From NCBI RefSeq assembly GCF_902859765.1, contig NZ_CADIJV010000007.1, positions 113,486-177,485 of the forward strand: DNA of 64,000 nt. The letters run 5' to 3'. A program made the translations under genes and the position numbers. Below are positions 1-64,000 of this stretch, one piece after another (the first letter of the stretch is position 1; every line of letters starts with the position of its first letter). The notes under the pieces were generated by a model. The model was not told the DNA's origin. It saw only the letters and a list, made by a program, of their open reading frames with translations, and searched no databases. The DNA comes from Achromobacter pulmonis. Lineage in GTDB: Bacteria; Pseudomonadota; Gammaproteobacteria; Burkholderiales; Burkholderiaceae_B.

Positions 1-1264
1 GCGCGGGGTTCCATTCGTTGCTCAGGAACAGGCCGATGTTGGTCTGGTAGCGGGTCGGACCGGTCCGGACCCAATCGCCGCGATTGACGGCGCGGCTGCC
101 GTCGGGCTGGCGCACTGTGGTCTGGGTAAGCAGCTTCATGCCCGGCCAGGTTTCGTGCATGAAGTCCATGCCCACCGTGGTGGCGACACTGGCCCACGGG
201 ATGGTCGCCGCGACATTGCCGCCATAGACGAGCGGTCCGATGACGTGACGCCGCACGTCGACCACGCGCGCCGCGTTGACCTCATTGTGGGCGGCCAGGG
301 TGGTATCGAATTCGTTGACGTAAAGGCTGGCCCGCAACTGGCTGATCAGGCCGTCGAATTCGCCCGCGTAGGCAAGCTTGCCCTGCTTGACGGCCAGCGG
401 ATCGCGATGGCTGCTGGCCAGGGGATACGGCGGCACCGCGCCGGCCGCATCGTCATTGACGTGCGCCATGCGGCCGCTGATCTCGATGCGTTGGCGCGCG
501 TCCGGCATGTAGCCCAGCACGATGCCGCCGCCCGCGCCGCGAAAACCGCTGTTGGGCACCTCCTCGGCGGCGCTGCTGAAGTTGCTGGCGCGCCGTCCGG
601 TGGCGTAGACGCGCAGGTCGAAGCCGTCGCCGGCGGCCTCCAGCGCGGCGCTGGCCTGCATCGCATTGGCATTGCTGCGCCATGCGGCCGACACCTCGCC
701 CCCATTGAGCTGGAACGCATGCTCCAGATTGCCGTGGGCGCGCCGGGTGACGAAGTTGATCAGGCCACCCAGCCCGTCACTGCCGAAGCGCGCCGAATCC
801 GGTCCCCGCACCACCTCGACCTGCTCCAGCTCGGTCGGGCTGATCAGCATGAATTGCAGGGTATTGCGGCCGCGGAAGCGATTGCCGTCGATGAAGACAG
901 GCACCCGCATGTCGTTGGTGTTCATGCCGCGCAGGAACACCGTGCCGGCGATGCCGCCCGTGTGGTTGATGGTGGCGTTGGGAATCCGGCCGATCAGCTC
1001 CAGCGTGCTGATGGGACTGAGCCGGTCGATGTCCTGGCGGTCGACCACCGACACCGATTGCGTCACCGCATGATCGAGCGTCGCCGCCGGCGGCACCGCG
1101 CCGATGGCATGCAGGCGGCCATCGTCGACGGCATCGTCATCGGCCGTGACCCGGATGGCGGGCAGTTGCGCGGCGGTGTCGGCGGCCGTGGCGGGCGCGC
1201 CAAGGGTGATGGCCGCGAGCAGGAAGGCGCGAACCAGAGGCGAAGGCAGAAAGGATTGAGTCAT
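1..1264 (-). CDS. TonB-dependent outer-membrane receptor, copy A (3' end beyond window)
   Basis: The reading frame begins at the ATG at 1264 and stays open to base 1, so about 421 N-terminal residues are visible and the rest lies outside the window. It starts with a signal peptide ending near ATAAD, followed by the plug domain (VSVVDRQDIDRL, FLRGMNTNDMRVPVFIDGNR, VEVVRGPDSARFGSDGLGG) and early barrel strands. It aligns without net gaps to the neighbouring receptor at 1365-3533, offset by 2269 bp, so the two are a tandem duplication. It is last in the operon of binding protein, permease, ATPase and two small ThuA-like genes. The substrate is not evident; an iron or other metal chelate is the usual cargo for this combination. 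Truncation here is only the window edge; there is no sign of a pseudogene. Confidence 0.9.
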   Translation of the reverse strand, partial: MTQSFLPSPLVRAFLLAAITLGAPATAADTAAQLPAIRVTADDDAVDDGRLHAIGAVPPAATLDHAVTQSVSVVDRQDIDRLSPISTLELIGRIPNATINHTGGIAGTVFLRGMNTNDMRVPVFIDGNRFRGRNTLQFMLISPTELEQVEVVRGPDSARFGSDGLGGLINFVTRRAHGNLEHAFQLNGGEVSAAWRSNANAMQASAALEAAGDGFDLRVYATGRRASNFSSAAEEVPNSGFRGAGGGIVLGYMPDARQRIEISGRMAHVNDDAAGAVPPYPLASSHRDPLAVKQGKLAYAGEFDGLISQLRASLYVNEFDTTLAAHNEVNAARVVDVRRHVIGPLVYGGNVAATIPWASVATTVGMDFMHETWPGMKLLTQTTVRQPDGSRAVNRGDWVRTGPTRYQTNIGLFLSNEWNPA

Positions 1265-1364
1265 ACAGGAGCGCAAAAGCAAAGCCCGAAGGCGGGAGGC
1301 GCGCCGCCTCGGGCGGCGGCGATGGGATCTTGCAGCCGGGACGACATCGCCCCGCGCGGCAGGC

Positions 1365-3533
1365 TCAGAAGCGCGTGCGCAGCGTCACGCTGAAACTGCG
1401 TCCGGGCTGCAGCAACGGATTCAGGTTCGTCATCGGGTAGTTCACATTCGACGCCGTGGCGGCGGTGCGATAGGCGCGATCGAACAGGTTGTTGATGCTG
1501 AACACCGCCTGGGTGTTACCCACCCGCGGCAGGCCCAGCTTGTCCAATTGCAGTTGCGCGAACAGGTTGACCACGCCAAAGCCGGCCGCCGGATATTCCT
1601 TGTGGTCATCGTAGCGGCCCTGCCCCTTGGCCCACTGCAACTCGCCGCTCAAGGCGTAGGCCTCGTTCGGGCCGACGTACTGCAATCCCATCAGGCCGCT
1701 GAGCGTGGCGATCGACGGCAACGGCCGGTTCGTGATCCGGTTGGTGGCATGCAGGTAGCCGGCGCTGCCATACAGGTTGAACGCGCGCGTCACCTGCCAG
1801 CGCCAGTCACTTTCGACCCCCTGTACGCGCACCTTGCCGACATTGCTTTTCTGCGTCGCGGGCAGGCCGTTGTACAGGGTGTTGACGTTCTCGATGAAAT
1901 CGCGGAAGTCGCTGCGGAACGCCGTCAGGCCGACGGTGGCATCATCGAAATGCAGCCGGGTGCCCACATCGACGTTGACACCACGCTCGGGCTTGAGTTC
2001 GGGATTGGGGAAGGCATAGCTGGCGCCGGTAAAGCCGGCGTCGAACATGTCGAAGATCCACGGCATGCGGAACGAGTTGCCGACGCTGCCCAACAGTTCG
2101 ACCACCTTGGTGGCGCGGTACGACAGCCCCAGGCTGCCGGTGGTGGCGGTCTGCTGGTTGTTCTGCGCCGCGCGGAAGGCCGGCAGCAGATCGGGCGATG
2201 GCAAAGGCGAAAGGTCGACGTCGGACCGGTACCAATCCACACGGCCGCCGGCGGTCAAGGTCCATTTCGGGGACGGCGTCCACTCGTTGCTCAGGAAGAC
2301 CCCGATATTGGTCTGGTAGCGGGACGGGCCGCTGGGAACCCAATCGCCGCGATTGACCGTCGTGCCGCCATCCGGTTGGCGCAGCGTCACCTGCGTGCGC
2401 CGCGCCTGGCCAGGCCAGTTCTCGTGCATGAAATCCATGCCGACCGTGGTGGCGACGCTGGCCCACGGAATGGTCGCCGCCAGATTGCCGCCATAAGCCA
2501 GCGGCCCCGGCACGTGGCGCTGCACATCCAGCACCCGGTTTGGGTTGGCCTGGTTGTGCACCACCAGCGTGGTGTCGAACTCGTTGACGTAGAGGCTGGC
2601 GCGCAACTCGCTGAGCACGCCGTCGAACGCTCCCTGATAGGCCAACTTTCCCTGCTTGACGTTCAAGGGATCGCTGCGGGTGGTGGCCAGCGGATACGGC
2701 GGCACGGTGCCGGCCCACCCTTCGTTCACGTGTGCCATGCGGCCGCTGATCTCGACGCGCTGGCGCGCGTCCGGCATGTAGCCCAGCACGATGCCGCCGC
2801 CCGCGCTGCGAAAATCACTATTGGGCACTTCATCGCTGGCGCTGCGGAAGTTGCCGGCGCGCCGCCCGGTGGCATAGACACGCAGGTCCAGGCCGTCGCC
2901 GGCCGCCTCCAGCGCCGCGCTGGCCTGCATCCCGTTGCCATTGCTGTTCCAGGTGGCCGACAGCTCACCGCCATCGAGCGCGAAGCCATGCGCCAGGTTG
3001 CCGTGGGCGCGCCTGGTGACGAAGTTGATCAGGCCGCCCAGCCCATCGCTGCCGAAGCGCGCCGAATCCGGCCCGCGCACCACTTCGACGGCCTCCAGTT
3101 CGGTCGGACTGATGAGCATGAACTGCAGCTTGTTGCGGCCACGGAAGCGATTGCCGTCGATGAACACGGGCACCCGCATATCGAGCGTGTCCATGCCGCG
3201 CAGGAACAACGTGCCGCCAATGCCGCCGCCCAGATTGATGGTGGCGTTGGGAATCCGGCCCAGCAGCTCCAGCGTGCTGATGGCGCTGAGCCGGTCGAGA
3301 TCCTGGCGGTCGACCACCGACACCGATTGCGTGACCGTATGGTCGAGCGTCGCCGCCGGCGGCACGGCGCCGCTGGCATGCAGGCGGCCGTCGTCGGCGG
3401 CGGCATCATCGGCCGTGACCCGGATGGCGGGCAGTTGCGCGGCGGAGTCGGCGGCCATGGCGGGCGCGCCGAGACTGGCGGCGGCCAGCAGGATGGCGTG
3501 GGCGAAAGGCGATAGCGGGAAGGAATGAGTCAT
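1365..3533 (-). CDS. TonB-dependent outer-membrane receptor, copy B
   Basis: This is a 722-residue receptor. The ATG at 3533 is chosen because the codons after it encode a signal peptide (hydrophobic run ending in APAMAAD). The longer frame upstream overlaps the real 3578-4228 gene and looks non-coding. The plug domain lies at about residues 45-165 (SVVDRQDLDRL, RGMDTLDMRVPVFIDGNR, VVRGPDSARFGSDGLGG). A 22-strand-type barrel follows, ending in the typical aromatic terminus (SFSVTLRTRF). The family binds a chelate or macromolecule at the cell surface and imports it using TonB energy. The gene is 44 bp downstream of a ThuA-like gene and 100 bp upstream of its duplicate, copy A. Resemblance to haem/transferrin-type receptors is only general, so the ligand is unassigned. 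Confidence 0.93.
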   Translation of the reverse strand: MTHSFPLSPFAHAILLAAASLGAPAMAADSAAQLPAIRVTADDAAADDGRLHASGAVPPAATLDHTVTQSVSVVDRQDLDRLSAISTLELLGRIPNATINLGGGIGGTLFLRGMDTLDMRVPVFIDGNRFRGRNKLQFMLISPTELEAVEVVRGPDSARFGSDGLGGLINFVTRRAHGNLAHGFALDGGELSATWNSNGNGMQASAALEAAGDGLDLRVYATGRRAGNFRSASDEVPNSDFRSAGGGIVLGYMPDARQRVEISGRMAHVNEGWAGTVPPYPLATTRSDPLNVKQGKLAYQGAFDGVLSELRASLYVNEFDTTLVVHNQANPNRVLDVQRHVPGPLAYGGNLAATIPWASVATTVGMDFMHENWPGQARRTQVTLRQPDGGTTVNRGDWVPSGPSRYQTNIGVFLSNEWTPSPKWTLTAGGRVDWYRSDVDLSPLPSPDLLPAFRAAQNNQQTATTGSLGLSYRATKVVELLGSVGNSFRMPWIFDMFDAGFTGASYAFPNPELKPERGVNVDVGTRLHFDDATVGLTAFRSDFRDFIENVNTLYNGLPATQKSNVGKVRVQGVESDWRWQVTRAFNLYGSAGYLHATNRITNRPLPSIATLSGLMGLQYVGPNEAYALSGELQWAKGQGRYDDHKEYPAAGFGVVNLFAQLQLDKLGLPRVGNTQAVFSINNLFDRAYRTAATASNVNYPMTNLNPLLQPGRSFSVTLRTRF

Positions 3534-3577
3534 ACGAGAATGCAATGGCAAAGCCCGGAGGCCGAAGGGACGCCGCC

Positions 3578-4228
3578 TCAGGCGGCGGGGGTGGAATCTT
3601 TCAGCCACGGCAGAAAGCCGCGCAGGAAACGGCTGGTGGCCGGCATGAAATAGCTGCCGTGGTGATACATCGGATCCAGCGAGGTCACGATCAGCCGGCC
3701 CGCCGTGCTGCGGCAGTCCTCGTACAGCACCGAACCGGCGCCGACCTTGTCGACCAGCGATACCGCGCCCGGCGGCGGCGCGTAGGTGCCGTGCTGATGC
3801 CAGGTGACATCGGCCAGCGTCAGATAGCGGAACAACGAATGGCCGGGCGCCGCCAGCCGCAGGCCGGGATCGGCGCCGGGCGTCTTCCACCACCAGAAGT
3901 TCACTTCGCAGTCGGTCCAGCGCACCCCGTCCAGCCAGCGGTGCGACCCGGTTTCGCCCATCGCCACCAGCGTCTTGCCGGCGGCCAGGAAACGGGCGAA
4001 GCGGTCGCGCTGCGCCACCAGCAGCTCCGGGTTGATGCGGCACGACACGATCAGGGCGTCACAGCCGTCCAGGGCGGCGTCATCCAGCTCCGGCAGGTAG
4101 ATCCCCCGGTCGATGTACGGCGCCAGTTCGGGCGTGCGAAAGGTGCGGTGGTGGTAGTAAGTGCCGGCGTCCAGCGCGGCAATCACCGGCTCGCGCCGGG
4201 CCGGGTCGGGGTGACGGGCGCCAGTCAT
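3578..4228 (-). CDS. Small ThuA / class I amidotransferase-fold-like protein (copy 2 of pair)
   Basis: This encodes 216 residues. The ATG at 4228 overlaps the TGA of the upstream gene (ATGA), which fixes the start. There is no signal peptide or membrane segment, so it is probably cytoplasmic. It has an alternating beta/alpha pattern (CDALIVSCRINPELL, FLAAGKTLVAMGE, GRLIVTSLDPMYHHG) like the flavodoxin/GATase-1/ThuA fold. It aligns along its length with the preceding 200-residue protein (LLAGGTMVFNG versus FLAAGKTLVAMGE; GRLLTHSGNDMW versus GRLIVTSLDPMY; both end in a F..WL motif), so the two look like diverged paralogues. The residue pair HH in MYHHGS is notable. I do not recognise a characterised homologue. 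Its place between an ABC importer and two TonB receptors suggests a role in handling the imported ligand; that is inference. Confidence 0.8.
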   Translation of the reverse strand: MTGARHPDPARREPVIAALDAGTYYHHRTFRTPELAPYIDRGIYLPELDDAALDGCDALIVSCRINPELLVAQRDRFARFLAAGKTLVAMGETGSHRWLDGVRWTDCEVNFWWWKTPGADPGLRLAAPGHSLFRYLTLADVTWHQHGTYAPPPGAVSLVDKVGAGSVLYEDCRSTAGRLIVTSLDPMYHHGSYFMPATSRFLRGFLPWLKDSTPAA

Positions 4229-4827
4229 GCCGCCTCCCCGTGCAGCCAATCGAACAGCTGCGGCACGATGCGGCAGGTGCTGTCGGCGCTGCCGGCATAC
4301 ATCCACATATCGTTGCCGGAATGCGTCAGCAGGCGGCCGCCCCCGGGCAGCGCCAGCACCCAATCCACCGGCACCGCGTCCGGCCCCAGCGTGTGCAGCA
4401 CCCTTGCGCCGGCCGGCGGCGGGTTGCCTCCGCGCGCATAGAAGCCGGCCACGCCGCGGCGGAAGGTCAGGTGTTCCGGATCGACGCCCTCGAACACCGG
4501 GTGGGCATCGGCGCGGTGCAGCCGCAGGCCGTCGATGCCGCGCGCCGGACCGGGCACGAACGGCGCCAGCCAGCGCAGGAAGGGGTAAGCCACATGGCCG
4601 TTGAACACCATGGTGCCGCCGGCCAGCAGCCAGGCCTCGAGCCGGGCCTGCTGAGACAGCAGGTAGCGCTGATCGGTATTGGCCGGCACCAGCAAGGCGC
4701 GCACCGTCGCCAGTTCCAGGCGATGCAGGGCGTACAGCGGTTCGGCAATGGCCGGCGGCGCCTCGCCGCCGGTCAGCGCGGCGGGACCGCTGCCGGTCCA
4801 GTGGTTCAGATAGACGATCGTGTTCAT
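4225..4827 (-). CDS. Small ThuA / class I amidotransferase-fold-like protein (copy 1 of pair)
   Basis: This encodes 200 residues, starting at the ATG at 4827, 5 bp after the stop of the ABC ATPase. It opens with a beta strand (MNTIVYLNHWTGSG), then shows an alpha/beta pattern (ATVRALLVPANTD, AWLLAGGTMVFNGHVAYPFLRWL, PGGGRLLTHSGNDMW) typical of ThuA/GATase-1-like folds. No Cys-His-Glu amidotransferase triad is evident at the usual spacing, so glutaminase activity is not supported. It is translationally coupled (ATGA) to the next gene, a diverged paralogue. Function is unknown. The operon context with a metal-chelate ABC importer suggests cytoplasmic processing or sensing of the imported compound. 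Confidence 0.8.
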   Translation of the reverse strand: MNTIVYLNHWTGSGPAALTGGEAPPAIAEPLYALHRLELATVRALLVPANTDQRYLLSQQARLEAWLLAGGTMVFNGHVAYPFLRWLAPFVPGPARGIDGLRLHRADAHPVFEGVDPEHLTFRRGVAGFYARGGNPPPAGARVLHTLGPDAVPVDWVLALPGGGRLLTHSGNDMWMYAGSADSTCRIVPQLFDWLHGEAA

Positions 4828-4832
4828 CGGGT

Positions 4833-5567
4833 TCAATGGAAAAGCGGAATCACGCCCGGCACCTCGCGGCCGTCGGCGGCGATGGCGGTCACCCGCAGCG
4901 GCAGGCCGTAAAGGCGGGTCAGGCGCTCGTCGGTGCACATCTGGCCAGTGGGGCCGGCCTCGCAGGCGTCGGGATGCATCAGCAGGGTCTGGTCGGCGAT
5001 GTGCTGGGCATGCTGCGGCTGATGGGTGGAGAACACCACCGCCATGCCCTCGCCCGCCAGCCGCCGCAGCAACGACAGGATCACGTCCTGGTTGCGCAGG
5101 TCCAGCGCCGCGCTGGGCTCGTCCAGCACGATGATGGGGCTGGCGCTGGCCATGGCCCGCGCGATGCAGGCCAGTTGCTGTTCGCCACCGCTGAGCGCAT
5201 GGAACGGCCGCCCCGCCAGATGCTCCAGCCGCACGGCGCGCAGGCATTCGCGGGCGATTTCGCGGTCGCGCGGGCCCGGCGAGGCCCACCAGCGCAGGTG
5301 GCGCACGCGGCCCATGGTCACCATGGCCAGCACGTCATAGGCGAACAGCGAATCGGTGCGCTGCGGCACGTAGGCGGCATGGCCGTTCAGGGAAACCGTG
5401 CCGGCGGCCGGCGGCTGCAAGCCCAGCAGCGTCTTGAGCAAGGTGGTCTTGCCCCGGCCATTCGGCCCCAGCACAGCCAGAACGCCGCCCGCCGGCACGC
5501 GCAGCGACAGGTCCGACAGCAGCAGGCGGCCGCCGGCCTGCACGGCAAGGCGATCCAGTTCAAGCAT
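4833..5567 (-). CDS. Iron/metal-chelate ABC transporter ATP-binding protein (FecE/FepC type)
   Basis: This 244-residue ATPase has Walker A GPNGRGKTT near residue 34, the signature LSGGEQQ, and Walker B IIVLDEPSAALD followed by STHQ. It belongs to the FecE/BtuD group that powers import of siderophores, haem or cobalamin through FecCD-family permeases. Its ATG overlaps the end of the permease gene by 8 bp and its stop is 5 bp from the first ThuA-like gene, so it is part of one operon. Confidence 0.93.
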   Translation of the reverse strand: MLELDRLAVQAGGRLLLSDLSLRVPAGGVLAVLGPNGRGKTTLLKTLLGLQPPAAGTVSLNGHAAYVPQRTDSLFAYDVLAMVTMGRVRHLRWWASPGPRDREIARECLRAVRLEHLAGRPFHALSGGEQQLACIARAMASASPIIVLDEPSAALDLRNQDVILSLLRRLAGEGMAVVFSTHQPQHAQHIADQTLLMHPDACEAGPTGQMCTDERLTRLYGLPLRVTAIAADGREVPGVIPLFH

Positions 5568-6630
5568 GGCCCGCCTCCCGGCCTTGCGTGCGGCGCAGCA
5601 GCCATGCGAACAAGGGCGCGCCGATCAACGCGGTGATCACCCCCAGCGGAATCTCGGCGCTGGTGGCGCTGCGGGCGACGGTATCGACCCACACCATGTA
5701 GGTGCCGCCAAGCAAGGCGCTGGCGGGCAGCAGCACGCGGTGGTCGGGGCCGACCAGCATGCGCGCGATGTGCGGCACTACCAGTCCGACCCACCCCACC
5801 GTGCCCGATACCGCCACGCTGGCGGACACCACCAGCGTGGCGCAACCCAGCAGCATCCAGCGCAGCGGTTCGACCGCCAGCCCCATAGCGCTGGCCTGCT
5901 CGTCACCCAGCGACAGCACGTTGATGCGGAACCGCAGCGCGAACAACAGGCCCATGCCGGCCATGATCGGCGCCAGCGCCGCCGCCAGCTTGACATACGA
6001 CGCCGTGGCGAAACTGCCCATCAGCCAGAACACGATCGCCGGCAGGCTGTCGTAGGGATCGGCGAAGTAGGTGGCCAGCGAGATCAGCGCGGAAAAGAAG
6101 GCGCTGGTGACCACGCCCGCCAGCACCAGCATCAGGATGGTGGTGCGGCCCTGCGAACGGCCCAGCAGGTAGACGATAGCCACCGCCAGCAACCCGCCGG
6201 CGAAAGCCAGCCCCAGGGTGGCCCACAACGACGAGAACAGCAGGATCGCGGCGCAGCCGCCGAATGCCGCGCCGGAGGAGATGCCGAGTATCTGCGGCCC
6301 GACCAGGGGATTGCGGAAAGCGCCCTGCAAGGCCGCGCCGCACAGCGCCAGGCTGGAGCCGGCCAGCAGCGCCAGCAGCACCCGCGGCAGGCGCACCAGC
6401 AGCACCACGCGGCGCTCGGCATCGGCAATGGACGGCAGCCACGCGGCCAGGCCATCGGGCAACAGCGCCTTTCCCAGCACGGCGGCCACGTGCGACACCG
6501 GCAAGGCATAGCGTCCCACGCACAACGCGGCCAATGCCGACAGCGGCACCGCGGCGATCATCAACCACCAGGGCCACGCGGACCGCCGGCCTTCGCCGCG
6601 CCCGGGGGCGCGTTCAATGCAGGCGGTCAT
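5560..6630 (-). CDS. FecCD-family ABC transporter permease
   Basis: This 356-residue protein has about nine to ten hydrophobic segments and the family motifs LLVRLPRVLLALLAGSSLALCGAALQ, NPLVGPQILGISSGAAFGG and GTVGWVGLVVPHIARML. It forms the inner-membrane channel of a BtuC/FecCD-type importer for chelated metals or corrinoids. It overlaps the binding-protein gene by 17 bp upstream and the ATPase gene by 8 bp downstream. A single permease is present, so it probably acts as a homodimer. Confidence 0.93.
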   Translation of the reverse strand: MTACIERAPGRGEGRRSAWPWWLMIAAVPLSALAALCVGRYALPVSHVAAVLGKALLPDGLAAWLPSIADAERRVVLLVRLPRVLLALLAGSSLALCGAALQGAFRNPLVGPQILGISSGAAFGGCAAILLFSSLWATLGLAFAGGLLAVAIVYLLGRSQGRTTILMLVLAGVVTSAFFSALISLATYFADPYDSLPAIVFWLMGSFATASYVKLAAALAPIMAGMGLLFALRFRINVLSLGDEQASAMGLAVEPLRWMLLGCATLVVSASVAVSGTVGWVGLVVPHIARMLVGPDHRVLLPASALLGGTYMVWVDTVARSATSAEIPLGVITALIGAPLFAWLLRRTQGREAGHA

Positions 6631-7729
6631 AGCCGGCGGCCCCTTGGTTCAATCGCATGCGCAGCACCCTGTCGATATCGGCGGCGCCGATGTCATAGCC
6701 GTACAACCAGGCGTAGGCCTGCGTGATGTGCTCGCGCAGCGGCCAATCGAACCGCTCCGGATGCAGCAACTGGCTCAGCCACTGCCAGTACAACGGCGAT
6801 TCCTGGCTGGGGGGATCCCAGATGTAGCCTCCCGCCGGAATCAGGTAGACGCGGTGGCTGCGCACGGCCGGGATGTCCGCGAACAGCGGATCGGCGTAGA
6901 TCATGGCCGGCGTCAGGCCCGACTCGAAATTGTTCAGCAGGATCACGTCCGGCGCCCAGGCCATGATCTGCTCGATGCCGACCGACTGGCCGGTGCCGAC
7001 CACCGCGGCCGCCACGTTGCGCCCGCCGGTCAATTGGATGTCGTCATCGAAACTGCTGCCCGCGCCCGAGGTGCGCAACTGCGGCCGGTATCGCGACAGA
7101 TACAGCACGCCGGGGCGTTCGTCGGCGCGCAGGCCGGCAGTGACATCGAGAATCCGCGCGCGCACCTCATCGCGCCACGCCAGTTGCCGGGCGGCGTGCG
7201 CGTCCTGCCCGAGCGAATGCCCCATCAACCGGATCCACTCGCGGGTGCGCACATCGGTGCCGTACAGCAACGCGGCCACCGGCAGGCCGGCATTGCGCAA
7301 CGGCGCGAGCAGATCGTCGCCCATGTGGCCCCACTGCCACACCATGTCGGGCTGGATCTGCAGCAGGGTTTCCACGTTCGGCACGAAGCCCGAGCGGGTG
7401 ATGTCCGAGCGCACGCTTTCCATGTGGGGAAACAGGCGCGAGGGCAGCGGATCCGCCATGCGTGCATAGGAATCGGGATGCATGCCGGCCAGGTGCCGCG
7501 ACGAACCGCCGTCCAGCGACATCAGCAGCGTGCCGCCCGGCATCGGCAGCGAGACCGCGCGCGTCGAGGGCGCGGCCTGCGTGACCGGATTGCCGAGCAT
7601 GTCGTTGAAGGACAGCGGCGCCGCCAGCGCGCCGGACGCGGCTGCCAGCGCCAGCAAGGCCGCCGGCACCATAGGGAGATTTATAAGGCGGCGCGATTTC
7701 GGCGGCGTCCTGGCCTCGCATTTTTTCAC
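6614..7729 (-). CDS. Periplasmic metal-chelate binding protein (FecB/BtuF-like)
   Basis: This is a 371-residue class III (TroA/BtuF-fold) binding protein. A secretion signal (LLALAAASGALA then APLSF) is present without a lipobox. Family features include the SGFVPNVETLLQIQPDMVW segment, where the bound domain docks, a GRNVAAA motif and a long connecting helix. GTG at 7729 is the first start in frame, but no good ribosome-binding site is seen. ATG at 7672 (MVPAALLALA) would give an equally good signal peptide, so the start is uncertain. It is the first gene of the minus-strand uptake operon, divergent from a Crp/Fnr-type regulator. The ligand cannot be read from the sequence. Confidence 0.88.
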   Translation of the reverse strand: MKKCEARTPPKSRRLINLPMVPAALLALAAASGALAAPLSFNDMLGNPVTQAAPSTRAVSLPMPGGTLLMSLDGGSSRHLAGMHPDSYARMADPLPSRLFPHMESVRSDITRSGFVPNVETLLQIQPDMVWQWGHMGDDLLAPLRNAGLPVAALLYGTDVRTREWIRLMGHSLGQDAHAARQLAWRDEVRARILDVTAGLRADERPGVLYLSRYRPQLRTSGAGSSFDDDIQLTGGRNVAAAVVGTGQSVGIEQIMAWAPDVILLNNFESGLTPAMIYADPLFADIPAVRSHRVYLIPAGGYIWDPPSQESPLYWQWLSQLLHPERFDWPLREHITQAYAWLYGYDIGAADIDRVLRMRLNQGAAGYDRLH

Positions 7730-7748
7730 GGTGATAGCATCTGAACAA

Positions 7749-7764
7749 GAATCATTTTCGATTC
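7749..7764. promoter_or_regulatory. Inverted repeat in divergent promoter, Fur-like
   Basis: GAATC and GATTC form an inverted repeat around ATTTTC in the 65-bp gap between the binding-protein gene and the Crp/Fnr regulator. The reverse strand reads GAAAATGATTC, close to the AATGATT hexamers of Fur boxes and to the stronger site at 29631-29648. The position suits control of both genes. Whether Fur or the adjacent regulator binds is undecided. Confidence 0.4.
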
Positions 7765-7794
7765 GAATTCTAGGTATCCCCCCCTGCCATTCAA

Positions 7795-8517
7795 ATGACT
7801 ATTGTCAATTCGTCCCGGTCGCTTGTGCTCGCCGCGTTGCGGCGCCATCCCTGGTTCGAAGGCATCCCCGAGGCGGCGCTTGGGGCGCTGGCCGCGCACG
7901 GCCGCTGGCTGCGGTTCGCGGCGGGCGACACCCTGTTCTCCGAGGGCCAGTCGGCGACTTCATGCCTGCTGGTGTGCGAGGGGTGGGTGCAAGGCCTGCG
8001 CTATACCGCCGACGGCGGCGAAAAGGTATTCGGCGAAGTCGGCCCGGGCGGCTGGCTGTCGGTGCTGACCCTGTTCGAATCCGCCCCGCGCCATCTTCAT
8101 CACATCCGCGCGCACCGCGACGGCAGCGGTTGCCTGGTGCCGCACGGCGCCTTCCTGCAACTGTGCCGCGACGATGGCCGCCTGGCCTGCCGCGTGGCCT
8201 CGCATGGCGCCTGGCTGGTGCGGCACCACACCGACCGCATCGACTGGCTGACGTCCAGTTCGGCGCAGCAGCGGCTGGCCGAATACGTGCTGCGCGCCGG
8301 CAAGCCGCGGGCTGGGCAGCCGCTCGTCCTGCCCTTGAGCCATTCGCAGATCGCGGTCAAGCTCGGCATGCGCGCCGAGACCCTGAGCCGCATCTTCGCC
8401 AGGTGGCGGCGCGAAGGCATCGTCGCCAACCGCCAGGGCAAACTCTACGTGCTGTGCCTCGCTCCGCTCGAACAGCTCGCGGCCGGCGGCGCGGCGCCGG
8501 CATCGGCCGGCCGCTGA
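7795..8517 (+). CDS. Crp/Fnr-family transcriptional regulator
   Basis: This 240-residue regulator has an N-terminal cyclic-nucleotide-binding-like beta barrel (residues about 20-130; GDTLFSEGQSATSCLLVCEGWV) and a C-terminal helix-turn-helix (SHSQIAVKLGMRAETLSRIFARWR). The N-terminal iron-sulfur cysteine cluster of FNR is absent. The gene is divergent from the TonB/ABC uptake operon and therefore its likely regulator. It ends one base from the convergent IclR-family gene. Confidence 0.88.
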   Translation: MTIVNSSRSLVLAALRRHPWFEGIPEAALGALAAHGRWLRFAAGDTLFSEGQSATSCLLVCEGWVQGLRYTADGGEKVFGEVGPGGWLSVLTLFESAPRHLHHIRAHRDGSGCLVPHGAFLQLCRDDGRLACRVASHGAWLVRHHTDRIDWLTSSSAQQRLAEYVLRAGKPRAGQPLVLPLSHSQIAVKLGMRAETLSRIFARWRREGIVANRQGKLYVLCLAPLEQLAAGGAAPASAGR

Positions 8518-8518
8518 A

Positions 8519-9367
8519 CTACGCCTGCTCGGGCAGGTAGCCGCTGTACCCCATCAGGGTCGACAGCCGCTGCGCGATATTGCCGACGATCTCCTGCACC
8601 TGCGCGATGCTGGGTGATTCCTTGCGGTCGATGCGCTCGATGTGCGGCACATTGATGGCGGCGATGGCCTGGTCGCCCGCGCCCATCACCGGGAAGGCGA
8701 CATTGGTGATGCCGCGGATCTGGCGGCTTGGCATGCAGGCGCAGCCGTTCCTGCGCACGTCGGCCAGGAGCGGAAACAACTCGCCCGGGTCCGATTCCAG
8801 CTCGCCTTCCACCTTGATATGGGCGGCCAGCATGCGGGTGCGCTCGACCTCGTCGCGGAAGGCCAGCAGCACGTGGCCCGAGGAGGTGTCGGTCAGGCCC
8901 ATCATCACGCCCACCTTCAGGCCGAACGACCAGCGCTCGGGGCTGTCGACCTGCGCGATCACCACCACCCGGCCCGCCTGGTAGACCGCCAGGTGGCATG
9001 ACTGGCGCGAACGGTTGGCCAGTTCGCGCAGCAGCGGCAGCGCCACGCTCACCAGCGATTTGAGCGGCTGCTGGCGGTGCGCCAGCTCGAACATCTTCAG
9101 CGTCAGCGTGTAGCGGTCGTTGTCGTCGACCTGCACGTAGCCGCGCCGCTGCAGCGTCACCGCCATGCGGAAGATCTCGCTGACGCTGCGGCCGATCTGC
9201 TGCGCCAGCTCGGCCAGCGTGTAGCCGGCCGGGCTGGCGGCCAGCGCCTCCAGGATGTCCAGCCCCTTTTCCAGGGCGGGCGCGGCATAGCGCTGCGCGC
9301 CCGGCGCGTCCGGGACGTCGGCCTCGGTCGGCATGGAATCGGCGGCGGAAATCTTGGAAGCGGTCAT
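8519..9367 (-). CDS. IclR-family transcriptional regulator
   Basis: This 282-residue protein has a winged helix at about residues 28-95 (ALEKGLDILEALAASPAGYTL, then a helix-turn-helix AELAQQIGRSVSEIFRMAVTL) and an IclR effector-binding domain from about 105 (SCHLAVYQAGRVVVIAQVDSP, SSGHVLLAF, GITNVAFPVMG). It is the last gene of the SDR-FAH-IclR unit (28 bp after the FAH stop). It is the natural candidate to bind the AT-rich palindromes upstream of that unit. Confidence 0.9.
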   Translation of the reverse strand: MTASKISAADSMPTEADVPDAPGAQRYAAPALEKGLDILEALAASPAGYTLAELAQQIGRSVSEIFRMAVTLQRRGYVQVDDNDRYTLTLKMFELAHRQQPLKSLVSVALPLLRELANRSRQSCHLAVYQAGRVVVIAQVDSPERWSFGLKVGVMMGLTDTSSGHVLLAFRDEVERTRMLAAHIKVEGELESDPGELFPLLADVRRNGCACMPSRQIRGITNVAFPVMGAGDQAIAAINVPHIERIDRKESPSIAQVQEIVGNIAQRLSTLMGYSGYLPEQA

Positions 9368-9395
9368 GGCGTCGGCGTGGGGTTGAAGCCCGATT

Positions 9396-10250
9396 CTATT
9401 CGGCCCGGCGCCAGGCCCGCAGGGCCTGGCGCTGTTCGCCCAGCCCGGCGATACCCAGGCGCATCTCGTCGCCCGCCTTCAGGTACACCGGCGGCTTCTG
9501 GCCCAGGCCCACTCCCGGCGGCGTGCCGGTGCTGATGATGTCGCCCGGCATCAGCGACATGAAGCGGCTGATGTAGCTGACCAGCGTCTTGACCCCGAAC
9601 ACCATGGTGCGCGTGCTGCCGTTCTGGAACCGGTGGCCGTTTACCTCCAGCCACATGTCCAGGTCCTGGGGATCGGCGATCTCGTCTCGCGTCACCAGCC
9701 ACGGGCCGACCGGCGCGAAGGTGTCGCAGCCCTTGCCCTTGTCCCACTGGCCGCCGCGCTCGATCTGGTATTCGCGCTCGGACACATCGTTGACCACGGT
9801 GTAGCCGGCCACGTAGTCCATGGCCTCGCTTTCCTCCACGTACGACGCCTGCTTGCCGATGACCACGCCCAGCTCCACTTCCCAGTCGGTCTTGACCGAG
9901 CCGCGCGGGATGATCACCGGATCGTTGGGGCCGCTGAGCGACGAGCTGGGCTTGAGGAACAGCACCGGCTCGGCCGGCACCGGCAGGCCCGATTCGGCGG
10001 CGTGGTCGGCGTAGTTCAGGCCGACGCAGACGATCTTGCCGACCCCGCTGACGGGGCAGCCGTAGCGCACCGCGCCATCCACGCGCGGCAGGCTGGCCGG
10101 GTCGAGTTTCGCCAGCCTGGCCAAGGCGGCCGGGGCGATGGCGGCGCTATCGATGTCGGCCACCGCGCCCGACAGGTCGCGCAGCGCGCCCTGGGCGTCG
10201 ATGAGGCCGGGTTTTTCCTGGCCGGGTTGGCCGTAGCGTACGAGTTTCAT
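9396..10250 (-). CDS. Fumarylacetoacetate hydrolase family protein (probable 2,4-diketo-3-deoxy-acid hydrolase)
   Basis: This 284-residue FAH-fold enzyme contains GKIVCVGLNYADHAAE, metal-binding acidic residues in TDWEVELGVVIG, and SREYQIERGGQW-like and TGTPPGVGLG motifs. The start at 10250 (MKLVRYG) is the family start; the longer frame upstream overlaps the SDR gene. The family cleaves C-C bonds of beta-diketo acids. The combination with an SDR like 2-keto-3-deoxy-L-fuconate dehydrogenase suggests it hydrolyses 2,4-diketo-3-deoxy-L-fuconate or a similar acid to pyruvate plus a hydroxyacid. Automatic labels such as ureidoglycolate lyase are common for this subfamily and are not supported by the neighbours. 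Confidence 0.88.
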   Translation of the reverse strand: MKLVRYGQPGQEKPGLIDAQGALRDLSGAVADIDSAAIAPAALARLAKLDPASLPRVDGAVRYGCPVSGVGKIVCVGLNYADHAAESGLPVPAEPVLFLKPSSSLSGPNDPVIIPRGSVKTDWEVELGVVIGKQASYVEESEAMDYVAGYTVVNDVSEREYQIERGGQWDKGKGCDTFAPVGPWLVTRDEIADPQDLDMWLEVNGHRFQNGSTRTMVFGVKTLVSYISRFMSLMPGDIISTGTPPGVGLGQKPPVYLKAGDEMRLGIAGLGEQRQALRAWRRAE

Positions 10251-10287
10251 GCAGAGTCCTTGAAAGAAAAAAGCGCGCGCGAGCGGG

Positions 10288-11244
<957 letters not shown>

Positions 11245-11246
11245 TC

Positions 11247-11266
11247 AGTTTTTATTGATAAAAACT
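11247..11266. promoter_or_regulatory. AT-rich perfect palindrome, operator candidate (site 2)
   Basis: AGTTTTTAT and ATAAAAACT form a perfect 9-bp inverted repeat around TG. The centre is 132 bp from the centre of site 1. Both lie in the 238-bp gap upstream of the SDR-FAH-IclR unit, and the gap holds no gene of its own. Two spaced copies suggest cooperative or looping repression. Confidence 0.6.
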
Positions 11267-11296
11267 TAGAACTCGCGGTCACGAGCCGTCCCCGGG

Positions 11297-12895
11297 TCAC
11301 GCGACAGCGGCATCCTCCAGGATCATCTCGGCGCCGCGCTCGGCCACCATCATCACCGCCGCCTGGGTATTGCCGGACACCATCCTCGGCATCACCGACG
11401 CGTCCACCACCCGCAGGCCGGCGATGCCGTTGACGCGCAGGCGCGGGTCGGTGACGGCATCGGCGTCCACGCCCATGCGGCAGGTACCGATCGGGTGATA
11501 GATGGTCTGGCCGTTGCGGCGCAGGAAATCCAGCCACGCGTCATCACTGTCCACCGCCGCCCCCGGGCTCAACTCGCTTTCCACATAGTGCCGCAGGGCC
11601 GGCCGCTGCACGATGCGCCGCGCCACCCGCATGCCACCCACCAGACTGTCGCGGTCGACCTGCGCCGACAGGAAGTTCGGCCGGATCGACGGCGCCGCCA
11701 GCGGGTCGGCCGACTTCAGGTGGATCGAGCCCACTGACTCCGGCCGCAGTTGCGCCACGCCGATGGTCATACCCGGCGCGCGATCGAGGATGCGCTCGGC
11801 CGCGTTGGCGTAGCTGGCGTGCACGAAGAAATACTGCACGTCGGCCGCCGGCAGGTCCGGCGCGCTCTTGACGAAACCGTGCACCAGCCCCGTTCCCAGC
11901 GTCAGGATGCCCTTGCGGCGGGTGTAGTAGCGCGCCACCTGCTGCGCCAGACGCCAGCCGCGCGACATCTCGTTAAGCGTCACGGTGTTCCTGACCCGCC
12001 AGTTCATGCGCGTGGCGAAATGGTCGATGTAGTTCTCGCCCACCTGCGGTTGGGCGTGCACCACCGCGATGCCGAAGGATCGCAGCAGCGCGGGGTTGCC
12101 CACGCCCGACAGCTCCAGCAATTGCGGCGACTGCACCGCGCCCAGGCACAGCAGCGTCTCGCGCCGCGCCCGCACGGTAAATTCCTGGCCGTTCTTGCGG
12201 TACGCCACGCCGACGCAACGCTTGCCCTCGAACAGCAGCCGCGTCACGTGGGCGCCGCATTCCACCGTCAGGTTCTTGCGGCCGGCGGCGGGTTTCAGGT
12301 AACCGTCCACCACGCTCCAGCGGCGCCCGTGGCGCTGCACCACCTGGTAATAGCCGACCCCGTCCTGGCAGCCGGCGTTGTAGTCGGGATTGAGCGGCAG
12401 GCCGTCTTCCTGCGCCGCGCGCAGGAAGGCGTCGGACAGCGGAAAGCGCTCGGCCACTTCCTCCACGTGCATCGGGCCGGACTTGCCGCGGGTCGGGCCG
12501 CCCGGCTCATAGCACTCGATCTTGCGGAACACGCGCTCGGCGGTGCGCGCGCCCCAGCCGGTGGCGCCAGCGGCCTCCCAACCGTCGTAGTCCTGCGGCC
12601 GGCCGCGCACGTAGATCATGCCGTTTATAAGCGTCGAGCCGCCCAGGCCCTTGCCGCGCGGCACGGCAATGGCGCGGCCGTAGACGTTGTCCTCCGGCTC
12701 GGTGGCAAAGCGCCAGTTGTAGTCGGGGTTCACCAGCAGCTTGGAAAAGCCCGCCGGGATCGAGATCCACATGCTGCGCGCCTCGTGCCCGGCCTCCAGC
12801 ATCAGCACCCGGTGGCGCCCGTCGGCCGTCAAGCGGTTGGCCAGGATGCAGCCGGCCGTGCCGCCGCCCGCGATAATGAAGTCGTAATCGCCCAT
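11297..12895 (-). CDS. GMC-family FAD oxidoreductase (choline dehydrogenase-like)
   Basis: This 532-residue flavoenzyme has the N-terminal FAD motif IIAGGGTAGCILANRL, GMC signature 1 around RGKGLGGSTLINGMIYVRG, signature 2 GAVQSPQLLELSGVG, and the C-terminal catalytic region with the His of YHPIGTCRMG and the Asn of VSGNTQAA. The family oxidises alcohols (choline, sugars, polyols) to aldehydes or acids with electrons to the respiratory chain. It is last in the transketolase-shikimate-dehydrogenase-like-GMC operon, 19 bp after the previous stop, so it likely oxidises an alcohol intermediate of the pathway. The substrate is unknown. Confidence 0.9.
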   Translation of the reverse strand: MGDYDFIIAGGGTAGCILANRLTADGRHRVLMLEAGHEARSMWISIPAGFSKLLVNPDYNWRFATEPEDNVYGRAIAVPRGKGLGGSTLINGMIYVRGRPQDYDGWEAAGATGWGARTAERVFRKIECYEPGGPTRGKSGPMHVEEVAERFPLSDAFLRAAQEDGLPLNPDYNAGCQDGVGYYQVVQRHGRRWSVVDGYLKPAAGRKNLTVECGAHVTRLLFEGKRCVGVAYRKNGQEFTVRARRETLLCLGAVQSPQLLELSGVGNPALLRSFGIAVVHAQPQVGENYIDHFATRMNWRVRNTVTLNEMSRGWRLAQQVARYYTRRKGILTLGTGLVHGFVKSAPDLPAADVQYFFVHASYANAAERILDRAPGMTIGVAQLRPESVGSIHLKSADPLAAPSIRPNFLSAQVDRDSLVGGMRVARRIVQRPALRHYVESELSPGAAVDSDDAWLDFLRRNGQTIYHPIGTCRMGVDADAVTDPRLRVNGIAGLRVVDASVMPRMVSGNTQAAVMMVAERGAEMILEDAAVA

Positions 12896-12914
12896 CGTCT
12901 GGTCCGTCGCCGCC

Positions 12915-13724
12915 TCATGCCCGCGCGGCCGGCGCCACGCCCATCATTTCCGCCATCAGCTCGATCTGCCCGGCCAGCATCGGCGCGCCGTAGTGCACCT
13001 TGCAGCCGCGCGCCCGCGCCGCCACCAGCAACGGCGTATCGGCCGGCTGCATGATGACCTCGCACACCAATTGGTCGGGCGTCAGGCGCGCCGTGTCCAG
13101 CGGCAGCGCGTCGTCCGGCTTCATGCCCAGCGAAGTGCCGTTGACCACCAGGTCATGGCCCGCCGGATCGGCCGTGCCGACCGTGATGTCGGCCCCGGGA
13201 TGCAGCGACAGGATGCGCGCCTTCAGGTCCTCGGCCTTGGCCGGCGTGCGGTTGGCGATGGTCAGCCGCGACACGCCCGCCTGCACCAGGGCGAAGCCGA
13301 TGGCATTGGCCGCGCCGCCGGCCCCGGCCAGATAGGCGCTCTTGTCCTCGGGCGCCACGCCGTGCGTGCGCAGGCCGCGCACGAAGCCCTCGCCGTCCAG
13401 CATGTGCGCCACCAGGCGGCCGTCGGCCTCGCGCCGCACCACATTGGCCGCGCCGATCTTGCGCGCCACCGGCGTGGCGTCGTCGGCCAGCGCCAGGATC
13501 GCCGCCTTGTGCGGCATGGTGATGATCAGGCCGCCCAGGTTCTCCAGCCGGCGCAACCCGGCCACCACCTCGGCCAGGTTATCCGGCCGCGCATGGAACG
13601 GCACGCAAACCCCATCGAAGCCGATGCGGGCGAAATGCTCGTTCAGGCGCTGCGGGGTTTTGACGTGATAGATCGGGTCGGCCAGGATGCCGAACAGGCG
13701 GGTATTGCCGCTGATTTCCTTCAT
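12915..13724 (-). CDS. Shikimate/quinate dehydrogenase-family protein with altered substrate site
   Basis: This 269-residue AroE-family protein has the catalytic Lys in IITMPHK, the partner Asp in MLDGEGF and the nucleotide-binding loop AGAGGAANA. The motif that in AroE holds the two shikimate-carboxylate serines (HSxSP) reads HVKTP here, so one serine is Val and the other Thr. This argues for a different substrate and a catabolic rather than biosynthetic role. ATG at 13724 (MKEISGNTRLFG) is preferred over an upstream in-frame start. It sits in the operon between the transketolase halves and the GMC enzyme. Confidence 0.87.
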   Translation of the reverse strand: MKEISGNTRLFGILADPIYHVKTPQRLNEHFARIGFDGVCVPFHARPDNLAEVVAGLRRLENLGGLIITMPHKAAILALADDATPVARKIGAANVVRREADGRLVAHMLDGEGFVRGLRTHGVAPEDKSAYLAGAGGAANAIGFALVQAGVSRLTIANRTPAKAEDLKARILSLHPGADITVGTADPAGHDLVVNGTSLGMKPDDALPLDTARLTPDQLVCEVIMQPADTPLLVAARARGCKVHYGAPMLAGQIELMAEMMGVAPAARA

Positions 13725-13778
13725 TGCTTGTCTCCGTGTCGTGGCGCCGCGCCGGGCGCCTTTCAATGCCGCCATGCC

Positions 13779-14765
13779 CTATCGCTGCAGCAGTTCGCGC
13801 GCCACCGCCTCGATGCCGGCGCCGTCGAGCCGGTAATGGGCGTACAGCGTGGTAGGCGGCGCGATCAGGCTGTATTCGTCGTAGATGCCATGGCGCCGCA
13901 GGCGCGTGCCGCTGCCGGCGTCCGCCAGCACCTCGGCCACCGCCGAGCCCAGGCCGCCCATGACATTGTGTTCCTCCACCGTCAGCAGCGCGCGCGCCTG
14001 CCCGGCCGCATCCAGCACCGCTTCGCGGTCCAGCGGCTTGAGGGTCGGCATGTCGATCACGCCTACCGACAGGCCATCTTCGCGCAGCCGCGCGGCGGCC
14101 TCCAGCGCCGCGTGCAGCGTGATGCCGCAGGCGATGATGTTCAGGTCGCTGCCGCGAGAATGGACGATGGCGCGGCCGAAGGTGAACGACGTGCCGTCGT
14201 CATAGACCTGCGGATCGCGGCCGCGGCCGATGCGGAAGTAGATCGGCTCGGGCCAGTCCGCCGAGGCCTTGATGGCCGCCGCCAGTTGCGGCCCGTCGGC
14301 CGGCGACACCACGGTCAGCCCGGCGATGGCGCGCATGGTGGAGATGTCTTCGGTGGCGTGGTGCGACGTGCCGTAGAAGCCCAGGCTGATGCCGGTGTGA
14401 TGGCCGATCAGCCGCACCGGCAGCTTGGTATAGGCCACGTCCATGCGGATCTGTTCGCAGCACAGCAAGCCCAGGAACGAGGCAAAGGTGGCCACGAACG
14501 GCATCGCGCCGGTGGTGGCCAGGCCGGCCGCGGCCGACACCATGTTCTGCTCGGAAATGCCGAACTGTACGTAGCGGTCGGGGTAGGCCGAGGCGAAGCG
14601 GTTCAGGCCATTGGAATATTGCAGGTCGGCCGAGCCGGCCACCACCGGATGCCCGGCCCGCGCCAGCTCGATCAGCGCGTCGGAAAGATACGACAGCCCG
14701 GGGTTCACCGCGTTCAGGGCGCGGTACTGCCAGGAATCGGGGGAAAGCGTCTGTGCCTGTGCCAT
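13779..14765 (-). CDS. Transketolase, C-terminal (pyrimidine/C) subunit
   Basis: This 328-residue protein matches the second half of transketolase: pyrimidine-binding domain (SADLQYSNGL, FGISEQNMVSAAAGLA, the catalytic-region Glu of ISEQ, GTSHHATEDISTMRAI) and C-terminal domain (ALLTVEEHNVMGGLGSAVAEVL). It begins directly at the end of the N-subunit gene, so the two halves form a heteromer. Split transketolases transfer two-carbon ketol units and are common in dedicated sugar or acid breakdown clusters separate from the housekeeping full-length enzyme. Confidence 0.92.
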   Translation of the reverse strand: MAQAQTLSPDSWQYRALNAVNPGLSYLSDALIELARAGHPVVAGSADLQYSNGLNRFASAYPDRYVQFGISEQNMVSAAAGLATTGAMPFVATFASFLGLLCCEQIRMDVAYTKLPVRLIGHHTGISLGFYGTSHHATEDISTMRAIAGLTVVSPADGPQLAAAIKASADWPEPIYFRIGRGRDPQVYDDGTSFTFGRAIVHSRGSDLNIIACGITLHAALEAAARLREDGLSVGVIDMPTLKPLDREAVLDAAGQARALLTVEEHNVMGGLGSAVAEVLADAGSGTRLRRHGIYDEYSLIAPPTTLYAHYRLDGAGIEAVARELLQR

Positions 14766-15623
14766 TCAGATCTCGCGGGTCATGATTTCGTCGATGGCGG
14801 CCTGCGCGTCCTGCGGCGCCAAGTAGCCCAGATGCCAGCCAGGTTCGGTTTCCATATGGGAAACGCCCTTGCCCTTGATGGTTTTGGCGATGACGCAGGC
14901 GGGCCGCGCGCGCGCCTGGTCGGCGCGCAGGCGGCGCAGCAGCGCGGTCAGCGCCACCAGGTCGTGGCCGTCGACCTCGTGCACCTCCCAACCGAAGGCC
15001 TGCCACTTGTCGCGCAGCGATTCCACGCCGATCACGTCGTCAACCTTGCCGTCGAGCTGGTAGCCGTTGCGGTCGATGATGGCGACCAGGCGCGACAGTT
15101 TGTGATGCGCGGCGAACAGCGCCGCTTCCCACACCTGCCCTTCCTGCATCTCGCCGTCGCCCAGCATCACGAACACGTTGAAGTCGCGCTGGCTCATGCG
15201 GCCGCCCAGCGCCATGCCGGCGCCGTTGGACAGCGCGTGGCCAATGGAGCCGGAACTGAAATCCACCCCCGGCACCTTGGTCATGTCGGGATGGTCGCCC
15301 AGCGGACTGCCCAGGCGGGTGTAGCCGTCCAGCAGCGCATGCGGGATAAAGCCGTGGTCGGCCAGCACCGGGAACAGCCCTACCGCCGCGTGGCCCTTGC
15401 CCATCAGGAAGCGGTCGCGGTCCGGCCAGGCCGGCTCGCCCGGCCGCAGCCGCATCACGTCGTAGTACAGCGCGGCAAAGATCTCGGCGCATGAAAACAC
15501 CGAGCTGTAGTGCCCGACCTTGGCGATCTCGATCAGCCGGATGGTTTCCAAACGGATATGACGGGCCTTTTCCCGCAGCCTCCGCAACTCGTCTTCTGTG
15601 GGGTCACCCCGGTCCTGGCGCAT
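14766..15623 (-). CDS. Transketolase, N-terminal (thiamine diphosphate) subunit
   Basis: This 285-residue protein carries the diphosphate-binding half of transketolase: KVGHYSSVFSCAEIFAALY, GKGHAAVGLFPVL, SSGSIGHALSNGAGMALG and the metal-binding GDGEMQEGQVWEAALFAAHHKL...IDRNGYQ. The start at 15623 is preferred because a GGAGGAG ribosome-binding site lies 5 bp before it, whereas the in-frame ATG at 15641 has none. It is the first gene of the minus-strand operon. The palindrome at 15646-15658 lies 23 bp upstream of its start. Confidence 0.92.
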   Translation of the reverse strand: MRQDRGDPTEDELRRLREKARHIRLETIRLIEIAKVGHYSSVFSCAEIFAALYYDVMRLRPGEPAWPDRDRFLMGKGHAAVGLFPVLADHGFIPHALLDGYTRLGSPLGDHPDMTKVPGVDFSSGSIGHALSNGAGMALGGRMSQRDFNVFVMLGDGEMQEGQVWEAALFAAHHKLSRLVAIIDRNGYQLDGKVDDVIGVESLRDKWQAFGWEVHEVDGHDLVALTALLRRLRADQARARPACVIAKTIKGKGVSHMETEPGWHLGYLAPQDAQAAIDEIMTREI

Positions 15624-15645
15624 GGCGTCTCCTCCGCGCATTAGA

Positions 15646-15658
15646 ATATATGATATAT
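15646..15658. promoter_or_regulatory. GntR-family operator candidate, site 1 (ATATATGATATAT)
   Basis: This perfect palindrome, ATATAT-G-ATATAT, lies in the divergent gap between the transketolase operon and the GntR gene. The identical 13-mer recurs upstream of livK, and a related dyad lies upstream of the SDR at 20312. The location suggests repression of the transketolase operon and autoregulation of the GntR gene. Confidence 0.7.
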
Positions 15659-15761
15659 AATATACCCATCGCGCTTGAATTGGCCAGGGCGGGATAGAAT
15701 TCAGCCGGGCGCCGTTTCACGGCTTGCCCCCATTCCATCGAACCCGCAAGCCTCGACCGTC

Positions 15762-16466
15762 ATGCCCAGCCTGAAACCGGTAAAAAAAGAGAACCTCTCC
15801 GTCAAGGTCTACAACGAGATCCGCAGTGCCCTGATCAACGGGCAGTACGAACCCGGAGAGCGCCTCATCATTGGCGAGCTGGCCCAGGAAATGGGCGTCT
15901 CGATCACGCCCGTGCGCGAGGCCATCTTCCGCCTCATCAGCGAACAGGGCCTGGAAATGCAGGCCGCCACCGCGGTCTACGTGCCCTACGTCAATTCGGA
16001 AAAGCTGCGCGAGATCCAGCAGATCCGCTTCCATCTCGAAGGCATGGGCGCGGCCGAGGCCGCCAGGAACATCACGCGCAAGCAACTGGACAACCTGATC
16101 GCGCTGCAGAAGGACTTCATCTCCTGCACCTCGACCGACCCCAAGCGCGCCAGCTACCTGAACCGCAAGTTCCACTTCGGCATTCTGGAAGCCAGCAACA
16201 AGCCCATCCTGCGCAACACCGTGGAATCGTTCTGGGTCATCACCGGCCCGATCCTCAAGGTGTTCCACGTCAAGACCGCCGGGCTCGACTATTCCCAGGA
16301 CGAGCACCGCCACGAAGCGGTGCTGGCCGCGCTGGAGGCGCGCGACCCCGAAGCCGCCACCAAGGCGATCCAGGCCGACCTGGTGTGGGGCGGCAAGATC
16401 ATGATCGACTGGTTGGTCGAACGCGAAAAAGAACTCGACTACCGCCCGCCCGGGCCTCGCAAATAG
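15762..16466 (+). CDS. GntR-family (FCD subfamily) transcriptional regulator
   Basis: This 234-residue protein has an N-terminal winged helix (LSVKVYNEIRSALINGQYEPGERL, then ELAQEMGVSITPVREAIFRL) and an all-helical FCD effector domain (EIQQIRFHLEGMGAAEAA, RKFHFGILEASN, DEHRHEAVLAALEARD with the metal-ligand-type Asp/His pattern). ATG at 15762 (MPSLKPVKK) is preferred over earlier in-frame starts. It sits centrally in the catabolic cluster, and its probable operators occur at the cluster's three promoters. Confidence 0.92.
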   Translation: MPSLKPVKKENLSVKVYNEIRSALINGQYEPGERLIIGELAQEMGVSITPVREAIFRLISEQGLEMQAATAVYVPYVNSEKLREIQQIRFHLEGMGAAEAARNITRKQLDNLIALQKDFISCTSTDPKRASYLNRKFHFGILEASNKPILRNTVESFWVITGPILKVFHVKTAGLDYSQDEHRHEAVLAALEARDPEAATKAIQADLVWGGKIMIDWLVEREKELDYRPPGPRK

Positions 16467-16475
16467 GAAGATTCG

Positions 16476-17543
16476 ATGCTGAAGATTTTCGGTGCTCCCG
16501 GCCGCTACATCCAGGGAGCCGGCGCCCTCGACGCACTGGGCGGTTACGCCGCCCTGTTCGGCCGCCGCGCCGCCCTGGTCATCGACCGTTACGTGCAGGG
16601 CGTGCTGGGCCCGAGAATCGAAGCATTGTGCGGCGCCCACGGCGTGGCGCTGACGGCCCTGCCGGTTGAAGGCGACATCACGCCCGCGTCGATCGCGGCG
16701 CTGCGCGCGCAGGCCGCGGCCGCCGGCATCGACATGGTGATCGCGGTGGGCGGCGGCAAGGCGCTGGACGCCGGCAAGGCGGTGGCCAAGGCCGGACACT
16801 GCCACCTCGTCACCGTGCCCACGGTCGCCTCGAACGACGCGCCCACCAGCAAGAACTACGTGCTGTACGACGCCCATCACAACCTCCTGGCGGTCGAGCA
16901 CATGCTGTTCAACCCGACCATCGTGCTGGTCGACACCGCCGTCATCGCCACCGCGCCCGCCGCGTTCTTTCGCGCCGGCCTGGGCGATGCCATCTCCAAG
17001 AAATTCGAGGCCGAACAATGCGCCCGCAACGGCGGGCGCAACATGTACGACGGCGCCCCGCCGCTGACGGCCCAACTGATCGCCGACGGCTGCCTGCGCA
17101 CGCTGCTGGCCGACGGCGCCGACGCGCTGGCGGCCGCCGGCAGCGGCCAGCCCACGCCCGCCTTTGAACGCGCGGTGGAAGCCATGATCCTGATGAGCGG
17201 CCTGGGTTTCGAGAGCGGCGGCCTGTCGATCGCCCACGCCCTGACACGCGGCCTGCCGCAGATCAACGGCCTGGCCAGCGCGCCGCACGGGCTGCTGGTG
17301 GCCGTCGGCCTGCTGGTGCAGCTCGACCTGGAGGCGCGCCAGGACGGCATGCTGGCTACCCTGACGCAATGGTACGAACAGGTCGGGCTGCCGACCACGC
17401 TGGCGGCACTGGGCGCGCCCGCGCCGTCCGCGGCCGAACTGGCGCAGGCCGCCGAACTGACGCTAGCCGCGCGCCATGCCGCCAATTTCGATCGTCCGCT
17501 GGACATCAAGACCCTCGTCGACGCTTTGCGCCGCCACGCCTGA
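16476..17543 (+). CDS. Iron-containing/GldA-like alcohol dehydrogenase
   Basis: This 355-residue protein of the glycerol dehydrogenase branch has the NAD-binding loop GGGKALDAGKAVA, TVPTVASNDAPTS, and metal ligands in GLGDAISKKFE (Asp), SGGLSIAHAL (His) and SAPHG (His). The family oxidises polyols to ketones. It starts 9 bp after the GntR stop with an AGGAAG ribosome-binding site, so it is probably cotranscribed with the regulator. The substrate is likely a hydroxylated pathway intermediate; glycerol itself is not implied by the context. Confidence 0.9.
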   Translation: MLKIFGAPGRYIQGAGALDALGGYAALFGRRAALVIDRYVQGVLGPRIEALCGAHGVALTALPVEGDITPASIAALRAQAAAAGIDMVIAVGGGKALDAGKAVAKAGHCHLVTVPTVASNDAPTSKNYVLYDAHHNLLAVEHMLFNPTIVLVDTAVIATAPAAFFRAGLGDAISKKFEAEQCARNGGRNMYDGAPPLTAQLIADGCLRTLLADGADALAAAGSGQPTPAFERAVEAMILMSGLGFESGGLSIAHALTRGLPQINGLASAPHGLLVAVGLLVQLDLEARQDGMLATLTQWYEQVGLPTTLAALGAPAPSAAELAQAAELTLAARHAANFDRPLDIKTLVDALRRHA

Positions 17544-17546
17544 CCC

Positions 17547-17569
17547 GCGCCGGGCCATCCGCCCGGCGC
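17547..17569. terminator. Hairpin between convergent genes
   Basis: GCGCCGGGC and GCCCGGCGC form a perfect 9-bp stem around CATCC in the 96-bp gap between the GldA-like gene and the convergent BKACE gene. No T run follows, so it is a weak or factor-dependent terminator at best. Confidence 0.4.
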
Positions 17570-17639
17570 CATGGCCCGCGAACCCGGCGCCGCGCCGAGG
17601 CGTCACCCCGACACGCGGCGCCGGCGCGGCCGGCGCGTG

Positions 17640-18575
17640 CTAGAACGCCACGTTGTCGCCGCCTTTCAAACCCAGCTTGGCGCGGGTCTCGGCCGGCGTG
17701 GCCACCTCCAGGTTGAGCGCTTCCAGTATGGTGCGGATGCGCTCGACCTGCGAGCGATTCGACTCGGCCAACTGGCCCGGTCCGATCCACAGCGAATCCT
17801 CCAGCCCCACCCGCACGTTCGAGCCCATCGCCGCGCCGATGGTGGCCAGCGGCATCTGGTTGCGGCCGGCGCCCAGAATCGACCATTCGTATTCATTGCC
17901 GAACAGGCGATCGGCGGTGCGCTTCATGTGCATCAGGTCTTCCGGATGCGGGCCGATGCCGCCCAGGATGCCGAACACCGACTGGATGAACGGCGGCGAC
18001 TTCACCAGGCCGCGATCGACGAAGTGCGCCAGGTTGTACAGGTGGCTGATGTCGTAGCACTCGAACTCGAAGCGGGTGCCGTTGGCGTTGCCCAGTTCCA
18101 GGATCGATTCGATGTCCTGGTAGGTGTTGCGGAAGATCAGCGAGCGGCTGTTCTCCAGGTGCTCGCGCTCCCACTCGTGCTTGAAGTCCTGGAAGCGGCC
18201 CAGCATCGGAAACAGGCCGAAGTTCATCGAACCCATGTTCAGCGACGCCAGTTCCGGCTTGAAGGTGGTGGCCGGGCGCATGCGCTCCTGCACCGTCATG
18301 TGCGGACTGCCGCCGGTGGTGATGTTGATGATGGCGTCGGTCTCGGCCTTGATGCGCTTGAGGAACGGCTCGAACAGCGCCGGGTCCTGCGACGGCTTGC
18401 CGGTCTCGGGGTCGCGCGCGTGCAGGTGCAGCACGGCGGCGCCGGCGCGGGCCGCGCCGATGGCGGCCTCGGCGATCTCGTCGGCCGTCACCGGCAGGTG
18501 CGGCGACATGCTGGGCGTGTGGATGGCGCCCGTCACGGCGCAGGTGATCACGACTTTCTGCTTGGCTTTAGCCAT
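17640..18575 (-). CDS. Beta-keto acid cleavage enzyme (BKACE, DUF849)
   Basis: This 311-residue zinc TIM-barrel enzyme has the strand VVITCAVTGA, the zinc ligands HLHARDP, the TGGSP turn and an FECYD region. BKACE enzymes react a beta-keto acid with acetyl-CoA to give acetoacetate and a shortened acyl-CoA; known members act on 3-keto-5-aminohexanoate or dehydrocarnitine. It overlaps the 3-hydroxyacid dehydrogenase gene by 8 bp. This suggests the dehydrogenase makes the beta-keto acid that BKACE cleaves, as in the dehydrocarnitine pair. The actual substrate is unknown. Confidence 0.92.
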   Translation of the reverse strand: MAKAKQKVVITCAVTGAIHTPSMSPHLPVTADEIAEAAIGAARAGAAVLHLHARDPETGKPSQDPALFEPFLKRIKAETDAIINITTGGSPHMTVQERMRPATTFKPELASLNMGSMNFGLFPMLGRFQDFKHEWEREHLENSRSLIFRNTYQDIESILELGNANGTRFEFECYDISHLYNLAHFVDRGLVKSPPFIQSVFGILGGIGPHPEDLMHMKRTADRLFGNEYEWSILGAGRNQMPLATIGAAMGSNVRVGLEDSLWIGPGQLAESNRSQVERIRTILEALNLEVATPAETRAKLGLKGGDNVAF

Positions 18576-19530
18576 TTTCGTCTCCGTTGTCTTGCTGTTG
18601 CTTGTGGCGCATCAGGCGCATCAGTTGTTCGTCGCGCCAGTAGCGGCGCGCCGTCAGCTCATCGGCCGGCAGCAGGCCGCGCCGTTCGGCCGCCAGGGCC
18701 TCGACCCGCGCGCCGTCCCAGGGCACGGCTTCGCGCTGGGTGGCGCCGATGGATTGGTACAGCCCGCCGTAGCGCGCGCAATAGTCGGCGATGCCGCCGG
18801 GCGCGTTCAGGTCGATGGTCTCGAACGGTCCCATGAACGACCAGCGCAGGCCCAGGCCGTCCTTGACGGTGGTGTCGATATCCTCGGCGCTGGCGATGCC
18901 GGCCGCGGCCAGGCGGAAGGCCTCGTGCAGCAGCGCGCCCTGCAGGCGGTTGAGGATGAAGCCCTCGATCTCGCGCCGCATCGTCACCGGCTTCTGACCA
19001 ATGTCCAGCATGATGTCGCGCGCCGCCTGCATGACGGCCGCGCTGGTCCAGGGCGCCGGGCACAGCTCCACCACCGGGATCAGGTAGGGCGGATTGACCG
19101 GATGCGCCACCAGGCAGCGGTGGCGGCCGGGCAGGTCTTCGGTGAATTCGCTGGCGGGGATGCTGGACGTGGAACTGCCGATGATCGCGTCCGGTTCGGC
19201 CGCCGCGTCCAACTGCGCGAACAGCTCGCGCTTGAGGTCGCGCCGCTCGGGCGAGTTCTCCTGGATGTAGCGGGCGCCGGCCAGCGCCTCGGGCAGGCTG
19301 GCCGCCACCTCGATGCGGGCGGCGGCGGCCGCCGCGTCGCGCAGCAGGCCGTGCGCCTGCAGTTGGTCGAGCTGGCGCCGGATCAGCGTACCAGCCTCGG
19401 CCAGCATGGCGCCGTTGACGTCATGCAGGCGCACCTGCCAGCCCTGGCGCGCGAACACGATGGCCCAGGCCTGGCCGATCAGGCCGGTGCCGATGATGGC
19501 GGCGCGGCGCCGCTGCGGATCGGCCGCCAT
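18568..19530 (-). CDS. 3-hydroxyacyl-CoA dehydrogenase-family protein (carnitine/gulonate dehydrogenase-like)
   Basis: This 320-residue NAD enzyme has a Rossmann motif near residue 13 (AAIIGTGLIGQAWA), the catalytic His region CLVAHPVNPPYLIPVVEL, and a C-terminal helical domain (GFILNRLQGALLHEAFRL). Members with the VNPP...VEL pattern, rather than FFNP...VEI, act on free 3-hydroxyacids such as L-carnitine or L-gulonate. Its ATG overlaps the stop of the SDR gene (TGATG), and its end overlaps the BKACE gene, so the three are tightly coupled. Confidence 0.9.
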   Translation of the reverse strand: MAADPQRRRAAIIGTGLIGQAWAIVFARQGWQVRLHDVNGAMLAEAGTLIRRQLDQLQAHGLLRDAAAAAARIEVAASLPEALAGARYIQENSPERRDLKRELFAQLDAAAEPDAIIGSSTSSIPASEFTEDLPGRHRCLVAHPVNPPYLIPVVELCPAPWTSAAVMQAARDIMLDIGQKPVTMRREIEGFILNRLQGALLHEAFRLAAAGIASAEDIDTTVKDGLGLRWSFMGPFETIDLNAPGGIADYCARYGGLYQSIGATQREAVPWDGARVEALAAERRGLLPADELTARRYWRDEQLMRLMRHKQQQDNGDENG

Positions 19531-20312
19531 CAATAGAGCTTCTGCGTGAAGCCGTCCACCACGATGGCCTGCCCGGTCACGCTGCGGGCGGCCTCGCTGG
19601 CGTTGAACAGCACCATGTTGGCGATGTCGCGCGCCGTCACCATGCGCCCCAGCGCCGCCTGGTTCTCGTAGAGCGCGGCGATTTCCTCGACCGGCTTGCC
19701 CAGCGTTTGCGCCTTGGCGTCGATCACGGCGCGGATGCGCGGCCCCTCGACCGCGCCCGGCAGGATGGCGTTGACGCGGATGCCGTGGCCGCCCAGCTCG
19801 ATCGCCAGCGACTTGGTGAAGCCGATCACCGCCCATTTGGAGGCCGAGTAGACCGAGCGTCCGGCAAAACCCAGATGGCCGGCGGCCGACGACAGGTTGA
19901 TCATGACGCCGGCGCGCGACTGCTTGAGCAGCGGGATGGCCTGGCGCGCGCACAGGAACTGGCCGGTGATGTTGACCGCCAGGGTGCGGTCCCAATCGGT
20001 CTTGGAGAGGGTCTCGACGAAACCGGTGGGGCCGGCCACGCCAGCGTTGTTGACCAGGATGTCCAGCCCGCCCAACTGCTGGCGCACGGCGTCGAACAGC
20101 GCAGCCACGCTGTCTTCATCCGACACGTCCGCGTATACCGCCCGCACGCCGGGCAACTCGGCCGGCAAGGCCGCCAGGCGCTCGCGATTGACGTCGCACA
20201 CCAGCACGGCGGCCCCGGCCCGGTGAAACACCTGCGCCATTTCCAGGCCCAACCCATCGGCGCCGGCGGTGATGAGTACCTTTTTGCCGGCGAAATCCAC
20301 TTCCTCGAACAT
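19530..20312 (-). CDS. SDR-family oxidoreductase
   Basis: This 260-residue classical SDR has the cofactor motif TAGADGLG, LVNNAG, and a Ser...YSASK catalytic set (NLSSAAGHLGFAGRSVYSASKWAV). It ends in VDGFTQKLY. It is first in the SDR-dehydrogenase-BKACE operon; the perfect dyad 20352-20370 lies 40 bp upstream. It probably oxidises or reduces a hydroxyl of the pathway substrate; specificity is unknown. Confidence 0.9.
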   Translation of the reverse strand: MFEEVDFAGKKVLITAGADGLGLEMAQVFHRAGAAVLVCDVNRERLAALPAELPGVRAVYADVSDEDSVAALFDAVRQQLGGLDILVNNAGVAGPTGFVETLSKTDWDRTLAVNITGQFLCARQAIPLLKQSRAGVMINLSSAAGHLGFAGRSVYSASKWAVIGFTKSLAIELGGHGIRVNAILPGAVEGPRIRAVIDAKAQTLGKPVEEIAALYENQAALGRMVTARDIANMVLFNASEAARSVTGQAIVVDGFTQKLY

Positions 20313-20351
20313 GCTCCTGTCTCCTGGATTTTTCTGCTGAAACGCCTTTTG

Positions 20352-20370
20352 ATCATATAGGATATATGAT
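20352..20370. promoter_or_regulatory. GntR-family operator candidate, site 2
   Basis: ATCATATA and TATATGAT form a perfect 8-bp inverted repeat around GGA, 40 bp upstream of the SDR start. Nine bases (ATATATGAT) match the 13-mer found at the other two promoters, which suggests the same regulator. Confidence 0.65.
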
Positions 20371-20568
20371 TTGAAGGGGAGTTTTCTTGCTTTCGGCGGA
20401 ACCCGGAAAGTATCCGAAAATAAACATCCGCACAGCGGAATTCAGCCTGGAAGGCACCACAAAATCGCCTGGAAACGCTTTATCCATGCGGCTTGAGGGA
20501 AATCCCCGATTCAGCCGGACGAGTCCGGCACTAGAATCCAGGACGAGGTCTTTGACCCCCTCCGGCCC

Positions 20569-20581
20569 ATATATCATATAT
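20569..20581. promoter_or_regulatory. GntR-family operator candidate, site 3
   Basis: ATATAT-C-ATATAT is the exact reverse complement of site 1 at 15646-15658. It lies 63 bp upstream of the livK GTG start, where it could overlap the promoter of the importer operon. Confidence 0.7.
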
Positions 20582-20644
20582 TTAAAAACAGACGGACGAG
20601 ACAGTAGAAAGTCCGCACCCCATACCCACAAAGGAGCGTAGACA

Positions 20645-21844
20645 GTGTTCAAGATCAATAAATTCGCCATCGCGCTGGGACTGTGCGGCGTCCTGGCCAG
20701 CGGCACCGCGGCGGCCGACATGAAAGTGGGCGCCCTCTTCCCGTTCAGCGGCGCCCTGGCGCTGCTGGGACAAGAGAGCTACCGCGGCCTCGAACTGGCC
20801 GTCAACGAGATCAACGCCGCGGGCGGCATCAACGGCGAGAAGATCCAGATCATCAAGGCCGACGCGGTGGACCCGACGCAGGCCGTGTCCGAAACCAAGC
20901 GCCTGATCTCGTCCAACGTGGTGGGCGTGTTCGGCAGCTACGCCTCGGGCATCTCGTACGCGGCCTCGCCCGTGACCGAACTGGCCGGCGTGCCCTACTT
21001 CGAACTGGGCGCCACCGCCCACAAGATCACCACGCGCGGCTACAAGTACCTGTTCCGCAGCAACCCCAACACCGGTCTGTACGGCGTGGCGGTGGTCAAT
21101 GCGCTGCATGACATCATCGCGCCCGGCATGGGCCTGAACCCCAAGGACATCCGCATCGGCATCATCCACGAGGACGGCCCCTACGGCACCGACGTGGCCG
21201 CCACCGAGAAAAAGCGCGCCCAGGAATTGGGCTACACCGTGGCCGAAGTGCTGCCCTACTCGGCCAAGACGGTCGACCTGTCCTCGCTGATCCTGCGCCT
21301 GAAGGGCGCCAAGGTCAATGTGGTGCTGCAGACCGCGTACCAGAACGACGCCATCCTGTACTTCAGCCAGGCGCGCGCCGCCGGCTTCAAGCCCGAGGTG
21401 GTGATCGGCGCTGGCGGCGGCTACTCGCTGGCCGACACCGCCAAGGCCGTGGGCGCCGACATGAACGGCGTGTTCGACCTGGACTTCCCGCAGGCGTCCA
21501 TCAACCCGGCCGGCGCGCCTGGCCTGGAAAAGTTCCTGCAAGCCTACAAGGCCACCTACAAGAGCGACCCGCAATCGGGCCACAGCCTGACCAACTATGT
21601 CGGCGCCAAGGCCTTCTTCGCAGCCATCGCCAATGCCAAATCGACCGACAAGGACAAGATCCGCGCGGCCGTGCTGGCCTATAAGAAGCCGGCGGGCCAG
21701 ACCGCCAACGGCTGGGGCTTCGATTTCGGCGAAGATGGCCAGAACAAGGCCTCCACGTTCTACGTGATGCAGTGGCAGGACGGCAAGCTGGTCACCATCG
21801 CCCCTGACAACCTCGCGCTCGGCAAGCCCGTCTTCAAGAAATAA
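20645..21844 (+). CDS. livK: Branched-chain amino acid-type ABC transporter substrate-binding protein
   Basis: This 399-residue periplasmic binding protein of the Leu/Ile/Val (HAAT) class has a signal peptide to about residue 24 (LASGTAAAD), the first lobe MKVGALFPFSG...LAVNEINAAGGINGEKIQII, and a type I periplasmic-binding pattern throughout. The start is GTG, supported by AAGGAG 8 bp upstream. In catabolic clusters this class often carries aromatic acids, polyol acids, amides or betaines rather than amino acids. The cluster suggests the ligand is the pathway substrate. Confidence 0.9.
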   Translation: MFKINKFAIALGLCGVLASGTAAADMKVGALFPFSGALALLGQESYRGLELAVNEINAAGGINGEKIQIIKADAVDPTQAVSETKRLISSNVVGVFGSYASGISYAASPVTELAGVPYFELGATAHKITTRGYKYLFRSNPNTGLYGVAVVNALHDIIAPGMGLNPKDIRIGIIHEDGPYGTDVAATEKKRAQELGYTVAEVLPYSAKTVDLSSLILRLKGAKVNVVLQTAYQNDAILYFSQARAAGFKPEVVIGAGGGYSLADTAKAVGADMNGVFDLDFPQASINPAGAPGLEKFLQAYKATYKSDPQSGHSLTNYVGAKAFFAAIANAKSTDKDKIRAAVLAYKKPAGQTANGWGFDFGEDGQNKASTFYVMQWQDGKLVTIAPDNLALGKPVFKK

Positions 21845-21852
21845 AACGCCAG

Positions 21853-21922
21853 GGCCGGCGCGATGACGCCATCGCGCCGGCCGCGACGACTTGCCGGCAA
21901 CCGGACGCTCGGGGGCGTCCGG
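21853..21922 (+). promoter_or_regulatory. Two hairpins after the binding-protein gene
   Basis: A perfect 13-bp stem lies at 21853-21882 (arms GGCCGGCGCGATG / CATCGCGCCGGCC, loop ACGC). A second 8-bp stem lies at 21901-21922 (CCGGACGC / GCGTCCGG). No T run follows either. Placed between livK and the permease genes, they could stabilise the livK message or partly terminate it, giving excess binding protein. Confidence 0.55.
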
Positions 21923-22002
21923 CGTTTCACTGGGGCCCGCGGCCCCGGCCCCGCCGAAGACGGCGCGGCGCCGGGGCCAGCCCCGCTCTAAGAGGTTGCA
22001 CC

Positions 22003-22869
22003 ATGGATATCTTCATTCAACTGGTCATCAATGGCCTGTTGCTGGGCGGCGCCTACACCATCATCAGCCTGGGGCTGACGCTGATCTTCGGCGTGGTCCG
22101 CGTCGTCAACTTCGCGCACGGCGAATTCCTGATGATCGGCATGTACGCGGTCTACCTGATCGCGGCGCAGTTCGGCGTGCATCCGTACATCGGCCTGGTG
22201 CCGGTGGCGGTCATCCTGTTCGCGCTGGGCGCGCTGACGCAGAAGGGCATCATCCAGCCGCTGCTCAATGCCGACCAGCACATCCAGATCTTCGCCACGG
22301 TGGGCGTCTCCACCATTCTGCTGAACCTGGCGCTGGTGATATTCGGCGCCAACGTGTACCGCGCCCCGGTGCAACTGGGCACCAGCACGCTCGACATTGG
22401 CAACTACACCATGGTCACCGGCCAGCTGGTGACCTTCGTGGTCGGCCTGGGCCTGGCCGTGCTGCTGCACCTGTTCATGCACCGCACCTATCTGGGCCGC
22501 GCGCTGCGGGCGGTGGCGCAGCACCGGTACGCCGCCACGCTGATGGGCGTGAACGTCAACAACGTCTATGCCATCGCCTTCGGCCTGGGCACCGCCTTCG
22601 TCGGCATCGCCGCCGGCCTGCTGGCGCCGCAGTATCCGGTGTTCCCGACGGTGGGCACGTACTTCGTGCTGACCGCCTTCGTGATCGTGGTGCTGGGCGG
22701 CCTGGGCAGCCTGTATGGCGCGGTGGCCGGGTCGATGATCATCGGCATCGTCGACACCCTGGCCGGCTACTACATCGCCCCCGACCTGAAAGAGGTCGTC
22801 TATTTCGGGATCTTCCTCTTGATCCTTGTCCTGCGTCCGACCGGCCTGTTCGGCGTCGGCACAGAGTGA
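22003..22869 (+). CDS. livH: Branched-chain amino acid-type ABC permease LivH
   Basis: This 288-residue membrane protein has about eight hydrophobic segments and LivH motifs: LINGLLLGGAYTIISLGLTLIFGVVRVVNFAHGEFLMIG near the N-terminus, GRALRAVAQ in the coupling region, and GGLGSLYGAVAGS. It forms the importer channel with the LivM part of the next protein. It lies 158 bp after livK and 22 bp before livMG. Confidence 0.93.
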   Translation: MDIFIQLVINGLLLGGAYTIISLGLTLIFGVVRVVNFAHGEFLMIGMYAVYLIAAQFGVHPYIGLVPVAVILFALGALTQKGIIQPLLNADQHIQIFATVGVSTILLNLALVIFGANVYRAPVQLGTSTLDIGNYTMVTGQLVTFVVGLGLAVLLHLFMHRTYLGRALRAVAQHRYAATLMGVNVNNVYAIAFGLGTAFVGIAAGLLAPQYPVFPTVGTYFVLTAFVIVVLGGLGSLYGAVAGSMIIGIVDTLAGYYIAPDLKEVVYFGIFLLILVLRPTGLFGVGTE

Positions 22870-22891
22870 TCAGAGCCACAAGGAGCGAGAC

Positions 22892-24673
22892 GTGTTTCCC
22901 GACTTTCGAAGCCCCAAAGCCTACGTCAGCCTGATTCTGCTGACCGCCATGTTCATCGTGCCGGTGGTCGCCGGCACGCCATTCTGGACCAACCTGTTCG
23001 TCCTGCTGTTCGTCTTTTCCGCGCTGTCGGTGGCCTGGAACATCGTCGGCGGCTACGCCGGCCAGCTGTCGCTGGGCCACGCGGTGTTCTACGGCATCGG
23101 CGGCTACACCGCCACCCTGCTGACGCAGAACTTCGGCATCTCGCCGTGGTTCGGCATGCTGGCGGGCGCGGTCATTTCCGGCGCCGTGGCGATCCTGATC
23201 AGCTATCCCACGCTGCGCCTGCGCGGCCCGTTCTTCGCGCTGGCCACCATCGCCATCCTGGAGGTGGTGCGGCTGCTGGTGATCCACGAAGAAAGCTGGA
23301 CCGGCGGCTCCAGCGGCATCAGCCTGCCGTTGAACATCGGCTGGACCTGGATCGTGTTCCGCGAAAAGATCAACTACGTGATCATCGCCTTCGGCCTGTT
23401 CCTGCTGGTGACCTGGGTATCCTGGTACATCCGCAAGTCGCGCATCGGCCACTACCTGATCGCCATCCGCGAGCGCGAGGACGCGGCGCTGGCGGTCGGC
23501 ATCCACACGGTGCGCGTCAAAATCATCGCGGCGGTGGTGTCGGCCATGCTGACCAGCGTGATCGGCACCTTCCATATCACCTACCTGACCTTCGTCGACC
23601 CCAGCTCGGCTTTTTCGCTGGAGCTGTCGATCCAGGTGGCGATGTTCGCGCTGATCGGCGGCCTGGGCACGGTGGCCGGCCCCATCGCCGGCACCTTCCT
23701 GGTGCTGCCGATCGCCGAGCTGGCGCGCGGCTGGCTGTCGAGCGTGGGCAACGGCATGCATGGGCTGATCTACGGCCTGATCCTGGTGGCGGTGGTGCTG
23801 ACCATTCCGCGCGGCCTGGCCGGCGCCTTCGGTCCGGCGATCGAGCGCGCGCTGGCGCGCCTGCCCTACCTGGGCACGCCGCGCGCCCGGCGCCAGCGGA
23901 CCGAGCAGGCCCGTCCGACCGATGCCACGCGGCGCGAACAACCGGTGCTCAAGGCCGAAAACCTGTTCAAGAGCTTCGGCGGCCTGCGCGCCACCAATGA
24001 CGTGTCGCTGACGCTGAACCAGTACGAAATCCTCGGCATGATCGGCCCCAATGGCGCCGGCAAGACCACCGTGTTCAACCTGCTGTCCGGCTTCCTGTCG
24101 CCGGACAAGGGCGCGGTGTCGATGGTGGATGCCAAGGGCAACTGGGTCTCGTGCAGCACGCCCGACGAATTCGCCCACCACGGGCTGGGCCGCACGTTCC
24201 AGATCGCCAAGCCCTTCACCGGGTTGACGGTTCTGGAGAACATCATGCTGGGCGCGTTCATCCATACCGCCGACCGCGAAGAGGCCGAGCAGATCGCCTT
24301 GAAGGTGGCCGAGGAAACCGACCTGCTCAAGTACCTGAACACCGAGGCGCGCAGTCTCACGGTGGGCGGCATGAAGCGGCTGGAGATCGCCCGCGCCCTG
24401 GCGATCCGGCCGCGCATCCTGCTGCTGGACGAGGTCATGGCGGGGCTGAACCCGACCGACATCGAAAAGTCGATCCAGATGATCCGCCGCATCCGCGATT
24501 CGGGCGTGTCAGTGCTGCTGATCGAGCACATGATGCAGGCCACCATGGCGCTGTCGGACCGCATCATCGTGCTGAACGAAGGCGCGGTGCTGGTGAGCGG
24601 CGCGCCCCGCGACGTGGTCGAGAACCCCGCCGTCATCGAAGCCTATTTGGGCAAGGAGTACCAGGATGCTTAA
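22892..24673 (+). CDS. LivM permease - LivG ATPase fusion protein
   Basis: This 593-residue protein joins two usually separate subunits. Residues about 1-325 are a LivM permease (SVAWNIVGGYAGQLSLGHAVFYGIGGY, SRIGHYLIAIREREDAALAVGI). Residues about 350-593 are a LivG ATPase (Walker A GPNGAGKTT near 385, Walker B ILLLDEVMAGLNP, an atypical signature LTVGGMKR). A charged linker (PRARRQRTEQARPTD) joins them. Start is GTG at 22892 with AAGGAG 6 bp upstream. The frame is continuous with no stop at the junction, so the fusion is real in this sequence. It overlaps livF by 8 bp. Confidence 0.92.
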   Translation: MFPDFRSPKAYVSLILLTAMFIVPVVAGTPFWTNLFVLLFVFSALSVAWNIVGGYAGQLSLGHAVFYGIGGYTATLLTQNFGISPWFGMLAGAVISGAVAILISYPTLRLRGPFFALATIAILEVVRLLVIHEESWTGGSSGISLPLNIGWTWIVFREKINYVIIAFGLFLLVTWVSWYIRKSRIGHYLIAIREREDAALAVGIHTVRVKIIAAVVSAMLTSVIGTFHITYLTFVDPSSAFSLELSIQVAMFALIGGLGTVAGPIAGTFLVLPIAELARGWLSSVGNGMHGLIYGLILVAVVLTIPRGLAGAFGPAIERALARLPYLGTPRARRQRTEQARPTDATRREQPVLKAENLFKSFGGLRATNDVSLTLNQYEILGMIGPNGAGKTTVFNLLSGFLSPDKGAVSMVDAKGNWVSCSTPDEFAHHGLGRTFQIAKPFTGLTVLENIMLGAFIHTADREEAEQIALKVAEETDLLKYLNTEARSLTVGGMKRLEIARALAIRPRILLLDEVMAGLNPTDIEKSIQMIRRIRDSGVSVLLIEHMMQATMALSDRIIVLNEGAVLVSGAPRDVVENPAVIEAYLGKEYQDA

Positions 24674-25370
24674 GGTTTCGGATCTTTCGTCGGGCTATGG
24701 CAAGAGCCAGGTGCTCAACGGCCTGAACTTCGAAGTGCGGGCCGGCGAAATCGTGACGCTGATCGGCGCCAACGGCGCCGGCAAGACCACCACCCTGAAA
24801 ACGCTGTGCGGCGTGGTCGCCGCCACCGCCGGCCGGGTCGAGTTCGAGGGCCAGGACCTGACCAACCGCACGCCCTACGACATCGTCGACGCCGGGATCA
24901 CCATGATTCCCGAAGGGCGCCAGCTGTTCCCCCATTTCACGGTGCGCGACAACCTGCTGATGGGCTCGTACAAGCGCGCCGCCCGCCCCATCGTGCAGCG
25001 CAAGCTGGAGGAAGTGCTGCAGATCTTCCCGCGGGTGCGCGAACGCCTGGGGCAATACGCCGGCTCGCTGTCCGGCGGCGAACAGCAGATGGTGGCGATC
25101 GCGCGCGGCATGATGGCCGACCCCAAGCTGCTGGTGTTCGACGAACCCTCGCTGGGCCTGTCGCCGCTGCTGGTGCAGCAGATGTTCGACATCATCCGCG
25201 ACGTCACGTCCCACGGCGTCACGGTGCTGCTGGTCGAGCAGAATGTGTTCCGCACCCTGCGCCTGGCCGATCGCGGCTACGTGCTGGAGAACGGCGCCAT
25301 CGTGCGCACCGGCACCGGCGCCGAGCTGCTGGCCGATCCCCATGTCAAGAAGGCCTATCTGGGCCATTGA
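24666..25370 (+). CDS. livF: Branched-chain amino acid-type ABC ATPase LivF
   Basis: This 234-residue ATPase has Walker A GANGAGKTTTLKTLCG, signature LSGGEQQMVAIARG and Walker B LLVFDEPSLGLSP, plus the LivF-typical GITMIPEGRQLFPHFTVRDNL. It pairs with the LivG domain of the preceding fusion. It starts inside the last codons of livMG and is followed 19 bp later by the quinone-oxidoreductase-like gene. Confidence 0.93.
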   Translation: MLKVSDLSSGYGKSQVLNGLNFEVRAGEIVTLIGANGAGKTTTLKTLCGVVAATAGRVEFEGQDLTNRTPYDIVDAGITMIPEGRQLFPHFTVRDNLLMGSYKRAARPIVQRKLEEVLQIFPRVRERLGQYAGSLSGGEQQMVAIARGMMADPKLLVFDEPSLGLSPLLVQQMFDIIRDVTSHGVTVLLVEQNVFRTLRLADRGYVLENGAIVRTGTGAELLADPHVKKAYLGH

Positions 25371-25389
25371 AACCCGAAGGACCGCATTC

Positions 25390-26385
25390 ATGTCTTTACG
25401 CTGCACATTCATCGACCACGGCGCCGGCGGCGCGCCCGATTGCCTGCGCCTGGCCGAACGCGAGATGGCCGCGCCCAGCGGCCGCCAGGTGCTGATCGAG
25501 GTCGCCTACGCCGGCGTCAACCGCCCCGACGTGCTGCAACGCTCGGGCTCGTATCCGCCGCCGCCCGGCGCCTCGCCCTACCTGGGGCTGGAGGTGGCGG
25601 GCACCATCGCCGCCGTCGGCCCCGACGTCACGCAGTGGCGCGTGGGGGACCCGGTCTGCGCGCTGACGCCCGGCGGCGGCTATGCGCAGTACTGCCTGGC
25701 CGACGAACACCATTGCCTGCCGGTGCCGCGCGGGCTGGACCTGCTGTCGGCCGCCGCCATACCGGAGAACTACTTCACCGTCTGGACCAACGTGTTCGAG
25801 CGCGCCCGCCTCGCGGCCGGCGAGAAGTTCCTGGTGCACGGCGGCTCCAGCGGCATCGGCCTGACCGCCATCCAACTGGCGCGCGCCTTTGGGGCCGAGG
25901 TCTGGACCACCGTGGGCAACCCGGAAAAAGCCGAGGCCTGCCTGAAGGCCGGCGCCCACCATGCCGTGGTCTACCGCGACACCGACTACGAGGCCGAGAT
26001 CCGCCAGGCCACTGGCGGCCAGGGTGTGGACGTGATCCTCGACATGGTCGGGGGCGCCTATATCAACAAGAACATCCGCTTGCTGGCGGTCAACGGCCGG
26101 CTGGTGCAGATCGCCTTCCTGGAGGGCAGCAAGGCCGAGATCGACGCGCTGCCCATCATGACCCGCCGGCTGTCGTTCACCGGCTCCACCCTGCGGCCGC
26201 GCTCGGACGAGGACAAGGGCGCCATCGCCCGGGCGCTGGCAGACAAGGTGCTGCCGCTGATGGAACAGGGCCGCTGCCTGCCGCTGATCCACCAGGTGTT
26301 CCCGCTGGCGCAGGCGGCCCAGGCCCACGCGCTGATGGAAAGCAGCAGGCACATCGGCAAGATCATGCTGCAGGTCAAGCCATGA
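25390..26385 (+). CDS. Zinc-independent MDR oxidoreductase (quinone oxidoreductase/PIG3-like)
   Basis: This 331-residue medium-chain reductase has the N-terminal GroES-like fold (VAYAGVNRPDVLQRSGSYPPPPGAS) and a Rossmann domain with VHGGSSGIGLTAIQLARAFGA. The catalytic-zinc Cys/His set is absent, as in NADPH:quinone oxidoreductases. It belongs to the importer operon and overlaps the next SDR by ATGA. The likely role is reduction of an enone or quinone intermediate, or detoxification. Confidence 0.9.
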   Translation: MSLRCTFIDHGAGGAPDCLRLAEREMAAPSGRQVLIEVAYAGVNRPDVLQRSGSYPPPPGASPYLGLEVAGTIAAVGPDVTQWRVGDPVCALTPGGGYAQYCLADEHHCLPVPRGLDLLSAAAIPENYFTVWTNVFERARLAAGEKFLVHGGSSGIGLTAIQLARAFGAEVWTTVGNPEKAEACLKAGAHHAVVYRDTDYEAEIRQATGGQGVDVILDMVGGAYINKNIRLLAVNGRLVQIAFLEGSKAEIDALPIMTRRLSFTGSTLRPRSDEDKGAIARALADKVLPLMEQGRCLPLIHQVFPLAQAAQAHALMESSRHIGKIMLQVKP

Positions 26386-27149
26386 GCGCGCGCTTCCAGG
26401 ATCAGGTCATCGTTGTCACCGGCGCGGTCGGCGGCATCGGCTCGGCCATCGTCGAGGGCTTCCTGGCCGAAGGCGGCAAGGTGGGGCTGATCGACTTCAA
26501 TTCGCAGGGCGGCCAGGACTATGAAAAGGCGCTGAAGCAGCGCGGCCACGCGGTGAGCTTCGCGCAGGCCGACGTGGCGCACTTCGACCAATGCCAGGCC
26601 GCGTATGACCGCATCACCCGCGACCTCGGCCCGGCCACCATCCTGGTCAACAATGTCGGCATCTCGCCCAAGACCGACGGCCGCGCGCTGAAAGTGTGGG
26701 AAATGACGCCGGGCGAATGGGACAAGGTGGTGGCGGTCAACCTGAACAGCGTGTTCTACATGACCCGCCTGGCCACGCCGCACATGGTGCGCCAGCGCCA
26801 GGGGCGCGTGATCAACATGTCGTCCGTGGCCGGCAAGGCCTATTGCGATATCGTCGCCGCGCACTACGCCGCCACCAAGGCGGCGCTGCTGGGCCTGACG
26901 CGCCACTGGGCCGCAGAACTGGGCGAGCACGGCATCACCGTCAATGGCCTGGCGCCCGGCCGCATCAGCACGCCGCTGCTGAAAAGCGTGCCCAAGGAAA
27001 TCAACGACGCCGTGGCCGGCGTCACCGCGCTGCGCCGGCTCGGCACGCCCGAGGAAGTGGCCGACGCCTGCCTGTTCTTCGCCTCCGACCAGGCGCGCTT
27101 CGTGACCGGGCAGGTGCTGGACGTGGCGGGCGGCTGGCTGATGACCTAG
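26382..27149 (+). CDS. SDR-family oxidoreductase
   Basis: This 255-residue SDR has the cofactor motif TGAVGGIG, LVNNVG in place of NNAG, and the catalytic Ser/Tyr/Lys in MSSVAGKAYCDIVAAHYAATKAAL. It ends in VLDVAGGWLMT. It is the last gene of the importer operon, with a terminator hairpin at 27181-27211. It is a second SDR of the regulon, distinct from that at 19530-20312; the substrate is unknown. Confidence 0.9.
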   Translation: MSARFQDQVIVVTGAVGGIGSAIVEGFLAEGGKVGLIDFNSQGGQDYEKALKQRGHAVSFAQADVAHFDQCQAAYDRITRDLGPATILVNNVGISPKTDGRALKVWEMTPGEWDKVVAVNLNSVFYMTRLATPHMVRQRQGRVINMSSVAGKAYCDIVAAHYAATKAALLGLTRHWAAELGEHGITVNGLAPGRISTPLLKSVPKEINDAVAGVTALRRLGTPEEVADACLFFASDQARFVTGQVLDVAGGWLMT

Positions 27150-27180
27150 CGCCGCGCCGCCAACCCCGCCGCGCCAAGAC

Positions 27181-27211
27181 AACGCCCCGCCGGCGAAACC
27201 GGCGGGGCGTT
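27181..27211. terminator. Bidirectional hairpin terminator
   Basis: AACGCCCCGCCGG and CCGGCGGGGCGTT form a perfect 13-bp stem around CGAAA between the convergent SDR gene and TonB receptor gene. The A/T-ended arms give short T tracts on either strand, consistent with a shared terminator. Confidence 0.7.
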
Positions 27212-27259
27212 GTGCGTTTGCCTGCGCGGCGCCCGCCTCGCGGCGGGCGCTTCGGGCGC

Positions 27260-29455
27260 TCAGAAGTCCATGCTGGCGCTCAGCAGGAAGGTGCGCGGGC
27301 CGCCCAGCACCAGGTAGCCGTTGCCCGGGTAGCCCCCCACCGACGACCAGTAGTTGCGGTTGGCGATGTTCTCGACGCGGGCGCGCAACGTCACCACGTG
27401 GCCGTCAACGTCCATCATGTAGCGCACGCCGGCATCGAAGCGGGTCCAGCCCGGCACTTTGAGGGTGTTGGCGTCATCCGCGTAGGACGCGCCGGTGTAG
27501 ACCACGCGGCCGTCCACCGCCAGGCCCCGCACGCCGGGAATGTCCCATTCCGCGCCCAGGTTGGCCTGAAAGCGCGGCACGCCGATGACGCGGTTGCCGT
27601 CGATGCTGGCATTGCCGGTGGACCGCTGCTTGGCATCCAGGAAGGTCAGGCCGCCCAGCACGCGCACGCTCCTGACCGGTTCGCCGAACACGGTCAGTTC
27701 GACGCCCTGGTGGCGGTCCTTGCCGGAGGCGGTGAACGCGTTGCTGGCGTTGTAGGCCGCGCGCGGCTTGTCGGTGGAGAACAGCGCCAGGCCCGCGCCC
27801 AGGCCGCCGCCGTCGTACTTGACGCCGATTTCCTTCTGCTTGGAGACGTACGGCTGCAGGCTCTGGCCGGCGTTGGCCACGGGCTTGCCGTTGGCGGTCT
27901 GCGGCGCGGTCTCGCCGGCCACCAGGGCCTCGATATAGTTGGCGTACAGCGACACGCTCGGCGTCACCTTGAAGACGATGCCAGCGGCGGGCGAGTTGCG
28001 GCTGGCGTCGTAGGCGCCTTGTTCCTTGCCGGTGTTATAGAAGTAGTCCCTCTGCGACAGGCGCTGGTGGCGGATGCCCAGCGTCAGCAGCACCTTGTCG
28101 TCCAGGAATGACATGGTGTCGCCGAACGCGTAACTGCTCAGGCGGGTACGGCCCTGCAGCGCCGGATCGTCCAGGTCGTTGCCGAACAGCGCCTTGGAAC
28201 TGTAGGCCGGACGGTCATTGCGCACCGGGTCGTAGATGTTGGTGGCGAAGGTATTCAGATAGTCCATCACGTACGCGTTCTTCTTTTTCAAGTCGAAGAA
28301 GGACGCGGAGGCGACGAACTCGTGGCCGACCGGGCCGGTGCGCACCTTGGCGCGCAGGCCCATTTCGCCAGTGTTGACGCTGTCCTTGCGCGTATTGTCG
28401 AAGCGATAGAAGTTGCCGTCGCCAGTGCTGCCATTGGTCACAGTGACATTGGCCAGCGAGTTGGCCTCGTCGCTGCGGCGCATGCCGAATGCCGCCCAGC
28501 CGGTCAGCTTGTCGCTGAAGTCGTGCTCGGCGCGCACGGTGCCGAACACGTCGCGTTCGTTCGAGTATGACCAGGGCTGCGCATAGTTGGAACTGGCGTG
28601 CGGCGCGTCCGGCACGCTGGTCACGCCGCGCAGCGTGACGTTGGGGCGGGCGCGCTTGAGCTTGTTTTCCTGCCAGCCGATATCGGCCGACAGGCGCGTG
28701 TCGGCCGAGCGCCAATCCAGCCCCAATGACACCAGGCTGGTGCGCGAGTGCTCATCGTCGATGGCCGTGTCGCCACTGCGATTGGCCACGTTCAGGCGGA
28801 TGCCGGTGCTGTCGCCCGGGCCGAAGCGGCGCGCGATGTCGGTCGAGACCGAGAACTGGCCGCCGCTGGAAATGCCGGTGGTGAAGCGGGTGAGCGGCTC
28901 GTTGGGCGCGCGCTTGGGTACCAGGTTGATGGCGCCGCCAATGCCGTCGCCGCCTGGCGAGGCGCCCGTCAGGAAAGCCGAGGCCCCGCGCAGCACCTCG
29001 ACCCGCTCGAACAGCTCGGTGGCGATGTACTGGCGCGGCAGCAGGCTGTACAGCCCGTTGTAGGCCACGTCGTCGGAACTCAGGATGAAGCCGCGGATGA
29101 AGTACGACTCCTGGAAGTTGCCGAAGCCGCGCGCCACGCGCACGCCCGCATCGTTCTGCAGCACGTCGCCGACGCTGCGCGCCTGTTTGTCCTGGATCAG
29201 TTCGTTGGTATAGCTGGTGATGCTGAACGGCGTGCTCATGATGTCCTGCGTGCCCAGCACCCCCACCCGGCCGCCGCGGGCCACCTGGCCACCGGCGTAG
29301 GGCTGGGCCAGGCCGCCCGCCGAGGCGTCGGCGCTGGCCTCGACCTTGATCGCGTCCAGCGACACGACCCCGGCGTCGGAGGCGGGCTTGGCGGATTGGG
29401 CATGGACGGCGTACGGCAGGGCCGCAACCACATAGGCGAGCATTCGAATGTTCAT
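27260..29455 (-). CDS. TonB-dependent siderophore receptor
   Basis: This 731-residue receptor has a signal peptide ending near AVHAQS, a plug (VLGTQDIMSTPFSITSYTNELIQDKQARSVGDVLQNDAGVR, FIRGFILSSDDVAYNGLY, VEVLRGASAFLTGASPGGDGIGGAINLVPKRA) and a C-terminal barrel ending in LLSASMDF. The plug pattern is that of ferric-siderophore receptors (FhuA/FhuE/FpvA branch). ATG at 29455 (MNIRMLAYVVA) is chosen to give the signal peptide. It stands alone with a Fur-box-like site 176 bp upstream, consistent with induction under iron starvation. Confidence 0.93.
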   Translation of the reverse strand: MNIRMLAYVVAALPYAVHAQSAKPASDAGVVSLDAIKVEASADASAGGLAQPYAGGQVARGGRVGVLGTQDIMSTPFSITSYTNELIQDKQARSVGDVLQNDAGVRVARGFGNFQESYFIRGFILSSDDVAYNGLYSLLPRQYIATELFERVEVLRGASAFLTGASPGGDGIGGAINLVPKRAPNEPLTRFTTGISSGGQFSVSTDIARRFGPGDSTGIRLNVANRSGDTAIDDEHSRTSLVSLGLDWRSADTRLSADIGWQENKLKRARPNVTLRGVTSVPDAPHASSNYAQPWSYSNERDVFGTVRAEHDFSDKLTGWAAFGMRRSDEANSLANVTVTNGSTGDGNFYRFDNTRKDSVNTGEMGLRAKVRTGPVGHEFVASASFFDLKKKNAYVMDYLNTFATNIYDPVRNDRPAYSSKALFGNDLDDPALQGRTRLSSYAFGDTMSFLDDKVLLTLGIRHQRLSQRDYFYNTGKEQGAYDASRNSPAAGIVFKVTPSVSLYANYIEALVAGETAPQTANGKPVANAGQSLQPYVSKQKEIGVKYDGGGLGAGLALFSTDKPRAAYNASNAFTASGKDRHQGVELTVFGEPVRSVRVLGGLTFLDAKQRSTGNASIDGNRVIGVPRFQANLGAEWDIPGVRGLAVDGRVVYTGASYADDANTLKVPGWTRFDAGVRYMMDVDGHVVTLRARVENIANRNYWSSVGGYPGNGYLVLGGPRTFLLSASMDF

Positions 29456-29619
29456 GTCGGGATGTCTGTAGGCAGGCGCTTCGCGAGAAGCAGGGAATCG
29501 CAAAAATCCCGATGGGTCACGCTCGGTAACGGCCTGCCACTCGAACTGCCGCGGAACCGGTCTGCCCGGCCTTGTCGAGCCCGTTCACCAAGGGGTATCG
29601 AGATCGTGCGGGCTTGATT

Positions 29620-29660
29620 CTATATAAAAGGAAATCATTCTCATTGCGTCCCTTATATAG
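29620..29660 (-). promoter_or_regulatory. Fur-box-like site within a longer inverted repeat
   Basis: Read on the minus strand, 29648-29631 contains CGCAATGAGAATGATTTC, which fits the repeated GATAAT-type hexamers of a Fur box. It is flanked by the perfect inverted repeat CTATATAA (29620-29627) and TTATATAG (29653-29660). It lies upstream of the siderophore receptor gene in an AT-rich stretch. Confidence 0.6.
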
Positions 29661-29770
29661 AAAATCACTTTGTTGCCATCACACAACGACACTGTCCCCA
29701 TTCCTGACGGGAGCCTGTCCGGGCCGGGCGGCCGCGCCGGCCCGGACCCCGGCGGCCCGCCTGCGGCCAT

Positions 29771-30712
29771 TCAGACGGACAGCCCGGCCTCCTCGCGCAC
29801 CTGGCCGAACGCACCGGCCTCATAGGCCGCCATGGCCTGGGCCAGGGCCCGCGCGTCCGCCATCACGAAGGGGCCGCGCTGAATCACCGGCTCGTCGATG
29901 GCCGGCCCCGCCACCAGGATGAAATGGGCCGGCGCGCCGGCCGCCAGCAGCTGCAGCAGCCCCTCGGCATCCGCCGCGGCCGTCAGCGCGGCGCCGGGCG
30001 GCAGGACGGCGAAATCGGGATCGACGGCTCGCCTGGCGGGCGCTGGCATCCGCCTGGCCGGACGGTACGGCGCCAACGGCGCGGCCGCCGCGGGCGGCGG
30101 CGCCGTTGGCGTGGCGGTATGCCAGGCGCGCACCCCCAGTTCTCCCTGCGCCGTGTACAGCCAGGCATTCCAGCCCTGCGGCAACGGCACCAGACGCGAT
30201 GCGCCGGGGCGCAGCCACCCATCCAGGATCAACAAGGGCGCGGGCGTCGCCAGCGGCGACTGCCATCCTTCGTAGCGCCCCGAGACCAGCCGCACCCGGC
30301 CGGCATCGCTCTGTATCACCGGCATTTCCCAGGCCCGCAGCAGCGCGACCGACGGCGCCACGTCCTTGAGCCGCAACGGCAGATTGACGTACAGGCGCAG
30401 GCCGTTCAACCGCGATGCGTCCACCGGTTGCTGGTCGTGGACAATGCCGCGCCCGGCAACGGTCCAGTACAGGTCGCCGGGCCGTACCTCGTGGTCATTG
30501 TCCAGGCTGTCGCGGCTGCGCAGCGCGCCGCGGCTGTCTTCCAGCAACAGTGTCACCGACGACATGCCGGCGTGGGGATGGGGCGCGAAACTCGGTCCCG
30601 TCAAGACAAAGTGCTCCGCCAGCACCAGGGGCGACATGCCTCCCGGGAAATCCGGGGAGCGGAATTGCCGGAAGGAACGGGCATTGCCCGCAGGCTCGAA
30701 GGGCTTGGCCAC
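29771..30712 (-). CDS. Pirin-family protein
   Basis: This 313-residue bicupin has the pirin metal-site motif HPHAGMSSVTLLLED, a GDLYWTVAGRGIVHDQ second site, and a diverged C-terminal cupin after a Pro/Ala-rich linker (about residues 200-235). Bacterial pirins are cytosolic metal-binding proteins, some with quercetinase-like activity. It is divergent from a LysR gene with a strong dyad between them, so it is the probable regulated target. Confidence 0.88.
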   Translation of the reverse strand: MAKPFEPAGNARSFRQFRSPDFPGGMSPLVLAEHFVLTGPSFAPHPHAGMSSVTLLLEDSRGALRSRDSLDNDHEVRPGDLYWTVAGRGIVHDQQPVDASRLNGLRLYVNLPLRLKDVAPSVALLRAWEMPVIQSDAGRVRLVSGRYEGWQSPLATPAPLLILDGWLRPGASRLVPLPQGWNAWLYTAQGELGVRAWHTATPTAPPPAAAAPLAPYRPARRMPAPARRAVDPDFAVLPPGAALTAAADAEGLLQLLAAGAPAHFILVAGPAIDEPVIQRGPFVMADARALAQAMAAYEAGAFGQVREEAGLSV

Positions 30713-30816
30713 GGGGGGGGCTGAGGCGGATCGTCAAGGATGTGCTGCCAGGAAGTTGCGGAGGCGCAAAGCTTATGGGTTCCGCGTTCGACACAGTAGA
30801 GGGTAATTTCAGGAAT

Positions 30817-30841
30817 AATTGTCCTGCCTCACAGGACAATT
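30817..30841. promoter_or_regulatory. Perfect dyad, LysR operator candidate
   Basis: AATTGTCCTG and CAGGACAATT are perfect 10-bp arms around CCTCA, placed 15 bp upstream of the LysR ATG and 105 bp upstream of the pirin start. The T-N11-A-type dyad layout and the divergent position fit autoregulation by the LysR protein. Confidence 0.65.
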
Positions 30842-30855
30842 CCACCCGCGGACCC

Positions 30856-31764
30856 ATGCATTCCTATATCCACCACCTCGACGACCTGTTGCTTTTCACC
30901 GAGGTGGTCGAAAAAGGCGGCTTTTCCGCCGCCGCCCGAGTCCTCAATCTGCAGCGCTCCAAGCTCAGCCGCCGGGTGGCCGAACTGGAGGCGCGCCTGG
31001 GCCTGCGGCTGCTCCAGCGCAACACCCGCCGGGTCTCGCTGACGCCGATGGGCGAGCAGATCTATGTGCATGCGCTGGCGATGGCGCGCGAGGCCCGCAG
31101 CGCGTTCGACCTGGCGGCGACGATGGGGGACACCCCCAGCGGCCTGCTGCGCATGACGGCGCCCTCGGCACTGGCGGTGACGCTACTGGGCGAACTGGTG
31201 GCCCGCTTCTGCCTGCAGCATCCGGGCGTGCGGGTGCTGCTGGATACCCGCGACCAGATCATCGACCTGGTGGGCGAAGGCTACGACCTGGCCTTCCGCG
31301 CCCAGGGCGCCTCGCTGACCGATTCGCGACTGGTGGCGCGCGAACTCGCCCCGGTACCGCAGATCCTGGTGGCGGCGCCCGCCCTGGCGCGACCGGCCCC
31401 GCGCCGGCCACGCGACCTGAACGCCCTGCCGCTACTGGCCCATGCCACTCATGACAGCCCGCAAAGCTGGCACTTCACCGGCCCGGCGGGCAATGCCGAG
31501 TCGGTCGAATACCGCCCGCGCTGCCTCAGCAGCAACCTGGCGGTGCTGCGCGAAATGGCGCGCGCCGGCCTAGGCGTGGCGTTGCTGCCGCACTATCTAT
31601 GCGCCGGCACATTGGCCAAGGGCGACCTGGTCCAGTTGTTGCCCGCCTGGCAGGCCACGCCGGCCCGCATCTATGCCGTCATCCCCGCCCGCCGCGGCGC
31701 GCCGCTGGCGCTGCGGCGTTTTCTGGATTTCGCCGCGGCGGAACTGCCGGCGTTGCTGGCCTGA
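30856..31764 (+). CDS. LysR-family transcriptional regulator
   Basis: This 302-residue regulator has an N-terminal winged helix (LLLFTEVVEKGGFSAAARVLNLQRSKLSRRVAELEARLG) and a periplasmic-binding-like effector domain from about residue 90 (GLLRMTAPSALAVTLLGELV, LARELAPVPQILVAAPAL). ATG at 30856 immediately follows the dyad. It is of the CrgA/AaeR branch by its R-R-V-S-L-T linker pattern. The likely target is the divergent pirin gene. Confidence 0.9.
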   Translation: MHSYIHHLDDLLLFTEVVEKGGFSAAARVLNLQRSKLSRRVAELEARLGLRLLQRNTRRVSLTPMGEQIYVHALAMAREARSAFDLAATMGDTPSGLLRMTAPSALAVTLLGELVARFCLQHPGVRVLLDTRDQIIDLVGEGYDLAFRAQGASLTDSRLVARELAPVPQILVAAPALARPAPRRPRDLNALPLLAHATHDSPQSWHFTGPAGNAESVEYRPRCLSSNLAVLREMARAGLGVALLPHYLCAGTLAKGDLVQLLPAWQATPARIYAVIPARRGAPLALRRFLDFAAAELPALLA

Positions 31765-31916
31765 TCCGGCGCCCTGCCCCGCCATGCGGCGGTAGGACTT
31801 CTTTGGTAAAAACCGGGGGACTTGCAGGGAGACCGCGCGTGCGCCACAGTAAGGTGTTGCGCGCTCGCCGTGCAATCGCCACCGGGCGCGGGGCGGAACT
31901 TTGACGCGCCCCTTGA

Positions 31917-31937
31917 GTCTTATATAAGATATAAGAC
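31917..31937. promoter_or_regulatory. Perfect inverted repeat upstream of acnA
   Basis: GTCTTATA and TATAAGAC are perfect 8-bp arms around TAAGA, 96 bp upstream of the acnA start in an otherwise GC-rich 268-bp gap. The AT-rich dyad resembles operators of GntR/FCD regulators. No such regulator is adjacent, so it would be bound by a protein encoded elsewhere. Confidence 0.6.
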
Positions 31938-32032
31938 ATGTATCGCGCCCGCGCCGCTGTCCCCCGGAATGACAAACGCGCCGAAACGCCTGAAAATGCC
32001 GGCTTTACGCGGGCAAAACCACGGAGTCCATC

Positions 32033-34738
<2,706 letters not shown>

Positions 34739-34756
34739 CCCGCCGCCCGCCAAGAC

Positions 34757-34791
34757 AAAGCCCCTGGAACCGTCGGGTTCCAGGGGCTTTT
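34757..34791. terminator. Terminator after acnA
   Basis: AAAGCCCCTGGAACC and GGTTCCAGGGGCTTT form a perfect 15-bp stem with a GTCG loop followed by T. The A-rich left arm lets it serve the convergent OmpA-like gene as well. Confidence 0.85.
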
Positions 34792-34830
34792 CTCATGGCG
34801 CCGCACGTGCGCCGCGTCAGGCGCGCCGCG

Positions 34831-35796
34831 TCATTGGGCGACCAGTTCGACCCGGCGGTTCCTGGCGCGGCCGGCCTCGGCGTCGTTGGCGGCCACCGGC
34901 GCCAGCGATGCCACGCCGCGCGGCGACAGGCGCGCGGCGGGGATCTTGTAGCCCGTCTCCAGCGCCTTGACCACGGCGTCGGCACGTTTTTGCGACAACT
35001 CCAGGTTGCCGGCCAGCGTGCCCTGGTTGTCGGTGTGGCCCACCACATAGACTTTCAGGCCGGGATTGGCATCGAGCAGCTTGCCCATCTCGTCCAGCGC
35101 GGCCTTGGACTCTGGCTTGATGTCGGCCTTGTCGGTGTCGAAATACACGCCATAGACGGCGACACGGCCCGACTCGGCCAGTGACTTCTGCATGGCGGCC
35201 ATGTCCAGCACCTTGACCTGGCCGGTCTGCATCGGCTTGGTCTCGACCACTTGCTGGAACACCGGCGTGATGTGGTTGGCGCTGTCTTCCATCACATCCA
35301 GGAACACGTAGAGATCGCCCGTGGGCGCCTCCTTCTTGGCCAGCACGGCGTAGTACTTGCCGCCGAACGCCGCGTCGCCCTGCCCGGGCTGACTGACCTT
35401 GCCGCTGTTGATCACGAACGACTGGAAATCCTCGCCGCATTGCCCGTCGCCCTTGCATTCGAACAGGGTCTTGAAGCCGCCGGCCTGGAGCGCCGCCTGG
35501 TAGTTGCGATAGACCTCCAGCGCCGATTTGCTGCCGTCGATGCGATAGGCGATGCGCGTCAGCTTGCCTTCCAGTTCCAGGCCCTTGGGCTCGGCTTGCC
35601 GCGCGACCGGCCGGTCGGGCATGACGGCCTCATCGTAGTCCTTGTGCTCGTAGGCGCGGATCTCGGCGCCCTCGAAACGGGTCAGGGCCGGATGGTCGCG
35701 GGAACCCTTGACGTCCTCGGCCCAGGCGGACGCCGCCGTCCCCAGCATGGCGGCGGCGAGAGCCAGACAGGCGGATTTCACGATGTGCGCTTTCAC
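34831..35796 (-). CDS. DUF4892/OmpA-family cell-envelope protein
   Basis: This 321-residue protein has a signal peptide (LALAAAMLGTAASAWAED), a DUF4892-like N-terminal region (GSRDHPALTRFEGAEIRAY...) and a C-terminal OmpA peptidoglycan-binding domain (GVYFDTDKADIKPES, VVGHTDNQG, LSQKRADAVVKAL, RARNRRVEL). The start is taken as GTG at 35796, directly before the signal peptide. It likely anchors the outer membrane or a periplasmic complex to peptidoglycan. No partner genes flank it. Confidence 0.87.
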   Translation of the reverse strand: MKAHIVKSACLALAAAMLGTAASAWAEDVKGSRDHPALTRFEGAEIRAYEHKDYDEAVMPDRPVARQAEPKGLELEGKLTRIAYRIDGSKSALEVYRNYQAALQAGGFKTLFECKGDGQCGEDFQSFVINSGKVSQPGQGDAAFGGKYYAVLAKKEAPTGDLYVFLDVMEDSANHITPVFQQVVETKPMQTGQVKVLDMAAMQKSLAESGRVAVYGVYFDTDKADIKPESKAALDEMGKLLDANPGLKVYVVGHTDNQGTLAGNLELSQKRADAVVKALETGYKIPAARLSPRGVASLAPVAANDAEAGRARNRRVELVAQ

Positions 35797-35966
35797 GATC
35801 TCTACACTCCCGGCCGGCGGGCGCCGGCATGCGTCCAGAACAAGGAAACGCCCGCGGCGCGGGCGGCAGCCATTATGCATAGACGGTGCGCGGATTGAAA
35901 CCGCGCCGGGTAACCAAACGTAGACTGCCGCCCACCCCGGCGCGCGGCGGGCGGCGTCAACGGGCG

Positions 35967-36740
35967 CTAGTCGAACGCATAGGCATCCATCGCCAACGCG
36001 CCGTACGACACTTCGTCGTTCAGGCGCCTGGCCTGGCCGCCGCCCGCGCCCAGCGCCACGTATAGCGGCATCAGGTGGTCGTCGTGCGGATGGGCCTGCG
36101 CCGCGCCCGGCGCCCGCGCTTGCCAGTCGAGCAGGGCCGGCACGTCGTTGGCCGCGAGATGCCGCGCATACCAGTCCTGGAACGCCGGCACGTAGGGCGC
36201 CGGCGGCGCGTCCTGCGGCATGCGCACGTCGCGCAGATTGTGCGTCAGCGAGCCCGAACCAATGATCAGCACGTCCTCGTCGCGCAGCGGCGCCAGGGCG
36301 CGGCCCAGTTCGAGCTGCCCGGCGGCGTCGCGGCCCATGTCCAGCGACAGCTGCACCACCGGCACGTCGACCTCGGGATACAGGTAGCGCAACGGCACCC
36401 AGGCGCCATGGTCCAGCGGCCGGCGCGGATCGCGCTCGGCGGCGATGCCGGCGCCGGCCAACAGCGCCTGGGTGCGTTCGGCCAGTTCGGGTGAGCCGGG
36501 CGCGGCGTACTGCAACGCGTAGAGCTCGGGCGGAAAGCCGCCGAAGTCGTGCCAGGCCACCTGCTGCTCGCGGGTGGACAGGGCCAGGCCGTGGCCCATC
36601 CAGTGCGGCGACACCACCAGGATGGCGCGCGGCTTGCGGCCGAACGACCGGCTCCAGGCGGCCAGAGCGGGACCGGTCGAACCGGGCTCGACGGCCAGCA
36701 TGGGAGAACCGTGGGAAACGAAAAGCGTAGGCCAGCGCAT
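35967..36740 (-). CDS. DODA-type extradiol dioxygenase (4,5-DOPA dioxygenase family)
   Basis: This 257-residue LigB-superfamily protein has metal-site histidines in FVSHGSPML, VSPHWMGHG, DHGAW and SLTHNLRD, and the C-terminal HPHDDHLMPLYVALGAGG. The family opens catechol rings between positions 4 and 5, or acts on related dihydroxy substrates; bacterial members have broad or unknown physiological substrates. ATG at 36740 has GGAG 8 bp upstream. It is divergent from the DUF2863 gene. Confidence 0.9.
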   Translation of the reverse strand: MRWPTLFVSHGSPMLAVEPGSTGPALAAWSRSFGRKPRAILVVSPHWMGHGLALSTREQQVAWHDFGGFPPELYALQYAAPGSPELAERTQALLAGAGIAAERDPRRPLDHGAWVPLRYLYPEVDVPVVQLSLDMGRDAAGQLELGRALAPLRDEDVLIIGSGSLTHNLRDVRMPQDAPPAPYVPAFQDWYARHLAANDVPALLDWQARAPGAAQAHPHDDHLMPLYVALGAGGGQARRLNDEVSYGALAMDAYAFD

Positions 36741-36976
36741 GGCGATGACTCCGGAAAGCATGACGATGGAATCATTTTCGTCCGATTCTGATCGGCAATA
36801 AACCCATCCCAAAGGGATGATCTGTTGCCAGATCAGCACCAATCGCGGAGCGACGCGGCGCCGCCGGCCCCCCCTGCGACCAGCGCGAACCGCGGGCGCC
36901 AGGGCACGCCGGCGCCCGCGATCGTGGCGGGCGTTAAACTACGCCGTTGCACACTTACTGGACGTCCTCCGAAGTT

Positions 36977-38179
36977 ATGGCCCGATCCCGCAGCCAATCC
37001 GCTCCCCGCTTGACCCGCGATGCCACTCGCCTGATCACGCTCGCCCAGTCGCTCAACCGCTCGGGCAGCCGCGTCGAAGACGTGTACTGGGAGAATCAGC
37101 TTGGCGAAGCGATTCCGAAGCTGCTCAAGGCAGGCCAGGATGCCCCGCTGGAAGCCGCACTGGACCATCTGGCCCAGAACGATGTGGGCGCCTATGAAGT
37201 CCTGATCGAGCAAGCCGAAACCCCGTCCGAGTCGATGAAGATCGACAAGAATGGCGTGCGCCATGACGTCCTGCTGATCGTCGCGCCCATCGTTGCCTGG
37301 ACCCGCTACGCGATTCCCACCGGGCCGGTTTCGGCCAGCGTCCAGCAGGCCCTGCTGGCGCAACTGCATGGCCACGTGCTGTCGAGCCAGGCGCGCAGCG
37401 CCCTGATGCCGTACCTGGTCAGCGTCGACCAGATGCCGCGCACGTTCTCGGAAACCTGGCAATGGCTGCAACGGCTGGGCACGCAGGCGCTGGGCGCCGA
37501 GACCACCAAGCCGGCGCTGAACACCGAGGCCGAAACCGCCAACATGCTGGCCGATACGCGCTATATCGTGGCGGCCGTGGCGGTGCCCGAGTTCGCGCCG
37601 GTATTCCGCTGGCAGGAGCAGATCGGCGACGCCGAGGCCAGCCGCGACGCCTGCCTGGCGCAATGGGCCGCCCAGGCCCAGCCGACGCTGGCCGGCCTGC
37701 TGCCGGGCTGCGGTTTCGAGGCGCTGCTGCCCGACGCCTATTACGTCAGCAACCGCGAGGCCGACCGCCGCGTGCGGCCGCTGTCGCTGCGCGCCGCCGT
37801 GAGCTGGCTCGAAGGCGCGGTCAACCTCGAGGCTTCGCAACTGCGGGCCGTGGTGGCCGGCTGCGGAGAAAGCCGCATCGACGAATACCGCATCGGTTTC
37901 ACCGCGCGCAACAGCAACGACGTCTACTACGGCTGCGTCTGGCCGCTGTACGGCCGCGAGGATGACGTGCCGGCCGACGAGGGCCTGCCCGACGTGGTCG
38001 ACGAGATCGCGGCCCTGCTCAAGGAATACGGCGTGACCGACGTGCGCCGCATTCCCGGCGTGCTGCCGCCGGAATACTGCGAGGATTGCGGCGCGCCCTA
38101 CTTCCCCAATCCGCTGGGCGAACTGGTGCACGCCGAGTTGCCCGAGGACGCCGAGGCCGCGCCCGCCAAGTTCCACTGA
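36977..38179 (+). CDS. DUF2863-family protein
   Basis: This 400-residue protein matches DUF2863, a family of Burkholderiales and relatives with no known function. It has no signal peptide or membrane segment. A Cys pair near the C-terminus (PEYCEDCGAPYFPNP) resembles a zinc knuckle. It lies 9 bp upstream of earP and about 1.3 kb before efp, an arrangement that hints at a link to translation, though no mechanism is known. The start at 36977 (MARSRSQ) is preferred over an upstream in-frame ATG. Confidence 0.85.
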   Translation: MARSRSQSAPRLTRDATRLITLAQSLNRSGSRVEDVYWENQLGEAIPKLLKAGQDAPLEAALDHLAQNDVGAYEVLIEQAETPSESMKIDKNGVRHDVLLIVAPIVAWTRYAIPTGPVSASVQQALLAQLHGHVLSSQARSALMPYLVSVDQMPRTFSETWQWLQRLGTQALGAETTKPALNTEAETANMLADTRYIVAAVAVPEFAPVFRWQEQIGDAEASRDACLAQWAAQAQPTLAGLLPGCGFEALLPDAYYVSNREADRRVRPLSLRAAVSWLEGAVNLEASQLRAVVAGCGESRIDEYRIGFTARNSNDVYYGCVWPLYGREDDVPADEGLPDVVDEIAALLKEYGVTDVRRIPGVLPPEYCEDCGAPYFPNPLGELVHAELPEDAEAAPAKFH

Positions 38180-38188
38180 GCCGCGTCG

Positions 38189-39304
38189 ATGCAAGCGGAC
38201 ATCTTCTGCCGCGTGGTCGACAACTACGGCGACATCGGCGTCTGCTGGCGCCTGGCGCGGCGGCTGGCGCACGGCCATGGCTGGGACGTGCGCCTGTGGG
38301 TCGACGACCTGGCCAGCTTCGTCCGCATCCAGCCCGGCATCGACCCCGGCGCGGCGCGCCAGGCCTGCCAGGGCGTGGATGTGGTGCGCTGGTCGGCCAC
38401 GCCCGGCCCGGGACTGGCCGCGCGCGACGTGGTGATCGAGACTTTCGCCTGCGATCCGCCCGACACTTTCCTGGACAGCATGCGCCAGCGCCATCCGGCC
38501 TGGGTCAATCTGGAATATCTGAGCGCCGAGGCCTGGGTGGAAAGCTGCCACGGCCTGCCGTCGCAGCGGCCCGACGGTCTGGTGAAGCATTTCTTCTTCC
38601 CCGGCTTCACGCCGGCCACCGGCGGCCTGCTGCGCGAGCCGGGGCTGTCGGCCGAGCGCGACGCGTTCCAGGCCGATCCCGCCGCCCAGGAGGCGTTCTT
38701 GCGCGGCCTGGGCGTGGCCGACGGCCTGCTGTCGCTTCGCCGCAACGGCGCACGCACGATGTCCCTGTTTTGCTACCCGGGCGCCCCGGTCGATGCCCTG
38801 GCGCGGGCGCTGGCGGCTGACACGCGTCCGACCCTGCTGCTGGCGCCCGTCGGCGTCGCCCCCGGCCTGGAGGCGGCTTGCGCCCTGCCCGGCGGCCCGG
38901 CCGTGGCGCGCCTGCCGTTCGTGGCCCAGCCCGACTTCGACCGCGTGTTGTGGTGCGCCGACCTGAATTTCGTGCGCGGCGAGGACTCTTTCGTGCGCGC
39001 GGCATGGGCGGCGCGACCGCTGGTCTGGCAGATCTACCCCCAGGCGGGGAACATCCATCTGGAAAAGCTCGACGCCTGGCTGGCGCGCTATCCGGCCCCG
39101 GCCCCCGCCGCCGACCTCATCCGCGCCTGGAACCAGGCGGACGCGGCCACCGCCGCCGAAGCCGCGCTGGCAGCGGCCCTGGAACCCGGCCCCTGGCAAG
39201 CCTGGAACCAGGCAGCCCGCGACTGGGACGCGGCGCAGGCGGCCCGGCCCGATCTGGCTGAGAGTCTGGCTGTTTTTTGCGCAGAGTTGGCCAAGAAACG
39301 CTAG
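38189..39304 (+). CDS. earP: EF-P arginine rhamnosyltransferase EarP
   Basis: This 371-residue GT-B glycosyltransferase transfers rhamnose from dTDP-rhamnose to Arg32 of EF-P. The N-terminal DNYGDIGVCWRLAR carries the catalytic-region Asp. The C-terminal nucleotide-sugar site has NFVRGEDSFVRAAWAARPLVWQIYPQAGNIH. It is followed by efp, whose product carries the target arginine. Confidence 0.96.
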   Translation: MQADIFCRVVDNYGDIGVCWRLARRLAHGHGWDVRLWVDDLASFVRIQPGIDPGAARQACQGVDVVRWSATPGPGLAARDVVIETFACDPPDTFLDSMRQRHPAWVNLEYLSAEAWVESCHGLPSQRPDGLVKHFFFPGFTPATGGLLREPGLSAERDAFQADPAAQEAFLRGLGVADGLLSLRRNGARTMSLFCYPGAPVDALARALAADTRPTLLLAPVGVAPGLEAACALPGGPAVARLPFVAQPDFDRVLWCADLNFVRGEDSFVRAAWAARPLVWQIYPQAGNIHLEKLDAWLARYPAPAPAADLIRAWNQADAATAAEAALAAALEPGPWQAWNQAARDWDAAQAARPDLAESLAVFCAELAKKR

Positions 39305-39307
39305 AAT
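39302..39307 (+). promoter_or_regulatory. Possible -10 element for efp
   Basis: TAGAAT at 39302-39307 with TTGCGC at 39277-39282 (19-bp spacer) could be a sigma-70 promoter at the end of earP. The efp gene begins 211 bp later, leaving a long leader. The spacing is longer than ideal, so this is tentative. Confidence 0.3.
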
Positions 39308-39515
39308 AGAGAGTTTTCTGAGTCGCCCTGGATTGTCGGCGCCTCAACTATGACGCCTCCCGGGGTGTGCATGAAGCCAGATAGGCGGGCTCGTTTTCAT
39401 GGGTTCCGCAGAATCTCCAGGCTGATGGCGATGGGCCTTGCGGCCCGCTGCCAGGCGCCTGCGGCGGCTTTCTGCAAGCACGGCGAGTGCACCCTTTCCC
39501 CCCGGAGTTTTATCG

Positions 39516-40076
39516 ATGAAAACCGCTCAGGAATTGCGAGTCGGCAACGTGGTCATGGTCGGCAAGGATCCCCTCGTGGTCCAGAAGGCCGAATACAACA
39601 AGTCCGGCCGTAACGCCGCCGTCGTCAAGCTGAAGTTCAAGAACCTCTTGACCGCCTCGGCCAGCGAATCGGTCTACAAGGCCGACGAAAAGTTCGAAGT
39701 CGTCCAGCTCGATCGCAAGGAATGCACCTACTCGTACTTCGGCGACCCTATGTACGTCTTCATGGACGAAGACTACAACCAGTACGAAATCGAAGCCGAA
39801 AGCATGGGCGACGCGCTGAACTACCTGGAAGAAGCGATGCCCGTGGAAGTGGTCTTCTACGACGGCCGCGCCATCTCGGTGGAACTGCCCACGACCATCG
39901 TGCGCGAAATCACCTACACCGAACCGGCCGTCCGTGGCGACACGTCGGGCAAGGTGACCAAGCCCGCCAAGATCAACACCGGCTACGAACTGAACGTGCC
40001 GCTGTTCTGCGCCATCGGCGACAAGATCGAAATCGACACGCGCACCAACGAATACCGCAGCCGCGTCAACAACTGA
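39516..40076 (+). CDS. efp: Translation elongation factor P
   Basis: This 186-residue, three-domain EF-P relieves ribosome stalling at polyproline stretches. The loop KSGRNAAV places Arg at position 32, the residue rhamnosylated by EarP, in place of the Lys used by EpmA organisms. The upstream earP gene agrees. The C-terminal OB domain ends in [14 protein letters not shown] strong terminator follows. Confidence 0.98.
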
Positions 40077-40092
40077 TCCGGCCGCAGGTACC

Positions 40093-40130
40093 AAAAAGCG
40101 CCAGCCCTTCGGGGTCTGGCGCTTTTTTTT
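40093..40130 (+). terminator. Rho-independent terminator after efp
   Basis: AAAAAGCGCCAG pairs with CTGGCGCTTTTT around a CCC-TTCG-GGG inner loop and runs into eight T residues, a canonical intrinsic terminator 17 bp after the efp stop. Confidence 0.9.
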
Positions 40131-40168
40131 CGCCTGGCGGGGCCGGCGGGCGGCGCCTTCCGGCGCGC

Positions 40169-40627
40169 TTATTGCAGGCGCTCGTCGTCCAGGAAGTCGG
40201 GCACCGCCATCACTTCGATGCCGTCATCGGCCAGGGCCTCGCGCTCTTCGCGCGTGGCGGTGCCGCGGATGGGACGGTCGTCGGCGTCGCCGTCATGGAT
40301 GCGGCGCGCTTCCTCGGCAAAGCGCGCGCCGACGTTTTCGGTGTTGCGCAACAGCGCCCGCACCTGACGCATGACCACCGCCTGCAGCGCCGACATCTTC
40401 TCGGCGTCGGTGGCGCCGGCCGGCGCCGCCGGCCGGGCCTCGGGCGCGTGCAGATGCGCCACGTTCAGCCGCGGGGCGGACAGCCGCTTGGTGATGCTGG
40501 CCGAGCCACAGACCGGGCACGACACCAGGCCACGCGCCTGCTGCGCGTCATAGTCGTCGTGCGAACCGAACCAGCCTTCGAAGATGTGGCCGTGTTCGCA
40601 CTGGAGGTCGAAAACTTTGAGAGCCAT
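40169..40627 (-). CDS. DUF1178-family zinc-ribbon protein
   Basis: This 152-residue protein has the DUF1178 N-terminal pattern MALKVFDLQCEHGHIFEGWFGS and a CPVCGSA motif, which together give a Cys-rich zinc ribbon. The C-terminal part is charged and helical. It is widespread in proteobacteria with no known function. ATG at 40627 is the family start. Confidence 0.88.
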   Translation of the reverse strand: MALKVFDLQCEHGHIFEGWFGSHDDYDAQQARGLVSCPVCGSASITKRLSAPRLNVAHLHAPEARPAAPAGATDAEKMSALQAVVMRQVRALLRNTENVGARFAEEARRIHDGDADDRPIRGTATREEREALADDGIEVMAVPDFLDDERLQ

Positions 40628-40770
40628 GGTGGAAATATGGGGACTGGCGGCCAGAATACAAGAAAGTGGCCGGATGGGCCCGGGCAGCCGGCCATCGGGG
40701 CGGATTTCGGCCGGTCCAGGCGGTTCCAGCGGCATTTTCGCCACAGTGGCGGTGGCCGGCAGGCAATGAA

Positions 40771-40792
40771 AAGCGGGCCCGAGGGCCCGCTT
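40771..40792 (-). terminator. Terminator of the DUF2968 gene
   Basis: AAGCGGGCCC and GGGCCCGCTT form a perfect stem with a short loop. Read on the minus strand it is followed by T residues. It lies 17 bp beyond the stop of the DUF2968 gene. Confidence 0.75.
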
Positions 40793-40809
40793 GCTGGCGT
40801 GCGCGGCGC

Positions 40810-41517
40810 TTACTTGCCGCGCTTGGGCGCGGCCGGCATGCGGCCGATCTGCGCCTGCTGCGCCTGCAGCGCGTCGATCTGGCGTTGCAGGTCGCGCAGT
40901 TGCTGGCGCACGTCCTTCTGCTGATCAGCCAGCGCCGTGGCTTCCTGGCGCGATTGCTCCTGGCGCGCGGCGACCTGCTGTTCCTGCTGCATGCGCAGGG
41001 TGCGGTCGGCCTGCAGCGTGCTCAGCTCGGCATTGCGGGCGGCCAGCAGTTTCTCGGCATGGGTGTATTCGGCCTGCAGCTTGATGCGCTTGATGTCCAC
41101 TTCGGCCAGATCGGCCGACTGGGCCGCGAACGCGCGGTAGGTGGCTTCCGCCTGCTTTTCCGATTCGGTCTTGAGCACCCGCCAGAAATCCTTCTGCTGG
41201 AACAGGGCCACGTAGTAGGTCAGCTCGTCCGGCTTGAACAGCAGGCTGGCGCCGTAGGTGCCGTTGTAGCTCGTGCGCAGCTCGGACACCTGGCGGTTCT
41301 GGATCAACCCCTGCAGTTCGGCCACGGTGGAGGCCGGGCGCGCCGCGGGCGCCGGCGCCGGCGGCGTCACCGGAGTGGACGCGGGCTGCTTGTCCTCGAC
41401 CTGCTGCACCGTGGGACGCGGGGGCTCGGATTGCGCGCTGGCGCAGGCAGCCAGGCCGGACAGGGCCGCACCCAGCAGCGCCATGCGCGCGGTGGCACGG
41501 ATAAAGTGGACGTTCAT
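40810..41517 (-). CDS. DUF2968-family lipoprotein with coiled coil
   Basis: This 235-residue protein has a lipoprotein signal (LSGLAAC, lipid Cys near residue 25), a Pro/Ala-rich linker to about residue 63, and a DUF2968 domain (VAELQGLIQNRQVSELRTSYNGTYGASLLF). A long Gln/Arg/Ala-rich coiled coil (about residues 150-225) ends in a basic tail. It is probably outer- or inner-membrane anchored and periplasmic. Function is unknown. Confidence 0.85.
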   Translation of the reverse strand: MNVHFIRATARMALLGAALSGLAACASAQSEPPRPTVQQVEDKQPASTPVTPPAPAPAARPASTVAELQGLIQNRQVSELRTSYNGTYGASLLFKPDELTYYVALFQQKDFWRVLKTESEKQAEATYRAFAAQSADLAEVDIKRIKLQAEYTHAEKLLAARNAELSTLQADRTLRMQQEQQVAARQEQSRQEATALADQQKDVRQQLRDLQRQIDALQAQQAQIGRMPAAPKRGK

Positions 41518-41656
41518 GCCTTCCCCAATAAAATCGTTGCGGAACTATAGCAATTTATTTCGCTCGCGGCTGACACGCTGACATAGCACACGGCCATAGT
41601 GTCGCGCGCTAAGGGCCATTCCCTATTGCGCCACGCCGGACCCGCGCGGTGGCCCC

Positions 41657-43063
41657 TCACGAGGCCTCCACGATGCCGTCGGCGGTCTCGCCCTGGCCGC
41701 CGCCCAGATGCAGCTTGCGCATTTTTTCCCACAGCACCTTGCGGCTGATCCCCAGGGTGTTGGCAGTGTCCTGGCGGCGCCAGCCATTGACGTCGAGCGC
41801 CGCCAGGATGCGGGCCCGCTCGGCGCGCTCGGCGTCGCTGAACACCGGCGGCTCGCACTGGGTGCTGGCGGCCGCCGCGGCCAGCGCGCCAGGCACCCGC
41901 AGCGGCTCGGCCAACTGGTCGAAGATGCGTTCGATGCGCGGCTGGTCCCAGGCCTGGAACTGGCGCCGCACGATGGCCACGCGCTCGGCCACGTTGGAAA
42001 GCTCGCGCACATTGCCGGCATAGCGCGTGCGGGCCACCCGTTCAAGCAACCAGTCCGGCGGCTCGCCCTCGGCCCCGAGCCGTTCCAGCAGGGCGCGGAA
42101 AATCGCCGCCTTTTCCTCGGCGCCGCGCTGCTCCAGATTGGGGATGCGCAGCTCGATCACCGCCAGGCGGTAATAGAGATCGGCGCGGAATTCGTCCTGG
42201 CCCACCAGCACCCGCAAGTCCTTGTTGGTGGCCGCCACCAGGCGGAAATCCACCGGCACTTCCACGGTCGAGCCCAGCCGCGTCACCGCGCTCTGCTCCA
42301 GCACCCGCAGCAGCTTGACCTGCTGGTACAGCGGCAGGTCGCCGATTTCGTCCAGGAACAGCGTGCCGCCATTGGCCTGCTCGAAATAGCCTTTGTGCGC
42401 GCCCACGGCGCCGGTGAAGGCGCCCTTGGCATGGCCGAAGAAATGCGCCTCGAACAGGCCTTCCGGGATGGCGCCGCAATTGACCGCGACGAAGGGTCCG
42501 TCCGACCAGGCCGCGCGGTCGTGCAGCAGGCGCGCGATACGCTCCTTGCCCACGCCGGTCTCGCCGTGTATCAGCACGTTGCTGCGGCAGTCGGCGAACA
42601 TGTCGGCCTCGGCCAGCAACGCCCGCATCGGCTCGGACACCGCGATCAAAGGCTGCTCGCGGCGCGGCGCGCTGCGGCTGAACTGGTCCAGCGTGCCGAG
42701 CAGCTCGAACAGAAACTTGCGCAGATCCGAGGAGGTGAAGGCCAGCGGCAAGGTGTACGAGTACTCCGGCGGGTAGTAGCGCGGATCGCGGCCGCGCGCC
42801 TCGGACGCCACCCAGATCACCGGCATGGCCTGCCCCGACAACCAGTCGTAGCCGCTGAAGCGGTTGTCGCCCATGACCGAGACCGACACCAGCGCCACGG
42901 CCGGCCGCGACGGGTCGCGCGGCGGCGGGAACGCGGTGCCGGCGTCGGCGCGAACCAGCGACACGTCCATGCCCGCCAGGCAGCGCTCGGCGCGGCTGGC
43001 GATGTCGGATGTGCCTTCCCAGACGTAGACGTCGAACTCTTCGCGCGAGAATTTCTGGGTCAT
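41657..43063 (-). CDS. Sigma-54-dependent activator of the tad locus (degenerate receiver domain)
   Basis: This 468-residue NtrC-class activator has an N-terminal receiver-like domain (about 1-130) lacking a clear phospho-acceptor Asp (the strand reads VALVSVSVM). The AAA+ domain holds Walker A GETGVGKE, the sigma-54 contact GAFTGA and the [13 protein letters not shown] Walker B. A C-terminal Fis-type helix-turn-helix follows ([33 protein letters not shown]). It is 49 bp downstream of tadG, so it is likely the dedicated pilus regulator, responding to something other than ordinary phosphorylation. ATG at 43063 is preferred. Confidence 0.9.
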
Positions 43064-43112
43064 GGCGACCACCGCGCCGGCCAGGAAGGAAGGGGAATCA
43101 CGGGCTTCATCA

Positions 43113-45212
43113 TCAATACACCAGACGGGGCTTGCCGCAGTCCACGGACAGCAGCGATACATCGGTTTGGCCAACGCTCAGGCCGAGCATGTCCAGCAAT
43201 TGCTGCAGCAGGTTCGACAGCATGCCCAGCAGCGGCTGCAACAGCGTGACCACGATGGACAGCACGCCGCCCACCTGGTTGCCGCCGCTCAGGGCCAGCG
43301 AGGACACCGCATTGACACGGCATTGGCGGATGGCATCGGGGGTGATCGCCAGCGCGCAAGTCAGGTCGCTCAATGGCGCCAGCAACAGTGAATTGAGCAG
43401 ATTGCCCACCAGTTGCAGCGTGCCGCCCAGCACCCCGGTCAGGCCGCCCGTGGCCATGCGCTGGCCCAATTGGTTGAGCGCGGTCGAGGACCACTGCATG
43501 TCGTTGACCACCTGCGAAATCGATTTTCCCGGATTGCTGCCGCCGCCGCCCACCAGCGTAGTGGCGAGCGAGGTGCGCTGCGCGGCGGTCAACGGCGTGC
43601 CGGTGCCGATCAGATCGCCCAGGATGCCGCCGACCACGGCGTCGGCCAGATTGCCCGCCAACGCGCCCAGATCGACCGAGGTGGCGTTGACGGTGGCGGT
43701 GGAATCGGGCGATGGCGGCTCGGTCAGCGTCACCGACACCGGCGCGGTCGAATTGAAGATCGGCAGTGTCACCTTGCTGGTGAGCGGCAGGATGCCGAGC
43801 ACCTTCAGCACCTGGTAGCGCTGGATCGCCGCGAACGAGCCCGGCTGGCAGCTGTTGGTGAGGGACAGGAAATTGGCCTGCACGGGGTCGACGGCGGACG
43901 CCATGCCCGGGAAGCGCCCCAGGCAGATATTGGCCACCGACGAGGTCACGTCAATGGTGGCCTGCGATTCGGTCAAGGGCGCCTGGCACAGCTTGGATAC
44001 GGTGCCGGTGGACTGCGCCACGTCGATGATGACCGGCAGGTCGATGTACGAGCCCAGGGTGTTGGCCAGCAGCGGCCCGACCAACGGGATATTGCTGGTG
44101 TTGGCCCGCAGGTAGACGCGGATGCCGGCGCTGGTGGCCTGGGCGCCGACGCCGCCGACGCCGATGGTGGGCGGCTCGACGATGCGCACCTGCGACTGCA
44201 AGCCCAGCAGCGGCACGCTCAACCCCAGGTCCACCAGGTTCTGGCCGTTGGCGACGACCAGCGCGGTCTCCAGCACATTGAGCGCATTGACGTTGGCCTG
44301 CAGCGCCGAACTGACGTCGCCGCCGATGACATTGAGGTCGAGCACGCCGCCGTCGCCGAACAGCTTCACCGGCAGATTCAGCGGCATCACGTTGAGCACC
44401 ACGTTGATGGCATCGGTCAGCAGCCCGACGCTGGCCCCGGCGGTGCCGCCGGCCTTGTTCATCACCGTGAGCGTGGCCTGCAGCAGTTGCCCCAGCGTCA
44501 GGTTGCTGAGCGCGGCCAGTTGCTCCGGGGTGCCCACGCCAGTGGCCACCGACACCGGCAGCCCGAGCGCCTCCAGCAGGCCGGAAGGCGTGATGTTGAC
44601 ACTCGCCAGGCCGGCGGCGTCAAGCACGTCCAACTGCGCCGGGGTGGCGCCGACCGTGGTCAGCAACTGCGACAGCAGGCCGCCCCGCTGCAGGCGCAAC
44701 AGGCGCGAGCCAACCGTGAAGACCGCGACCGGCTGGGTGTTGGTGGCCACGGAAACTACCCGGACCGGCGCGCCGTCGGCAATCCCCGGCAACAGGCTCC
44801 GCAGGGACTTGCTCAGCGTGATGCGCAGCGCATTCGGCGCCTGGCCGCCGGCGGGGTCGAACACGTACATGCCGTTGGCATCGGCGCGGCTGGTGTCCCA
44901 CACCTTGCACTCGACGGTCACGTCGGTGGCGGAGAAGGTTTCGAGGATGTTGGGCACATTGGCCAGCACCGCCGCCTGCCCCGCGGCCTGGGCCCGGGCG
45001 CAATCGGCGGGCGCGCCCAGGCCCAGTACCTGTACCGCCGACAAGGCGGCCAGGTCCGACGCCTTCTGCATTTCCCGCTTCATGTAGTAGGCGTAGCCCA
45101 GTTGCGCCACGCCCAATAGCACCACGCCGACGATGACCACGAAAATGATGGCCACGGTCATGCTGCCACGCTGCCGCGGGCAGATCGCAGAATGAAGCGG
45201 GATGGCTGGCAT
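43113..45212 (-). CDS. tadG: TadG-like Flp pilus assembly protein
   Basis: This 699-residue protein has an N-terminal pseudopilin-like region ([47 protein letters not shown]) that forms one transmembrane anchor. A long repetitive Leu/Val/Gly-rich exported part (about residues 150-690) follows. TadG proteins act in Tad pilus assembly or surface anchoring. ATG at 45212 has GGAG 8 bp upstream. The gene is near the distal end of the tad operon. The size and repetitive body are unusual compared with shorter TadG proteins. Confidence 0.85.
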
Positions 45213-45260
45213 GATCGTGGCTCCGTGGCTCGATGAGGCGGGCGAGGCTCCTTGGTGCGC

Positions 45261-45689
45261 CTAGTTGGTGTTATTGGTCTGGACCCGCTTGGTGAACCAT
45301 TCGGGGATCGGGTGGCTGAAGCTTTCGAGGTAGCGATTCCAGGCCGCCGTGGACGTCGCCCCCAGCACCGGCAGCGCGGCGCCGGCACGGCGGCCGTCGG
45401 CCTGCGCCGCCAGCAGGCCGCGGGTGATGTCGCCGAATGCCTCGGAGGCCGGCGCGGCCGGCTGGGCCGCCGGCGCCGCGGCCTGCGGCAGCGGCGTCTG
45501 CACCTGTTGCACCACGGGCCGGGCCGGCATCGGCGCGGCGGCCGCAGGCGCTGCCGGCACCGGCGTGGCCTGGGCCGCGCCGCCGCTCATGGCGCCGGTC
45601 AGAGGCGCGTTCGATTGCGCCTGGCAGGCCCAGGGCACGGCCCCGCCCAGCGCCAGGGTGAGAGAAAAGAAGGTAGCGGTTCGAGACAT
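45261..45689 (-). CDS. DUF3613-family tad-locus protein
   Basis: This 142-residue exported protein has a signal peptide (LTLALGGAVPWACQAQS), a long Pro/Ala-rich stretch and a short C-terminal domain with WNRYLESFSHPIPEWFTKRV, the DUF3613 pattern. Members occur in betaproteobacterial tad loci. The role is unknown; it lies between tadD and tadG, 15 bp from tadD. Confidence 0.8.
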   Translation of the reverse strand: MSRTATFFSLTLALGGAVPWACQAQSNAPLTGAMSGGAAQATPVPAAPAAAAPMPARPVVQQVQTPLPQAAAPAAQPAAPASEAFGDITRGLLAAQADGRRAGAALPVLGATSTAAWNRYLESFSHPIPEWFTKRVQTNNTN

Positions 45690-45704
45690 GGTGGCGGTTC
45701 CTGG

Positions 45705-46628
45705 TTAGCGCACGATCGGGCCATTGCCCAGTCTGTCCATCAAGGGGCTCATGACCGGCAGCACGATGCCCTCCCCGCGCGATACCCGGGTGGCGGCCGC
45801 TTCGGTGGCCGACGGGATCTGCGTCACCGTGGCCGTGGCGCCTGCCGGCGTCCCCGGCGCCACGGCCAGCGGCGCGGCGGCCTGGCTGCGGATTTCGGTC
45901 GCCAGGCGCAACACCTGGCCGCGCGCTTCCTCGCTGAGCCTGGCACGGTCCATCACGTTCTGGGCCCGCACCGGCTCGCCCTCGACCAGCAGCAGCAGGG
46001 CCAGATTGGCCAGCACCTTGGCGTTCTCCGGCGCCAGCTCGGCGGCCTGGCCCAGCGGCACGCGCGCGCCGGCCGGATCGCCAGCCCGCAAGCGCGCAAA
46101 CCCCAGGTCGCCCAGGATGCCCGGGTCCATCGGCGCAAGCTTGGCGGCGCGGGCGAAATCGTCGGCGGCCTGCTCGAACTGGCCGCGCGAGCCGGCGATC
46201 AGGCCCAGTCCGTGCCAGCCCTCGGCCGCCTGCGCGGTGCCGATCAGGGCGCGGTAGGCCTGCTCGCTGGACGCGGTCTGGCCGGTCTGGCGCAGCGCCT
46301 CGGCGCGCAGCACCGCGATGCGCGGATCATTGCCGAACTTCTGCTGGAACGCGTCGATGTAGGCCAGGGAGGCGAAATACCGCTGCTGGCGCTGCGCCTC
46401 GGCGATCATCGACAGCATCATGTCCGGCTCGGCCGGCTTGCGCCGGTTCTCGGCCTCGTCCTCGCGCTGCCGCATCAGCGCCTGTTCCTGCTGTTGTTGC
46501 TGGATCAATTGCCAGGCGGTCTCGGCGTTGTTGCTCTGGCAGCCGGCCAACGCCCCGGCGCCCGCGACTACCGCCGCCAGCAAGGTCCAACGCCACGCAC
46601 ACCGCGCCCTTCCCATTGCGCCCGCCAT
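45705..46628 (-). CDS. tadD: TadD-like TPR pilotin lipoprotein
   Basis: This 307-residue protein has a lipoprotein signal (AGALAGC) and tetratricopeptide repeats across about residues 85-240 (AYRALIGTAQAAEGWHGLGLIAGSRGQFEQAADDFARAAKLAP...). TadD acts as pilotin for the Tad secretin. The ATG overlaps the tadC stop (TGATG), which fixes the start; a GTG one codon earlier is also possible. Confidence 0.88.
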   Translation of the reverse strand: MAGAMGRARCAWRWTLLAAVVAGAGALAGCQSNNAETAWQLIQQQQQEQALMRQREDEAENRRKPAEPDMMLSMIAEAQRQQRYFASLAYIDAFQQKFGNDPRIAVLRAEALRQTGQTASSEQAYRALIGTAQAAEGWHGLGLIAGSRGQFEQAADDFARAAKLAPMDPGILGDLGFARLRAGDPAGARVPLGQAAELAPENAKVLANLALLLLVEGEPVRAQNVMDRARLSEEARGQVLRLATEIRSQAAAPLAVAPGTPAGATATVTQIPSATEAAATRVSRGEGIVLPVMSPLMDRLGNGPIVR

Positions 46629-47632
46629 CACATGCCCCCCATGCGCGACAAACCGCGCAATACCGCCACGAAGCCCGCGCCGCCGGTCACGATCAACAGC
46701 GCCGGCAGCAAGGTCACAATCATGACCGCCGTCATCTTGACGGTGGTCTTGCCCACTTTTTCCTTCAATTCCAGGCGGCGCTTCTCGCGCAAGCGCTCGC
46801 CGAAGCGGTTGAGCGGCTCCTGCACCGCGCCGCCGTGCTGGTCGACCTGCGCGATCAGGCGGCAGATGGCCGACAGATCGTCGTTGTCGAAGCCCGTCGC
46901 CAGCCGCGCCAGCGACTGCTCGCGGGTGCGGCCGCGCACATACAGTTCGGACGCCAGCCGCAGTTCATGCGTCAGCACCGGCAGCACCTGATTGAATTCC
47001 TTGGTCAACACTTGCAGGCTCTGATCGATCGACAGCCCCACCCCCTGCAACAGCCGCAGCAGGTCGATCAGCAGCGGCAGTTCGTTGGCCGCCTGCCGGC
47101 GCCGGCGCGACACGCGGCGGCGCACCAGCCATTTGGGCAGCATGTAGCCGATGGCGAAGCCGAAGAACGCGGCCACGAACAAGCCCAGCGCTGAACCGCT
47201 GACCGTGCGCCCCAGGTCGAACGCCACCGCTGCGGCCGGCAACAGCAGCGCCAGGGTGAAGCGCGCCACGATGAAGCGCAGCCGCGCCGTGACCGGGTTG
47301 TCATAACCCGCCAGGTCGACCAGCTTGCGGTCCTCGCCGGCCAGCAGGGCCTCGGCGAAGCGGCCTTCGCTCAGGCGCTTGCCGAACGAATCGGCCGCGC
47401 GCGTGGCCGCCGCCAGCCGCCCCTGCCCGCCTTCGGCCGGCGCCGGCGCTTCGGCCGGCGCCCTGGCGCGGCCCTCCCGCTTGGCCAGGGCCTGGTCCAC
47501 CACCTGGCGGCTGCGGTCCTGCCCGCGCAGGCGCCGTGTCATGCTCAGGCCCACGATCAGCATCGCGGCGGCGACCAGCATCAACGCCACCGCCAGCACG
47601 GTCGAGACATTCCAGGATTCGATCGCTGGCAT
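46628..47632 (-). CDS. tadC: TadC inner-membrane platform protein
   Basis: This 334-residue type II secretion F-domain protein has an N-terminal transmembrane segment, a charged Ala/Pro linker, two central hydrophobic segments, the F-domain (LPLLIDLLRLLQGVGLSIDQSLQVL...) and a C-terminal membrane pair. It forms the inner-membrane platform with TadB. ATG at 47632 (MPAIESW) is preferred; the longer frame upstream overlaps tadB. Confidence 0.9.
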   Translation of the reverse strand: MPAIESWNVSTVLAVALMLVAAAMLIVGLSMTRRLRGQDRSRQVVDQALAKREGRARAPAEAPAPAEGGQGRLAAATRAADSFGKRLSEGRFAEALLAGEDRKLVDLAGYDNPVTARLRFIVARFTLALLLPAAAVAFDLGRTVSGSALGLFVAAFFGFAIGYMLPKWLVRRRVSRRRRQAANELPLLIDLLRLLQGVGLSIDQSLQVLTKEFNQVLPVLTHELRLASELYVRGRTREQSLARLATGFDNDDLSAICRLIAQVDQHGGAVQEPLNRFGERLREKRRLELKEKVGKTTVKMTAVMIVTLLPALLIVTGGAGFVAVLRGLSRMGGM

Positions 47633-47643
47633 CCGCGGCGTCC

Positions 47644-48572
47644 TCAAATGGCCTTGGCCATGCGGTACAGGATGTACGAGCCACCCAGTTGCAGACAGAC
47701 CGCCGTCATCAGCATCTTGAAGCCGAGCGGGTCGACCCACAGTCCCATGAACAAGTCGTTGTTGGCCACCATGATGAAGCCGGCGATGCCCAGCGGCAGC
47801 AGCGCCAGGATCCAGGCCGACAGCCGGATCTCGGCCGAACTGGCCGACAGCTCGGCGCGCGCCTGGCCGATGTCGCGCATGAATGCCGCCATGCGTTCCA
47901 GCACCTGGTCGCTGCGGCCGCCAAAGCGCAGCGCCACCGACACCACCGCCGCCACCATGTAGAGCTCCTTCATGTCGTACTGGCGCGAGACCTGCACCAG
48001 CGCCGCATCCAGTTCCTTGGCCGAGCGGCTCAGCGCGGCCGCGGTCTCGACCACTTCGCGCAGTGGTTCGTCGGTGGCGGCCGCGGCTGTCTGGAAGGCC
48101 GCCGCCATACTGTTGCCGATGGTGACCAGGCGCACGATGTTGTCCAGGAACGCCGGCAGCTGCGACACCCGCCGCCGCTGGCGCCGGTCGGCGCGCAGCC
48201 ACAGCAGGAAATAGGCGAACACCGACAGCAGCACCAGCGCCACCAGGGCCGACAGCCAGCCCAGGAAAGCCCAGGCCAGCAGCGCCCCCACCACGATGGG
48301 CAGGATCAACTTGGCGTAGAAGCCCGGGCTCTGGCGCACCCCGCCCTGCAGCAACAGCATGTCCCAGCGCGAAAAGCCGCTGCGCAGCGCGCGCGCGCCC
48401 TGCGCGAACGGCATCTTGCCGCTGACCGGCGCGCCGCGGCTGCGGCGCAACTGATCTTCGAGAAAGGCCGAACTGGCGGCGCGCCGCTGGCCGCTGTTGG
48501 CGTGCCGCCACAGCAGCACCGCCGCCAGGGCCAGCACCAGCGCCAGTCCACCGATCACGCCGGCTTGCAGCA

Positions 48573-48573
<1 letters not shown>
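47644..48573 (-). CDS. tadB: TadB inner-membrane platform protein
   Basis: This 309-residue F-domain protein has an N-terminal membrane segment, a central hydrophobic pair near residues 90-130, the F-domain (LPAFLDNIVRLVTIGNSMAAAFQTAAAATDEPLREVV) and a C-terminal membrane pair. It pairs with TadC and the TadA motor. The ATG overlaps the tadA stop by one base. Confidence 0.9.
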
Positions 48574-49928
<1,355 letters not shown>

Positions 49929-49948
49929 GTGGGATCCCGCCGCCTGCG

Positions 49949-51280
49949 TTACTCGACCACCATGCGGCGGTGCACGCCGGGCAGCCAGGTGGCCAGCCAG
50001 CTTGCCCGGCCGCCGGGCGTGTTTTCTTCCGCGCTCAGCTTCTCGGCCAGCGCCTGCACCGCGCGCACGTAGATGTCGCGCTCGGCCTCCTCGTGCAACA
50101 GGTGGCCCTGGTTGGTACAGACCATCAGCGCCAGCGTGCGGTCCGGCAGCGTGCCGATCAGATCGAGCTGGAAACGCTCGGCGATCTGCTGCGCCGTCAT
50201 GCCATAGCGCTCGTCGTAGCGGTTGACGATCAGGCCCAGGCTGCGGCGGTCCACATGCAACTGCTCCAGCTCCTGCAACAGCCCGGCCAACGACACCAGC
50301 GCGCCCACGCTCTGGTCGGTGACGATCCAGTTATGCTGCGAGGCGCGCGCCAGGCCGGCGACGAATTCGGGATTGCTGAACCCGCCCGAATCGGCCACCA
50401 CCACGCCGAAATGCTGGCGCATGCGTTCGAACACCAGCAGCGAATCGGATTGCGACACCTCGCGCATCTGGCTCAGGTCGCGCGGCAGCGCCAGCACGCT
50501 CAGGCCATTGGCGGTATGCGACATGGCCGAACTGAGCAAGGTCGAATCGAGGCGGCGCAGGTTGCGCGCGGCCTCGGCGAAATCGAAATCGCCGCCGATG
50601 TTCAGGTACAGCTGGCAATCGCCCACCGGCCAGCCCAGGTCCATCAGCGCCACCCGGCTGTCCAGGGGCAAGTGGCTGCCGTTGTCGCTGGCCGGCTTGG
50701 CGCCCTTGACGCCCGAAGCCGCGCCGCGCGCGGCGGATTGCTGCTTGAGACGATCCTGCACCATACCCGCCAGGTGCACGGCCAGGGTGCTGGTGCCGAC
50801 GCCGGGGCGGGCGCCCAGCAGCAGCACGCTGCGGCGCGAGCCATCCATGCGGCCATCGCCGGCCGGCCCGTCCAGCAGGCGCTGCACCACGTCCTTGACT
50901 TCCTGCGGCGCCACGGTCGGATCGACGAAGTCGCTGACCCCGGCGCGCAGCGCGGCGATGGCGCCTTCCGGCTGGCTCAGCAGGCCTACCGCGACACGCG
51001 GGATCGCCGGCGCGATGCGCGCCAGCAGACGCGCCAGCTCGGCCGACTTGAACAGCTTTCCGGGTTCGTCCTCGCTCAGGGTGAAGTCCAGGAACACCAC
51101 CTGCGGCTCGATCTCGGCCAGGCGCCTGCCGAATTCTTCGACGCCCGGGACTTCCTGGGTCAACATGCCCATGTCGCCCAGCGCCTGGCCGAGCTGCGCG
51201 GCGACGCTGTCGCCCCTGGAACAAAACAGAAACCGATTGCCGTTCTGCAAGCCAACCCACTCCCTGGCATGTGTCTTCAT
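49949..51280 (-). CDS. tadZ: TadZ/CpaE-like localisation protein
   Basis: This 443-residue protein has an N-terminal receiver-like domain (about 1-135; VVFLDFTLSED) and a C-terminal MinD/ParA-like domain. The deviant Walker A reads GARPGVGTST, where the usual Lys residues of KGGxGKT are replaced, so ATP hydrolysis is doubtful. TadZ proteins mark the pole where the Tad machine assembles. ATG at 51280 is preferred over the frame extending into rcpA. Confidence 0.9.
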   Translation of the reverse strand: MKTHAREWVGLQNGNRFLFCSRGDSVAAQLGQALGDMGMLTQEVPGVEEFGRRLAEIEPQVVFLDFTLSEDEPGKLFKSAELARLLARIAPAIPRVAVGLLSQPEGAIAALRAGVSDFVDPTVAPQEVKDVVQRLLDGPAGDGRMDGSRRSVLLLGARPGVGTSTLAVHLAGMVQDRLKQQSAARGAASGVKGAKPASDNGSHLPLDSRVALMDLGWPVGDCQLYLNIGGDFDFAEAARNLRRLDSTLLSSAMSHTANGLSVLALPRDLSQMREVSQSDSLLVFERMRQHFGVVVADSGGFSNPEFVAGLARASQHNWIVTDQSVGALVSLAGLLQELEQLHVDRRSLGLIVNRYDERYGMTAQQIAERFQLDLIGTLPDRTLALMVCTNQGHLLHEEAERDIYVRAVQALAEKLSAEENTPGGRASWLATWLPGVHRRMVVE

Positions 51281-51285
51281 ATCGC

Positions 51286-52668
51286 TCACCGTGAAAAGCC
51301 CGGCATTTGCTGCCCGCCCGCAGGCCCCATGAGGTAGTACCCCCAAGCGTTGAACGCGGTATCGGCCGCCTCCTGCCTGGCCCCGGGCAGCGGCAGCGTG
51401 ACACCGCGCGCAATGGGCCGCACCAGGCGCGGCGTCACCACGATCACCAGCTCGGTGTCCTCCTGGGTGTAATCGACGCTGCGGAAAAACGAACCGATGA
51501 TGGGCAGGTCGCCCAGCATCGGCACTTTATTGACCAGCGCCCGGGTCTGGCGCGACACCAGGCCGCTGATGACGAAGCTCTCGCCATCGCCCAGTTCCAC
51601 CGTGGTGTCGGCGCGGCGCGTGCGCAACGCCGGGATCAGCGTGGTCGAATTGGTGCCGTTGGAAACCGCGATGGCATTGCTGTAGTCCAGTTCGCTGGCC
51701 TCCGGCGCCACCTTCAGGGCAATGCGCTCGCGCGACAGCACCGTGGGCGTGACGGTCAGGCCGATGCCGAACGGCTTGAACGTCACCGTGGTGGTGCCCA
51801 GGCCGCCAGCCTCGGGAATCGGCAGTTCGCCGCCCGCCAGGAAGCTGGCGCTCTGGCCCGTCAGCGCCACCAGCGTAGGCTCGGCCAGCACGCGCGCCAT
51901 GCCATTGTTCTGCAGCAGCCGCAGGCGCGCGCTGAAATCATTGGAGTCGTAGAACAGCGAGAAGCCCGAGGCCAGCGCCGCACCCTTGTTGAAGCCCAGC
52001 GGCGCGGAAAAGCCGTCCGGGGTGATCGAGTTGGTGCCGCCCCACGGACCGCTGCGGCCGGCGAAACTGATGCCGGCCTGCTTCATGACCGAGCGCGAGA
52101 CCTCGACCACCTTGACCTCGACCTGCACCACGCCGCCCGTGCCGGCGGTCGACACGTCGACCACGTTCTTGCCGCCCACCGTCGCGCTGGCGGCGGCCAC
52201 CGAGGCCTGGTGCGTCAGTGGCGAGTCGGCCTGGCCCGAGATCACCGCCCGGTCGCCCGCCACGTCGACGTTGGCGCCGCCGGACACGCCCCGCCCGGCC
52301 ATGACCTGCTGCACCTCGCCGGCGACCCGCAGGTTCCAGCGCTGCGGCGCGGCGTTGGCGCCGGTCCAGACCTGTAACTGCGTGGTTCCGGGCTTCCTGC
52401 CATACAGCAGCAACGCCGCCTGGCGCTTGCCGGAGGCCGGCAACACCTTGATGTCGGCCACATCGGGATCGCCGATGGCGATACGCGCCGGCGCGCCGTC
52501 CAGCAGGAGCGTCTGCTGGCCTTTGACGCCAACCACGATGTCGCGCGCGGGCGCGCTGGCGCCCGGCGCGGTTTGCAGCGCGGTCTGCGCCAGCGCGGCG
52601 CTGCCGCCGGCCATCGCCGCCGCGGCCGACAGGACACAAGTCAGGGTGGTGCGCTGAAATCTCTTCAT
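51286..52668 (-). CDS. rcpA: RcpA/CpaC outer-membrane secretin of the Tad pilus
   Basis: This 460-residue secretin has a signal peptide (AAAAMAGGSAALAQ), an N-terminal pilus-assembly domain (VGVKGQQTLLLDGAPARIAIGDPDVADIKVL), BON-like and N1-type regions, and the secretin core (VLAEPTLVALTGQSASFLAGGELPIP, VGLTVTP-like strand, PMLGDLPIIGSFFRS...ELVIVVTPRLV). It forms the outer-membrane pore for the Flp pilus. ATG at 52668 gives the signal peptide. Confidence 0.94.
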   Translation of the reverse strand: MKRFQRTTLTCVLSAAAAMAGGSAALAQTALQTAPGASAPARDIVVGVKGQQTLLLDGAPARIAIGDPDVADIKVLPASGKRQAALLLYGRKPGTTQLQVWTGANAAPQRWNLRVAGEVQQVMAGRGVSGGANVDVAGDRAVISGQADSPLTHQASVAAASATVGGKNVVDVSTAGTGGVVQVEVKVVEVSRSVMKQAGISFAGRSGPWGGTNSITPDGFSAPLGFNKGAALASGFSLFYDSNDFSARLRLLQNNGMARVLAEPTLVALTGQSASFLAGGELPIPEAGGLGTTTVTFKPFGIGLTVTPTVLSRERIALKVAPEASELDYSNAIAVSNGTNSTTLIPALRTRRADTTVELGDGESFVISGLVSRQTRALVNKVPMLGDLPIIGSFFRSVDYTQEDTELVIVVTPRLVRPIARGVTLPLPGARQEAADTAFNAWGYYLMGPAGGQQMPGFSR

Positions 52669-52733
52669 TTGCTGGATCTGAGTAACAGGTAAGGTCCAGC
52701 CGCGGGCGGCACCAGGCCACGCGCAGCCACGTT

Positions 52734-53702
52734 TCAATAGCGCACGCGCTCGGATTTTTCTCCTCGCAGTATTTCCACGGTCCGGCCGCTGCCGGCGCGG
52801 GCCGGCGCGGGCCTGGCAGCCGGGGCCGGCACGGGCTTGGCGGCCGGCGTAGGCGCGTCCAGTTGAGCCAGGCTGTCGCCGGCGTAGGCGCGGTTCGGGC
52901 CGCTCTGCAATTGTTCGAGTTGTTCGGCGGTCAGGTCGGCGCGCGCGGGCAGCACGGCGCTGCGCTGCGCGAACAGCCGGGTGTCGGGCTTGCCGTCGTC
53001 ACCGATCGGCCGCAGCGCCAATTGCAAGCGGCCGGCGCGGCTGGCCAGCATCAGTTCGTTGACATGCTCGACCGGCACGGCCAGCACCGCCGTCCTGGCG
53101 GGTTGCCCCGGCGGCCCGGGCAACAGGGATTTTTCCTCGGGGCCGTCCACCGAGGCCGCGCCGTATGCCAGCACGCGCACCTGCGATTGCAGCAAGCGCG
53201 CCTGGCCGCCAGGGATCTCCAGGCCCTTTTCCACCACGAAGAACACATCCACCAGGTCCCCCGGCGCAATGCGGTTGGCGCCGCCCACCACCTCGTCGAC
53301 GGCGATCGCCAGCGCGCGCTCGCCCGGCTTGAGCTGGCGCGCCAGCCCCTGCGCCAGCATGCTCGGCAGCAATGGATCGCCGGCGGCCAGGTCGACCCGC
53401 GTATAGGCTCCCTGCAGCGGCTTGATCGAACTGTAGCTGCCCGACAGCGCCACCTGCCATTGATCGATCCTGAGCTGCTTGTCGCCTTCGAGGCGCGTGC
53501 CCGCGGGAATCGCCGCGGCCGCCACCACCACGGGATAGCGCTTGACCGGCGCCTCGGCCGGCGCCGGCGGCGTGGTCGCCACCGGGCTGGCCGGCGCCGG
53601 CGCGGGTGGCGGCGGCGCCGAGGCCAGCCGCCATGCCACGAACGCCAGCACCAGCCCCGCGGCCAGCAGCACACCCGCGATGATTTTGCTCAGACTGCTC
53701 AT
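52734..53702 (-). CDS. cpaB: RcpC/CpaB Flp pilus assembly protein
   Basis: This 322-residue protein has an N-terminal membrane anchor (IIAGVLLAAGLVLAFVAWRLA), a Pro-rich linker, an SAF-type domain (VVVAAAAIPAGTRL...GDPLLPSML) and the CpaB body (AIAVDEVVGGANRIAPGDLVDVFFVVE). It is periplasmic and works with the secretin. The ATG overlaps the preceding TadE-like stop (ATGA). Confidence 0.92.
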   Translation of the reverse strand: MSSLSKIIAGVLLAAGLVLAFVAWRLASAPPPPAPAPASPVATTPPAPAEAPVKRYPVVVAAAAIPAGTRLEGDKQLRIDQWQVALSGSYSSIKPLQGAYTRVDLAAGDPLLPSMLAQGLARQLKPGERALAIAVDEVVGGANRIAPGDLVDVFFVVEKGLEIPGGQARLLQSQVRVLAYGAASVDGPEEKSLLPGPPGQPARTAVLAVPVEHVNELMLASRAGRLQLALRPIGDDGKPDTRLFAQRSAVLPARADLTAEQLEQLQSGPNRAYAGDSLAQLDAPTPAAKPVPAPAARPAPARAGSGRTVEILRGEKSERVRY

Positions 53703-54190
53703 GGCGCCCCTTGGGAAATTTGCACGATGGCCCTGGACGACAGCCGGGTCGGAATCCAGTTCTTGTCGGTGCCGGGCAACATGGCGATGAACGCCTGGAA
53801 GGTCGACAGCACCGGCCAGGCCTGCACGTTGAACGTCATGGCAACGGTGCTGCATTGCGCCGTCTGCCCGCCCGACCCGCTCCAGGCGCAGGGCGCGCTG
53901 GTGGTGCGGCAGGCAACCGCCGAGCCGCTGCCGAACACGCTCATCGCCGCCGAACAGGCCGCGCCGGGCACGTCCGCCTCGCCGGCAAAGCGCGCGTGGA
54001 CCGCGGCGCGCGCGCCCTCGGAGGCGGCCGCGGCCAGCTGCTGCTGCATCCAGAACAGCACGCCATAGCCGACCACGGCGCAGACGAACATCAGCAGCAT
54101 GGTCACCATCAACGAGAATTCGAGCGTGGCGATGCCGCGCTGGCGGCGCCCGTGGCCGCGCATGGCGGGAGCGGCGGCGCGCGCGGCCAT
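53699..54190 (-). CDS. TadE-like minor pseudopilin (2)
   Basis: This 163-residue protein has the short basic leader and pseudopilin motif RQRGIATLEFSLMVTMLLMFVCAVVGYGVLFW, with the Gly-x4-Glu-Phe pattern that prepilin peptidase cuts. A Cys-containing globular part follows (four Cys between about 95 and 130). It is coupled by TGATG to the upstream TadE-like gene and by ATGA to cpaB. Confidence 0.88.
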   Translation of the reverse strand: MAARAAAPAMRGHGRRQRGIATLEFSLMVTMLLMFVCAVVGYGVLFWMQQQLAAAASEGARAAVHARFAGEADVPGAACSAAMSVFGSGSAVACRTTSAPCAWSGSGGQTAQCSTVAMTFNVQAWPVLSTFQAFIAMLPGTDKNWIPTRLSSRAIVQISQGAP

Positions 54191-54699
54191 CAGTTGCTCC
54201 CGTCCAGGGCATTGCCCAGATGGACCGTGGCGCGCGCGCTGAGCACGCTGGAAGGCGGCATCAGGGCCTGGGCCAGAAAGGGGAAATTGGGAATCAGCGG
54301 ATTGGCGCCGTAGGGGTAGCTGACCGTCACTTCGATCTGGTCGGCGCTGAGCGGCTGGCCGCTGCAGGCGCCGCCGGCGGCGCTGCTGAGTGTGCCCGCG
54401 GCCCCGCACACCGCCACGGCGACGGCGGCCGAGGACATGGTGGTGATCCAGCCGGCGCGGTCCAGCGCGATATCGCGGCCGGCGTTGGCGCGCATGGCCA
54501 GCGAGGTGGCGCCCGGCTGCCATTGCAGCACTTTGCGCGCGCCGTCCTGCGCGGCCAGGGTGACCGAGTGCTGCGCGGTGAACACCAGTGCGTACGTCAG
54601 GATGGCGTAGAACACCAGGAAGAACACCACGAATACCAGTCCGAATTCAAGGGAATAAACGCCACGCTGAGGGCGGCCAGGCCGAGGTAGGCGCCGTAG
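54190..54699 (-). CDS. TadE-like minor pseudopilin (1), start unresolved
   Basis: The frame encodes a basic leader and classic pseudopilin motif (RPQRGVYSLEFGLVFVVFF), then a globular part ending in HLGNALDGSN. No ATG, GTG or TTG occurs in frame from about 54830 down to 54631. The first is GTG at 54630, which lies inside the hydrophobic segment and would remove the cleavage motif. The upper boundary given is only the extent of pseudopilin-like sequence. The gene overlaps the 3' end of the prepilin peptidase gene in another frame by about 100 bp. Possible explanations are a non-standard start, a frameshift, or a sequence error. Confidence 0.7.
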   Translation of the reverse strand, partial: LRRLPRPGRPQRGVYSLEFGLVFVVFFLVFYAILTYALVFTAQHSVTLAAQDGARKVLQWQPGATSLAMRANAGRDIALDRAGWITTMSSAAVAVAVCGAAGTLSSAAGGACSGQPLSADQIEVTVSYPYGANPLIPNFPFLAQALMPPSSVLSARATVHLGNALDGSN

Positions 54700-55151
54700 G
54701 GGATCTGACGGGCCCGAAGCGGCAACGTCCGGCTGCGGGCGATGAACCGGTAGAGCAAGGCATGCAGGCCGGCCAGCAGGCTGGCGGCCACTAGCGTCAT
54801 CGACAAGGGAGCAAAGCCCATCAAGAGGCCGAGGATGGCGATCGCCTTGACGTCGCCCGCGCCCATCAGGCGCCGGGTCCAAAGGGGAAAGAAGGGCAAT
54901 GCCAGCGCAAAGCCGGCGAGCGCCATGGACCAGCTGGTCCAGCGCGGCGGGTAGCTCCAGGCCGGCACCAGCCATGCGGCCAGCAACCACAGCGCCTGTC
55001 CCGCGAATCCCGCGACGATGAGCGAGTTGGGTACGCGGCGATAGCGCAGATCGGTGTATATCAACACCAGATTCCAGCATGCGAACAACAGCCACCACAG
55101 CACTTCCCCTGGATACAAGGCAGGACCTTCCGACGGTTTCGGATTCAACAA
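54597..55151 (-). CDS. tadV: TadV/CpaA prepilin peptidase (A24 family)
   Basis: This protein of about 184 residues has the two catalytic Asp motifs of A24 aspartic peptidases: YTDLRYRRVPN and MGAGDVK. It has six or so hydrophobic segments. It processes the Flp prepilin and the TadE-like pseudopilins. The start is uncertain: TTG at 55151 is the outermost, while TTG at 55118 has an AAGG ribosome-binding site. The last 15-20 residues overlap the next gene and look unlike family ends. Confidence 0.88.
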   Translation of the reverse strand: MLNPKPSEGPALYPGEVLWWLLFACWNLVLIYTDLRYRRVPNSLIVAGFAGQALWLLAAWLVPAWSYPPRWTSWSMALAGFALALPFFPLWTRRLMGAGDVKAIAILGLLMGFAPLSMTLVAASLLAGLHALLYRFIARSRTLPLRARQIPYGAYLGLAALSVAFIPLNSDWYSWCSSWCSTPS

Positions 55152-55385
55152 CGGGAGTGTCCGTCCAGACGAACACCGTCTCCTTTCTCTGACCGACTGG
55201 CAAAGCCGGGCCGCGCCCGGCGCTCACGCCGCCGGGCGCAACGCCGTCAACCCGCAACCGCCTCGATCCGCCGCGCGGCAAACGCAGTCAACATCGATTC
55301 CGCGCCAGGCGCGGCGGCCGGCCCGGCCGCCCGGCGTTGCCTGGCCACGGCCAGGCCCGCCGGCAACCGGCCGGGCCCCGCGGCC

Positions 55386-55562
55386 TCACGTGGAGGCAGC
55401 GGCGAGCTTGGCCTGCAGCGACGTGAACAGGCCGCTGAGCGCGCCCGTGAATGTCGCCAAAGCCGCCACCAGCGCCACCGCGATGGTGCCCGCGATCAGC
55501 CCGTATTCCAGGGCGGTAATGCCATCTTCGTCGTTCCAGAACTGCGCAAGTTTCGCTTTCAT
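55386..55562 (-). CDS. flp: Flp-type IVb major pilin
   Basis: This small gene encodes 58 residues: MKAKLAQFWNDEDGITALEY, then a hydrophobic helix (GLIAGTIAVALVAALATF) and a short tail ending LAAAST. The Gly-Ile-Thr-Ala-Leu-Glu-Tyr cleavage and assembly motif is the hallmark of Flp pilins. It is first in the tad locus, and a 234-bp gap with GC-rich hairpins separates it from tadV. That gap probably allows high pilin expression. AGGAG lies before the ATG at 55562. Confidence 0.95.
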   Translation of the reverse strand: MKAKLAQFWNDEDGITALEYGLIAGTIAVALVAALATFTGALSGLFTSLQAKLAAAST

Positions 55563-55702
55563 GTCGAGCTCCTGAGGTCTCGCTTGATGATCGAGCCAAG
55601 CCGCCGGGACGGCACTGGCCCCCTAAGCCCGGAACTGCCGGTGCGCTGGCGTGTTCCACACCCTCGCCCCTTCCGGGTACCGCAAAGCCTGTGGACAGGC
55701 CC

Positions 55703-56533
55703 TCAACCCGGCCCCAGGGTGGAGCCGGGCGTCCTGCCCGGCTCCACCGCGGGGACCGATTCAATGATCGAATCGATGCGTTGCGCCAGGCGCGCGCGGA
55801 ACCGGCGCGAGGCACGCTGCAGATGCCAGCGCATCACCAGCAACATGACCACCGACAACCCGAACGCGATGTACGGCAGCATCACGCCGCCGATCTGCAT
55901 GCTGGAAAAATCGCGCGGGGCGGTACAGACCACGGTGCCGGCCGCGGCGCCGGTGTAATGCATGCCGCACACCGCGATCGCCATCAAAACAGCCGCCGCG
56001 GCGCGCTGAAACTCGTTCTGCGTATTGAAAGCCAGCCACAGCGCGGCTGACGCGGCAATTACCGCTATCAATACCGATAAAACAACCATCGGCAGGTTCC
56101 ACATGAATATCGCCGGCATGCGCATGGCGCTGATGCCCACATAATGCATCGCCGCCACGCCAAGGCCGGCGGCCACGCCACCGACCAGGCAACGCATAAA
56201 TGTGAAGCGGTCACGGCCTACATACCAGAAGGCCCAGCCGGAAAACCCTGCCGCCACCACGAAACTGAGCACCGTCATACCGACCTGGTAACTCACGCTG
56301 AACGGCAGCTCCTGGGCCTGCATGCCGATGAAATGCATGCTCCAGATACCGACGCCGCCCATCGCCAGGGCGCCGATGATGATGTAACCGATGCGGATCT
56401 CGCCGTCCTGCGTTTCGGCACGGATGCCGACCGCGGCCAGCAGCGCCACATAGGAGCCGAGCACCGCGATCAGGAACGAAAGCCCCACCAGACCGGCATT
56501 GAACGAAAGCGGAACGATGTCGCCCGGATTCAT
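55703..56533 (-). CDS. MHYT-domain integral membrane protein
   Basis: This 276-residue protein has seven or so hydrophobic helices and three MHYT-type motifs (SMHFIGMQA, AMHYVGISAM, GMHYTGAAAG) whose Met/His residues are thought to bind copper or sense O2, CO or NO. No GGDEF, EAL or kinase output domain is attached; the protein ends in a short Arg-rich cytoplasmic tail. ATG at 56533 (MNPGDIV) is the family start. It lies upstream of flp on the same strand, so a link to pilus control is possible but unproven. Confidence 0.9.
   Translation of the reverse strand: MNPGDIVPLSFNAGLVGLSFLIAVLGSYVALLAAVGIRAETQDGEIRIGYIIIGALAMGGVGIWSMHFIGMQAQELPFSVSYQVGMTVLSFVVAAGFSGWAFWYVGRDRFTFMRCLVGGVAAGLGVAAMHYVGISAMRMPAIFMWNLPMVVLSVLIAVIAASAALWLAFNTQNEFQRAAAAVLMAIAVCGMHYTGAAAGTVVCTAPRDFSSMQIGGVMLPYIAFGLSVVMLLVMRWHLQRASRRFRARLAQRIDSIIESVPAVEPGRTPGSTLGPG
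55719..55747. terminator. Strong hairpin within the 3' end of the MHYT gene
   Basis: GTGGAGCCGGGC and GCCCGGCTCCAC form a perfect 12-bp stem around GTCCT, overlapping the last codons of the MHYT gene. It could limit read-through into flp. No T run follows. Confidence 0.4.
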
Positions 56534-56641
56534 GCGCGCCCCCCGTGAACAGGCCGCCGGCAAGTCATTGCGGGCGCGCTGCTTTCGACGATTCTGTTGC
56601 GGTCATCCTGGTCCATCTGCGGACTCCCGAGAGCCTGTAAA

Positions 56642-56700
56642 CCTGATGTGTTTTGAAACGTTTATATAGTCTTATCTATTAACAATTAATACACATCAGG
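56642..56700. repeat. Inverted repeat in the TpsB-like promoter region
   Basis: CCTGATGTGT and ACACATCAGG are 10-bp arms separated by 39 bp of very AT-rich sequence. It may be a regulatory dyad or a cruciform-forming element. Confidence 0.5.
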
Positions 56701-56715
56701 GTTTGTACCAGTATT
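56699..56715 (+). promoter_or_regulatory. 17-bp motif shared with the lipoprotein promoter (copy 1)
   Basis: GGGTTTGTACCAGTATT matches the reverse complement of 58890-58906 at 16 of 17 positions. Both copies sit in AT-rich gaps upstream of the TpsB-like and lipoprotein genes, suggesting coregulation, perhaps by the linked MarR protein. Confidence 0.55.
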
Positions 56716-57022
56716 CACAACACTGCGACGGCTTACTTGTAACGAATATTCTGAAATTCACCGACACCATTTTCCCGTATGCAGGAAAACGCGAGATCGG
56801 CGTTGCCACAATTGCATTTCATTGCGCTCTGTTGTTATATCCAGTTCCCAGGCAGTCACAATGAAATAATTTGTCATTGCCTCCCCGCGCTGGCAACATA
56901 CCGCCTGTGCGGCGCGCGACCGGGTTTAGTTATACGGCGGCCGCATATATCCAAGTCTTATTCGGACGATTTATCCGGAGCCTGTTTAAACGGCGCTTGC
57001 GGCAAACAAGAGACACCACGGC

Positions 57023-58732
57023 ATGAGACGCACGCTTCCTGCAAGTCCGCTTTCCCTCGCCTTGATCTGCATGTTGGCCCCCCTGGGCGCGGCGCACGCC
57101 GACGGCCCATTGCGCGGCAACCCGGTGGATGCCCTGCCCCAGATCGAGCGCCCGCCCAGCGCCACCCAGCCGCCGCCGGTGGTGCAGACGCAGACACCGG
57201 AACAACGGGCGCTGCAGGCGCGCCTGGCGCAGCGCATCGTGCCGCGGCATTTCGATGTCACCGGCGTGCATGCGATACCGTTCGAGGACGTGGCCGCGTT
57301 GCTTTCGCCGCTGTCGGGCAAGGAGATCAGCCTGGGCGAGCTGGTGCAGCAGGTCGACAAGATCACGCAGCTGTACCGCGAGCGCGGCTATCCCCTGTCG
57401 TTCGCGCTGGTACAGAACCAGAACTTCGCCAACGGCCTGGTGGTGGTGACCGTGGTCGAGGGCTACATCGGCACGGTGCGCATCGAGGGCGACATCGGCA
57501 ACGCGCAGGACCGCCTGGAATCGCTGGCCGAGCCGCTCAAGCAGGAAAAGCCGCTGCAGCAGGCCACGCTGGAGCGCGTGCTGAATCTGATGCGCACGGT
57601 GCCCGGCGTGAAATTCACGCCCTCGCTGGACCTGCCGCGCCGCGCCGACGGCGCTACCGAACTGGTGCTGGCGGCATCGCGCCAACCGGTCAGCCTGACC
57701 GGCGGCGTGGCGGACCTGGGCACCGGCATGCAGCCCCTGGTCAACGTCGCCACCAACAGCCTCACCCCGCTGGGCGAACAGGTCAAGCTGACGGCGTCGG
57801 TGCCGTTCAATACCGACGACGTCAAATACGTGTCCGGCGAAATCCGCGTGCCGCTGGGCAACGACGGCCTGGCGGTCAAGGTGGATGGCTACCACTATGA
57901 CGCGCGGCCCAAGGACGAGGCGATCGAATACCTGGGCTTCAATCGCCGGGTCAAGAACGACCGCATCGGCATCGGCATCAGCTACCCGTTCCTGCTGAAC
58001 AACACCCGCTCGCTGACCGGCACGCTGGGGGTGTACGCCGCCAACTCGAAGGACCGCTATGAGGCCAAGGCATCCGACCGCTGGTTGCAGCAGGATGCCC
58101 AAGTGCGCGCGGCCAACCTCGAAATGCGCTATATCCAGGTGTCGGAATCCATGACTTCCGACGTGACGCTGGCGGTCGCCAAGGGCTTCGACGCCGCCGG
58201 CGCCAAGAAGGAGATCAACACCAACTACGGCTATTCGGCGGTGCCGGTGCTCGACCTGGATTTCACCCGCTACAACCTGAATGCCAAGCAGACTTTCGCG
58301 CTGCCGGCGCAGTTCGGCCTGACCCTGTCCGGCGCCGCGCAGTACTCCAGCAACATCCTGCCGTCGTCCGAACAGGTGTCTTTCGGCAGTTGGCGCTACG
58401 CGATGGGTTATCCGCAAGGCGAGCAGAGCGGCGACAAGGGCGTCGGGGTTTCGGCCGAGGTGAATCGCCGCTTCGGTATCGGCTGGCAATATCTGACCAA
58501 TGTGCAGCCGTATGCGCTGATCGACTATGCGCGCACCTGGTACAACAATTCGAGCCTGCAGCAATTGAATCAGCGCCATCTGTCTTCGGTGGCCCTGGGG
58601 CTGCGCTTTACCGACGACAAGTACTATCTGTTTGATTTCAACGTGGCCAAACCGATTGGCTCGGCCACCGTCAACAACAATCGCGACGTGCGTTTCAACG
58701 CCAATTACTCGCTGTATTACGACGCCTTCTGA
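57023..58732 (+). CDS. TpsB/FhaC/ShlB-like outer-membrane transporter (divergent)
   Basis: This 569-residue protein has a signal peptide (ALICMLAPLGAAHAD), a Pro/Gln-rich linker, a POTRA domain (about 70-150; HFDVTGVHAIPFEDVAALLSPLSGKEISLGELVQQVDKITQLYRERGYPLSFALV), a second POTRA-like part, and a beta barrel ending in YSLYYDAF. The Omp85 loop-6 motif, usually VRGY/F, reads YAMGY at about residues 459-463, so the hallmark Arg is missing. No filamentous TpsA substrate lies nearby; the next gene is a repeat lipoprotein. A two-POTRA, 16-strand exporter is the family expectation; the substrate is inferred to be the lipoprotein. Confidence 0.88.
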   Translation: MRRTLPASPLSLALICMLAPLGAAHADGPLRGNPVDALPQIERPPSATQPPPVVQTQTPEQRALQARLAQRIVPRHFDVTGVHAIPFEDVAALLSPLSGKEISLGELVQQVDKITQLYRERGYPLSFALVQNQNFANGLVVVTVVEGYIGTVRIEGDIGNAQDRLESLAEPLKQEKPLQQATLERVLNLMRTVPGVKFTPSLDLPRRADGATELVLAASRQPVSLTGGVADLGTGMQPLVNVATNSLTPLGEQVKLTASVPFNTDDVKYVSGEIRVPLGNDGLAVKVDGYHYDARPKDEAIEYLGFNRRVKNDRIGIGISYPFLLNNTRSLTGTLGVYAANSKDRYEAKASDRWLQQDAQVRAANLEMRYIQVSESMTSDVTLAVAKGFDAAGAKKEINTNYGYSAVPVLDLDFTRYNLNAKQTFALPAQFGLTLSGAAQYSSNILPSSEQVSFGSWRYAMGYPQGEQSGDKGVGVSAEVNRRFGIGWQYLTNVQPYALIDYARTWYNNSSLQQLNQRHLSSVALGLRFTDDKYYLFDFNVAKPIGSATVNNNRDVRFNANYSLYYDAF

Positions 58733-58752
58733 GGCGCCGCGCCGATGATCCC

Positions 58753-58780
58753 GCGCCTGTTGCGACAGGCGCTTTTTTTT
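58753..58780 (+). terminator. Rho-independent terminator after the TpsB-like gene
   Basis: GCGCCTGT and ACAGGCGC form an 8-bp stem with TGCG loop followed by eight T residues, 20 bp after the stop. It separates the transcript from the lipoprotein gene. Confidence 0.88.
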
Positions 58781-58889
58781 GCCTGTTGCACACACCGCGT
58801 TACGTAACGTCGCCCGTAACGTAACGGCTGATACGGGCTCGAACGTAACATTCGCAGGCTGCGCGTGATCGTAAAAATGGGGGATTCTC

Positions 58890-58906
58890 AATATTGGTAC
58901 AAACCC
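58890..58906 (-). promoter_or_regulatory. 17-bp motif shared with the TpsB-like promoter (copy 2)
   Basis: AATATTGGTACAAACCC is the inverted counterpart of 56699-56715 (16 of 17 identical). It lies 162 bp upstream of the lipoprotein ATG. Confidence 0.55.
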
Positions 58907-58996
58907 TCTGTTTTATATTTAACTAATTGATTTTAAACGATTTTTTATAAACAAAAATCAACCCAAAAAAGGACTCGAACGGCATTCGGAAAATAT

Positions 58997-59011
58997 TGGC
59001 ATGGTTTATGC
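58997..59011 (+). promoter_or_regulatory. Sigma-54-like promoter of the repeat lipoprotein
   Basis: TGGCATGGTTTATGC has GG and GC separated by exactly 10 bp and matches most of the TGGCAC-N5-TTGC consensus. The GC is 57 bp before the ATG at 59069. A C-to-T change in the -24 box makes it imperfect. Confidence 0.45.
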
Positions 59012-59068
59012 GTGTAGGGATGTATCGGGCAGTTTCGCCGCCTGACACATCCCCCACAGGAGCTCGCC

Positions 59069-60655
59069 ATGAATGCCAAGATTGAAACGCAACGCGTACA
59101 ACGTATTCTGACTTCCACCGTTATGGCAGCCGCGCTGATGAGCGCCCTGGCCGCGTGCGGCGGTGGTGGTGGTGGTAGCGACAAGAGTTCGGCCTCCCTG
59201 CCCGGCACGAATGTGCCGACCAACCCGGGCGGCCCGAGCGATCCGAACAACCCGAATAACCCGACCGATCCCGTCACCACGGGTTTGCTGCAAACCACGC
59301 TGGGTAATACCGGCGGCGCTGTCGACAATGCCCTGCCCCTGAATCTGGACACCACGCTGGGTGGGGTCGGCAAGGCGCTCGATCCGACCGTCAAGCCGGT
59401 GGTCGACACGGTGGTGGGTCTGACCCAGCAAGTGGGCGCGACCACCGGTCTGGGCCAGCCGGTCGACGGCACCGTCCAGCAAGTGGGCGGCCTGGTCCAG
59501 GACCTGGGCACCACGGTCAAGGGCACCGGCCTGCCCGGCGGCCTGAGCAGCGGCGTCGGTGGCCTGGTCGAAGGCCTGGGCAAGACGGTCGCCAGCACCG
59601 GCGGCCTGCTCAATGCCGACCCGCAGAATCCGCAACCGCTGACCACTATCCTGGGCAACGCCACCAACGCGGTGGGCGCGCTGACCGCCGGCCTGTCGGG
59701 CCAGGGCGGCCTGCTGAACCCGGTCAACCAGTTGGTCGGCGGCGTCACCGGCGGCGTGCTCGACGGCCCGTCCAAGCCCTTGCTGGAACCGGCCCTGGCC
59801 AATGTCGGCAAGACCGTCGACAACGTGCTGCCGCTGGGCCTGCAGCCGACGCTGGGCGGCCTGGGCGCGGCCCTCGACCCCACCGCCAGCCCGCTGGCCG
59901 GGACCGTGGTCGGCCTGACGCAGCAAGTCGGCGCCACGACCAAGTTGGGCACGCCGGTGGCCGGTCTGCTCAACACCCTGGGCGGCACGGTCAGCAATCT
60001 CGGCACGCAGTTGCCCGGCGGTGATGTCGCCGGCCTGAACGGCGTGCTGCAGGGCCTGGGCGGCGCGGTCAGCAGTGCCGGCGGCCTGCTGAACGCCACG
60101 CCGGGCAACACCAACCCGCTCGGCAACACACTGGCCAATGCCACGGGCGCGGTCGCGTCCCTGACCAGCGGCCTGGGCCTGGGTGGCGCGGTCGGCGGCA
60201 ACAATGGCGGCCTGCTCAGCCCCATCACCGGCATCCTGGGCGGCGTGACCGGCGGCGCCGGTGGCGCCAATGGCGGCCTGCTGGCCCCGGTGACCGGCCT
60301 GCTGGGCGGCGTCACTGGCAACCTCGGCGGCGCCACGGGCGGCGCGGCCAACGGCGGCCTGCTCGGCGGCCTGCTGGGTGGCGTGACGGGCGCCACGGGC
60401 GGCACCGCGGGTGGCGGCACCACGGGCGCCAACGGCGGCCTGCTGGGCGGTCTGCTGGGCGGACTGACGGGCGGCGGCACGGCCAGCGCCGGCGGCAGCG
60501 GTTCCTCCGCGGGTTCGGCCAGCAATGGCGGCCTGCTCGGCGGCCTGCTGGGCGGCGTGACGGCCGGCGTCAACGGCGGCACCAGCAGCGGCAGCGGCTC
60601 GACCAACGGCGGCCTGCTGGGCGGCTTGCTGGGCGGCCTGACGGCCAACAAGTGA
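59069..60655 (+). CDS. Gly/Leu-rich repeat lipoprotein, candidate partner of the TpsB-like protein
   Basis: This 528-residue protein has a lipoprotein signal with the lipobox ALAAC (lipid Cys at residue 30) followed by six Gly. After a Pro/Asn-rich spacer come two tandem repeats with a 165-residue period (VVGLTQQVGATT at 115 and 280). The C-terminal third has six copies of an NGGLLxxxxGxLGG(V/L)TG motif, four of them the near-identical NGGLLGGLLGG. The Gly spacing is not Gly-x-y, so a collagen label would be misleading. It is likely an exported, perhaps surface-exposed, self-associating lipoprotein. It follows the TpsB-like gene and precedes a MarR gene. AGGAG lies before the ATG. Confidence 0.85.
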   Translation: MNAKIETQRVQRILTSTVMAAALMSALAACGGGGGGSDKSSASLPGTNVPTNPGGPSDPNNPNNPTDPVTTGLLQTTLGNTGGAVDNALPLNLDTTLGGVGKALDPTVKPVVDTVVGLTQQVGATTGLGQPVDGTVQQVGGLVQDLGTTVKGTGLPGGLSSGVGGLVEGLGKTVASTGGLLNADPQNPQPLTTILGNATNAVGALTAGLSGQGGLLNPVNQLVGGVTGGVLDGPSKPLLEPALANVGKTVDNVLPLGLQPTLGGLGAALDPTASPLAGTVVGLTQQVGATTKLGTPVAGLLNTLGGTVSNLGTQLPGGDVAGLNGVLQGLGGAVSSAGGLLNATPGNTNPLGNTLANATGAVASLTSGLGLGGAVGGNNGGLLSPITGILGGVTGGAGGANGGLLAPVTGLLGGVTGNLGGATGGAANGGLLGGLLGGVTGATGGTAGGGTTGANGGLLGGLLGGLTGGGTASAGGSGSSAGSASNGGLLGGLLGGVTAGVNGGTSSGSGSTNGGLLGGLLGGLTANK

Positions 60656-60682
60656 TCAACCGGTCCGTGAGGGAGCGACGCC

Positions 60683-61222
60683 ATGCTGCAACAAGAAACC
60701 ATCGTCCACCATGAGCATGTCACAGTGATGCCTGAATCCCGCCATAACGATCTGCGACCGGGAACGCTCGACGACATCGCCCTGATGCTGGGCCGGCAGT
60801 TCGCCGTGTACAACGCGGCGTGCCAGTCGGCCCTGGCGGAGAAACTGGGTATCCCCCTGGCGGATCTGAAGGCGCTGGAATTGGTCATGGAGTTCGATGC
60901 CCTGCCCACCGGGCAACTGGCCCAGTTGATGGGCATCAGCTCCGGCGGCGCCACCGCCTTGATCAACCGTCTGGAAGCGGCCGGCTATGTGCAGCGGGGC
61001 CGCCATCCGCTGGATCGTCGCATGATCGTGATCCGGCCGGTCGAGGAGCAATGTCAGCAATTGGCCCAGGAGCGCCAATGGGTGGCCGAAGCAGTGGTGT
61101 TGATGGCCCGGCGCTACGACGCCAGCGAGCTGGAGGTGGTGCATGCCTTCCTGGCGCAGTGCGTGCGCGCCCTGCGGCACGACACGCTGGTCTGGCTGGA
61201 AACCCGCAACGCCCACGACTGA
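60683..61222 (+). CDS. MarR-family transcriptional regulator
   Basis: This 179-residue protein has a winged helix-turn-helix (GQLAQLMGISSGGATALINRLEAAGYVQRGRHPLDRRMIVI) between helical dimerisation regions. An unusual His-rich N-terminal extension (ETIVHHEHVTV) is present. It starts 27 bp after the lipoprotein stop with a GAGGGAG ribosome-binding site, so it is probably cotranscribed and regulates this locus. Confidence 0.9.
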   Translation: MLQQETIVHHEHVTVMPESRHNDLRPGTLDDIALMLGRQFAVYNAACQSALAEKLGIPLADLKALELVMEFDALPTGQLAQLMGISSGGATALINRLEAAGYVQRGRHPLDRRMIVIRPVEEQCQQLAQERQWVAEAVVLMARRYDASELEVVHAFLAQCVRALRHDTLVWLETRNAHD

Positions 61223-61244
61223 ACGCCGCCGCGCAGGCAGGCCG

Positions 61245-61270
61245 CGCCCCGGTTCGCAAGGACCGGGGCG
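61245..61270. terminator. Hairpin between MarR and convergent ABC gene
   Basis: CGCCCCGGT and ACCGGGGCG form a perfect 9-bp stem with an 8-base loop, followed by TATTT on the plus strand. It ends the MarR transcript 23 bp after the stop. Confidence 0.7.
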
Positions 61271-61338
61271 TATTTCATGGGGCCGGCCCCGCGGGCGCGG
61301 CGTGGCCAGGGATCGGGCCGGGAACCCGCCGACGCGCC

Positions 61339-63036
61339 TCAGGCCGAGCCGAATTGCAGGCGCGGCACCGCCTGAAGCAATCGGCGCGTCATGTCCTGGC
61401 GCGGCGCGTGCAGCACCGCGTCGGCCTCGCCCAGCTCGACGATGCGGCCGCCGTCCATCACCGCGATGCGGTCGGCCAGGTATTCGACCACGCCGAAGTT
61501 GTGGGTGATGAACAGGTAGGCGATGCCCAGCTCGTCCTGCAGCTCGCGCAGCAGGTCCAGGATCTGCGCCTGCACCGACACGTCCAGCGCCGAGGTCGGC
61601 TCGTCGCAGATCAGCACCTTCGGTTCCACCGCCAGCGCGCGCGCGATAGCGATGCGCTGGCGCTGCCCCCCGGAGAACTCGTGCGGATAACGGGCCAGCG
61701 TGTCGGCCGGCAGGCCGACACGCTCGATCAGCCGGGCGGCGCGCTCGCGGCGTTCGCGCGCGGCCATGCCGCGGCGCAGGGACGCCAGGCCTTCGTCGAG
61801 GATGTCGCCGACCCGCATGCGCGGATCGAGCGACGCATAGGGGTCCTGGAACACGATCTGGATGTCCTGACGCAGGCGCTGCAAGCGGGCGCGGTCGGCG
61901 GTCAGCAGGTCCTGTCCCTGCAGCATGGCGCGGCCGGCGATATGGGCGCCATCGATCAGGCGCAGCAGCGCCTTGCCGGTGGTGGTCTTGCCGCATCCCG
62001 ATTCGCCCAGCAGCGCCAGGGTTTCGCCGGCGCGCAGCGTGAAGGTCACGCCATCGACCGCCTTGACCCACGACGCCACGCGCCGCAGCGGCCCCTTGCG
62101 CACCGGGTAATGGACTTTCAGGTCCTGCACGTCCAGCACCACCCCCGGTTCGCGCGCGCGGCCTCGGCGCGTGTCCGTCTCTGCCGCCGCGGCCGCGCGG
62201 CCGGCCTCGCTGAGCGGCCGGCCACGCTTGCCGAAGGTGGGAATGGCGTCGAACAGCTGGCGCGCATAGGGGTGCTTGGGCGCGCGAAAGAATTCCTCGG
62301 CGTCGGCGCTCTCGACGATCTCGCCGCCGCGCATCAGGGCCACGTGGTGGGCGACATTGCGCACCACCGCCAGGTCATGGGTGATGAGCAGCACGGCCAT
62401 ACCGATCTCGCGCTGGATGTCGGCCAGCAGCGCCAGCACCTGCGCCTGCACGGTAACGTCGAGCGCGGTGGTGGGTTCATCGGCGATCAGCAGCAACGGC
62501 TCGGCCGCCAACGCGATGGCGATCATGACGCGCTGCTTCTGGCCGCCGGAGAACTGGAACGGATAATCGTCGATGCGCCGCTCCGGCTCCGCGATGCCGA
62601 CCCGCCGCAGCCAGTCGATGGCGCGGGCGCGGGCCGCGGCGCCGCGCAGCGGCGTGTGCGCCACCAGCGTCTCGATGATCTGGTCGCCGACCCGCATGAC
62701 CGGGTTGAGGCTGGTGGCGGGTTCCTGGAAGATGATGCCGATGCGACCGCCGCGCACGCCGCGCATCGCGCTTTCGGGCAGGCGGTTGAGGTCTTCGCCA
62801 TCCAGGTCGATCTGGCCGCCGACGATGCGGCCGGCGTCCGGCAGCAGGCGCAACAGCGCCAGCGCGGTCATGCTCTTGCCGCAACCGGACTCGCCCACCA
62901 GCGCGAACGTCTCGCGCCGCGAAATCGCCAGCTCCAGCCGCTTGACCGCGTGCGTCATGCCGCTCTCGCCGGCGATGTCGACGTCCAGGCCGCGCACCGC
63001 CAGCAAGGGCGCGTCCTGGCGGATATCCTGGCTCAT
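61339..63036 (-). CDS. Fused double-ATPase dipeptide/oligopeptide-type ABC protein (DppD-DppF-like)
   Basis: This 565-residue protein has two complete ABC domains. The first (about 10-260) has Walker [11 protein letters not shown], signature FSGGQKQRV and Walker [14 protein letters not shown]. The second (about 300-550) has [20 protein letters not shown] and [14 protein letters not shown] short linker lies between them. This GsiA/YejF-type fusion powers import of peptides, glutathione or similar compounds. The ATG overlaps the permease stop (ATGA). Confidence 0.93.
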
Positions 63037-64000
63037 GGCGTGTCTCCCGGCTTGACGGCGCGGGCATCGGCCGCGAGGACCGCGCCCCGACGGCGGCCGA
63101 ACCCGCCGACGCTGGGCGGGCGGGCCGGCTTGTAGCGGCGGGTGCGCGGATCGAAGGCATCGCGCACCGCGTCGGCGAACAGGTTGGCGGCCAGCACCAG
63201 CGCCAGCATGAAGAGAAACGCGGTCATCAGGTTCCACCAGATCATCGGGTCGCGCGACATTTCCAGCCGCGCGCCGTCGATCATCGAGCCAAAGGAATTC
63301 ATGCTGGGATCGACGCCGATGCCCAGGTACGACAGCACCGCCTCGTACAGCACCAGGCCAGAGAATTCCAGCACCACGGTGATCAGCACCAGATGCGCGA
63401 CGTTGGGCAGCAGGTGGCGCGTCATGATGCGCCAGTGCGACACGCCGAACGCGCGCGCAGCCTGCACGTACTCCAGTTCGCGCAGCTTGAGGGTCTCGGC
63501 GCGCAGCAGGCGGCACAGGCCGGCCCAGCCGGTGAAGCCGAGGATCATGCACAGCAGGAACAGGCGCAGGTCTGCGCGCGCGGCCGACGTGTCGAACAGG
63601 TCGGCGTGGTTGTCGATGTAGACCTGCATCATCAAGGCGCAGGCGGCCACCAGCAGCACGCCCGGGATCGAGGTGATGGTGGTGTAGAGATATTGGATGG
63701 CGTCGTCGACCTTGCCCTTGAAGTAGCCGGCCGCGATGCCGAACACGATGGCCGGCGGCAGCATCGCCAGCGTGGTCAGGCTGCCGATGACCAGCGCCGT
63801 GCGCACGCTCTTGAGCGCTTGCCAGAGCACGTCGTTGCCGATGCGGTCGGTGCCCAGCGCGTGATAGCCGCTGGACAGGCCGGCCAGCGCCCCCGCCACC
63901 AGGCATAGCAAAGTGAAGGTGACGGCCATGGCGCGCCACGGCACCTCGGCGCGCCCGCCCAGCAGGGCCTCGGCCGCCGCCGCCGCGCCGCCGCGCCGCG
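63033..64000 (-). CDS. Dipeptide/oligopeptide-type ABC permease (5' end beyond window)
   Basis: At least 322 residues are visible. The frame stays open to the window end (GGRAEVPWRAMAVTF precedes the first internal Met), so the N-terminus is outside. The DppC/OppC-type features are HALGTDRIGNDVLWQALKSVRTAL, GYFKGKVDDAIQYLYTTITSIPGVLL and the EAA loop EYVQAARAFGVSHWRIMTRHLLPN. It forms the importer channel with a second permease that is presumably upstream, and is coupled to the double ATPase. Confidence 0.9.
   Translation of the reverse strand, partial: RRGGAAAAAEALLGGRAEVPWRAMAVTFTLLCLVAGALAGLSSGYHALGTDRIGNDVLWQALKSVRTALVIGSLTTLAMLPPAIVFGIAAGYFKGKVDDAIQYLYTTITSIPGVLLVAACALMMQVYIDNHADLFDTSAARADLRLFLLCMILGFTGWAGLCRLLRAETLKLRELEYVQAARAFGVSHWRIMTRHLLPNVAHLVLITVVLEFSGLVLYEAVLSYLGIGVDPSMNSFGSMIDGARLEMSRDPMIWWNLMTAFLFMLALVLAANLFADAVRDAFDPRTRRYKPARPPSVGGFGRRRGAVLAADARAVKPGDTP

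Follow-up and report, generated by a model that had tools for sequence, protein, structure and literature searches.

Genomic pairing of a divergent TpsB-type barrel with Collagen_mid lipoproteins suggests a candidate surface-lipoprotein system

Results and discussion

An outer-membrane barrel of the TpsB/FhaC type and the lipoproteins of the Collagen_mid family (PF15984) travel together across proteobacterial genomes, an association that is new. We examined it from a locus of Achromobacter pulmonis, contained in a 64,000-nucleotide stretch of DNA (hereafter, the window), where the three open reading frames of a preliminary description, encoding a barrel, a lipoprotein and a MarR regulator, were recovered with the coordinates and sizes listed in Table 1. 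We propose that barrel and lipoprotein are probably partners in two-partner (type Vb) secretion, forming a divergent branch in which the cargo is a lipoprotein and not a TPS-domain filament protein. The pairing suggests a little-explored means of placing adhesive lipoproteins on the cell surface.

Table 1 Features of the locus and its surroundings, in window coordinates
Feature	Position	Strand	Evidence
Sigma-54 enhancer-binding protein encoded by the final gene in the tad cluster; may activate the lipoprotein promoter	41657..43174	-	Sigma54_activat 1.6e-63, HTH_8 2.9e-11
tad/Flp pilus cluster, from Flp pilin (start 55562) to TadE/G-like protein	43113..55562	-	Pfam, pattern
Shared motif AGGGTTTGTACCA, copy 1, 5' of the barrel gene	56698..56710	+	
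TpsB/FhaC-type outer-membrane barrel, 569 aa, POTRA domains and barrel	57023..58732	+	Pfam, AF2 model, PDB matches
Candidate upstream activator site: GTTACGTAAC (58799-58808), GTAACGTAAC (58816-58825), further GTAAC (58845-58849)	58799..58849	+	
Shared motif AGGGTTTGTACCA, copy 2, in the interval separating the lipoprotein promoter from its upstream site	58895..58907	-	
Candidate sigma-54 (-24/-12) promoter of the lipoprotein gene, TGGCATGGTTTATGCG	58997..59012	+	10/11 consensus positions
Gly/Leu/Thr-rich lipoprotein, 528 aa, Collagen_mid family	59069..60655	+	Lipobox, PF15984, AF2 model, composition, C-terminus
MarR-family regulator, 179 aa; lineage-restricted accessory	60683..61222	+	MarR_2/MarR Pfam; gene neighbourhoods of relatives

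Barrel and lipoprotein co-occur across genomes

Among 101 relatives, the barrel was present in 46 and PF15984 in 45, all of them within the 46; in the 46th (G084), a diverged lipoprotein adjoins the barrel. In 399 Burkholderiales genomes, a barrel of this clade scoring above 340 bits occurred in 14, and all 10 genomes with PF15984 over the cut-off were among those 14, each having a copy only a few kb from the barrel (hypergeometric 4e-17, kinship ignored). Diverged lipoproteins adjoin the barrels of three carriers that have no PF15984 over the cut-off (G084, G131 and G248); in G223, whose barrel scores 346 bits, neither lipoprotein nor tad was found. Besides the window's own genome, only G632 and G833 exceeded the PF15984 cut-off in a set of 369 gammaproteobacterial genomes, and in both the lipoprotein and barrel genes are adjacent. 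Matches below the cut-off were seen in G515 and G611 (gammaproteobacterial) and in G117 (Burkholderiales), the last with no clade barrel.

At 59 of 80 named barrel loci, a lipoprotein gene lies on the same strand no more than 3 kb away. The other 21 comprise 4 cut by contig ends and 17 that have no nearby lipoprotein and are all from Pandoraea, and in 16 of these 17 lipoproteins are encoded elsewhere in the genome; in P. horticolens the barrel is present and a PF15984 match was not found. By comparison, 15 control barrel loci outside the clade had an adjacent reading frame of more than 1,000 aa in 11 cases, as a TpsA would be, and this lipoprotein in none. The barrel-lipoprotein link, for which adjacency and a shared motif had been the original grounds, thus reaches far beyond adjacency, because co-occurrence holds for unlinked genes (Pandoraea), in other families and in Gammaproteobacteria, and because TpsA is missing from many barrel-bearing genomes (below); the motif did not prove general.

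A TpsB-type barrel with altered motifs

The domain order and fold of the barrel (POTRA_2, 2.2e-19, then ShlB, 1.3e-16; AF2 pLDDT 82; top PDB matches CdiB 6wim, E 2.9e-26, and FhaC 4ql0) are those of the TpsB side of two-partner systems such as FhaC/FhaB and CdiB/CdiA, with which the locus also shares an adjacent partner gene and, in our proposal, the logic of one exporter and one exported partner. It differs from them in two respects: the partner is a lipoprotein of predicted alpha-helical structure without a TPS domain, and two sequence motifs of the barrel are changed. Under the TpsB motif definitions of PMC4490367, as given in the portion of that paper available, the window barrel reads AMGY at the L6 lid-lock and LIDYA at strand 13, lacking both the lid-lock Arg and the Gly of TpsB proteins. 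The Arg is replaced in 36/43 clade barrels and retained in all 16 controls. Where the (F/G)xDxG motif has its Gly, 43/43 clade barrels carry Ala or Ser, and 14/16 controls retain the Gly; the strict (V/I)RG(Y/F) motif is also found in just 2 of the 16 controls. Judged by its motifs, a barrel with such altered gating might have a role other than export.

The absence of a TpsA partner beside the barrel, asserted previously, was borne out: no TPS domain (PF05860) occurs near the window barrel. An ordinary TpsA encoded elsewhere could nevertheless be the cargo, with the lipoprotein merely a neighbour, and the source genome does hold six TPS domains against five POTRA_2 matches, one of them weak, with three TpsA genes on contigs that have no POTRA_2 match (one at a contig end). 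However, these three unpaired TpsA are mutually 57-92% identical and 32-51% identical to the TpsA of contig 25 (aligned stretches of 282-968 residues), so that the contig 25 barrel, which that TpsA has as its own, may serve them as well, and the genome's other three barrels each have an adjoining TpsA. PF05860 was also absent from 11 of 27 distinct, selected barrel-bearing genomes, which excludes the usual cargo in those genomes. We therefore regard a distant TpsA as a very improbable cargo, a reading already largely refuted.

A predicted helical-repeat lipoprotein of the Collagen_mid family

The lipoprotein matches PF15984 at 54.0 bits (cut-off 31.1, E 2.5e-14), with its best stretch covering profile positions 82-197 of 198, and Pfam found no TPS domain (PF05860) of the TpsA side in it. 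By pattern rule it carries a lipoprotein signal (lipobox LAAC, Cys30, Gly at +2). Two Methylobacillus-type lipoproteins have Asp at +2, which in E. coli is an inner-membrane retention signal. The long repeats noted earlier are real, since two parts of about 160 residues share 54% identity in a 164-column alignment; the repeat region (residues 73-367) is predicted to be all-alpha, in an AF2 model with pLDDT mostly about 90 across residues 70-365 and pTM 0.50. The chain ends in a GGLLGGLLGG tail with Lys as the final residue.

In the Burkholderia cepacia complex, an adhesin role has been suggested for Collagen_mid lipoproteins. Like the Bcc-CLPs BCAL1523 and BCAL1524 (PMC10224339), the window protein combines PF15984, a lipoprotein signal and low-complexity repeats with a position beside an flp cluster; unlike them, it lacks long runs of GXY triplets, its longest GXX run being three consecutive triplets. 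The system is accordingly not undescribed in all its parts: earlier publications cover both the lipoprotein family and, in B. cenocepacia, the cluster adjoining the Flp genes (PMC10224339, PMC10303873, PMC7970998, PMC2753556), and what is new is that barrel and lipoprotein travel together. In the sections of the Bcc-CLP work accessible to us, the neighbouring barrel is not named as an exporter, and BCAL1522, presumably the barrel orthologue from its size, order and annotation, is listed just as an outer-membrane 'heme utilization-related' protein.

Proposed export and the route to the surface

Our literature search found no export experiment on this barrel-lipoprotein system; we infer export by the barrel, topology, recognition signal and function, the last with partial backing from published studies of BCAL1524 in B. 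cenocepacia. In the proposed mechanism, the lipoprotein would pass through Sec, be acylated at Cys30 and, having no inner-membrane retention signal, continue to the outer membrane, where its aromatic-free, Gly/Leu/Thr-rich chain would contact the barrel's POTRA domains, possibly via a conserved GLLGG...Lys/Arg C-terminus. It would then be threaded outwards to yield an anchored helical-repeat protein at the surface, where it may act as an adhesin or aggregation factor alongside the Flp/Tad pilus. The TpsB cargo known to us is large, beta-helical and moved via an N-terminal TPS domain; threading would have to differ here, because the cargo is predicted to be helical and is N-terminally anchored. 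BCAL1524 is located in outer-membrane vesicles and promotes autoaggregation, according to the available part of PMC10303873. A vesicle location does not by itself prove surface exposure.

The idea of a dedicated outer-membrane protein that moves a lipoprotein to the surface is shared with Slam, which other surface lipoproteins use, as indicated by the portions available of PMC9090332 and PMC5449769. Together with the altered lid-lock, this precedent leaves a slim chance that the lipoprotein surfaces by another route, for example BAM or a Slam-like factor, and that the barrel's part is limited to modifying, releasing or capping it. The barrel itself differs from Slam in being a TpsB protein with POTRA domains, with no Slam-type domain among its Pfam matches to E 1, and its near-obligate pairing with a single lipoprotein family argues against such a route. 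If export by the barrel is correct, a lipoprotein-dedicated branch would broaden what Omp85-type exporters do and provide a second dedicated surface-lipoprotein route besides Slam; the surface route of Collagen_mid proteins would become testable by single gene removal.

Linkage to the tad/Flp pilus cluster

In the window tad cluster, CpaB/RcpC was identified by PF16976 (G000:C7:166495-166833, window 53010-53348), Tad by PF13400 within 43113-45212 and the Flp pilin by pattern; the other genes presumably have the tad functions that their sequence likeness suggests. Such loci are the usual genomic neighbour of the pair: a tad locus (CpaB/RcpC) was found in 13/13 barrel-plus-lipoprotein genomes versus 95/399 overall, and the pair adjoins tad in 51 of the 59 lipoprotein-bearing named loci. 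In B. cenocepacia, the neighbouring lipoprotein genes were induced along with flp genes, going by the part of PMC7970998 available. An alternative reading of this linkage is a pilus-related role for the barrel, with the lipoprotein as its accessory or gating subunit and both assisting Flp/Tad assembly or display, which we consider unlikely. The pair is absent from 82 of the 95 tad genomes, and no tad genes were found beside the two gammaproteobacterial, the Methylobacillus-type and the Pusillimonas pairs within the stretches examined. Moreover, lipoprotein genes duplicate and reach unlinked sites whereas the barrel is usually single, so that the role of exported cargo fits the lipoprotein better than that of a fixed subunit.

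A candidate sigma-54 promoter and its activator

The main promoter signal is the candidate sigma-54 promoter with its upstream site, a signal in the DNA stronger than that of the MarR gene and shared motif and absent from the preliminary description. Equivalents of the promoter were found in 67 of 88 lipoprotein upstream regions versus 7 of 88 in a reverse-strand control. The upstream site is the most conserved intergenic block across 39 aligned loci, and sites of the GTTACGTWAC type lie 160-300 bp 5' of lipoprotein genes in several families. Promoter and site are common to MarR-bearing and MarR-less lineages and to unlinked lipoprotein genes.

The last gene of the tad cluster encodes a protein with the GAFTGA motif and Fis-type HTH of sigma-54 enhancer-binding proteins. 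Its orthologue was present in 15/15 tad clusters of genomes with this promoter architecture and in 0/10 control tad loci. This regulator, encoded within the neighbouring pilus cluster, appears to turn on the lipoprotein gene. The putative match of activator to upstream site would place binding at GTTACGTWAC, about 180 bp 5' of the promoter, with the lipoprotein expressed under sigma-54.

These results lead us to a broader proposal, to which we give even chances: that a widespread, unrecognised two-partner branch in Beta- and Gammaproteobacteria exports N-terminally acylated, alpha-helical, Gly-rich lipoproteins via TpsB proteins with a rewired lid-lock, and that in many Burkholderiales the cargo genes, unlinked ones included, form a sigma-54 regulon of the tad activator, making pilus and lipoprotein one attachment programme. 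If so, the Collagen_mid adhesin family gains an exporter and a regulator.

MarR and the shared motif

The gene order barrel-lipoprotein-MarR was kept in 27/27 informative loci among 37 other Achromobacter loci, the remaining 10 being cut by contig ends, and MarR relatives (MarR_2, 2.2e-11 in the window protein) are encoded beside the lipoprotein not only in Achromobacter but also in six further genera of its family and in Pandoraea. MarR was not found beside the pair in Oxalobacteraceae, Burkholderia-type, Methylobacillus-type or G833 loci, and in G632 a weakly similar MarR gene lies about 3 kb from the pair, beside a transporter gene. The MarR gene does not belong to the core and is, by its distribution, a lineage-restricted accessory.

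The shared motif, previously given as 17 bp, is exact across 13 bp in opposite orientations and only imperfect out to about 17 bp. Two of the three exact occurrences of AGGGTTTGTACCA in the 5.67-Mb genome are at this locus, 5' of the barrel and lipoprotein genes. Such placement, and the constancy of MarR in Achromobacter, would suit MarR as the main regulator, acting through AGGGTTTGTACCA in place of the tad-encoded activator, and term searches of published B. cenocepacia RpoN and NtrC studies found no mention of these genes (PMC5552954, PMC5491218). Against this, a scan allowing up to two mismatches placed the motif close to the genes at 7 of 11 Achromobacter loci and at none of 12 non-Achromobacter loci, the majority of which carry MarR, and the candidate sigma-54 architecture occurs with or without MarR; we consider primary control by MarR improbable. 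The upstream regions of both genes are AT-rich, as first described (49% GC versus 68% for the window), and contain the window's AT-richest 120-bp tracts.

A barrel paired with a lipoprotein

The three genes claimed for this locus by the preliminary description, encoding a TpsB-type barrel, a lipoprotein and a MarR regulator, are all present, and their coordinates and sizes agree. The barrel-lipoprotein finding is real, and for the pair the evidence is stronger than first stated. Named relatives place the genome in Achromobacter, the A. ruhlandii barrel being 95% identical to the window barrel. The barrel was found in 46 of 101 relatives (E 1e-60 or less) and PF15984, the lipoprotein domain, in 45, every one of them a barrel carrier. 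Among 399 Burkholderiales genomes, 14 had a barrel of the window's clade (>340 bits), the next-best match being a paralogue in the window's own genome (228 bits), and the ten genomes with PF15984 over the cut-off all fell within these 14, each with a copy adjoining the barrel (hypergeometric probability 4e-17 if kinship is disregarded). An eleventh PF15984 match, below the cut-off, came from a genome without a clade barrel (G117). Three barrel genomes without PF15984 over the cut-off (G084, G131 and G248) have a diverged lipoprotein gene adjoining the barrel gene or close to it, and in G223 (barrel 346 bits) a lipoprotein was looked for and not found. The 369 gammaproteobacterial genomes gave five PF15984 matches, three over the cut-off (own genome, G632 and G833) and two below it (G515 and G611); in G632 and G833 the lipoprotein gene is immediately upstream of that of a barrel 27–29% identical to the window barrel.

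Features of the window discussed here, in window positions
Feature	Position	Strand	Size or sequence
Sigma-54 enhancer-binding protein, last tad-cluster gene	41657-43174	-	
Conserved multi-pass membrane protein	55703-56563	-	
TpsB-type barrel	57023-58732		569 aa
Sigma-54 type promoter, between upstream site and lipoprotein start codon	58997		TGGCATGGTTTATGCG
Lipoprotein	59069-60655		528 aa
MarR regulator	60683-61222		179 aa

The barrel led to 80 named loci; at 59 of them a profile-recognised lipoprotein is encoded on the same strand no more than 3 kb away, counting one Paraburkholderia piptadeniae locus with only a short lipoprotein remnant (a second barrel in this genome adjoins intact-looking lipoprotein genes and tad). 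Four loci are cut by contig ends, and the 17 without a nearby lipoprotein are all Pandoraea. PF15984 lipoproteins are encoded elsewhere in the genome in 16 of these 17, with the barrel kept, and the pairing therefore outlasts loss of linkage; no PF15984 lipoprotein was found in the genome of the barrel carrier P. horticolens. Besides the called lipoprotein, exported-looking proteins adjoin the barrel at loci L216 (4442-5419, 325 aa) and L181 (6362-7099, 245 aa), and are possible second cargo.

Missing TpsA and lid-lock residues

As for TpsA, PF05860 is absent from 11 of 27 distinct barrel-bearing genomes chosen across groups (28 handles, one a duplicate), namely G003, G030, G043, G051, G052, G054, G179, G248, G632, G470 and G473. 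The window's own genome has six TPS domains vs five POTRA_2 matches, one of them weak. Three large TpsA genes lie on its contigs 21, 31 and 38, which have no POTRA_2 match; their products share 32–51% identity with the contig 25 TpsA, a protein with a barrel of its own, so a single barrel may serve several TpsA in this genome. Fifteen loci whose barrels fall outside the clade served as a control: 11 had an adjacent ORF of >1,000 aa and a twelfth, near a contig end, had one of 625 aa, all called TpsA-like from their size and start. At none of these 15 loci did the lipoprotein profile give a match. Of 89 called lipoproteins this profile recovers 87, missing a single false call and the gammaproteobacterial protein of G833, so very diverged lipoproteins could escape it.

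The best PDB matches of the barrel model were CdiB (6wim, E 2.9e-26) and FhaC (4ql0). The FhaC lid-lock, as described in excerpts of PMC4490367, pairs the Arg of (V/I)RG(Y/F) with the Asp of (F/G)xDxG. Counted on an alignment, this Arg is substituted in 36 of 43 clade barrels (AMGY, GLGY etc.) and the D-x-G Gly is Ala or Ser in all 43; control barrels (14 from other genomes, two from the window's own) retain the Arg in 16/16 and the Gly in 14/16, the strict (V/I)RG(Y/F) being seen in only two. The frame of one barrel (G369, locus L186 7219-8823, minus strand) has one in-frame TGA.

Given the pairing and the missing TpsA, the barrel probably, if by no wide measure, exports the lipoprotein. The system is predicted to work as two-partner secretion does, but it lacks a TPS-domain partner and the lid-lock residues of the barrel, and with two family features lacking we therefore regard it as a variant of two-partner secretion, not an ordinary member.

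A candidate sigma-54 promoter, its upstream site and a candidate activator

Both upstream regions are AT-rich, as previously described (49% GC vs 68%), and the motif said to be common to them was recovered as AGGGTTTGTACCA, its two copies being in opposite orientation; this 13-mer has three exact occurrences in the 5.67-Mb genome, two of them at this locus. Across 39 aligned intergenic regions, namely that of the window, those of 37 Achromobacter loci and a single one from another genus, the most conserved block is GTTACGTAAC-N7-GTAACGTAAC. The 10-mers GTTACGTAAC, GTTACGTTAC and GTAACGTAAC have 103 occurrences in 122 loci (2.21 Mb). Of these, 73 fall in the 500 bp preceding a called lipoprotein; together such windows cover 2.0% of the sequence. 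Among the other 30, about 25 precede lipoproteins that a contig end truncates or that, in Pandoraea, start further downstream, and five (L140, L147 and L188) have no simple fit. A sigma-54 type promoter (at least 9 of 11 positions, within 260 bp) precedes 67 of 88 lipoproteins, whereas the reverse strand gives 7 of 88. Every one of the 60 lipoproteins with the upstream site has such a promoter too, the two elements being a median of 180 bp apart (range 113–303). These counts overstate the number of events because related species are not independent. Lipoproteins without both elements are in many cases downstream genes in tandem arrays, or else Methylobacillus-type or gammaproteobacterial. Among six fetched loci of unlinked lipoproteins, both elements are present at L088, L189, L191 and L193 and neither at L192, and at L190 none was called; the barrel is absent from the fetched stretches of the first four, which suggests, from sequence, a regulon that would operate in trans.

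The last tad-cluster gene encodes a candidate activator, with an orthologue (53–76% identity) at the far tad end in all 15 fetched genomes with the promoter architecture, each of which has a sigma-54-like promoter ahead of a lipoprotein. In 11 of the 15 an exact site lies no more than 500 bp from the called start; in the two Pandoraea it is some 620 bp from the start, in G179 about 1.3 kb off and beyond a further ORF, and in G050 it has one mismatch. Bar one partial match of 35% identity, the activator was not found in ten of ten control tad loci, taken from genomes that lack the pair; the three Methylobacillus-type and G066 second tad loci, which gave no match in stretches ending short of the expected gene position, were counted neither way. 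None of 67 Flp pilin promoters has the site. From the co-occurrence of gene and site, the candidate activator may bind the GTTACGTWAC-type site.

Published relatives in Burkholderia

Excerpts of PMC10224339 describe two PF15984 lipoproteins of B. cenocepacia, BCAL1523 and BCAL1524, as proposed adhesins in a possible operon with BCAL1520 and BCAL1522 (annotated as an outer-membrane 'heme utilization-related' protein) that adjoins the flp operon; PMC2753556, likewise in excerpt, lists putative operons BCAL1524-1520 and BCAL1525-1537. From size and order, BCAL1522 appears equivalent to the barrel of locus L183. Excerpted accounts report BCAL1524 in outer-membrane vesicles, with less autoaggregation and less harm to Galleria larvae upon its deletion (PMC10303873), and induction of BCAL1520, 1523 and 1524 along with flp genes by contact with host-cell membrane vesicles (PMC7970998). 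A response-regulator-annotated gene near tad, raised in a B. dolosa fixLJ mutant and listed with tad genes (PMC5234846, in part), may be the activator. Term searches of B. cenocepacia RpoN/NtrC papers (PMC5552954, PMC5491218) turned up neither these lipoproteins nor flp genes, no excerpt consulted calls the barrel an exporter or describes this sigma-54 regulon, and no TpsB-lipoprotein pair was found in searches of an open-access library.

Linkage to tad and MarR genes

Of the 399 genomes, 95 have CpaB/RcpC (PF16976), among them all 13 that carry both barrel and lipoprotein, and a tad cluster adjoins the pair at 51 of the 59 lipoprotein-bearing named loci. No tad was found beside the pair in the fetched Methylobacillus-type, Pusillimonas and gammaproteobacterial stretches. 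Two Pusillimonas loci (L145 and L146) have the pair with a sigma-54-like site, and no GTTACGTWAC site, MarR gene or tad genes were found in these stretches.

The MarR adjacency held at 27 of 27 informative Achromobacter loci. The gene is also adjacent in six of six other genera of the same family, at 39 of the 59 named lipoprotein loci (some cut by contig ends) and beside Pandoraea lipoproteins, where all five clusters fetched have a MarR gene and adjoining tad. It was not found at the Collimonas, Herbaspirillum, Oxalicibacterium and Burkholderia-type loci examined, and in G632 a weakly similar MarR gene lies about 3 kb from the barrel, adjoining a transporter gene. This patchy presence makes MarR a lineage-restricted accessory, and this part of the earlier proposal is accordingly weaker.

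In most Achromobacter loci the multi-pass membrane protein gene separates flp from the barrel; by eye, we take its product to be MHYT-like. In 10 of the 37 Achromobacter loci (L050, L052, L053, L060, L061, L063, L068, L073, L074 and L077) the contig ends within or just past the lipoprotein gene, perhaps because of the lipoprotein repeats.
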